This document shows, piece after piece, positions 1 through 33,861 of a stretch of DNA of 33,861 bases. Within the stretch, counting starts at the first letter, position 1. The number at the start of each line of letters is the position of its first letter. The translations under genes were made by a program, and so were the position numbers. Source of the DNA: Candidatus Bathyarchaeota archaeon (GTDB lineage: Archaea > Thermoproteota > Bathyarchaeia > Bathyarchaeales > DTEX01); NCBI GenBank assembly GCA_018396655.1, contig JAGTQF010000014.1, forward strand, positions 1 through 33,861. Direction: 5' to 3'. The notes under the pieces were generated by a model. It saw only the letters and a program-made list of their open reading frames with translations, was not told where the DNA came from and did no database searches.

Positions 1-338
1 TTTTGGCTTAGGAGCAGAATCGCCTGCGCTAAATCCCCCTTGGTCTGCTCCAATGCTGCTCTAGCTTCCTCTAGACTGACATTCGCCTGCTGTGCAACGA
101 GGTGAACGTCCTCCTCCGGTATCAGAACTTTCCTTTCAATCGTTTTTTCGGATATTCTTCCACCTGATATCTGAAATATTTTCTGCCCCTGAACCTCTAG
201 GACCGCTACGTCGGGCTCCTCGATAACTATTTCTTTATCCTTGGCCTTCAATATAACCTCGCTGACCTCCATCGGGGTCATGCTTAAGCCCATGCGCTGC
301 ATTAGCCTCTTAGCCTCTCTAGGGCTTATCTTTCGCAT
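1..338 (-). CDS. nac: Nascent polypeptide-associated complex protein (NAC), 3' end cut by window
   Basis: Ribosome-associated chaperone subunit that contacts nascent chains. The reading frame starts at ATG 338 with MRKISPREAKRL and stays open to base 1, giving 112 codons. The NAC beta-barrel lies at about residues 35-80 (VAVLEVQGQKIFQISGG). A C-terminal UBA-like helical segment begins at about residue 85 (VHLVAQQANVSLEEARAALE). Archaeal NAC proteins are usually about 110-120 residues, so only a few residues are missing. The gene lies 41 bases downstream of the PUA-protein gene on the same strand and is probably co-transcribed with it. Identification is from the characteristic NAC/UBA architecture; confidence is high. 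Confidence 0.93.
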   Translation of the reverse strand, partial: MRKISPREAKRLMQRMGLSMTPMEVSEVILKAKDKEIVIEEPDVAVLEVQGQKIFQISGGRISEKTIERKVLIPEEDVHLVAQQANVSLEEARAALEQTKGDLAQAILLLSQ

Positions 339-379
339 CCCTCAACCCTCACAATTACTAATCCACTCTTTATCCCTTT

Positions 380-856
380 TTATTTTTCGCCTCCTCCCCT
401 ACGAACCTTAACGGCCACGCCTCTACTAAAGAATTTCATCTCCATACCTGATAAAACAGATTTGCCTACGGCGATAACCTCACCATTATTATTGATGATG
501 ATAACCTCTTCGCCAGGTCGGATTTCCGGGTCGGCGTCAACAACATATTTAGCGAAAACATCACTCCCCTCTTCAACAAATGATGCCGCTTCATCGCTAA
601 CTTTAACCCAGAGGCGCTTAGGCTCCATAGCTTCAAAAACCCTTCTAGCACCCTTAAGAGTTAGCGTGAAAAGCCCTGTTAGAGGATTTAGTGCCGCTAA
701 AAGTTCGCCATCAAGATAAACATATTTTATCCTACCGGTCCTCCTAGAGAAAACTACCTCAACATTATCCGGAAATAATGCTTCCCCGATGCCCTTACCA
801 AACTGGTAATCAGCAATCTTCCTTATCTTCTCCAGAACAAACTCTCTGCCAAACAT
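380..856 (-). CDS. PUA-domain RNA-binding protein, archaeosine transglycosylase C2-PUA type
   Basis: 158-residue protein matching the C-terminal half of archaeal tRNA-guanine (archaeosine) transglycosylase. The first part (about residues 8-75, with IADYQFGKG, GEALF and SRRTGRIKYVYLDGE) resembles the C2 domain. The second part (about 80-155, with DVFAKYVVDADPEIRPGEEV and SRGVAVKVRRGGG) is a PUA domain. The catalytic TIM barrel of TGT is absent, so by itself it should only bind RNA. It could be the PUA half of a split ArcTGT or an independent COG1370-like RNA-binding protein. The start is ATG 856. A TATA element at 881-889 places transcription start almost at the ATG, so the mRNA is probably leaderless. 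Confidence 0.85.
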   Translation of the reverse strand: MFGREFVLEKIRKIADYQFGKGIGEALFPDNVEVVFSRRTGRIKYVYLDGELLAALNPLTGLFTLTLKGARRVFEAMEPKRLWVKVSDEAASFVEEGSDVFAKYVVDADPEIRPGEEVIIINNNGEVIAVGKSVLSGMEMKFFSRGVAVKVRRGGGEK

Positions 857-880
857 ATCGATACTACATTCTCACCTCAA

Positions 881-889
881 TTTATAAAC
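881..889 (-). promoter_or_regulatory. TATA box of the PUA-protein/NAC operon
   Basis: On the minus strand the sequence reads GTTTATAAA. It lies about 25-30 bases upstream of ATG 856, the usual archaeal TATA-to-start distance, implying a leaderless transcript. Confidence 0.5.
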
Positions 890-980
890 GATTCCCATGG
901 TCTCAAGAAAACTGATTGTGGAGAAAAGAGCACGGTTAGCCTCATTAAAAAGATTAAGTCAGCTAAAAAGCATAAAAATA

Positions 981-2192
981 TCATTTTGAGCCTTCTCCTA
1001 AGGCGAATAGAAAGGGTAATGTTAGAAGCATGAAGAGCACAGATAGAGCAAATGGTGGAAAACAGTTTGGCTTAAAGGTGTCCCATGCAAAGCTCCCTAA
1101 AATCGGTCCTACTATCGACCCGATGCTAAATGATGCTGATGTCAACCCGTAACCTCTACTCCAATCATGTTTTTCCATCAATTTCGCTATCCATGCTGAA
1201 AATGCTGGTGAGGATAGGTTTCCGATGAAGCATGCTGCTGCAGTAATTAATATGAATTGCGTAAGATTCCTGGAGAATGGTAATAGTATGAGTAGGGGTG
1301 TGGCCGCTAACGTTGATGAGATTAAAATCGGCTTAAATCCAAATTTATCTGATAGTCTCCCACCGGGAATCTGGGCTAGCGCCGTCGCTATCCCCCAACC
1401 TAGGGAGAATGCAAGTCCCATTTCGGCTGGTGATACGCCAATAATATACATGAGGAACGCTGTGATTATGGGCATTAAAATCCCATTACCTAGCCCGGAG
1501 AAAAATTGCATACCGCATAAAAAGAGAAGCGTTCGAGTGAATGGTTTAGCCGCGTCTTCCCTCTTTTCTACTGGCTTATTAGGTGAGGATGAAATTCCCA
1601 GAACCCTCCGGAAGACTATGAAAAAGACCAGTATGGTTAAGGACAGTATTAACGATAAGGTTGGTGGGAGACGCAGTGATACTCTTTCTGAGAGGAAACC
1701 GCCTACTACTGGTGCAGCCATTCCGCTTATAATCCAGGATAAATTAAATATTGCGAATGATGTCCCCCTAATTTCTATAGGAATTAAGCCAGCGACCATA
1801 GCATTTAGGGATGGCATACAAATACCATGGAAGATTCCTATGAGGATGTAAAACCCCAAAATCCATAAGTGATTTCCGGCAAGCATGAGGAGCAGAAATG
1901 TTGCTGGTAAAAGAGCAAGAGATGAAAGAACGATAATACTCCTATCGATTCTATCTCCAAGCAGTGCCCCTGGAATATTTGCAGCAGTCTTAACTAGGTT
2001 GAAAGTAGAGATTAAGAAGCCAAGCATTATGACAACGGCTGACTCATCAATAAGAAACTCCCTAATTATATAGGGAATTATTGGACTACAAACTGAGTCT
2101 GAAAATGTTATAATGAACATCACCATCCATAGGAGGACAAATGCAACCCCGAGTTGAGAAAGATATCTCCCTAGCGCACGGAATATGTTCAT
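981..2192 (-). CDS. Major facilitator superfamily (MFS) transporter
   Basis: Integral membrane secondary transporter of about 403 residues with roughly 12 hydrophobic segments in two halves. A charged central loop sits between them (SSPNKPVEKREDAAKPF). The loop after TM2 carries the MFS signature GALLGDRIDRS, and its counterpart in the second half is GGRLSDKFGFKP. No substrate can be inferred; the family includes drug and sugar exporters. I chose ATG 2192 because it leaves a short cytoplasmic N-terminus and follows GTGAGAGGC. A TTG at 2228 would add 12 residues. The gene is divergent from the Hsp20-like gene, and its 5' end lies close to that gene's promoter. Confidence 0.88.
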   Translation of the reverse strand: MNIFRALGRYLSQLGVAFVLLWMVMFIITFSDSVCSPIIPYIIREFLIDESAVVIMLGFLISTFNLVKTAANIPGALLGDRIDRSIIVLSSLALLPATFLLLMLAGNHLWILGFYILIGIFHGICMPSLNAMVAGLIPIEIRGTSFAIFNLSWIISGMAAPVVGGFLSERVSLRLPPTLSLILSLTILVFFIVFRRVLGISSSPNKPVEKREDAAKPFTRTLLFLCGMQFFSGLGNGILMPIITAFLMYIIGVSPAEMGLAFSLGWGIATALAQIPGGRLSDKFGFKPILISSTLAATPLLILLPFSRNLTQFILITAAACFIGNLSSPAFSAWIAKLMEKHDWSRGYGLTSASFSIGSIVGPILGSFAWDTFKPNCFPPFALSVLFMLLTLPFLFALGEGSK

Positions 2193-2252
2193 GCCTCTCA
2201 CACATATTAACTGAAGTTTACCGAACAAGGATATTATACCCTCGCAAGAACC

Positions 2253-2260
2253 TTATATAC
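2253..2260 (+). promoter_or_regulatory. TATA box of the Hsp20-like gene
   Basis: TTATATAC lies 40-47 bases upstream of the proposed TTG start at 2300, leaving a leader of about 15-20 bases that contains the purine-rich GTGGGGGATGG. The sequence is nearly palindromic and could also serve the divergent MFS gene. Confidence 0.5.
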
Positions 2261-2299
2261 CCATTTTTCCTAAAAAGAAAAGATAGTGGGGGATGGTGT

Positions 2300-2530
2300 T
2301 TGCCGCACTTCATTCGTATCGGGCCATTTGGTTTTGGTATATGGGACCTTGAATGGTTGTTACCATACTGGATTGATGTTGAAAGAACCATAGATGAGAT
2401 AGTCCTGACTCTAAGGGTTCCAAGGGATATTAGAAAGGAAGATATTAAGGTGGAGTTTAGGGAGGGCTATCTTAGGGTAAGGTTTCCGAGGAGAAGAGGT
2501 GGGGATTGGGAGCCAATACCCATAGAGTAA
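2300..2530 (+). CDS. Short Hsp20/alpha-crystallin-like protein
   Basis: The C-terminal 55 residues resemble the second half of an alpha-crystallin domain: a strand with EIVLTLRVP, the phrase RKEDIKVEFREGYLRVRFPRR, and a terminal IPIE like the IXI tail of small heat-shock proteins. The frame stays open back to 2141, but a TATA box at 2253-2260 rules out the early ATG. The likely start is TTG 2300, after GTGGGGGATGG, giving 76 residues. That is much shorter than usual sHsps (130-180) and lacks a standard N-terminal arm, having instead an aromatic segment (GPFGFGIWDLEWLLPYW). It may be a minimal sHsp or CS-domain protein. The family call is fairly secure, the start less so. Confidence 0.68.
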   Translation: MPHFIRIGPFGFGIWDLEWLLPYWIDVERTIDEIVLTLRVPRDIRKEDIKVEFREGYLRVRFPRRRGGDWEPIPIE

Positions 2531-2586
2531 GGTTTTATCTTGAAAAGAATAAATAGGGCTCTTCCCCCAATATTGTTGCGAGTAAT

Positions 2587-3924
2587 GTGAAAATGAGGAT
2601 TATAGCGGACCTACACATCCACAGTAAATATAGCCGGGCTACGAGCGCCAACATGAACATTTCCGAGATAACCCGCTTCTCCCAAATTAAGGGTTTAAAT
2701 CTCGTTGGAACAGGCGACTTCACACATCCAAAGTGGCTGCACGAGCTTAAAGAGAATTTAACGGAGTTTCACGGAACCGGCCTATATAAACCCGTTAACA
2801 TGCCCGAATCCAAAGTTTGGTTTATGATTACCGGCGAAGTCTCAACGGTCTTCACATTTAATGGTGAGACAAAGAAGGTTCATCACGTAATATTGGCGCC
2901 GAGTATCGAGGTTGCTGAGCAGATAAATGACCGACTCTCCAAGTATGGTAGCCTAGAGGCTGATGGGAGACCTACGCTAAACATGTCAGCGCCCCATCTT
3001 GTTGAAGAAGTGATGGAAACCTCAAGGGACAACATGGTTTTCCCAGCACATGCCTGGACACCTTGGTTCAGTATATTTGGGGCTTTCAGCGGTTTTGATA
3101 GGATTGAGGATTGCTATCAAGACATGACTAAGCATATATATGCCCTAGAGACCGGTCTATCCTCAAACCCCCCAATGAACTGGCGTCTAAGCGCCTTAGA
3201 CAAGTTCACGCTCCTATCAAATAGCGACTCCCACTCAAGCTGGCCCTGGAGGATTGGGCGGGAAGCTAACCTCTTTGAGCTTGAGCACTTAACTTACTGG
3301 AAAATAATAGACTCCATCAAAAGGAAAGATAGTAAGGTCCTAAAGTTAACTATTGAGACCGACCCAGCATACGGCAAGTATCATTGGACTGGCCATAGGT
3401 CATGCGGTGTCTCACTTCCACCAGAGGAAGCCATAAAACTTGGTAATAAATGTCCGGTCTGCCATAGGAGGTTAACTAAGGGTGTTGAGCAGCGTGTTGA
3501 GGAGTTGGCTGATAGACCCTATGGTTTTAGACCAGTAAACTCGCCGGGATACATACATCTCTTGCCTCTTTCGGAGGTTATATCCGCCGTTATAGGTGCT
3601 AACTCACCTAGCTCTCAGAAGGTCTGGAGCATCTATAACACTCTCATCTCACGCTTCGGCAATGAATACGCAGTTCTAATGGACGCAAGCTTCGATGAGA
3701 TGGCGAAAGTAACCAGCCCCTTAATCGCCGAAGCAATCATAAGGGTTAGGGAAGGAAGGGTTAAGGTTATTCCAGGCTATGATGGCGTCTATGGTCAAAT
3801 TATAATCTTCCCGGAGAAGGGGCTTGGTGTTGCAAGGGAGGCGGAGGATATGGAAAAGAGCGAGGTGGAGAGAAGGAAGGATATTAGGAGTTCGAGGCAG
3901 AGTTCTCTATCAGATTTCTTTTAA
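2587..3924 (+). CDS. endoQ: Endonuclease Q (EndoQ), PHP-domain DNA repair nuclease with PIP box
   Basis: Cytoplasmic repair nuclease. Characterised EndoQ enzymes cut DNA 5' of deaminated bases (uracil, hypoxanthine, xanthine) and abasic sites. The N-terminal PHP domain has the metal motif DLHIHS (D8, H10, H12), with further likely ligands in GTGDFTHP (D44), FPAHAW (H155) and NSDSHSSW (D214, H216). A zinc-binding module follows (C273 in RSCG, C289/C292 in KCPVCH). The length of 445 residues fits the family. The last eight residues, QSSLSDFF, match the PCNA-interacting consensus QxxLxxFF. The start is GTG 2587, or ATG 2593. A TATA-like AATAAATAG at 2548-2556 makes a leaderless or very short-leader mRNA likely. 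Confidence 0.9.
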   Translation: MKMRIIADLHIHSKYSRATSANMNISEITRFSQIKGLNLVGTGDFTHPKWLHELKENLTEFHGTGLYKPVNMPESKVWFMITGEVSTVFTFNGETKKVHHVILAPSIEVAEQINDRLSKYGSLEADGRPTLNMSAPHLVEEVMETSRDNMVFPAHAWTPWFSIFGAFSGFDRIEDCYQDMTKHIYALETGLSSNPPMNWRLSALDKFTLLSNSDSHSSWPWRIGREANLFELEHLTYWKIIDSIKRKDSKVLKLTIETDPAYGKYHWTGHRSCGVSLPPEEAIKLGNKCPVCHRRLTKGVEQRVEELADRPYGFRPVNSPGYIHLLPLSEVISAVIGANSPSSQKVWSIYNTLISRFGNEYAVLMDASFDEMAKVTSPLIAEAIIRVREGRVKVIPGYDGVYGQIIIFPEKGLGVAREAEDMEKSEVERRKDIRSSRQSSLSDFF

Positions 3925-3931
3925 CAATCTC

Positions 3932-5512
3932 TCATATAATTTCCTGGAACGTCTCCATTATGCCCCCGAAAGATAGTTCCATTATCATTTCGGCGCCAAT
4001 CCATGCGGCAGCACTTAATAGAAACAGTATCCCAGCATATAGGAAGATTGAACCCCAAAATCCACCCTTACCAAACTTGAGGACAAGTGAATTAAAGATT
4101 GTTATGCATATTACTAGGAATAGATTTCCAAACTCAACAACCTCAACCGGTATCTGACCGAATGTGAAGAAAGGAAGAGAGGTTAAGCTTTGTGTGAAAT
4201 ACTTTGAGAGTGAGCCTAAGATGACAACTAGCGCGACCGTTAAGGGCTGGAGAATATAGACTACAGCCTCTAAGCTCTTGCTAATAGAGGCCCTCTTCTT
4301 CCTGAACTCCAAGAGCTTCACACAACTATTACCCAGAACCTTGCTGGCTTCAAGGGGATTAGCGCCATATGTGAATGCATCAAGAAACATCTTATTAACT
4401 AAGTATACTCTGTGTGATGCCGCCTCAGCTGATAGGAGGCTCATAGTCTTCTCATTGCTTATACCCAGTTCAAGCCTAGCATAGGCTCTTTTAAGAAGTT
4501 TCTTTAGGGGCCCAAGCTCCAGATAGAGGACGTAATATAGAGCGCTTTTCAGGCTTGATGCCGAGGCCATATTCTCGCCAAGGGACTTTATGAGCGTAGG
4601 ATAATTCTCATCTATCTTGTATATTAGGCGCTCAAATCTATAGGCGATTAGTCCGGGTAGAAGCACCCCAAGCCCCACAACAGCAAACCCGTAGGGTATG
4701 CCAAAGTATGAGCCGAATATGAAGGCTGGCATTATACAGGCGAATGGAATAGAGATGGCTGCTCTAAAAAGCCTGTAAAGTTTAGGCGGGTCGCTCTTGT
4801 CAATATATGTGAACTTTTCTTTTGGCACCAAGGATATAAAGGCAACCAACATGGCCATTAATGTCAGCGGGGTTACGACATACGCGTAATAAACAACATC
4901 CGTGTTACCTGTAAAAACGACTAGGAGAACAACAATCATTATTATGAAGACCGAGACGCTCTGAAACGTGCTATAGACTCCGCCGAAAGTCTCCATGGCC
5001 TTAAGCGCTCTCTCATAATATCCGGAGTACTCCTCAAACATAGTTGAGGATTCCAGCTCCAAGTAGCCCTTCGGGTCTAAGCTCGAAAATATTTGCTCAC
5101 ATCTGACTAAGACATCTTTGAATGGAGGTTTCGTCATTGCTGCAACCTTTGCCGTGGCCTTCGTAAACCCGTATCCAAACTTTCTGGCAACATCTCGTAT
5201 CCTATCAAAGATTTTACTGTAATATCCATAGTCTTCTGTTTCGGCTATTACCTTAACCAGGTCGTCCGGTCCAACTTCCCCAAGCGAGATTACATGCATG
5301 TGAATTAATAGTGAAACAAGTAGTTCATCTATCCTTCTCGGTATTTTAACCCTGCCATAATAAACGTAGACTATAAATACTACGGCTGCACTGGCGGCAA
5401 AACCCATCAGTAGAAGGCTTAACAAATCTCCCTTATTATATAGGAGAAAGGCTAAGAATAGAAGCGATATTACCAGAGCCGCTGACAAAATTACTTTCGG
5501 TATTTTATCCAA
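3932..5512 (-). CDS. arlJ: Archaellum platform protein ArlJ (FlaJ)
   Basis: Polytopic membrane protein of 526 residues that anchors the archaellum motor and couples the ATPase ArlI to filament assembly. An N-terminal hydrophobic pair is followed by a cytoplasmic T2SSF-like helical domain (about 60-160), membrane segments, and a second T2SSF-like domain around 300-400 (including ENYPTLIKSLGENMAS and GANPLEASKVLG). Membrane helices end the protein. It starts at TTG 5512, with AAGGAAGG nine bases upstream, and overlaps the end of arlI by 22 bases, so translational coupling is likely. It is the last gene of the archaellum operon and runs convergent with EndoQ, with only seven bases between the stops. 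Confidence 0.9.
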   Translation of the reverse strand: MDKIPKVILSAALVISLLFLAFLLYNKGDLLSLLLMGFAASAAVVFIVYVYYGRVKIPRRIDELLVSLLIHMHVISLGEVGPDDLVKVIAETEDYGYYSKIFDRIRDVARKFGYGFTKATAKVAAMTKPPFKDVLVRCEQIFSSLDPKGYLELESSTMFEEYSGYYERALKAMETFGGVYSTFQSVSVFIIMIVVLLVVFTGNTDVVYYAYVVTPLTLMAMLVAFISLVPKEKFTYIDKSDPPKLYRLFRAAISIPFACIMPAFIFGSYFGIPYGFAVVGLGVLLPGLIAYRFERLIYKIDENYPTLIKSLGENMASASSLKSALYYVLYLELGPLKKLLKRAYARLELGISNEKTMSLLSAEAASHRVYLVNKMFLDAFTYGANPLEASKVLGNSCVKLLEFRKKRASISKSLEAVVYILQPLTVALVVILGSLSKYFTQSLTSLPFFTFGQIPVEVVEFGNLFLVICITIFNSLVLKFGKGGFWGSIFLYAGILFLLSAAAWIGAEMIMELSFGGIMETFQEII

Positions 5513-7176
5513 GAAACATTGCCTTCCTTAATATCCTTATAAACCTCTTCTACACCTCTATTCTCAACCTCAACAACAGTATTCCAAACATCCTTAAAGC
5601 TTGGATAATTCTCCGAAAGGAACCTTAGGATTTCAGCGCGCTTCCTAAGTTCCTCATAAAGTTTTGGTAGCTTATCAGTGCCCCAACCCCTGAAGGGTAA
5701 AACCTTCGCTTCCAGAAGGAAGCTTGAGCCAGTAAAGCGCAGTTCGTCCCTGTCTGCATCGTATAGGAAGACTGGCAGATAGTTTAGGCTGTTCTCCTCC
5801 GGGTCGTAGCCTATAATCTCGTTGACGGAGAGAACGCGCCTAACGAGCTTTAGGCCCCTCTTTATCCTGTTCTGGAATATCGCGATGTTTAAGCCGTTAA
5901 TGTGGGTTTTTGGCACATTTATTGGTGGTGAGGTTAATCTCTGGAATAATGTCTCCAGGTCACCAGCGTGGATTGTTGATATAACTGGATGCCCAGTTTC
6001 GATTGCTTGGAATGCTATCTGTCCCTCCTCACCTCTAATCTCACCGACAATTATGTAGTCTGGCCTCTGCCTTAACGCAGCCTTTAATAGGTCAAACATA
6101 GTAACCTTACTTCCAGTATGTAGTCGAGTTACCTCCCTAACCCAGTTCTTGTGGGCTAGATTAACCTCAGGAGTCTCCTCAATGCTCACAATCTTCGCAT
6201 CGGGCCTTATTAGACCAGCAAATGCATTTAGGCTTGTCGTCTTGCCAGATGCCGTTTCACCACACATGAAGAATGATATTCCAACCTCTAGGAGCATCCA
6301 CATGTAGGCTGCTACTAAATCTGAGATTGTCCTCCACCTTATTAAGTGAGCAACCGAGACAGGCTCCTTAGGAAACTTTCTTATTGTGAAGTTGCTTCCA
6401 CGTATGCTTATGTCTTCACCGAAAACAATGTTAAATCTTGAGCCATCTGGTAGGTGAATATCAAGTATTGGATGCGTATAGCTTAAAACCTTCCCGTATC
6501 TTTCCGCTATACTTCTAAGCAGCGTATCTATCTCCTCCTTACTTATCTCAAGATTGCTCTCCAGGGAACCAAAGAACTTGTGGACCACGTATATTTTTCC
6601 AGCCCCCGGAACGCTAACATCCTCAAGCCATGGGTCCGCTAAGAAACAATCTATTATACCGTGGCCTAGCTTCTCCCTTATAAAATGGTAGATGAAGTCC
6701 CTTCTTTCTGGCTCCGGTATTTTGAGCTTCCCGCTGGAGACAACCCTACTAAATATCTCAAATATCACTTGCTCCTTCTCCTTAGTTGTCTCAGCAACTA
6801 TCGACCTCTCAGTTATCTCCTTCGCGAGTATATCCTCAAACTTATCGAGTAGTTGCTGGCTTGGCTTTTTGGGCTCAATAATATTGTATTTGCCTATTTC
6901 CCCTCCGAGCTTAACATGTATAAATATTCCAAGCCCAACAGGATAGATTACATCAACGGTCGTGAGACTCGTGGCATCCAATGCTAGTTCTCCGGGGTTC
7001 GCTATGTAAATTGGCCTAAGCCCATTAGCCTCAATATAAGCCTTTAAATATGGAAACTTCTGAACAGCCTCATCAAGGGTACTTGGTATCTCATATTCAA
7101 AGGGGCTTACGTAATCGTTCCGCGATTTTTTTGACTCCTCTTTAACATCACTTTTTTTGATGATCTGTAGCTTCAT
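5491..7176 (-). CDS. arlI: Archaellum motor ATPase ArlI (FlaI)
   Basis: Type II/IV secretion-family hexameric ATPase that powers archaellum assembly and rotation at the inner face of the membrane. It has about 561 residues. Walker A is GETASGKT near residue 307, the variant typical of ArlI. The Asp-box region (IEETPEVN) is near 333, Walker B (DYIIVGEIRGEEG) near 374, and the His box (STIHAGD) near 401. The N-terminal domain includes the GSRFNIVFGED segment. The start is ATG 7176, giving a TGATG overlap with the arlH stop; a TTG one codon earlier is the alternative. Its neighbours arlH and arlJ are its known partners. Confidence 0.95.
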   Translation of the reverse strand: MKLQIIKKSDVKEESKKSRNDYVSPFEYEIPSTLDEAVQKFPYLKAYIEANGLRPIYIANPGELALDATSLTTVDVIYPVGLGIFIHVKLGGEIGKYNIIEPKKPSQQLLDKFEDILAKEITERSIVAETTKEKEQVIFEIFSRVVSSGKLKIPEPERRDFIYHFIREKLGHGIIDCFLADPWLEDVSVPGAGKIYVVHKFFGSLESNLEISKEEIDTLLRSIAERYGKVLSYTHPILDIHLPDGSRFNIVFGEDISIRGSNFTIRKFPKEPVSVAHLIRWRTISDLVAAYMWMLLEVGISFFMCGETASGKTTSLNAFAGLIRPDAKIVSIEETPEVNLAHKNWVREVTRLHTGSKVTMFDLLKAALRQRPDYIIVGEIRGEEGQIAFQAIETGHPVISTIHAGDLETLFQRLTSPPINVPKTHINGLNIAIFQNRIKRGLKLVRRVLSVNEIIGYDPEENSLNYLPVFLYDADRDELRFTGSSFLLEAKVLPFRGWGTDKLPKLYEELRKRAEILRFLSENYPSFKDVWNTVVEVENRGVEEVYKDIKEGNVSWIKYRK

Positions 7177-7877
7177 CAAACCTTAATCCCACCTAGCGGC
7201 AGGACTCTTAAGCCCAAGTGCGGGTTGACTTCAAGAATCACAGAGCTCTTTCTCTCACCGCCAGTTCCCCAGAGCTTGACGATTCTGAGGATTTTAACGT
7301 CCATGCCAGCAACCTTACCGTTCGAGATAACTAAGTAGACGTCTGATGATGCTTTAAGTTTCATAACTGACTGCTCCGGTAGGAACTGTGGGTGGAATGT
7401 TAAGACTATAGTCTTCCCGCTTGTTACGAGATTCTTCATGCGGGTTATGAATGTTAGGAAGACGTGGGGTGGCGTATTTACGGCTAAAACGCTTAGGCTA
7501 TCGATTACCGCCGCATCATAACGGCTTCGATTTATTTCTAGGAAGTTTCTTGCAACCCTAAAGAATAAAGATGAGAGGAACTTCGTCCATTTTCCACCTT
7601 CAACGTGGAGTGGAAAAACTAGGAGGTCACCGCTAGCATACTTTAGGAAGGCATCTAAGTTTATGGATTTCATCATCTTAAGATAGTCTTTTGAGGCTGT
7701 CTCGGTTGTTATGACGCAAACCTTTAAACCCTCCCTGAGCATCGAATATACTATTTGCTGTGTTAATACAGTCTTGCCAGCCCCAAACTCCCCCTCAATT
7801 GACGCTAGGCACGGATGAGGGAAACCCCCACCCAAACACCTATCTAAGTCTTGTATGCCAAGCGATATGACCTTCAT
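7176..7877 (-). CDS. arlH: Archaellum RecA/KaiC-like ATP-binding protein ArlH (FlaH)
   Basis: Peripheral motor protein of 233 residues that binds ATP and forms a ring with ArlI. Walker A is GEFGAGKT (residues 29-36) and Walker B is AAVIDSLS (about 122-129), both in a single RecA-like domain of KaiC type. The length matches ArlH (about 230), not full double-domain KaiC. The start is ATG 7877, overlapping the arlF stop as ATGA. Its stop overlaps the arlI start as TGATG, so G/F-H-I-J is a tightly coupled block. Confidence 0.94.
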   Translation of the reverse strand: MKVISLGIQDLDRCLGGGFPHPCLASIEGEFGAGKTVLTQQIVYSMLREGLKVCVITTETASKDYLKMMKSINLDAFLKYASGDLLVFPLHVEGGKWTKFLSSLFFRVARNFLEINRSRYDAAVIDSLSVLAVNTPPHVFLTFITRMKNLVTSGKTIVLTFHPQFLPEQSVMKLKASSDVYLVISNGKVAGMDVKILRIVKLWGTGGERKSSVILEVNPHLGLRVLPLGGIKV

Positions 7878-8389
7878 AATCTAACAGCCTCCCCAACAGC
7901 AGCAACACCATAATGGGAGGCGAAAACAACGATAACTGTTCCATTTAGGGGTATTTCGGGCGCCTCACTTGGTAAATGAACCTCTATCAGCGCCTCCTCA
8001 CTTGGATTTAAGCTTCTAAAAGAGTCCATGTTGATTGTGTGGTTTGTGCCCGCAATTCTAATTTCAAGAACTTCATAGTCCTCAATTATATAGGTTCTCA
8101 AGTAGACATTTCTGTAGCTGACTATAATAGTGTTCCAGTTATAGCCCTCCTCTCGAAGGAAGACAGGTTTCGAGCCAGAATTCCTCAGATAAAACCGTAT
8201 CTTTGAGGCTTCAACACTGCTTATGGTTAGGTCTATTTTTACGGCGCTAGCCCCGCTTTCTCTGAGAGCCATCTGTCTCAGGTATGCTAAGGTATTTATT
8301 GTGGATATCACTGTTGAAGCTGTTACGCCAGCGAACACTATTAGCCCTATAAGGATTATTGTTGAGGCAATAGTCACTGAGAAGCCCAG
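7874..8389 (-). CDS. arlF: Archaellum stator-like protein ArlF (FlaF), probable CTG start
   Basis: N-terminally anchored extracytoplasmic protein. One transmembrane helix (about residues 5-27, TIILIGLIVFAGV) is followed by a beta-rich domain with the phrase RFYLRNSGSKPVFL. In characterised archaea ArlF binds the S-layer and works with ArlG as the stator. The call rests on position between arlG and arlH and on this architecture; G and F could be swapped. The first conventional start is GTG 8377, but the strong SD GGGAGGTG (8397-8404) is 19 bases from it and only seven bases from an in-frame CTG at 8389. Starting there adds LGFS, which parallels the GFSIT start of the adjacent ArlG. The upstream in-frame stop is close, so no longer form exists. 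Confidence 0.78.
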   Translation of the reverse strand: MGFSVTIASTIILIGLIVFAGVTASTVISTINTLAYLRQMALRESGASAVKIDLTISSVEASKIRFYLRNSGSKPVFLREEGYNWNTIIVSYRNVYLRTYIIEDYEVLEIRIAGTNHTINMDSFRSLNPSEEALIEVHLPSEAPEIPLNGTVIVVFASHYGVAAVGEAVRL

Positions 8390-8396
8390 CTTATAG

Positions 8397-8404
8397 CACC
8401 TCCC
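8397..8404 (-). promoter_or_regulatory. Strong Shine-Dalgarno that decides the arlF start
   Basis: On the minus strand GGGAGGTG directly follows the arlG stop TAA. It is seven bases from CTG 8389 but 19 from GTG 8377. Confidence 0.7.
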
Positions 8405-8899
8405 TTATGGAGAGGCAAAAATGTAGCTGTCTGATAGACCCTTATAGAGGGCTAATTTAACCTCATATAGGTTGGCATTCAGCTCATTCTTTGGATAAAC
8501 TCTTATTACTGCTGTTTCCGCAACCTCCCATGCACCGTCACCATCAGAATCCTCAATGCTAAATTTTCCGCTTCCAACGCTGGCTTCCGGGCTATAAGTG
8601 TATAGTGTAGCCCTCTTGTATTCACCGAAGTAAACGTCTATTAGCCCGAAATTTGTTATTGGGAGCATGCCAGTATTCTTTGCATAAACTATGAAGTGTT
8701 TTGGGCTTGTCGTATCATTTACTGTTGCGTAAACTATGCTTACGCGCAGTTCAAACATGCTCCTCGCATCTGAGAGGCTCTGCATTATGCTGTTTTGGAG
8801 GGCTGTTCCACTATAGATGGCGTATGCTGAGAAGCTGCTTGCCAAAATTATCGATGATATAAGGATTATTATTTCGCTAAGGGTTATTGAGAAGCCCAC
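8405..8899 (-). CDS. arlG: Archaellum stator-like protein ArlG (FlaG)
   Basis: 164-residue protein with an N-terminal membrane helix (about residues 8-28, EIIILISSIILASSFSAYA) and an extracytoplasmic beta-sandwich-like domain. The phrase HFIVYAKNTGMLPITNFG is typical of ArlF/ArlG proteins, and DSDGDGAWEV looks like a calcium-binding loop. By analogy ArlG forms a filament capped by ArlF and linked to the S-layer. It starts at GTG 8899, inside the end of the upstream C/D/E-like gene (16-base overlap). Assignment as G, not F, follows the gene order known from Sulfolobus (G-F-H-I-J). Confidence 0.76.
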   Translation of the reverse strand: MGFSITLSEIIILISSIILASSFSAYAIYSGTALQNSIMQSLSDARSMFELRVSIVYATVNDTTSPKHFIVYAKNTGMLPITNFGLIDVYFGEYKRATLYTYSPEASVGSGKFSIEDSDGDGAWEVAETAVIRVYPKNELNANLYEVKLALYKGLSDSYIFASP

Positions 8900-9603
8900 C
8901 CCTTAGACCACACCCCATTAAATCGCCTACTCCTAAGAAAATTCTTTATAAGCTCGGATAGCTCGCTCTGGTCTATCTTCACGCCCATGATATTCGCAAT
9001 ATTATAGATGCTTAACGTGAAAATATCCTCAGATATCCCGTTCGTCTTAGCCCTCTTCACGGCGCTGGCTAAACTAGATATATAGGATGCTGAACCCCTC
9101 GGTATAAAACTGAAGAACTCAGAGTACTCACATATCTTCCTTATGCTATCTTCATCAAAACCTATATCAAGCATGGTATAAACCCACTCGATAAGCGCCA
9201 TAGTCCTCCTAAAGTCGAGCTTCACTGCCATAGGCGCAAGAAGCTCCCTCAAATCCTCCCTAAAGATTGGCTTGGGAAGAGGCTCCTCAGGTCTTTTACT
9301 CTCCTCCTTTTCTTGGGGGGCCATTTTTTGGGTTTGCTCGGATTTCTCCTCTTTCTCTGCGGCCATTTTCTCTAGGATGGGTTTTGCCTCATTTACCCTT
9401 GCCAATACTTCCTCGTCGGTTATTAGTTTTAGGAGGTTGAATGGGTTCTCAATCTCGTTTATCGTGGACCTTATGTCTATCAGCGCCCTCTTCAAATCTT
9501 CGACTGTGCTTGCTAACTCGCTAACCTGATTGACTGCGGACTTAATCTCCCTAATTTCCTTCTCAATCTCCTCAATCTTATCCTTACTCTCGCTCATCCC
9601 CAA
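8884..9603 (-). CDS. ArlC/D/E-like archaellum scaffold protein
   Basis: 239-residue soluble protein. Residues 1-50 are a predicted coiled coil (many E/K/I heptads). The ENPFNLL motif at about 52-58 is characteristic of FlaC/FlaD/FlaE proteins. A charged, proline-rich linker (about 75-110) leads to a C-terminal helical domain (about 115-230, with ALIEWVYTMLDIGFDEDSI). In Euryarchaeota, ArlC/D/E form a cytoplasmic ring linking the motor to the chemotaxis adaptor CheF. Crenarchaeota lack them and use ArlX instead. It lies between the archaellins and arlG, as C/D/E do. Whether it receives taxis signals is unknown, since no che gene is visible in this window. Confidence 0.72.
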   Translation of the reverse strand: MGMSESKDKIEEIEKEIREIKSAVNQVSELASTVEDLKRALIDIRSTINEIENPFNLLKLITDEEVLARVNEAKPILEKMAAEKEEKSEQTQKMAPQEKEESKRPEEPLPKPIFREDLRELLAPMAVKLDFRRTMALIEWVYTMLDIGFDEDSIRKICEYSEFFSFIPRGSASYISSLASAVKRAKTNGISEDIFTLSIYNIANIMGVKIDQSELSELIKNFLRSRRFNGVWSKGWASQ

Positions 9604-9821
9604 TTATCTCCCTTAAGGACGTATGAAAATCGATATTGCCTTCTTTTCTAGACTAATGATTCTGCCGCGGGATATTTCATGCTTCTGAAACAAGAGTAGA
9701 GACAAACAATATAGACCACAAATAATTCAGAACATGAAAAGAAAGCGAAAATTCAGCCTTAATCCAAATAAAAATATAAAAAAATAGGAGTAAAACATAA
9801 AAAGACGGAATATTTCCGGCT
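9604..9821. other. Intergenic gap inside the archaellum locus
   Basis: This 218-base AT-rich gap separates archaellin 2 from the C/D/E-like gene. It is the only large gap in the operon. Beyond the hairpin at 9806-9818 I see no gene; a secondary promoter for the motor genes could lie here but none is clear. Confidence 0.5.
9785..9818 (-). terminator. Candidate terminator after the archaellin genes
   Basis: Just past the second archaellin stop, CGGAA (9806-9810) pairs with TTCCG (9814-9818) around a three-base loop. On the minus strand it is followed by TCTTTTTATGTTTT and further T-rich sequence. A leaky terminator here would explain a high archaellin-to-motor ratio. The stem is short, so this is tentative. 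Confidence 0.4.
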
Positions 9822-10466
9822 TTATCCTAGATCGACGTATGCGCTGCTTGGCAATCCAACCGGTATTAGTCTCTCAACTGTCAGCGCAGCACCCCTACTA
9901 GTCCTAACCTCAATCTTAACCTTACTATAGGACTCTAGCGCATGATTATCTGAAAGCTTTATTACGAGGAAGGCTTTTTCATTAACCTCAAGAACGCTAT
10001 CCCCATCATCGTTATATATTGCGAACATGGCTCCCTCATTACCCAAGAGGCTTGCTTCGAGCAGTTTCTCAACGTCGTTTTCATCATCTCCATTGTAGGT
10101 TCCTTTGTATATGTTTGCTAGCGTGAAGTCTTTGTAGAACACTGAGACTGTAACGGTTTTATTACTGAGGTCTACCTCCGACTGGCCTACGGCGAGTTTC
10201 ACCGGTATCACTAAGTACTGTATCTTCGATTGATTATTCGTTTTTCCAATGACTGTCCCATCCAGCTGCAGCGAGGATGTTGCTTCACCAACACCTCTAT
10301 CTATCGTTTCCTTCGCCTTCTGCGCTGAGTAGAAGCCCATGTTTATAACGACATATGCAAGCGCGGATGCAATTACAACGAAGGCTATGAGGACTATAGC
10401 GGCCTCTATACCAACAATACCGCGCTTACTCTTCAGGAAAATATACCGCGCCATAAGATAATCCAC
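9822..10466 (-). CDS. arlB2: Archaellin (second filament subunit)
   Basis: Structural subunit of the archaellum filament, 214 residues as read. It has a class III (type IV pilin-like) signal peptide: KSKRG, then IVGIEAAIVLIAFVVIASA. Prepilin peptidase (PibD/FlaK type) should cut after the Gly. The hydrophobic helix that follows forms the filament core, and the rest is a beta-rich outer domain with the acidic loop YNDDGDSVLEV. The signal peptide would be about 15 residues from the first start, or nine from the internal Met (MARYIFLKSKRG), which is more usual. It lies 17 bases downstream of the first archaellin, which it closely resembles in the N-terminal 40 residues and in overall layout. Confidence 0.93.
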   Translation of the reverse strand: MDYLMARYIFLKSKRGIVGIEAAIVLIAFVVIASALAYVVINMGFYSAQKAKETIDRGVGEATSSLQLDGTVIGKTNNQSKIQYLVIPVKLAVGQSEVDLSNKTVTVSVFYKDFTLANIYKGTYNGDDENDVEKLLEASLLGNEGAMFAIYNDDGDSVLEVNEKAFLVIKLSDNHALESYSKVKIEVRTSRGAALTVERLIPVGLPSSAYVDLG

Positions 10467-10483
10467 TCCCTCAGATATTTTCG

Positions 10484-11137
10484 CTAGACGCCTATAGCCA
10501 ACCAGCTCTCAGAGGATGGCAGCTGAGGTGGAATAGTAAATTCAATCGTTAATGGCGCGCCCTTTTGAGGCCTAATTTCAATTGTTACATGCGTTCTCTC
10601 CACAAGCTTCGTCTTATCATCTGTATTCGGCTTAATTATTAAGAAGCCTTTTTCGTCAGCATCAAGCGATTCATCATTATCTGCGCCGACAATAAACAAC
10701 TTCGCTGTTCCACCGCTTACACCACCAACTAATTCGTCAAGGGTCCAGGTTGATTGGACGGTGTTATTAATGCCCTTATAGATGTTTGGGTAGGATATAG
10801 AGTTTTGCCCTCCAGTTATAGTGAATGTAACCACGGTTCTGTTTTCCTGCATTGGGACATACTTCACTCCTAAGGTCTTTAGGGGTATAACTATCGCTGA
10901 GACTCCACCATCAGTGCCACTTTTTCCCTTTATTAGTATTGTTCCATCCACCGTTAATGGACAGCTGGTTTCTTGTAGTGAATCCTGTATCGTTTCTTTA
11001 CCTCTTTGTGTTGAGAATAGGCCCATGTTTATGACCATGAAGCTGAATGCCGCCGCGACTATGACGAATGCGATTAGAACTATGGCTGCCTCTATGCCAA
11101 CCATACCCCGCTTACTTCTGGAGAAGCCTTTCCTCAC
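10484..11137 (-). CDS. arlB1: Archaellin (first filament subunit)
   Basis: Filament subunit of 217 residues and first gene of the archaellum operon. The signal peptide RKGFSRSKRG is followed by MVGIEAAIVLIAFVIVAAA, with cleavage expected after the Gly. The outer domain has an acidic loop (GADNDESLDADEKGF) matching the one in the second archaellin, and a closing strand (KGAPLTIEFTIP). The start is GTG 11137. Upstream is the purine-rich GGGGAGGG, about 11 bases away. Duplicate archaellin genes are common; the two may occupy different parts of the filament. Confidence 0.93.
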   Translation of the reverse strand: MRKGFSRSKRGMVGIEAAIVLIAFVIVAAAFSFMVINMGLFSTQRGKETIQDSLQETSCPLTVDGTILIKGKSGTDGGVSAIVIPLKTLGVKYVPMQENRTVVTFTITGGQNSISYPNIYKGINNTVQSTWTLDELVGGVSGGTAKLFIVGADNDESLDADEKGFLIIKPNTDDKTKLVERTHVTIEIRPQKGAPLTIEFTIPPQLPSSESWLAIGV

Positions 11138-11427
11138 CCTTTTTCTTCCCTCCCCTAAATTTTTTTCTTCGAATATGAAATCAACCGGGTGCTATATGAT
11201 GCTGTGCATGTTTCACAACCTTAAGACAAGGGTGTTTATCGCCAAAAAATAAGGTTAAAATAGAAAAATCGGTCAAAAATAAACTCATTTTGAAAATAAC
11301 GCCAATTTTCCTCCTAAAATTCTGAAAATCCCAGAAATGCCACTAGCTGTCTTGACATATTTTTCTTGCGATTCTCCGGGCTTATGAGAAAAATTATTAT
11401 GTTATAGCCCGCCCATATTTTTCTTAG
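11138..11427. promoter_or_regulatory. Divergent promoter region, archaellum operon and 11.4 kb gene
   Basis: This 290-base AT-rich region has no gene I can support. On the minus strand a TATA-like ATCATATAGC at 11191-11200 would give a leader of about 30 bases carrying GGGGAGGG before the archaellin GTG. On the plus strand AAATTATTAT (11391-11400) is a candidate for the rightward gene. Neither element is strong. Confidence 0.35.
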
Positions 11428-12144
11428 GTGTCTAGTTTGGTCCTTCCAGCGAAGGTTTTTGAGATTAAAGAGGATTTTAATATGCTCTTTGCCGCTCAGA
11501 AGCTTAGAGGCTTCCGTGAAGAAGAACCGTATACGACTGTTAGCGGTGAGACGATAAACTTAGTCTCGGAGATTATTGACTTGAAGATAGAAGGGGACAC
11601 TATTTCAGGAATATTCAGTAGAGATTTTATTCGGAGCCGAGTTTATAGGCGGAGAATCGTCGAGACACCTGTTACTGAGGAGTCCCCCTTCTGGATTAAG
11701 AGGTTTGGCAACCGCTTCTTTCTCATAGTTTTAGCGCCCTCAACAGCCCGCGGCCTAAAGAAGCTCCTAACAAATTATGTTGCAAATAAGCTCAGTAGGG
11801 TTCTCTTCATAAAACCCAATGTTATTCTTGAGGTTGAAATTCCCCATGAGCATCTTAAGGCCCTTCATGAATCAAATCCTCAGGCAACCAAGCTTATATG
11901 GTTTGATAATGTCGATATACCGGGTGTTGAGAAGCTCTGCCTAGCTGGCTCAGACCTAGCAGACACAAGTCTATACCAAGAGTATCTTAGGCATGGAAAA
12001 ATCTGGTATGTTGTCTTCGAGGTTCAGAAAAGGGGTATAGTTGTTGGTGTAACAAGAAATTGTGTTGTAACATTATTCAGCAAGAGTTCAATCGACGAAT
12101 TCATAAACTATATTATGGAAGATATCCTGCCTCTAGTGAAGTAG
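11428..12144 (+). CDS. Conserved-looking protein of unknown function
   Basis: 238-residue soluble protein that I do not recognise. It has mixed alpha/beta composition, no membrane segments, no obvious catalytic motif and only two cysteines (KLCLAGS and RNCVV). The middle contains a basic stretch (RDFIRSRVYRRRIVE). The C-terminal part alternates strands (YVVFEVQKRGIVVGV) with a final helix. GTG 11428 opens the longest frame. TTG 11437 has AGGTG six bases upstream and is an equally good start, removing three residues. It stands alone, divergent from the archaellum operon and convergent with the dehydrogenase gene. A regulatory link with the archaellum is possible but unsupported. Confidence 0.75.
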   Translation: MSSLVLPAKVFEIKEDFNMLFAAQKLRGFREEEPYTTVSGETINLVSEIIDLKIEGDTISGIFSRDFIRSRVYRRRIVETPVTEESPFWIKRFGNRFFLIVLAPSTARGLKKLLTNYVANKLSRVLFIKPNVILEVEIPHEHLKALHESNPQATKLIWFDNVDIPGVEKLCLAGSDLADTSLYQEYLRHGKIWYVVFEVQKRGIVVGVTRNCVVTLFSKSSIDEFINYIMEDILPLVK

Positions 12145-12204
12145 CAGGTTCCTCAATATTTAGTGGGTTATGAACGGCAACTAATCAACGTGTATTTTCC
12201 TACT

Positions 12205-13467
12205 TTATTCCACCTCTATAATGGATTTAGGCTCCCACTCGCCTAGTTGAACCTTAGGTCTATATCCCCTCAGCTCCTCAGGCCTAAATCTTATTCTTCT
12301 TCCCTTCTCCGCTGAGAGGTATGCTGCCATCATCAACTGGGTTACCAATAGGCCATCTCTCCAGTTCTCCTCGGGCTGCACACCCTTCAGGAAGCATTCA
12401 ACCATATATCTGTCTTCGTCTTGGTAACCGTATGTTATTGTCTCGTTGGGTATCATTGGCATGAGCCCCTGCTCTGCAGCCTGCTTCTCAACGAACTCCT
12501 CACCCGGCGGTATCTTAACATTCCTGCTAAAGAACACGTTTAGCTCCTGCTGGAGGGTATTTATCGAGACAGAGTATTCAGGCCCCAAAATCTCGAATGT
12601 AAGCCTTAGCCCGGGACCTATGAAGCTCCATGAGGTTCGCGCCTCAGACAAAACTAGGCTGCCATCCTCATCTTCATAGACTATTAATGTTAGGGCATAG
12701 TCTTCAGCTGGGGTTCTTCCATAGTCTACGCCATACCTTTCCTTTAATCTTGATAAGTAAGGCTCCCTAGTCCACTTCAGTGATGCTATAATTGACTGGA
12801 CAGATATGGGTTTAAGAGCCTCCTTAGGCTTCTCCGGGTTTGTAAGCAGATATCGACTTGCCTCTATGCTGTGGCATGTCATATCTAGCAATACTCCGCC
12901 GCCGGAGATTTGCGGGTTCCAGAACCATGGTGAATGTGGTCCACCATGCTCCTCAGCTGCCCTAGCAAGGTATGGTCTCCCAGAATATTTTGCACCATAT
13001 TTCCATACAGCCTCCTTAGCCCTCATAGCTGATGGAGCAAAGACCTGGTTCTCCAAATATCCATGGAGTAGCCCAGCCTTCTCAATCAACCTAACCATCT
13101 CTTCCGCCTCATCAACGTTCCTGGCGAGAGGCTTCTCACAGCACACACCAACAATATTAGTTTTCCCTTGCGTTACCTCCTCAACTATCGCCCTAACAAC
13201 ATCGACCCTCATGAAGTTTGGATTTAAAATCCAGACGGCGTTAACATTAGGATCTGAAATCATCCTCCTCAAATCCGTATAAACTTTTGGTTTACCGATT
13301 CCCAGAGACTCTATTAGCCCGGCAAGCCTCCGGGCGCTCTCCTCCCTAATATTATAGATGGCGGATATTTCAGCGTTCCTCACACCGGTCCATGATAATG
13401 CGTGAAATCTGGCAACAAAACCAGAACCTACAAAACCAACACCAAGCTTCTCCAACTTAAACACCAA
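12205..13467 (-). CDS. Gfo/Idh/MocA-family NAD(P)-dependent oxidoreductase
   Basis: Cytoplasmic dehydrogenase of about 420 residues, probably acting on a sugar, inositol or sugar-derived substrate. The N-terminal Rossmann fold has GFVGSGFVARFHA at residues 11-23. The family's EKP motif is at 111-113 (CCEKPLA). The substrate-domain motif GGGVLLDMTCHSIE (about 189-202) supplies the likely catalytic Asp195/His199. The protein is longer than the usual 330-390 residues, with extra length in the C-terminal part. It starts at TTG 13467 or GTG 13464, with an A/T-rich TATA-like stretch at 13475-13486. It is transcribed alone; no sugar transporter or kinase adjoins it. Confidence 0.9.
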   Translation of the reverse strand: MVFKLEKLGVGFVGSGFVARFHALSWTGVRNAEISAIYNIREESARRLAGLIESLGIGKPKVYTDLRRMISDPNVNAVWILNPNFMRVDVVRAIVEEVTQGKTNIVGVCCEKPLARNVDEAEEMVRLIEKAGLLHGYLENQVFAPSAMRAKEAVWKYGAKYSGRPYLARAAEEHGGPHSPWFWNPQISGGGVLLDMTCHSIEASRYLLTNPEKPKEALKPISVQSIIASLKWTREPYLSRLKERYGVDYGRTPAEDYALTLIVYEDEDGSLVLSEARTSWSFIGPGLRLTFEILGPEYSVSINTLQQELNVFFSRNVKIPPGEEFVEKQAAEQGLMPMIPNETITYGYQDEDRYMVECFLKGVQPEENWRDGLLVTQLMMAAYLSAEKGRRIRFRPEELRGYRPKVQLGEWEPKSIIEVE

Positions 13468-13506
13468 AACATAATTTTTATAAAATTTCCTATTTAGAAT
13501 TTGCTC

Positions 13507-14223
13507 TTAGGTTAAATCTCCACATGCGCATTTTATTTCGTAAAGTATCGTTAGGAGCTCCTCAAACCCCTCACCCGTCTTAGCCGACACTAATGGGACT
13601 CTTTTCGGTGGGAAAAAGCGTCTCAGAGCCCTCAGCAACCTAATGCTCATCTCATCTCTTAAGCTTGAAGGTTTCCCAAGCAGGCTCGCTGGTCTCCTAA
13701 TCATCATCCTAATATTCTCTATCTCCTCGGAACTTAGAAGGTCAATTTTATTTAATATCGCTATTGTCTCGGTCTCAAGTGTATAATAGGCTGTTAGAGC
13801 ATATAGAAAGAAACTTAGAAGGTTCCATCTTAGGGCGGAGAGGTCGCCGAGGAAGAAGCAACACCTATCCCTAAAACTCTCAATAATCTTTCTACCAGCA
13901 TCCCTAAAAAGGAAGGGTTCAAGCTGACCGGGAGTATCAAAGATGACATGGTCAGCTCCGCTAAAGCATGGAAGGTTCAGTTTAGCTAGTCTATCCATGG
14001 CCTCAAGTATAGCGCCATTAGGGCCCAAACCGAGTTCACGCATAATATCATCAATAGTAAACATGGACCTTATATCAAAGTCAGCCTTATAGCCAATATC
14101 CAGAACACCGGGGTCGAGATTTACAATCCGAACAGTATAACCCTCCCTAACCAAATAGGAGGAGAAGTTCTTAACGAGCAGGCTTTTACCCGAGCCAGCT
14201 GGCCCAAGAACAAATATATTCAT
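13507..14223 (-). CDS. GPN-loop GTPase
   Basis: Small cytoplasmic GTPase, 238 residues from ATG 14223. P-loop GPAGSGKS is at 7-14, the family-defining Gly-Pro-Asn insertion (LGLGPNG) at 67-69, switch II DTPGQ at 96-100 and the guanine-specificity NKID at 158-161. Archaeal and eukaryotic GPN proteins act as dimers and are linked to RNA polymerase assembly. The frame extends to 14298, but ATG 14223 puts the P-loop at the usual distance from the N-terminus. Its archaeal homologues are about 240-260 residues. It follows the methyltransferase gene by 64 bases on the same strand. Confidence 0.92.
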   Translation of the reverse strand: MNIFVLGPAGSGKSLLVKNFSSYLVREGYTVRIVNLDPGVLDIGYKADFDIRSMFTIDDIMRELGLGPNGAILEAMDRLAKLNLPCFSGADHVIFDTPGQLEPFLFRDAGRKIIESFRDRCCFFLGDLSALRWNLLSFFLYALTAYYTLETETIAILNKIDLLSSEEIENIRMMIRRPASLLGKPSSLRDEMSIRLLRALRRFFPPKRVPLVSAKTGEGFEELLTILYEIKCACGDLT

Positions 14224-14287
14224 TCTTAAGATTCCCTTTCTAGCATATGCTCCTATAGTTAGGAGAGAAGCCGCGTAAAAATAAGGT

Positions 14288-14926
14288 TTACTTCTCAATG
14301 ATTAGGCTTAAAGCTGGTTCAACATGCTTAATTCTAGTGAAGCCAGCCATCCTAAGCCGCTTAATTATCCCCTTAAGGTATCGCTTTCCACGCCTAATTC
14401 CTGGCCTACCAACATAATGCACCATTCTTCCACCGTCCTTAAGGATTCGATAGAGCTGCCTATAGAATTCTAGAGAATAAAGTTCCGGCGCTATTGATAT
14501 TGTTGGTGGGTCATGAATGATGAAATTAAAGCATTTATCTTTGAACTTTGCCACCTCATAAAATGCATCACCAACTATTAGTTCAATCTTCTCATTCTCA
14601 AACAAATCTCTGGAAAAGGAGTTTTGTCTCGCAATAAAAATGACATTCTCATCCTTCTCAATTGTTATAACCTTCCTAACGCTCTTAACTCTAGCCGCTA
14701 GAATAGCCGTATAACCAAGCCCAGTGCAGCAATCCAAGACAATGCCATAAATTTTTCCAAGAGCCCTAACCTTCATTACAGCATCAGTTTTAGGGTCAAT
14801 CGTATCAGCTCTATGCATCCTTATGCCGGAAATCTCGAGATACGGCCACGTACTAGTCCTGACAAGCCTATAAAATCTACTAGTCTTCTCATCATAAAAT
14901 TTTATCTCGGCTAAATCTACGCTCAT
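14288..14926 (-). CDS. SAM-dependent methyltransferase (COG2521-like)
   Basis: Class I methyltransferase of 212 residues. SAM-binding motif I is VLDCCTGLGYTAILAA (about 63-78), with the acidic ribose contact E90 (VITIEKD) and motif III around GDAFYEV (119-125). The catalytic-type motif is IHDPPT (about 137-142), a relative of the DPPY/NPPY motif of amino-methyltransferases. The substrate is unknown; RNA or a small molecule are both possible. The start is ATG 14926, with AGAGGAC about six bases upstream. It is probably co-transcribed with the GPN GTPase downstream. Confidence 0.85.
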   Translation of the reverse strand: MSVDLAEIKFYDEKTSRFYRLVRTSTWPYLEISGIRMHRADTIDPKTDAVMKVRALGKIYGIVLDCCTGLGYTAILAARVKSVRKVITIEKDENVIFIARQNSFSRDLFENEKIELIVGDAFYEVAKFKDKCFNFIIHDPPTISIAPELYSLEFYRQLYRILKDGGRMVHYVGRPGIRRGKRYLKGIIKRLRMAGFTRIKHVEPALSLIIEK

Positions 14927-14984
14927 CTCTAGTCCTCTACTGAAGAGGAATATTTAGGATTCGCTCTTTATGAATCATTTATAC

Positions 14985-15635
14985 TTAGAGTTCAAATTTC
15001 TCTCCGGGTTTTAGTAGGACAACCCTAATCTTAGATGAGGACTCAACCCTCCTCTTAAATTCCTCCGGATTAGTATTCCACCTATGCATTGGAATGACAA
15101 CCTCTGGATTTATAGCTATGGCTGCCTCAGCTGCCTCTGGATTATCCATGGTGTAGGTGCCTCCGCTTGGAAGCAAAGCCAAAGATATTTTTCTATCCCT
15201 AAGCTCCTTCATCTCCGGTATGAAATCCGTGTCACCAGCATGATAAATGGTCTTCCCATCAACCGTTATTAGATAACCTACACCTAAACCCTTTGGATGG
15301 AAGGGGTTTCCAGGAGACCTAAAGCGCCTAACATTATATGCGTGAACAGCCTCAATAATAATATTCCCAACAGAAATCCTATCACCAACCCTAATAGCTC
15401 TAGCACCACTTATCTTTGATGCACACTCTTCGGGAGCAATAATCAAAGTATCCACCTTCCTAACCCTATTAATCTTAGACGTATCACAATGATCGAAGTG
15501 GGAGTGTGTCACAAGAATCAAATCGGCTTTATCCGTATATCTTCCCTCATAGGGGTCGACATAAATAACCTTTCCATCGGATGTCAATATCTGGAAGCTC
15601 GCATGTCCAAGCCACACAACAGATATGCTAGCCAT
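14985..15635 (-). CDS. Metallo-beta-lactamase-fold hydrolase (UPF0173 type)
   Basis: Cytoplasmic metal-dependent hydrolase of 216 residues. The metal site motif THSHFDH (H44, H46, D48, H49) is followed by H132/D135 in YHAGDTD and H184 in PMHRWNTNP. The start WLGHASFQI and the overall length match the UPF0173/UlaG-like family. The physiological substrate is unknown. I chose ATG 15635, preceded by GGTGAG eight bases away; the open frame to 15734 would add 33 residues that match nothing. A TATA element lies at 15694-15705, about 60 bases upstream. Confidence 0.9.
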   Translation of the reverse strand: MASISVVWLGHASFQILTSDGKVIYVDPYEGRYTDKADLILVTHSHFDHCDTSKINRVRKVDTLIIAPEECASKISGARAIRVGDRISVGNIIIEAVHAYNVRRFRSPGNPFHPKGLGVGYLITVDGKTIYHAGDTDFIPEMKELRDRKISLALLPSGGTYTMDNPEAAEAAIAINPEVVIPMHRWNTNPEEFKRRVESSSKIRVVLLKPGEKFEL

Positions 15636-15693
15636 CCCAAATCTCACCCAAACAATACAATACTCTACAACAGAATTTATCTCTATCGATACA

Positions 15694-15705
15694 CCTATAT
15701 AAAAG
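15694..15705 (-). promoter_or_regulatory. TATA box of the UPF0173 gene
   Basis: The minus strand reads CTTTTATATAGG, placing transcription start near 15670 and a leader of about 35 bases with an SD before ATG 15635. Confidence 0.5.
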
Positions 15706-15718
15706 CCGGAGACGAAAC

Positions 15719-15728
15719 GGCTATATAC
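15719..15728 (+). promoter_or_regulatory. TATA box of tRNA-Asp
   Basis: GGCTATATAC lies about 35-43 bases upstream of the mature tRNA 5' end, consistent with a short 5' leader trimmed by RNase P. Confidence 0.5.
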
Positions 15729-15761
15729 CACCAAAACATAGAAAGAAAATTTGATAAGTAA

Positions 15762-15839
15762 GCCCTGGTAGTATAGCCCGGCCTAGTATAGGCGGCTGTC
15801 GCCCGCCCGACCCGGGTTCAAATCCCGGCCAGGGCGCCA
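15762..15839 (+). tRNA. tRNA-Asp (GTC anticodon), no intron, CCA encoded
   Basis: A 78-base cloverleaf can be folded by eye. The acceptor GCCCTGG pairs with CCAGGGC. The D stem GTAT/GTAT closes with G-U pairs at both ends. The anticodon stem GGCGG/CCGCC encloses loop CTGTCGC with anticodon GTC. The T stem CCGGG/CCCGG encloses TTCAAAT. The discriminator is G, as expected for tRNA-Asp, followed by genomic CCA. No intron is present. Confidence 0.96.
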
Positions 15840-15848
15840 CTTCTCCAA

Positions 15849-15859
15849 GTTCAAATCCC
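15849..15859 (+). repeat. Copy of the tRNA T-arm sequence just downstream of tRNA-Asp
   Basis: GTTCAAATCCC repeats the 11 bases of the tRNA T arm at 15816-15826, ten bases beyond the CCA. It has no pairing partner upstream, so it is not part of a second tRNA. It may be a remnant of integration at the tRNA or chance. Confidence 0.35.
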
Positions 15860-16028
15860 TCACTTCAGAGATTCAAGCATTAATAGTGGCTTAAACTCGG
15901 TGGGCGCATCAGGATCTTGTTATTTTTGCTTAGGTCGATGAATGTGACATAAATGATAAAACTAATTCCTAGCATTATTGGCGCTTGCTGCTAGTACGCC
16001 ATTATTAGGGATGATATAACCTTATTTT

Positions 16029-16038
16029 CATAAATATT
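16029..16038 (+). promoter_or_regulatory. TATA box of the RidA operon
   Basis: CATAAATATT lies about 45-50 bases upstream of ATG 16082. The predicted leader of about 20 bases includes the purine-rich GAGTGGTGG. Confidence 0.45.
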
Positions 16039-16081
16039 TTTCATTTGGGTAATGCTATTATACTATTATGAGTGGTGGCAT

Positions 16082-16459
16082 ATGTCTAAAAGCGAGAGGG
16101 TTATAGGTCAAGGAAAGATATTCTCAAGAGCCGTAATTTATAACGAACTAATATTTGTTTCAGGTATAGGTCCCCATGATCCTGAGACTGGTAAAGTTGT
16201 TGAGGGCGGGATTAGGGAGCAGACTAGGAGAGTTATGGAGACCATGAAGGCCATACTTGAAGAGGCTGGAAGCAGCCTAGATAACGTCTTAAAATGCACC
16301 GTTTACCTAACCGACATAAATCATTACTATGAGATGAACGAAGTTTACAGTTCATACTTTAAGATACCGCCTGCCAGAACATGTGTTCAGGTAGCTAAGC
16401 TCCCTAGACCTGGAGAAAACGTTTTGGTTGAGATAGATGCCATAGCGTACAAGCCTTAA
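16082..16459 (+). CDS. ridA: RidA/YjgF family enamine/imine deaminase
   Basis: 125-residue member of the RidA family, trimeric cytoplasmic enzymes that hydrolyse reactive enamine/imine intermediates released by PLP enzymes. Family landmarks are FVSGIGPHDPETG (26-38), TVYLTDI, and the C-terminal block PPARTCVQVAKLP with the substrate-binding Arg99. It closes with VEIDAIAY (E117). The start ATG 16082 follows GAGTGGTGG. The frame opens ten codons earlier, but those residues match nothing. It is first in an operon with a PLP-dependent lyase-like enzyme and an amidohydrolase, so its role here is probably to clear the imine made by that lyase. Confidence 0.93.
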   Translation: MSKSERVIGQGKIFSRAVIYNELIFVSGIGPHDPETGKVVEGGIREQTRRVMETMKAILEEAGSSLDNVLKCTVYLTDINHYYEMNEVYSSYFKIPPARTCVQVAKLPRPGENVLVEIDAIAYKP

Positions 16460-16507
16460 AATGATGGGGGTAATTTAAGAGCGAGCTTTCTTTCGGGGTC
16501 TGCGGAC

Positions 16508-17671
16508 ATGAGTATTTACGACGAGCTGGGGATAAAGCGTGTAATCAACGCTATGGGAACCTATACTTTCCTCGGCGGTTCAGTAATATTGCCAGAAGCC
16601 ATTAAAGCGATGTGTGAAGCCGCGAGAGCCTTCGTCAACATGGATGAACTTCAAAGGAGGGCTGGTGAGATAATAGCTGAGATAACTGGTGCCGAAGCAG
16701 CTTGCGTAACCTCTGGCGCCGCGGCAGGATTAGTACTAGCTGTTGCCGCATGCATGACTGGAGATGACCCTGAAAAGATGGCTAAAATACCTTACATAGA
16801 TTTTCCTAGAAACGAAGTTATTTTGCCAGCCATACAGGATAACCCCTACGTCAGAAATATAGCTATTCCATGCGCAAAGATAGTTAAAATTGGAAACGAG
16901 CAAGGTTACACCCCAGAAGATATAGAGAAAGCCATAAACGAGAGAACCGTAGCTATAGCGTTCATATTCTTCACCTCGAGGAAAGGATGCGACCTAGAAG
17001 CACTGAAAGAGGTTGTGAAGATTGGGAAGAAACATAATATTCCGGTCATTGTGGATGCCGCCGCGGAGCTCCCTCCATTTGAGAACTTAAGGGATATTGT
17101 GGCTACGGGCGCCGACCTAGTTATTTTTAGTGGTGGAAAAGATATCCGCGGACCAAACGACACTGGCTTCGTTATAGGTAGAGCCGACCTAATAAAGGCT
17201 ATAGTTGCGCATAGTTCGCCCCGCCATTATATGGGTAGGCCTATGAAGGTTAGTAAGGAGGATATTGTGGGGCTAATTGTTGCCTTAAAGCATTATACGC
17301 GTGAAGCAGTCGAAGCCAGAAAGAGAAGGTGGGAGGAGATAGTTCAATATTTAATTAAGGAGCTTTCCAGCGAGTATATTAGCGTTGAAAGGATTACGCC
17401 AAATCCGTCTAAGCATGAGTACTCGGCACAAGGTTGGCCTAAAGCTAGACTAACCTTTAACGAGAGGCTTCTGGGAGTGACCGCGACTGAAATCCATAAA
17501 ATGCTTCTTGAAGGCGACCCGCCAATATATACTCATCACTCGGAGAACCAGATAATAATTAATCCGCAGTGCCTCCAAGATGATGAGGAAGTGATAATAG
17601 CTGAAAGAATAAAAGAGATTTTGCGGAGAATAACTTGTGGAAAAGCGCGGGACGAGACTAATAATGTATGA
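16508..17671 (+). CDS. SelA/DgaE-like PLP-dependent enzyme (probable ammonia lyase)
   Basis: 387-residue fold-type I PLP enzyme of the SelA/D-glucosaminate-6-phosphate ammonia lyase group (COG1921-like). The N-terminus ELGIKRVINAMGTYT is typical of that family. PLP-binding landmarks are VTSGAAAGL (67-75), the Asp of IVDAAAELPP (D183) and the Schiff-base lysine in FSGGKDIRGPNDTGF (K211). It is shorter than bacterial selenocysteine synthase SelA (about 460), and no selenocysteine genes are nearby, so tRNA modification is unlikely. With a RidA upstream and an amidohydrolase overlapping downstream, it probably deaminates a small D-amino or amino-sugar acid. No DgaF-like aldolase is visible. Confidence 0.87.
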   Translation: MSIYDELGIKRVINAMGTYTFLGGSVILPEAIKAMCEAARAFVNMDELQRRAGEIIAEITGAEAACVTSGAAAGLVLAVAACMTGDDPEKMAKIPYIDFPRNEVILPAIQDNPYVRNIAIPCAKIVKIGNEQGYTPEDIEKAINERTVAIAFIFFTSRKGCDLEALKEVVKIGKKHNIPVIVDAAAELPPFENLRDIVATGADLVIFSGGKDIRGPNDTGFVIGRADLIKAIVAHSSPRHYMGRPMKVSKEDIVGLIVALKHYTREAVEARKRRWEEIVQYLIKELSSEYISVERITPNPSKHEYSAQGWPKARLTFNERLLGVTATEIHKMLLEGDPPIYTHHSENQIIINPQCLQDDEEVIIAERIKEILRRITCGKARDETNNV

Positions 17672-18791
17672 TTATGATATTGTTGTGAAAAATGGTTTAG
17701 TCATAGATCCCTCGCAGGGAATTAAAGAGGTTATGGATGTAGCCATCCATGAAGGTAAAATCGCTGATTTACGCAGAGGCATAAATGCTAGTGGAGCCAG
17801 ATACGTTATTGATGCATCTGGGCTAATAGTTGCTCCAGGACTGATAGATTTACATGTACACTGCTGCTATGGGATTGCCCACATAGCCGTTAACCCCGAT
17901 TTAGCATGTTTAGCAAAGGGAAGCACAACGGTTGTTGATGCGGGCTCCACGGGGGAACTGAACTTCATTGGTTTCAAGAAATACGTTATAAGGAATGCTG
18001 AGACCAGAATATATGCCCTGATAAACATTGAGTCCCAGGGGATGATAGAGTTTTCCAGGCCGAACCAGAAGTGGCCGAGCTTAATTACGGGGCGCGATGA
18101 GATGTTTATAAATATTGATGGAACTGTGGAGGAGATTAAGCGGAACCGCGACGTCATTATAGGTGTAAAGTGGGCTCACCATGGGATTAGAGGTGTTGAG
18201 TTGGCTAGGAAGGCGGCGGATGAAGCCCAATGTCTCCTAATGGCTGAGAACCACCTCCAGCCTGAAACCCTAAAGTACATGAGGAGAGGCGATGTAATCA
18301 CTCACCTCTATCATGGATTGAAAATGGAGCAGCACGACGGGTTGCTCAACGCTGGAAATGTTCAACCGGAGTTTTTCGACGCCGTGAAGCGTGGTGTGGT
18401 TCTGGATGTTGGTCATGGCGCAGCCAGCTTTAAGTGGTCGGTTGCCAGAAGAGGGATTGAGCAGGGAATAAAACCAGATACGATAAGTACCGATCTGCAT
18501 TCAGGAAGCTATAACGGTCCAGCCTATGATCTGCCAACGGTGATGTCGAAGTTCCTTCACCTAGGTTTATCGCTTGAAGAGGTTATAAACGCTACAACCG
18601 CTAAACCCGCAGAGGTTATTGGAAAAAAGGGCATTCTTGGCACCTTAAAGATTGGCGCATGTGGAGATGTAACAATCCTAAAGCTTGAGGAGGGCAGGTT
18701 CCCGCTTGAGGATACTTCCGGGGAGTGGGAGATCTGCAAACAGAGGCTGAGGGCTGTGAGGGTCATTAAAGATGGCAGAATAGTTTTTTAA
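17664..18791 (+). CDS. Amidohydrolase-superfamily enzyme (COG3964-like, deacetylase/dihydroorotase type)
   Basis: 375-residue metal-dependent TIM-barrel hydrolase. Metal ligands are DLHVHC (H64, H66), a probable carbamylated lysine in GVKWAHHG (K168/169), His in AENHLQPE and in THLYHG, and the catalytic Asp in STDLHSG (about 277). The N- and C-terminal beta-sandwich is seen in VKNGLVIDP and CGDVTILKLEEG. Characterised relatives remove acyl groups from amino- or hydroxy-acid derivatives. ATG 17664 overlaps the stop of the PLP enzyme by eight bases, indicating translational coupling. A TTG nine codons earlier is the alternative start. The likely order is hydrolysis of a blocked amino compound, deamination by the PLP enzyme, then imine clearance by RidA. 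Confidence 0.86.
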   Translation: MYDYDIVVKNGLVIDPSQGIKEVMDVAIHEGKIADLRRGINASGARYVIDASGLIVAPGLIDLHVHCCYGIAHIAVNPDLACLAKGSTTVVDAGSTGELNFIGFKKYVIRNAETRIYALINIESQGMIEFSRPNQKWPSLITGRDEMFINIDGTVEEIKRNRDVIIGVKWAHHGIRGVELARKAADEAQCLLMAENHLQPETLKYMRRGDVITHLYHGLKMEQHDGLLNAGNVQPEFFDAVKRGVVLDVGHGAASFKWSVARRGIEQGIKPDTISTDLHSGSYNGPAYDLPTVMSKFLHLGLSLEEVINATTAKPAEVIGKKGILGTLKIGACGDVTILKLEEGRFPLEDTSGEWEICKQRLRAVRVIKDGRIVF

Positions 18792-19081
18792 GGAGCGCCG
18801 CCAGCTGCTGACGGCAGAATAACAACGGTATCCCCGTCCTTTAACCTTGTTTTAGCTCCCTCAAGCAGATTAATATTTAGCCCATTCAAAAGTATTACAA
18901 GGCCGAAGTCAGTTACGCCCTGCTGACCAGACAAATATCTTATTTTCTCTTTGAAGCCTCTTTTCTCACTAGAGATCTTTGAGATTAAATCGCTTAAGCT
19001 AGCTCCCTCATCCAACTCAACCGTCAGTTCACCGCCCAGTATGGGGGCCAGCTCGCCAAAAGCTCTGACCTTCACCCTCAT
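18788..19081 (-). CDS. MoaD/ThiS-like ubiquitin-fold sulfur carrier with GGAP tail
   Basis: 97-residue beta-grasp protein (MRVKVRAFGELAPILG at the start, KDGDTVVILPSAAGG near the end). Such carriers deliver sulfur to the pterin dithiolene of tungsten/molybdenum cofactor after C-terminal thiocarboxylation, and homologues often sit beside AOR genes. Here the diglycine is not terminal: the protein ends GGAP. It would need removal of two residues before activation, or may not act as a carrier. The start is ATG 19081, 74 bases after the AOR stop on the same strand. Its stop overlaps that of the convergent amidohydrolase by four bases. Confidence 0.88.
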   Translation of the reverse strand: MRVKVRAFGELAPILGGELTVELDEGASLSDLISKISSEKRGFKEKIRYLSGQQGVTDFGLVILLNGLNINLLEGAKTRLKDGDTVVILPSAAGGAP

Positions 19082-19155
19082 AAGTTATTCCCATCAGCCA
19101 ATTACTCTTAATTTTCAGTAAAAGAAGTTGGGGTGAGGGATTTAAAGGTTTTAGA

Positions 19156-21000
19156 TTACTGTTTCCTCACCTTGTCCAGAATTTTATCGACATCTTCGAG
19201 TCCGAGTTCCTTAAGAACTGATGATTTTGGAATTCCCCTTTCATCCCAGCCAATAGCCTCGTAGTACTGCTTCCTCATGTCCTCAAATGTTTTCCTATCA
19301 GTGGTCTTACCTTTATATGGCCCTGAGGGAAGCGGCTCATAGAACCTTGGGGGATTATCATCATGTATCTCCGGCTTCCAGAATACGTCTGGTCCGCCTA
19401 AGAGGAGAACTGCCCTCTGTATATGCGCTATTCTTCGTCCAAGTACGCGGCACCAATCGGCATCTGTAAGGTCCCATCCCGTAACCGCCCTATAAAAGTC
19501 CCATATGAGAGGCGACCCGCACATGCTACACACAACCGCCGAATCGAAGAAAACCATTCTCATATCATTGTAGGCGTCGTAAACCCCTGAGGTGTGGTCA
19601 CCGCACTGCGGCGAGCATGCATAGCCGATTGGATTAAAATCTAACCCACTTCTAGTTCCATGCGCTCCTACCTCAACGCCCTTAACATGCACAGCGTATT
19701 TTGTGACGTCTACGCCCTTCATCTCGCTTATCTTTAGAGCCGCCCTATATGTTCCCTCGGCAAGTATGTCTCCTATACCCTCGCGCTTAACTATCATTCT
19801 CGCAAGCCTCTCGAAGGCCTCCACATCACCCCAATTTAACTCGAAGCCTAAATCCTCCTTAGTTAATATGCCTCTCTGATAGAGTTCGGCTGCGAAGGCA
19901 AGGGTGTTGCCGCCGTTTATGCCGGAGAACCCTAGATAGTCTATGAGCGCCGATAAATATATGCATTTATCCGGGTCAAATATTCCGAGGTTTGGTCCAA
20001 GGTAGGCTTGCATCTCATAATCCGGGTTATCTGTGATAGCTCCCTTATACGGTCCTGTCTTAATAACTGCTATCTTCATGCAGGCAACAGGACAGTTAAA
20101 GTCGCTCCAATACCTTTTAACCCAATATCTGAAGTCAAACTTAGGTCCGCCAAATCTTTTCTCATCATGCCATTCCTCCTGCCAATTCCTCACAGGCTCA
20201 GAGCTCTGCCTAGCACCAACCTCATATCCACCGTAACCAGTCCCCCAGCGTCTCAAGCGGTCCCTTTCAAGAAGCTGCCTCTCAACTTCCCGTAGGAGAA
20301 TCTTTACTGTTTCTGGGCTGGCAACGCTGGGCAACGGTTTCCTCCCCTTAACAACAATAGCCTTAAGCTTCTTTGAGCCCATAACCGCCCCATACCCACC
20401 GTAGCCAGCGGCGTGGCTTATCTTCTGCATCACCGCAGCCGTCCTAACCCTGTTTTCACCCGCCGGACCACAATATATTATCGCAGGCTCCTTAACCTTC
20501 TCAGCGCCGGGTCTTGCCCTCTTAAGCAGCTCAAGCCCCTCCTTAGTTAGGATTCTTATGGTTTCAGGGGCCTCCTTACCCCAAACATGCTCCGCGCTTC
20601 TAATCTCAGCGTTATCATCGGTTATAAATAGGTAGACGGGCTTCTCAGCCCTTCCAGTAACTATTACGCCGTCGTAGCCAGCACATTTAAGTTCATTCCC
20701 AAACTCGCCGCTTAGAGTCGACCCAATTATCCCATTTGATTGAGGCGATTTACCCGATATACATATACGGGAGCCCGGATATATGCCAGTTAAAGGCCCT
20801 GTTAGAACGAGAAATATATTTTCTGGTCCAAGCGGGTCGATCTCCTCCCATCTATTGCCGAGTCTATCCCAGAGAATCTTTGTGGCTAAACCTCTTCCTC
20901 CAACAAAATTTCTAAGGATATCGTCGCTGAATGTTACGTCCTTTACTCCCCCAGAGGAGAGATCTACCTCCAGAAATTTACCAGCGTAGCCTCTAACCAT
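19156..21000 (-). CDS. Tungsten-containing aldehyde ferredoxin oxidoreductase family protein
   Basis: 614-residue catalytic subunit of the AOR family, which oxidises aldehydes or related substrates with a tungsten bis-pterin cofactor and one iron-sulfur cluster. The N-terminal pterin-binding domain has NFVGGRGLATKIL (31-43) and GPLTGIYPGSR (about 68-78). The cluster motif normally reads Cx2Cx3C; here it is D300-x2-C303-x3-C307 (DFNCPVAC), so the first Cys is replaced by Asp. A fourth ligand is available in VVCSMCG (C491 or C494). The length matches characterised AORs (about 605-620). The ATG follows the ferredoxin stop directly, so electrons probably pass to that protein. The substrate cannot be deduced. 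Confidence 0.94.
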   Translation of the reverse strand: MVRGYAGKFLEVDLSSGGVKDVTFSDDILRNFVGGRGLATKILWDRLGNRWEEIDPLGPENIFLVLTGPLTGIYPGSRICISGKSPQSNGIIGSTLSGEFGNELKCAGYDGVIVTGRAEKPVYLFITDDNAEIRSAEHVWGKEAPETIRILTKEGLELLKRARPGAEKVKEPAIIYCGPAGENRVRTAAVMQKISHAAGYGGYGAVMGSKKLKAIVVKGRKPLPSVASPETVKILLREVERQLLERDRLRRWGTGYGGYEVGARQSSEPVRNWQEEWHDEKRFGGPKFDFRYWVKRYWSDFNCPVACMKIAVIKTGPYKGAITDNPDYEMQAYLGPNLGIFDPDKCIYLSALIDYLGFSGINGGNTLAFAAELYQRGILTKEDLGFELNWGDVEAFERLARMIVKREGIGDILAEGTYRAALKISEMKGVDVTKYAVHVKGVEVGAHGTRSGLDFNPIGYACSPQCGDHTSGVYDAYNDMRMVFFDSAVVCSMCGSPLIWDFYRAVTGWDLTDADWCRVLGRRIAHIQRAVLLLGGPDVFWKPEIHDDNPPRFYEPLPSGPYKGKTTDRKTFEDMRKQYYEAIGWDERGIPKSSVLKELGLEDVDKILDKVRKQ

Positions 21001-21552
21001 TTAAACCCACTCCTCTCCTTTCTCACCGTAAAGGTTTATTGCAATATCCTTAGTGATCTCTTCGGGAGGTTGGGCGAAGAGTTTTCTATTGTAGCTTCCC
21101 CATCCGGTTTTATCTTCCCTAACCACCCAGAGTGCATTGAATTTAGCCTCCTGACAGACCTTGACGCACTGCGGTTCTCCACTACAAAGGTCGCATATTA
21201 CCGCTTTCCCATCGCTGGGGTGGAGGAACGGAATGTTTCCGGGGCACTCGCGTATACATACGCCGCATCCAGTGCACTTTTCTCTATCAACTATGACCGC
21301 GCCTGTCCTCTCATCGACCGAGAGAGCCTTTACTGGGCATGCTGAGACACATGGGTAATCATGGCACTGGGAACAGAAGTGTGGGATTTCAATGCCTGGC
21401 ACTAGCATAAAAACCCTTATTCTTGAGGCTTCAGGCCATATCCACCCCTCATGGAATAGCGAGCAGGCGATTTCACATCTTCTGCATCCAGTACACTTCA
21501 AGTAGTCTCTGGCAATCCAGAGAATGGTCTCTCTTCTTCCAGACATAGCCAT
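21001..21552 (-). CDS. Four-cluster ferredoxin subunit of the AOR module
   Basis: Polyferredoxin of about 183 residues, electron partner of the adjacent AOR. Four groups of four cysteines fit four [4Fe-4S] clusters: CTGCRRCEIAC, CSQCHDYPCVSAC, CTGCGVCIREC and CDLCSGEPQCVKVC. The layout matches HycB/DmsB-type subunits. No transmembrane segment or Tat signal is seen, so it is likely cytoplasmic. The C-terminal 40 residues (GSYNRKLFAQPPEEI) lack cysteines. Possible starts are ATG 21552, ATG 21546 (preceded by GGTGAT) and TTG 21558; they change only the first few residues. It heads the module ferredoxin, AOR, MoaD-like. Confidence 0.92.
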   Translation of the reverse strand: MAMSGRRETILWIARDYLKCTGCRRCEIACSLFHEGWIWPEASRIRVFMLVPGIEIPHFCSQCHDYPCVSACPVKALSVDERTGAVIVDREKCTGCGVCIRECPGNIPFLHPSDGKAVICDLCSGEPQCVKVCQEAKFNALWVVREDKTGWGSYNRKLFAQPPEEITKDIAINLYGEKGEEWV

Positions 21553-21622
21553 CACCAAACAACTATCAGAGATAATTTACATGCTCTTAAAGTTATCTAA
21601 TGATGGCATTTTGCCAATGGGC

Positions 21623-21652
21623 GGCTCCACTAAAATATACTGTACTGGAGCC
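21623..21652 (-). promoter_or_regulatory. Inverted repeat around the AOR-operon TATA element
   Basis: GGCTCCA (21623-21629) and TGGAGCC (21646-21652) are perfect inverted arms flanking 16 bases that read GTATATTTTAG on the minus strand, a TATA-like element. The distance to ATG 21552 fits a leader of about 50 bases. A regulator bound here would block TBP access. Confidence 0.45.
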
Positions 21653-21654
21653 AT

Positions 21655-21672
21655 CCGGCCCCATCTGGCCGG
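21655..21672. repeat. GC-rich inverted repeat upstream of the AOR operon
   Basis: CCGGCC (21655-21660) and GGCCGG (21667-21672) form perfect 6-base arms with a six-base spacer, two bases from the TATA-flanking repeat. It stands out in an AT-rich intergenic region and may be a second operator. Confidence 0.45.
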
Positions 21673-21747
21673 TTTGATTTTTATGGTGATGTGGCTTAAT
21701 TTTGGTGGCAGTTTCAATAGCGCAAATAGAATTGCTGATAGAATACA

Positions 21748-21768
21748 TTGTGATCAGAATCCTGATCA
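21748..21768 (+). promoter_or_regulatory. Operator-like palindrome upstream of the ABC operon
   Basis: TGATCAG (21751-21757) and CTGATCA (21762-21768) are perfect arms with a four-base spacer. The left arm is part of TTGTGATCA, a 9-mer repeated upstream of the small-protein operon at 23672-23680. It lies about 35 bases upstream of the TATA-like CTTATATTAG (21803-21812). Confidence 0.5.
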
Positions 21769-21832
21769 TTTCTGCTCAGAAAATCTATCTTCAATGTCCA
21801 GCCTTATATTAGTGGCAGTGGAGTGAAAAAGC

Positions 21833-22795
21833 ATGGAAGAGATTGTTTGCGATAGAATATTCAAGGACTATAAAGGTAAGACAATCGTTAGGGCTCTAGA
21901 TAACATAGACCTTAAGGTTTCGAGGGGCGAGTTTTTTGGTCTCCTCGGTCCGAATGGCGCTGGTAAGACAACTCTCGTGAGGATTCTTGTGACGCTCCTG
22001 AAGGCTTCTGGTGGATGTGCCTGGGTTGGCGGATATGACGTGAACAAGGATGAGAAGAAGATTCGTGAGATAATAGGTTATGCCGGGCAGGATTCTGAGC
22101 GCTCAGCCTACTTTAGGCTCTCCGTTAGAGAAAACCTCCTTTACTTTGCCCATGCACTTAGAGGCGTCCCTAAGAAGATAGCTAAAGATAGAATCGAGTA
22201 TATAGCATCAGGGATAGGATTCGAAAATAAACTAGACAGACACTTCGTATCTCTCTCAGGAGGAGAAAAGCAAGCGGTAATAGTCATGAGAGCCATACTT
22301 CATAACCCAGAAGTATGCTTTTTAGATGAGCCATCAAAGAGCTTAGACCCGATAACTGCACGTAGGGTTAGGCGCTTCTTAAAAGACTATGCTAGAGAGA
22401 ATGGGATCACTATCTGTTTAACAACACATAACATGCTCGAGGTTGAGGAAGTATGTGACAGAATAGCTTTCATAAATCATGGTAAGCTAATTTTTGTAGG
22501 GACTCCACCTGAATTTAAGAGACGAGCATCTATAAGAGAGATTATAGAAATTAGCACTAATAAGCTTGAGAGTGAGTTAAAGTTAAAGCTTCTTAAGGCG
22601 CATGGAGTAATAAATGTTACTTACCAAGGCAATATCACCAAGTTGTATTGTGAAGATGCATTCAACACGCTTCCAGAAGTTCTAAACGTTATGAGGGAGA
22701 TAGGGTTAAAGGCTCCGGTGAGGATTGCCGAACCCTCGCTTGAGGATGCGTTTGTCTTCTTTGTTAATGGAGGTGAGAGCAATGGAGAATATTGA
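21833..22795 (+). CDS. ABC transporter ATP-binding protein (ABC-2 type)
   Basis: Cytoplasmic ATPase subunit of 320 residues. Walker A is GPNGAGKT (39-46), the Q loop Q86 (YAGQDSE), the signature LSGGEKQ (141-147), Walker B VCFLDEPS (161-168) and the H-loop H199 (LTTHN). The C-terminal 90 residues form the accessory domain common in drug/polysaccharide exporters of the CcmA/DrrA type (GRLxFVGTP-like INHGKLIFVGTPPEF). The start is ATG 21833, with GGAG nine bases upstream. The TATA-like element at 21803 would place the transcript start almost at the ATG. It pairs with the overlapping permease; the direction is probably export, the substrate unknown. Confidence 0.94.
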   Translation: MEEIVCDRIFKDYKGKTIVRALDNIDLKVSRGEFFGLLGPNGAGKTTLVRILVTLLKASGGCAWVGGYDVNKDEKKIREIIGYAGQDSERSAYFRLSVRENLLYFAHALRGVPKKIAKDRIEYIASGIGFENKLDRHFVSLSGGEKQAVIVMRAILHNPEVCFLDEPSKSLDPITARRVRRFLKDYARENGITICLTTHNMLEVEEVCDRIAFINHGKLIFVGTPPEFKRRASIREIIEISTNKLESELKLKLLKAHGVINVTYQGNITKLYCEDAFNTLPEVLNVMREIGLKAPVRIAEPSLEDAFVFFVNGGESNGEY

Positions 22796-23609
22796 GAGTA
22801 TTACTAGTCCATTAAGGATTTTCTATATGGCTGTTTGGCGCAACCTCCTAACTTTAACACGCTATAAAGTGAACTTCCTCCTTTCGGTCGTAACGAGCGT
22901 ATTGTGGGCTGCAGGCATGCTTCTCTTCTCGCTTGCCTTTGACTCTTCGATGCTTGGGAGAACTGTTGGAACAACAAATTATGTTGCCTTCATTATTTTT
23001 GGGATAAGTTTCCAAAGCTGGCAGGGAACTGCCCTTTGGGGTGCATCAGGCATGCTTCAAGGCGAACTTAGCACTGGACAAATAGACTACACTTTTACAT
23101 GTCCATTCTCACGTTATCAGTATATTATAAGTAATATTGCAGCCCTAGCAATTCAAGACTCCTTATTCTTCATTCCAATGTTCTCTGTTGGTCTATGGCT
23201 GACAAGCGCAACACTAACAATTCACGGTCTCCTCCTGGGCTTAGCTTCGATAGTCATTTCCGTAGCTGCGTTAGTTCAGTTCGGGGTTATCTTTGCCGCA
23301 CTTACGCTAAGATATAGGCAGGTGACAGCGGTATTCAGCTTCTTTAATTTCATTATTCAAATGCTCTCAGGAATGTTCATCCCACTACAAATTCTCCCAG
23401 TTCCGCTACAAATTATCGGGTTCAGTATCCCGGTAACCTTTGGTATGGACCTGCTGAGACATTATGTGATGGGAACATTTACTATATTCAATCCAATGTA
23501 CGAATGGATTGCGCTTATAGTTCAGCTGGCCATTTTCAGTTTAGTAGCCAAACTAGTGGTATCTTACCTTGAGGGTAAGGCTAAAGAAGAAGGACTACAC
23601 TACATTTAG
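22782..23609 (+). CDS. ABC-2 type transporter permease
   Basis: Membrane partner of the preceding ATPase, 275 residues with about six transmembrane helices. It has the ABC-2 layout: an N-terminal cytoplasmic amphipathic segment (RNLLTLTRYKVN), paired helices, and the conserved region around FNFIIQMLSGMFIPLQILP before the last helices. ATG 22782 is preceded by GGAGGTGAG at the ideal distance and lies inside the ATPase gene (14-base overlap), so the two are translationally coupled. The open frame back to 22725 is not part of the gene. Confidence 0.93.
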   Translation: MENIESITSPLRIFYMAVWRNLLTLTRYKVNFLLSVVTSVLWAAGMLLFSLAFDSSMLGRTVGTTNYVAFIIFGISFQSWQGTALWGASGMLQGELSTGQIDYTFTCPFSRYQYIISNIAALAIQDSLFFIPMFSVGLWLTSATLTIHGLLLGLASIVISVAALVQFGVIFAALTLRYRQVTAVFSFFNFIIQMLSGMFIPLQILPVPLQIIGFSIPVTFGMDLLRHYVMGTFTIFNPMYEWIALIVQLAIFSLVAKLVVSYLEGKAKEEGLHYI

Positions 23610-23671
23610 GCAACATAGCAATACTGCAATCCCTCGATTTCTTTTTAACAAAGGTGCTATGAGAAACATCT

Positions 23672-23693
23672 TTGTGATCAATTTTTGGTCACA
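23672..23693 (+). promoter_or_regulatory. Operator-like repeat 1 upstream of the small-protein operon
   Basis: TTGTGATCA (23672-23680) faces TGGTCACA (23686-23693) across five bases, an imperfect palindrome. The left half is identical to the 9-mer upstream of the ABC operon. Confidence 0.5.
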
Positions 23694-23712
23694 TCCACCT
23701 ATAAGGCTAAAA

Positions 23713-23728
23713 TATTGTGACCACAATA
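23713..23728 (+). promoter_or_regulatory. Operator-like repeat 2 overlapping the promoter of the small-protein operon
   Basis: TATTGTG and CACAATA are perfect 7-base arms around AC, and the site contains TTGTGACCA. It lies just downstream of a TATA-like CCTATAAGG (about 23699-23707), near the expected transcription start, a typical repressor position. Confidence 0.5.
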
Positions 23729-23750
23729 AGTATATGCTGGAGGTGATTAT

Positions 23751-24035
23751 GTGAGTAAAGAGGCTGAAGAGGTAGAGAAAATTCTTAGCGTAGTGTCCAG
23801 CCAAATCCCAAACTTAGTGAAGGGTATAATAGCGAGCATCTTCTCGGAGGATGCGGGCAGAGAAATGGGGAAGGCTGTTGGGGCATTCTATAAGAGTTTA
23901 ATAGAGTCAGGTATACCAGAGCAAACTGCCTTAAAGATGGCTGAGAACTACTTATCCACATTCACGAATCTCGGGGAGATTATGAGGAGAATTGGCGCTG
24001 GTGAAGGGGGAAAAAAGGAAGAGGGAAAAGCTTAA
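23751..24035 (+). CDS. Small soluble protein of unknown function
   Basis: 94-residue, mostly helical, acidic N-terminal half and charged Gly/Lys/Glu tail (GEGGKKEEGKA); no membrane helix or cysteine. I do not recognise a family. The phrase AFYKSLIESGIPEQTALKMAENY resembles the C-terminal part of the neighbouring 79-residue protein (GVSKESAKRIGTVYRNL), suggesting a shared helical motif. GTG 23751 is preceded by a strong SD, GGAGGTGATT. The palindromes before it suggest regulated expression. It heads a cluster of short genes ending with a winged-helix protein. Confidence 0.78.
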   Translation: MSKEAEEVEKILSVVSSQIPNLVKGIIASIFSEDAGREMGKAVGAFYKSLIESGIPEQTALKMAENYLSTFTNLGEIMRRIGAGEGGKKEEGKA

Positions 24036-24094
24036 AGAAGAGTAGCATGTGGAATAAAATCCCATAATACTTGATGAGAACAATTGTCAACAGT

Positions 24095-24106
24095 CTCTCA
24101 TGAGAG
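24095..24106. repeat. Perfect 12-base palindrome between two small genes
   Basis: CTCTCATGAGAG lies 12 bases upstream of the next ATG. It could be a regulator site; no shared copy was noticed at the other promoters. Confidence 0.3.
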
Positions 24107-24118
24107 GATTGACGGGGA

Positions 24119-24358
24119 ATGCGTATTAGACATATCGCATCATTTTTCCACATAACAATCTCATTTATTGTTCTTTCAGCGAGAATGTTATGGATTTTAT
24201 TAATTTTAGAATGGAATATTTGGAAGGCTGAGAGGAGATTTAAAGAGCAGATTATCATGTATGGTGTATCAAAGGAGTCGGCTAAGAGAATAGGTACGGT
24301 CTATCGAAATCTCATGAAGAGGAGTGTTAGGGATATATTTAAGTTTTCTTTTAGGTGA
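24119..24358 (+). CDS. Small membrane-anchored protein of unknown function
   Basis: 79 residues from ATG 24119, which follows an in-frame stop directly. One hydrophobic helix (about 10-31, ITISFIVLSARMLWILLIL) precedes a basic amphipathic C-terminus (KAERRFKEQIIMYGVSKESAKRIG). That tail is similar in style to the preceding 94-residue protein. The stop lies seven bases before the ATG of the winged-helix gene, so the two are probably co-transcribed. Being short, it could be missed or mis-started; Met23 is another possible start. Confidence 0.6.
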   Translation: MRIRHIASFFHITISFIVLSARMLWILLILEWNIWKAERRFKEQIIMYGVSKESAKRIGTVYRNLMKRSVRDIFKFSFR

Positions 24359-24364
24359 GTTCTC

Positions 24365-24811
24365 ATGAGCGGAAACAGTGTATTAGAGGAGATAAGCCGT
24401 AAGCTCGATGCAATCCTAAACAAACTTAGTCTCCTAGAGCAGCTAGCCTTAGAGGACCCCAAATATGTGGGTTCGGCGGAAACGCTTAAGCTTACCAGGA
24501 TTTTCCTAAGCCTATATGGTGAACCCCTAAAGATATTAGCCCGGTTGAGAGCGGCTGAATCCTATATTCATCATGAATCCATAAGGAGGGATGAAATCGC
24601 AAGATATATAATTCAAGCTTTAGCCATAAGGGGGCCAATGAATATATCCTCCGTCACACGCGAAGTAAAATTAATGAGGGGAAAGGCTTCAAGAAGAATT
24701 ATCCGCGAACGACTGAAGAAACTTGAAAAAGCAAAGATAATTCGGCAGATAGAAGGAGCTGGAAGAACCTACAGTCTAGCAGAAACTCCAGAAACCGTAA
24801 GTTCGCCATAG
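24365..24811 (+). CDS. Winged-helix DNA-binding protein, probable regulator
   Basis: 148-residue protein. The N-terminal 30 residues form a likely coiled coil (VLEEISRKLDAILNKLSLLEQL) for dimerisation. A helical linker follows. The C-terminal part (about 75-140) reads as a winged helix: helices at RRDEIARYIIQALAIRGPMNISSVTREV, recognition-helix region RRIIRERLKKLEKAKIIR, and a wing QIEGAGRTYSLAE. The start is ATG 24365. It is the best local candidate for the factor that binds the TTGTGAYCA palindromes before this operon and the ABC operon; that link is inference from proximity. Confidence 0.8.
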   Translation: MSGNSVLEEISRKLDAILNKLSLLEQLALEDPKYVGSAETLKLTRIFLSLYGEPLKILARLRAAESYIHHESIRRDEIARYIIQALAIRGPMNISSVTREVKLMRGKASRRIIRERLKKLEKAKIIRQIEGAGRTYSLAETPETVSSP

Positions 24812-24818
24812 CCTCTCC

Positions 24819-24980
24819 TTGGTAGTGGTCTTAATTAGCGCGCTGGTTGCGTTAACATCAACCTTTTATCTCAGAGTGGATGCATGGATTCTGGAGATGG
24901 GAAATGTTAATGTTGAACGATTGAATAAAATTGAACGAAAACTTCATATATGTAGGCTGAAGAGAAACAGAAATATTTAA
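24819..24980 (+). CDS. Possible 53-residue single-span membrane protein
   Basis: An open frame of 54 codons from TTG 24819 (or GTG 24825) to TAA 24980. The product begins with a hydrophobic stretch (LVVVLISALVALTSTFYL) and ends with a charged tail (LNKIERKLHICRLKRNR). It starts eight bases after the winged-helix stop and ends 27 bases before the next gene, filling an otherwise empty gap. No convincing SD is visible, so translation would depend on coupling. It may be real or may be non-coding. Confidence 0.4.
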   Translation: MVVVLISALVALTSTFYLRVDAWILEMGNVNVERLNKIERKLHICRLKRNRNI

Positions 24981-25007
24981 AAGTTCTCTTTAAAGGAGAA
25001 GGGGCAT

Positions 25008-26234
25008 TTGGTTAAATATGGTCTGATGAAAATAAAAAGTCGATTGCACCCAATAGCATTATTCATTTACATAATGTTTTTCGTCATTTTACCACTTGGT
25101 GGAAGATATTGCTTTTCCTTATTTGGCGAGGATAGGGATGAAATTAAATTTTACGCGTTCAGCGACCCCTATTGTTTTGGTTGTATTGAGATCTTAAACT
25201 CTTTACCTAGTGATCCTGTTGTATATGATGTTAGAGTGAATAGTGACCGCTACATTAAGATAATCGGGATTACAAATTATACCGCCTTAAGTCTCCCTTT
25301 GATTGGTGTTATCAAAAATGGTAATTTAACGCTGATTGCATCGGGATATTTTTCACCTAATGAGTGGAAAAAGATTTTAGGCGTTAAGTATTGTGGAGTG
25401 CCCATTTACATATCAGGGAGCACAGAGCCAGTTAAAGTAATTAGAGATGAGAGTCTGATACACTCTCTCAATAACATTTTTGTTGGGAGTGAATATGAGA
25501 GCGATGGAGAAATTTTTTCTTCCGCGATACCAATAACTAATATTATAATAGCTGCTCTGCTTGACTCTTTTAATCCATGCGAGATTTACACATTAATTGT
25601 TTTGCTTTCTTTGGCTCTTTCCAAGGCTGAAAGAAGAGATGTTCTAAAAGTTGGCTTAGCGTTTTCTTTGGGTATCTTCATATCTTACTTTCTCTTGGGC
25701 TTTGGATTTATTAATTTTCTTGAGTTCATTATTGGCGCGCGTTATATTGTTGAAATTGTAGGAGTATCCGTAAGCTTACGAACAATCATAAACTTAATCT
25801 TTGGTTTTCTTGGGCTCTCTTTAGGATTGAGAGAAGCAATTAATAGCATGTTTAAAAAAAGTATCAAGCGTCTCCCAAGGGCGCTTTCTACAAAGTTATC
25901 TGCCCATTTAAGAAGAGCATTCTCCAACCCCTTAACCTCGCTTGTAATTGGTGTTTTAAGCGGCTTATTGTTGAGCCCATGTACATCTGGGCCCTATTTT
26001 ATAGCATTAGCTTTCATAACTAATATACAATATTCTTTTCTGAGGTTATTGTTGCTTTTCATTTATAACATGATCTTCATACTGCCAACAGTTGTTATAA
26101 CATTAGGTATTTACCTAAAATTTTCCACAAAGTCTATAAAAATTTTCTTACAGAATTATCAGAGAATCCTTAATCTGGTAATCGGGTTGCTGCTGATTTT
26201 TTTAAGCACTCACCTTTTAATAGTTCAGACATAA
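25008..26234 (+). CDS. Thioredoxin-like / CcdA-like fused membrane thiol-redox protein
   Basis: 408 residues. After an N-terminal anchor (about 15-32) comes an extracytoplasmic thioredoxin-like region with CFGC (C56, C59) and a likely cis-Pro (SLPLIG, P98). The second half is a membrane domain like CcdA/DsbD, with its two hallmark cysteines in FNPCE (C191) and LSPCTSGP (C325). CcdA proteins carry electrons across the membrane to thiol proteins outside. Here donor core and acceptor-type domain are on one chain, in the reverse order to DsbD's C-terminal thioredoxin. TTG 25008 follows GGAGAAGGGG. No cytochrome c genes are nearby, so extracytoplasmic disulfide handling is the broader role. Confidence 0.82.
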   Translation: MVKYGLMKIKSRLHPIALFIYIMFFVILPLGGRYCFSLFGEDRDEIKFYAFSDPYCFGCIEILNSLPSDPVVYDVRVNSDRYIKIIGITNYTALSLPLIGVIKNGNLTLIASGYFSPNEWKKILGVKYCGVPIYISGSTEPVKVIRDESLIHSLNNIFVGSEYESDGEIFSSAIPITNIIIAALLDSFNPCEIYTLIVLLSLALSKAERRDVLKVGLAFSLGIFISYFLLGFGFINFLEFIIGARYIVEIVGVSVSLRTIINLIFGFLGLSLGLREAINSMFKKSIKRLPRALSTKLSAHLRRAFSNPLTSLVIGVLSGLLLSPCTSGPYFIALAFITNIQYSFLRLLLLFIYNMIFILPTVVITLGIYLKFSTKSIKIFLQNYQRILNLVIGLLLIFLSTHLLIVQT

Positions 26235-26251
26235 GATTTTCCTCCTCTTTA

Positions 26252-26271
26252 AGGCTATCTCATGATAGCTT
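26252..26271 (+). repeat. Hairpin after the CcdA-like gene
   Basis: Arms AGGCTATC (26252-26259) and GATAGCTT (26264-26271) pair over eight bases (one G-U) with loop TCAT, 18 bases past the stop. No U-run follows, so it may be an RNA 3'-end structure or a protein-binding site. Confidence 0.4.
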
Positions 26272-26282
26272 AAACAAGCTTT

Positions 26283-26312
26283 CACCTGATAGGTGGAAAA
26301 AGTTTAAATATT
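26283..26312 (+). promoter_or_regulatory. Promoter of the OPT-like operon with adjacent small palindrome
   Basis: TATA-like TTTAAATATT at 26303-26312 lies about 25 bases before the expected transcription start, giving a short leader that contains a run of seven G. Directly upstream, CACCT (26283-26287) and AGGTG (26291-26295) form a palindrome where a regulator or BRE-overlapping factor could bind. Confidence 0.45.
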
Positions 26313-26357
26313 CAAATATTGGTTACCTTATTTTTCAGTAAATGGGGGGGATGATTT

Positions 26358-28400
26358 ATGGAAAAATTGAAAGCGAGAATATCGCTGATTGAAATGATGT
26401 CTTTAGTGCTATTGAGCTGGGGCATTTTTGTCATGAGTTATCTCATTAGAGCTTTTTCAGGGGCAAAATACTGGGTTGTTACTGGCAGCATTTTTCCTTA
26501 TATCTACATTCTGCTCTTGCTGGGCTTCCTAGGAAAGCGTGGCCTTAGAATCAGTAAAGAATTCGCAGTTTCTCTAGTATTTGTCTTGGCGTTATTTACG
26601 GGGAAAGCCTTTCTTTTCGCAGGTTCTCCGGATGTAAACTTCCTAAATATCGTGGCTGGAACATATAGTAGCGTTATTGTCTCTTGGTTTTATCCGACAT
26701 GGGCGAGGGAATATGTAAGCAAGTTCCTTCCTTCATGGCTTGTTCCTCAGGTTGAGTCTGCAGTATTAGCCTATTATCAAGGAGGTGCTAATCCAGACTG
26801 GTCCGTCTTTGCAGCTCCAATAATCTCGTGGACACTTGTACTAATATCTGTGATTTTTGTAACATGGCCGATGATATTTTTAATTCTAGGCCCACATTGG
26901 TTTGAGATTGAGAGACTTCAATTTCCCATGAGCGTACCAGCCATATACATCACAAATGAAGTTTTTCCATCGGAAGAAGAGAATAATTGGCTCTCAATAA
27001 TCGATTTCAAAAGGGCAAGAGTAAAGGCCTTCTGGGCAGCATTTACAATAGGATTAATACTAAATTTGCCATTTATTCTGTCCCAAGTTTTACCAGAAGT
27101 TCCGCTCGGGGGAATAATAGGTGGAGGTTATGGAACATATCCGGTGTCGCTTTATCAGTATGTCAGAGACTGGTTGCCATCCTCCCATATGGACGGACAA
27201 TTAGTGCTTTATCTTGCTTTGCTCTATGCACTTCTACCTCTAGACCTCTCAATTTCAATCGCCATAACAGGTATGTTCTTTGGCCTTGTTTACAGGCCGC
27301 TAGTTGTGAGAATGGGCATAGTTTCAGGTGTTGATCCAGGACAAGTTTGGCCAATTCCGCATCTGGAGTTTCGTGTTGGCGCCTATATTGGACTTGGCTT
27401 AATAGCACTATGGGTTACTAGAGAGAGATGGATTAAAGCATTCAAATCTCTTAAAAAAGATTTTGATGTTGATGGTTTCTCGATGAAAATTGGTCTTTTA
27501 CTCATGTTGGCCGGAACAATACTTCTTGTAGGAATCTTCACAGTAGCTGGCGGAAATTTAGGCATGATGCTCATCTGGTTTATTATCTTTACAATAATAA
27601 ATATTGGATGCGCCTACATTTGGGCTAATTCAATATGGCTTGGTGGAGACTGCCATGGTTATATGAGTTGGCGGCTAGGCCACTACATAGGATCTTCAAT
27701 TAATGTATGGTCCGCTGCGGCTCCTCAAGAAAATAGCGCATTAGCCATTTATGGACTTGCATGTGGAACAATGGGCACGTGCGCTGGTGCCTATCAATCG
27801 AATAGCTTTATCGCGCAACCGCTTGTTTCAATCGCGTACGGTTATGCAAAAGCAACAGGGTCGGATATGAGAAAAGTGCTAATATATACGCTAATAACAT
27901 GTGTAACATTAGTTCCTTTTGCGCTAGTGGTTAACACTTACGTAAACTGTCATGTTGGAATATTAAATACCAGCGAGTCCTCAATGGACGTTTATTATTG
28001 GGGTGTTATGTCAATGACCTTTGATACTGGCGTTAGAAGGTTAACTTATGCTACAGGTAGATTGCCCTTCGGAGAATATTGGGGTGCCACGATTATATCG
28101 GCTGCTATTGTAATTGTAGTCTACTGGTTACGTTCAATATTCCCATGGTTCTTTCTGCATCCAGTAGGCATAGCTATCGGGTTTGCTGGATCTGGAGGCT
28201 GGAACCATTGGTTAAACATGGTAATTGGCATATCAACCAGAATTTTGCTCAATAAAACTTTAGGCCCAAAAAGAACAATGGATTATCTCGTTCCAATTCT
28301 TTCAGGACTTGCAGTTGGTCTTGGCTCACTATATCTGATAGTTGGGCTATTTGTCGCGTCCACAATTTCTATTCCAAACCTACTAATGCTCTGGAAATGA
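26358..28400 (+). CDS. OPT-like polytopic membrane transporter (DUF6785/DUF6784 type)
   Basis: 680-residue integral membrane protein with about 14-16 hydrophobic segments. The phrase HWFEIERLQFPMSVP near residue 180 and the end block HPVGIAIGFAGSGGWNHWL with GPKRTMDYLVP match, from memory, the DUF6785/DUF6784 proteins that resemble oligopeptide (OPT) transporters. OPT relatives import peptides or metal chelates with protons. The central part has cysteine-containing helices (LACGTMGTCAGAYQSN) that could line a path. ATG 26358 is preceded by GGGGGGGATGATTT. It is the first gene of a three-gene set with a second paralogue and a giant surface protein, so a peptide-related substrate is plausible but unproven. 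Confidence 0.75.
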   Translation: MEKLKARISLIEMMSLVLLSWGIFVMSYLIRAFSGAKYWVVTGSIFPYIYILLLLGFLGKRGLRISKEFAVSLVFVLALFTGKAFLFAGSPDVNFLNIVAGTYSSVIVSWFYPTWAREYVSKFLPSWLVPQVESAVLAYYQGGANPDWSVFAAPIISWTLVLISVIFVTWPMIFLILGPHWFEIERLQFPMSVPAIYITNEVFPSEEENNWLSIIDFKRARVKAFWAAFTIGLILNLPFILSQVLPEVPLGGIIGGGYGTYPVSLYQYVRDWLPSSHMDGQLVLYLALLYALLPLDLSISIAITGMFFGLVYRPLVVRMGIVSGVDPGQVWPIPHLEFRVGAYIGLGLIALWVTRERWIKAFKSLKKDFDVDGFSMKIGLLLMLAGTILLVGIFTVAGGNLGMMLIWFIIFTIINIGCAYIWANSIWLGGDCHGYMSWRLGHYIGSSINVWSAAAPQENSALAIYGLACGTMGTCAGAYQSNSFIAQPLVSIAYGYAKATGSDMRKVLIYTLITCVTLVPFALVVNTYVNCHVGILNTSESSMDVYYWGVMSMTFDTGVRRLTYATGRLPFGEYWGATIISAAIVIVVYWLRSIFPWFFLHPVGIAIGFAGSGGWNHWLNMVIGISTRILLNKTLGPKRTMDYLVPILSGLAVGLGSLYLIVGLFVASTISIPNLLMLWK

Positions 28401-28526
28401 AAATGAACTTAATATTCCTTAATTATTTTTAGTCAAAAACTTTACGTTAATCTCAGCCATTAAATTTGGTGAGCTAATTATTCCTTAATAAAATGTAATT
28501 TTAAGACTTACGTTTTTATCGTAAAA

Positions 28527-28537
28527 TTTATATATTA
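28527..28537 (+). promoter_or_regulatory. TATA box of the second OPT-like gene
   Basis: TTTATATATTA lies 27-37 bases before ATG 28564, implying a leaderless mRNA. Directly upstream, TTACG (28508-28512) and CGTAA (28520-28524) form an inverted repeat, and TTACG recurs at 28442-28446. Confidence 0.5.
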
Positions 28538-28563
28538 TTCTTTCTATTTCTCATAAAATCATT

Positions 28564-30474
28564 ATGCTAAATAAATTAAATCTTAAATCGAGTTTAACTT
28601 GGCGAACATGGCTTGCCATGATAGCCTCTACTTTTCTCTTTATTCCAATAAATATTTATTCTTACTTTATAACGGGAGTTATTCAAGGTTCTATTGCCAT
28701 TTTCTTCATAACATTAGTGTTTTCAGAAATAGCACGTATTACAGGATCTAGTTTTTCAAGACAAGAGGTTCTACTTTTATATTATGCAGCAGCATGGGGG
28801 AGTTCCGCGCTGCCAATCTATTACAACATAATTTATCGCTCTTTCTTAGTTAACTCACCACTATCAAAAACTTATGTTATAGGCGATAAACCTCTCATTA
28901 AGTATATTCCAGCATGGTTAGCTCCGCCACCAGAATCTTATACTCTTCGCTCGCTTTTCCAGCCTGTTTTTGTTGTTCCGCTACTCGTATGGTTTATATG
29001 GAGCGTTATCCTCTTAGCATTAACTATATCTCTTTCGCTTTTATGCGCCAATATTTATGTTGAGAGACTTGATTATCCTTTTCCCTATGTTGTGGTGGAA
29101 ACGTCATTAGCAACTTTTATAGCTGAGCGTCCAAAAGGATATATGAAATACTTTATTCCATCTTTTGTTGTTGGAATTATTTTTGGCACATTAGCGTATC
29201 TTCCATTTTCATTTGAAAGTAGATTAATACCTATTCCTTACATTGACCTAACACCAATTACAGAAGAACTCTTGCCTGGGGCGGTGATAGGCGTAACTAC
29301 CATACTTTCGTCCTATTTTGGAGGTTTAATCGTGCCCTTTAACCACGCGATATTAATGCTTCTCTCGTCCATTATAGTGTGGGTTGTGCTTAATTCTCTC
29401 TTTATCACTAGATTTTCAACATTGTTTCCCGAATGGGCTAAAGAATACGCGAAAGGAATGGGCTTAATAGCGGTTTATAATAGATCGTATCTTAGAGTAT
29501 GGTTTGCCCCTCAAATAGGCTTTATGCTAGCTTCCATAATCTTTCTCCTAATCTTCAAAATTAGACATGTTCTTACAAGCGTTTTTAGAGAGATACTTTT
29601 TCCATCAAGTGTTAAGCGGAGAGTGATAGCTGGATTACCATCTTTACGTTTGGTTCTCTTCTTATGGCTTTTATTTGCTTTTGTCTCAGCAATTTTCTTT
29701 CATATTCTTGTTCCAGAAGTAAACATACTTATACCGTTGGCTTACGTCTTCTTAGTTGGATTTTTTGTTGCAATACTTGGAACAGCCGTTCGTGGTGAAA
29801 CAGGTTTTTCCATTATAGGTCTTCCAGGATTAACCTGGGCTACTCTTATGTATTTTTCGCCATATCAGGGGTATGCTGGTTTCGTTTTTCAGCCGCCTAC
29901 TATAGATGGTGATGGCCCGCCTAGTTTCTCACAACAAGTTAAAGCTGCTTCAATTACTGGTATAAAACCTAGAGACCTGTTAGTGATATGGATTGTTGGA
30001 TATTTTTTGTCTCAGTTATCAGGCTTAATAGCATTGGATTTCTTCTGGAGAATTGCTCCTATACCATCTTCAGCTTATCCATTTACAGTCTATAATTCCT
30101 TAAATACAGCACACTTAGAAGCAATGATCGTTTCTAGGCAAATTGATGTGTCATTGTCTAAAATCTTCCTTCCATCCATCATTCTCCTTTTTATTCTTTC
30201 AGCTGGCACATTTATATCAAAATTATCGGCCATATCTTTTCCATTTCTCGGTTTAATAGCTGGTTTATACCTCCCGCCATATTCCGTCATATCGCTATTT
30301 ACAGGTTCTTTAATAAGCAAATATATAGCACCCAGATTTTTAGGCGGATTTGAAAACTGGAGAAAAATAATAGGCTACGTAACATCTGGCGAACTTTCCG
30401 GAGAGGGCTTAATATTGATGCTTAGTGTAACAATTTCATTAATGCGCAGGTCAGCGTGGTTATGGCCATGGTAG
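28564..30474 (+). CDS. Second OPT-like polytopic membrane transporter
   Basis: 636-residue membrane protein related to its upstream neighbour. It has the equivalent motif VERLDYPFPYVVVE near residue 170 and an OPT-like C-terminus (GLYLPPYSVISLFTGSLIS, APRFLGG, SGELSGEGLILML, ending in MRRSAWLWPW). The long loop around VPEVNILIPL and the segment FQPPTIDGDGPPSFSQQ are likely outside or substrate-facing. The two proteins differ clearly in sequence, so this is an old duplication, and they may form a heteromer. Codon use is markedly AT-rich. Its end overlaps the start of the giant downstream gene, indicating co-expression. Confidence 0.74.
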   Translation: MLNKLNLKSSLTWRTWLAMIASTFLFIPINIYSYFITGVIQGSIAIFFITLVFSEIARITGSSFSRQEVLLLYYAAAWGSSALPIYYNIIYRSFLVNSPLSKTYVIGDKPLIKYIPAWLAPPPESYTLRSLFQPVFVVPLLVWFIWSVILLALTISLSLLCANIYVERLDYPFPYVVVETSLATFIAERPKGYMKYFIPSFVVGIIFGTLAYLPFSFESRLIPIPYIDLTPITEELLPGAVIGVTTILSSYFGGLIVPFNHAILMLLSSIIVWVVLNSLFITRFSTLFPEWAKEYAKGMGLIAVYNRSYLRVWFAPQIGFMLASIIFLLIFKIRHVLTSVFREILFPSSVKRRVIAGLPSLRLVLFLWLLFAFVSAIFFHILVPEVNILIPLAYVFLVGFFVAILGTAVRGETGFSIIGLPGLTWATLMYFSPYQGYAGFVFQPPTIDGDGPPSFSQQVKAASITGIKPRDLLVIWIVGYFLSQLSGLIALDFFWRIAPIPSSAYPFTVYNSLNTAHLEAMIVSRQIDVSLSKIFLPSIILLFILSAGTFISKLSAISFPFLGLIAGLYLPPYSVISLFTGSLISKYIAPRFLGGFENWRKIIGYVTSGELSGEGLILMLSVTISLMRRSAWLWPW

Positions 30475-33400
30475 AAATCACAGCGAAATCTAATAAGATC
30501 AATTATAAAATCGTCCGGTTAATCAGTGGAATCTTGCTAATAATATTGCTTCTTGATACAAAAGTTTGCGTAAACTCTTTTTTCCAGAGTTTTTCTTTCT
30601 CCCATCTTTTTCATGTAGAAACAATAATAAATAGTTTAGATGTTGCGAGAATAATGGCTCATGTAAATCTATTCTCATCATTCGGATCAAGAGTTACAGG
30701 ATATGAGGGTTGCGATCTAGCGGCGAAGTATATAGAAAGTTTCTTTAGAAACTTAAGTCTTATTGTCATGATAAATGAATATTCAATTCCAATACCATTG
30801 GATCGCGGCGGTTTAGTAAAAATAGATCACGGATCACACTTAAATTCAAGCTACAAAATTTATCAATTATGGCCTAATGGCGGCCTATCATGTTTTTCGG
30901 GAACGATTTCCGGCAGAATTGTGTATGGCGGAAAAGGGTCGCTTGAAGAATTAAATGGGCTCGATATTAAAGATTCAATTGTTCTTCTGGATTTTAATTC
31001 CGGAAAGAACTGGTTGAATGCTGCTAAACTTGGAGCAAAAGCTGTAATTTTTGTTGAGCCTTCCTATACCACAAAGTATGAAGCATTAAGCAAGAGCTGC
31101 TTAGGCCCGTTCAGTTTCCCACGGTTTTACGTTACAAGAGACGTTGGAATTATTCTCAAAGATATAGCCGACTCAAATGGTGTACTATCTATTAGCGCTA
31201 GTATGAAATGGGAAGAGGTAAAAGCCAGAAATATTATTGGAATCTTACCTGGAGAGAGTGCTGAGGATGTTCTCATAATATCCGCTCACTATGATTCTTG
31301 GAGTATTGTTCCAGCGATTTCTCGTGCATCAGAAGATTCCCTAGGAATCTCAATACTCTTAGAAATTGCCCGGCTTCTCGCCAATAATAGACATAAGCAA
31401 ACAATATGGTTTGTTGCTTATTCTGGACACTGGCAAGGAAACGCTGGAGCTGTAAATTTTGTTGAAAGTATCCTTTTAAACTCGACGAGAAAAGAAAAAT
31501 ACTGGCTTCAAATAGGAATCGATATTTCAAGCGAATCATACTTGATGGATTGTTTATACGTGAGTTCCATATATGGATCTATGGAGCCCAGCACTGGGTG
31601 GAGTGTTGGTACTAGAGGAACAATTTTCGCCTTAACGTCAACCTATATTGCGCGTTTAGGGTGGATCAAGAGACATTTTGAGAGTCTATTAAATGTCCCT
31701 GTTGAAAGCATGAATGTAAAAGAATATTTTCCAGCGGGTGTCACGAAACTAATTGACCTAATTAATTTTGGGCTAACGTATGAATCGAGATTCGGCTCTC
31801 AAATAGACTTTTACATGCTGGATACTGAACCATCATTATTAGCATCATGTATGGCTATAACTTTAAGAACGCAATATGCGAGAAGAATGACATGGCTGAC
31901 CCCTCTAGATCAAAGTATCAGATGGAATCATATATTGCCTCAGGCGGTCGTGATTGCAGCATTAATATACGGTCTTGCAAATGAAGATTTCGAGCAAAAT
32001 CCACCGTACGACTATAGTATTGCTTCTCCTCGAAGATGGAATACGCTGGGCACAGGACTTAGTGTTTTTGGCTTTTCAACTTTAAGAGGAAAAACTGTTG
32101 AATTTAGTGATTCTACAGGATGGTATGAACCACTTTCAAGGGCTCTTGTAAGGCTTCAAATATATGAAAGTCAGGCTGAAAACGCATGGCCTTTTGCTTT
32201 TAGATACACATTTAGTGATGAAAATGGAAGTTTCGTTTTTCATGGATTAGTCCCATATACTACTTGGCATACGGATGCTTGGAAATTTGATGATAATGGA
32301 GAGATAACGCATGTAGTAGACCGGGGATTTTATGGTACTGCAGAGGGAGTGGTTGGTGGGCTTCGAACAGATATTTATCCCATAAGCGTAAACTCCAGCG
32401 CGATTATACCTCTCTTTAAGTGCAGGCAGGTAACCTTGTTTGATATTATAAATAATGTTGAGACAGTAGGGTTGATTATACGGGATTACAGAAACCCAAA
32501 TCATAATTACCTGAATTCTTTTATGGTTTCTCTGGGCTCTTTTGCGGCTCTTGGCGGTGGGAGAGGAGCTTATGGTTTCGGTCTTGGTATTTTTTCAGTA
32601 TATTCAAAGTCTCCTCCAGTTTTCCTCGGATCCTATGTAGCTGCTGATGGAGTGATAAGTATATTTGTTAGGGAAGGAGAGAGACTGATCTTTACTTTTA
32701 ATCCTAATCCTCAGAAATACTCCTGGCCCACGATAGTTTTAACCAATAGCTCATTGGATAATCCTGAAGGAAATGGTTTTCTGATATCTAATAGCTTGGC
32801 GATTCCAGCAACTCTGTTTCAGGCAGCTCTGGATATGTATAGGATGGTCTCTCATAGATATAACAATCTTGCAAAATTTAATATACGAATAAGATTTGCG
32901 GAGCAGATGCTTGAAAAGGCTCTGTCGTATTTAGAAGATGCGAATAAATCATACTTAAAAAAGAATTATTCCGCTCTTTACGCATGTTCTTACTTATCAA
33001 TTCAATGCTCTTATAACGCTTATGCTTTCGTTGTCATGCCCTCTTATCGCGAAACTTCGTTTTCACTCAGCTTCTTCTCTATCTTAATAATAGCCTTTTC
33101 TATTTTTCTAGAGAAACTTGTTTTTGGGTGGAGATCCATTAAGCGCTTTACCGTAATATTTCTCTTAATGATCACGTTCTTCACCACATACGCGTTTGTT
33201 CACCCAGCTCTTTTAATAATGATGAATTCTATTATGGCGGTTGTAAGCGTTGGCATTCTTCTTCTTCTTTTCTTAGTTATCTCGATATTTACGTTTGAAA
33301 TACGTGGTCTTTTAAGATCCATAAGCGTAAAATTGCTTGGTGAGCATACTTTTGAAAAAGCTGGAGCGATACCAATATATGTGCATGCCATAAGCTATTC

Positions 33401-33861
33401 GATTGAAAGTATGCGTAAGAGACCGCTAATTACTGTTCTGACAATGATCTCCATGGTGCTCTTAGCTGCTTCATCGATTGCTTTTGCATCAGTATCATAT
33501 GATTACATAATAGTTAAAGGACCAGCGTACACAGGAAATCTGCCATATAATGGTATACTTATAAAAGTTTTATACGGTTTTCCGCCGGAAAGAAGGGGGG
33601 CTATCTTTGACATGAATACAGTAACATATTTGAGATATGTGGTTGGGGGTGAATATGAGGTGTCGCCGAGAGTTTGGATGTACCCGCAACCACAAGGGTT
33701 AAGACCGATCGCTGAGGTTATATCAGAAAGGGGTGTTGTTTATCGTTCTTCAATAGTATTTTTAGGTTTATCTCAAACGGAACTTCATAAAATATTTGAA
33801 GGTTACGTTCAAGGCCCAGCTGTGTTTATGAGTGGGCATGAATGTATTTTGCCAAGAGAAA
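30468..33861 (+). CDS. Giant surface protein: PA-like, degenerate M28 peptidase-like, beta domain and permease-like membrane region (3' end beyond window)
   Basis: I translated this frame by hand: no stop from ATG 30468 (or 30462) to the window end, at least 1131 codons. An N-terminal membrane segment (about 15-33) precedes an extracytoplasmic region. A PA-like domain spans about 140-200 (KDSIVLLDF, AAKLGAKAVIFVEP). An M28-like domain starts near 250: AHYDSW (H274, D276), EDSLG (289-293), SGHWQG (319-324), IGIDIS (D352). In M28 enzymes the third and fourth motifs read DNxSG and EE; here Glu289 and His321-Trp322 take those places, so peptidase activity is doubtful. About 545-620 looks like a carboxypeptidase-regulatory beta domain (SDENGSFVFHGLVP). 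Membrane helices follow at about 868-942 and 986-1008; the last (RKRPLITVLTMISMV) resembles an FtsX/MacB permease start. Its 5' end overlaps the second OPT-like gene. Confidence 0.78.
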   Translation, partial: MVEITAKSNKINYKIVRLISGILLIILLLDTKVCVNSFFQSFSFSHLFHVETIINSLDVARIMAHVNLFSSFGSRVTGYEGCDLAAKYIESFFRNLSLIVMINEYSIPIPLDRGGLVKIDHGSHLNSSYKIYQLWPNGGLSCFSGTISGRIVYGGKGSLEELNGLDIKDSIVLLDFNSGKNWLNAAKLGAKAVIFVEPSYTTKYEALSKSCLGPFSFPRFYVTRDVGIILKDIADSNGVLSISASMKWEEVKARNIIGILPGESAEDVLIISAHYDSWSIVPAISRASEDSLGISILLEIARLLANNRHKQTIWFVAYSGHWQGNAGAVNFVESILLNSTRKEKYWLQIGIDISSESYLMDCLYVSSIYGSMEPSTGWSVGTRGTIFALTSTYIARLGWIKRHFESLLNVPVESMNVKEYFPAGVTKLIDLINFGLTYESRFGSQIDFYMLDTEPSLLASCMAITLRTQYARRMTWLTPLDQSIRWNHILPQAVVIAALIYGLANEDFEQNPPYDYSIASPRRWNTLGTGLSVFGFSTLRGKTVEFSDSTGWYEPLSRALVRLQIYESQAENAWPFAFRYTFSDENGSFVFHGLVPYTTWHTDAWKFDDNGEITHVVDRGFYGTAEGVVGGLRTDIYPISVNSSAIIPLFKCRQVTLFDIINNVETVGLIIRDYRNPNHNYLNSFMVSLGSFAALGGGRGAYGFGLGIFSVYSKSPPVFLGSYVAADGVISIFVREGERLIFTFNPNPQKYSWPTIVLTNSSLDNPEGNGFLISNSLAIPATLFQAALDMYRMVSHRYNNLAKFNIRIRFAEQMLEKALSYLEDANKSYLKKNYSALYACSYLSIQCSYNAYAFVVMPSYRETSFSLSFFSILIIAFSIFLEKLVFGWRSIKRFTVIFLLMITFFTTYAFVHPALLIMMNSIMAVVSVGILLLLFLVISIFTFEIRGLLRSISVKLLGEHTFEKAGAIPIYVHAISYSIESMRKRPLITVLTMISMVLLAASSIAFASVSYDYIIVKGPAYTGNLPYNGILIKVLYGFPPERRGAIFDMNTVTYLRYVVGGEYEVSPRVWMYPQPQGLRPIAEVISERGVVYRSSIVFLGLSQTELHKIFEGYVQGPAVFMSGHECILPRE

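Follow-up and report, generated by a model that had tools for sequence, protein, structure and literature searches.

The locus and its host genome

The window analyzed here is a whole contig of 33,861 bp (G000:C6) from the draft genome of a hot-spring, Bathyarchaeia-type archaeon (1.32 Mb in 48 contigs, estimated to be 94% complete), and it ends in three neighboring plus-strand genes. Gene A (26358..28400, 680 aa) encodes an OPT-superfamily membrane protein (DUF6785/DUF6784), gene B (28564..30474, 636 aa) encodes a second OPT-fold membrane protein that is homologous to A, and gene C (30456..33860) encodes a giant, putative pseudo-M28/FtsX protein, of which only the 5′ 1135 codons (with a GTG start) precede the cut made by the contig end. 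The end of B and the start of C share 19 bases. A sequence-only reading of the window had described three plus-strand neighbors, the last two overlapping, and open reading frames (ORFs) were found at exactly these positions. Given that the window is the entire contig, gene C cannot be extended in this assembly.

Upstream of A, on the same strand, is a gene (25008..26234) for a DsbD-like membrane protein with an N-terminal thioredoxin-like CxxC (CFGC), and its match to DsbD_TM (E = 6.2e-6) is just below the cut-off. The ortholog in genome G011 (L208:11535-12755, 406 aa; DsbD_TM 1e-8) is likewise upstream of A. A possible role for this protein is as a redox accessory of the window's copy of the trio only. 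Elsewhere in the window, a minus-strand cluster (3932-9603) that includes a type II/IV secretion ATPase (T2SSE) and a KaiC-type ATPase probably represents archaellum genes. Based on translations, an aldehyde ferredoxin oxidoreductase-like gene adjoins a gene for a ferredoxin-type 4Fe-4S protein (19156-21558), and a pair of genes for an ABC-2 type transporter (21833-23609) lies upstream of the trio.

A pair of OPT-like proteins

Gene A matches Pfam DUF6785 (E = 1.7e-19; 70 bits, with a cut-off of 25) and, below the cut-off, DUF6784 (2.9e-5). One of its paralogues (in L055) passes the threshold for the Pfam OPT family PF03169 (E = 7.6e-8; 31.9 bits, cut-off 25.8). Gene B matched no Pfam family in a single-sequence search. 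However, when the B family profile was compared with the PDB, the sole match at E ≤ 1 was 7wsr (E = 3.7e-9), and Foldseek matched the predicted model of B (pLDDT 90.7) to 7wst (TM 0.65/0.69, E = 4e-10), with all other targets insignificant. Both entries are barley YS1, an iron-phytosiderophore transporter of the OPT/YSL family; the predicted fold of B is thus an OPT fold. Comparison of the A family profile with that of B gave an alignment over nearly the full length of both (hhalign: 100%, E = 2e-40, ~595 columns). Considering the A–B profile match, the profile and fold matches of B to YS1, and the OPT match of the A paralogue, both A and B belong to the OPT superfamily, as distant relatives of each other. 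An early HMM iteration lumped A with B because they are homologous, and separate profiles were used afterwards.

Functionally, the OPT superfamily is characterised by proton-coupled uptake of a peptide or metal chelate. B resembles the YSL branch (barley YS1) in fold and profile, and the A family is tied to the superfamily via PF03169 and DUF6785. The proteins described here differ in that they are a conserved, nonidentical pair that goes with a giant FtsX protein and, in archaeal genomes, with glycan enzymes, whereas the known substrates of the OPT/YSL proteins are peptides or metal chelates and, to our knowledge, not sugars.

A giant pseudo-peptidase/permease protein

The protein encoded by the window's gene C matches Pfam Peptidase_M28 (E = 5.5e-11) and, weakly, PA (0.033), and an NCBIfam search yielded weak aminopeptidase matches only. 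The extracellular PA + M28-fold domain (30600..31985, residues 49-510) is supported by these Pfam matches and by profile and Foldseek matches to 2ek8. Specifically, positions 47-354 of the C family profile align to PA + M28 aminopeptidases (2ek8, E = 7e-33), and the model of the ectodomain retrieves 2ek8 (E = 7e-21) and also the transferrin receptor. The profile additionally matches the transferrin receptor, nicalin, MacB, and LolC/E. Following the ectodomain are beta domains (32064..32741, residues 537-762; predicted strands), a transmembrane bundle (32967..33338, residues 838-961; predicted helices and ortholog hydropathy), and the start of an FtsX/MacB unit (33366..33860), of which the first transmembrane helix and the beginning of the core domain are present, with the rest beyond the contig. 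The same succession is apparent in the structural model, which has the PA/M28 ectodomain, the beta domains, a helical stretch, the transmembrane bundle, and the beginning of the FtsX unit.

A complete ortholog (1530 aa, 56% identical) occurs in G011 (L059:8990-13582), and contains M28, MacB_PCD, and FtsX (E = 4.7e-11) domains, the MacB/FtsX permease being C-terminal. MacB_PCD and FtsX were found in a paralogue too, and the family profile matches MacB (5lil) with E = 2.9e-19. Judging from the domains of the ortholog and paralogue, C is an FtsX/MacB-type ABC permease, and in the window's copy the FtsX end is past the contig boundary.

The two M28 catalytic-site glutamates (the catalytic Glu and the neighboring Glu ligand) are replaced by His-Trp in the window (31428..31433), and Glu occurs at neither position in 83 of 83 aligned copies of C. 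In most cases the first is now His and the second Trp, Tyr, Phe, His, or Asn. Of the metal ligands, the first His is retained in 33 of the 83 copies, including that of the window; the last His is replaced by Ser/Thr or other residues, and the other metal ligands are variable. Because the active-site Glu and last His have been lost, we read the ectodomain of C as a pseudo-peptidase binding domain. Comparable M28 pseudo-enzymes (transferrin receptor, nicalin, nicastrin) share the PA + M28 fold, the lost catalytic residues, and a membrane-anchored ectodomain, but in C the domain is fused to an ABC permease unit and occurs in prokaryotes.

These results bear out the sequence-only reading of the proteins. 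Two different DUF6785/6784-type (OPT-like) membrane proteins had been proposed, which is supported for A by Pfam and for B by profile and predicted fold, although B has no Pfam match. The giant protein with PA-like, M28-like, and beta domains was recovered by Pfam, the family profile, and the model. Its description as permease-like is borne out by the MacB_PCD and FtsX domains of the complete ortholog, whereas within the window that part of the protein is only begun.

Conservation, linkage, and co-inheritance of the trio

The window's genome has five C-type loci. A and B adjoin C in four of them (contigs C3, C6, C7, and C11), and at the fifth (C14) A is ~10 kb away. B was detected in 20 of 41 relatives, as was C (20/41). 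In GTDB genomes, the window protein by itself returned no match, and the C family profile found 132 relatives, 80 of which were examined further. In all, 109 C genes were examined, most with B and many with A adjoining, and given this number, as well as the five C-type loci in one genome, the trio is not a chance arrangement.

According to depositor labels, archaea that carry C are Thermofilaceae, Brockarchaeota, Bathyarchaeota, other Thermoproteota, and Hodarchaeota, and the bacteria are Armatimonadota, Latescibacterota, Planctomycetota, Omnitrophota, Hydrogenedentes, KSB1, and Gemmatimonadetes (these genomes are MAGs, so assignments to a single phylum may contain binning errors). Where C has flanks of at least 5 kb on both sides, B is nearby in 43 of 47 loci (13/13 in the relatives and 30/34 in the wider set) and A in 33 of 47 (11/13 and 22/34, respectively). 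A was not seen in Armatimonadota clusters. Gene order and orientation differ among loci, and A is sometimes kilobases off or divergent; overlap or near-overlap of B and C is frequent.

Importantly, the A, B, and C trees are congruent (Mantel distance correlations, r = 0.81-0.85, p = 0.001), and for four copies in the window's genome, the nearest A, B, and C each come from one and the same G011 locus. Thus, the three genes are inherited together. Linkage in many lineages, both archaeal and bacterial, is the outcome that the sequence-only reading had named in advance as support for a system, and the earlier proposal of a surface system made up of an OPT-like pair and a giant anchored protein gains support from its conservation. 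The author of that proposal also knew of no described system with these three parts. We found no description of the combination in the open-access literature (subscription papers were mostly outside the search); all of the parts belong to known families, and it is apparently their combination that is undescribed.

In one relative, gene B has decayed and contains several stop codons (G010:C53:24670-25272), representing loss of the module. In another genome, three trio-type loci (L069-L071) occur within ~40 kb (G002:C6:68000-114000). Between them are repeated 480-aa proteins, one of which was scanned and has no Pfam match.

A candidate shared engine

In Armatimonadota and one Hodarchaeota MAG (L149), the cluster extends to genes for a LolD/MacB-type ATPase and a small FtsX permease (200-280 aa, without the core domain), here referred to as the engine. 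In the window's genome, contig C19 carries the ATPases closest to that of the Hodarchaeota cluster, which served as the query (67% and 57% identity), and contig C12 carries the small FtsX. The engine is single-copy in this genome, and it is unlinked to the five trios. Two ATPases and the small FtsX are clustered together in G011 and G015. Links to the trio occur in G020, in which the ATPase gene is immediately followed by A and C in the same orientation (L213), and in G003, in which ~4 kb separates the small FtsX from a trio (L073).

Among the 41 relatives, 20 of the 21 genomes that have the trio also have the ATPase, versus two of 20 others (Fisher 1.7e-8, ignoring phylogeny); for the small FtsX, the counts are 15 of 21 versus two of 20 (9e-5, again ignoring phylogeny). 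One of the trio genomes, G013, was counted as such through B, and a C fragment was later seen there. The engine also occurs in trio genomes of two other families (f3, f5), and G004, from the same genus as the window's host but trio-less, is without it. The correspondence is imperfect, as the engine was not found in the trio-bearing G008, and the nearly complete, same-genus G005 has ATPases and small FtsX (C8, C23), yet no detectable B or C. Overall, based on this pattern of occurrence, the ATPase and small FtsX appear to belong with the trio as a shared engine, and apparently one engine is common to the five trios of the window's genome, a sharing that we infer only from gene numbers. The sequence-only reading missed both the identity of C as an FtsX/MacB-type ABC permease and the ATPase and small FtsX that appear to go with it.

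Two other candidates for the engine were considered and rejected. The ABC transporter within the window (21833-23609) is an ABC-2 type pair with only distant similarity to the ATPase of the trio clusters (96 bits, as against >290), and a MacB-like pair on contig C20 has its own full permease and a lower score.

The combination resembles type VII ABC systems (MacB, LolCDE, FtsEX, BceAB) in the MacB_PCD + FtsX of C, the candidate LolD/MacB-like ATPase that is linked to some trios, and the putative small FtsX partner. However, C adds a PA/M28-fold ectodomain and an extra transmembrane bundle, OPT-fold proteins accompany it, and the putative partner FtsX is without the core domain. ECF transporters are similar in that one ATPase/permease engine serves several substrate modules encoded elsewhere, as is apparently the case here, although the proteins are unrelated and the sharing is here deduced from gene numbers alone.

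The two engine-type ATPases on contig C19 flank an aldehyde ferredoxin oxidoreductase-like gene (L200:5522-9436 in G000, from translation), and a 633-aa ORF has the same position between the ATPases of the G011 counterpart (L209:3899-8647 on G011:C8). We also noted a second kind of giant FtsX protein (~1000-1120 aa) that has no recognised M28 domain and no adjoining ATPase, and that occurs several times per genome (in G000 on C7, L055:274-3273; C23, L203:5533 and L204:7198; and C48, L207:2813; in G011, L208:3461-6511). Some of these adjoin trios or glycan enzymes, and the engine may serve them as well.

Gene neighborhoods and the likely substrate

Proteins encoded beside trios include pectate lyase (PL1) with a PKD domain, oligogalacturonate lyase (PL22), GH28, GH106, GH30, GH42, GH51 arabinofuranosidase, GH31, GH2, GH57, and GH130, as well as a heparinase/alginate-lyase-like protein and sugar-type oxidoreductases. 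Neighbors were hand-picked for scanning, so the share of glycan enzymes is not an unbiased rate. No carbohydrate enzyme occurs among the scanned neighbors of the window's copy; such neighbors, an arabinofuranosidase and a pectate lyase-PKD-PQQ protein, were seen only in G011, upstream of the ortholog. Of ~17 PL1/PL22/GH28 genes in the 41 genomes, seven are near a trio, with ~1 expected from a rough, hand-made genome-fraction estimate, and these seven are not independent owing to clustering within G008. In bacterial loci, glycan enzymes are mostly absent among the proteins scanned, so the substrate may be broader or may differ among loci.

Because many archaeal copies of the trio adjoin glycan enzymes, we consider that the substrate is more likely an oligosaccharide (pieces of a plant-type polysaccharide, e.g., pectin) than a peptide. 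In the clustering of glycan enzymes with a binding and uptake apparatus, and in the several divergent copies per genome, the loci are reminiscent of SusCD/polysaccharide utilisation loci, although the parts are unrelated and no TonB-type receptor was seen in trio clusters.

A proposed oligosaccharide importer and its alternatives

The best explanation, to which we assign a probability of about 0.5, is that A, B, and C together make up a single membrane system for the capture and import of oligosaccharides derived from polysaccharides of plant or algal type, with a shared motor. C would be binding protein and permease in one chain, with the inactive PA/M28 ectodomain and beta domains holding the ligand or positioning the complex outside the cell, and the FtsX/MacB part coupling to a cytoplasmic ATPase. 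The LolD/MacB-type ATPases would hydrolyse ATP and act on a putative heterodimer of C and the small FtsX. The resulting motion of the ectodomain may load or gate the A/B pair, which would provide the path across the membrane, and one engine, encoded away from the five trios, could drive all five in the window's genome. More tentatively, and with clearly less confidence than an even bet, we suggest that this is a new class of composite importer in archaea and bacteria, in which a mechanotransmission-type ABC motor drives or gates an OPT-fold heteropair via a pseudo-peptidase ectodomain, one motor serving many glycan-specific modules.

The uptake of polysaccharide-breakdown products by uncultured hot-spring archaea is largely unknown. 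If the proposal is correct, it would supply a function for DUF6785/6784, add sugar-linked members to the OPT fold, and connect two transporter superfamilies between which no cooperation is known. The proposed system is directly testable.

The import reading is weakened by the usual role of MacB-type complexes, which is export or force transmission and not import, and by the known cargo of OPT proteins, which is not sugars. Also counting against it are the unlinked engine of the window's genome, the exceptions G005 and G008, the lack of A in the Armatimonadota clusters, and the lack or scarcity of glycan enzymes among the neighbors scanned at the window's copy and at bacterial loci. The main rival is that the same complex serves to export or assemble a glycoconjugate, glycolipid, or lipoprotein of the cell surface by extraction as in LolCDE/MacB, one component leaving through A/B. 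We regard this as a serious, if clearly less probable, option. An FtsX/MacB unit with a LolD-type ATPase is typical of extraction or efflux machines, and the bacterial loci scanned are mostly without sugar hydrolases. Against it, the genes beside archaeal trios are not biosynthetic but encode degradative enzymes of secreted type (PL22, GHs, and pectate lyase with PKD and PQQ), and several divergent copies per genome are better suited to substrate-specific uptake.

It is rather unlikely that the trio is a sensor or regulatory complex (as in BceAB-like flux sensing) or a system for surface binding of, or adhesion to, polysaccharide, with no bulk uptake. Type VII ABC proteins can work by mechanotransmission without transport, and a large ectodomain with PA, M28-like, and beta parts is suited to binding, but the retention of two full OPT-fold proteins with C across domains of life implies a transport path. 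Equally out of favor, and judged improbable, is the suggestion of the sequence-only reading that a peptide-like substrate is bound or processed outside the cell and transported by the OPT-like pair. The family names invite it (OPT for oligopeptide transporter, M28 for aminopeptidase), as do the predicted OPT fold of B, the M28 fold of C, and an M14 carboxypeptidase that adjoins the trio at one locus (L082). It is disfavored by the absence of the catalytic Glu pair from every aligned copy of C, with the other metal ligands variable, and by the polysaccharide-degrading enzymes that make up many of the neighbors scanned at archaeal loci.

Finally, the three membrane genes could be linked merely through common regulation in glycan-utilisation loci, as their varied order and orientation and the sometimes distant or divergent A might suggest, but we consider this very improbable given that particular versions of A, B, and C are co-inherited, B and C frequently overlap or nearly do so, and the association is conserved over many phyla.
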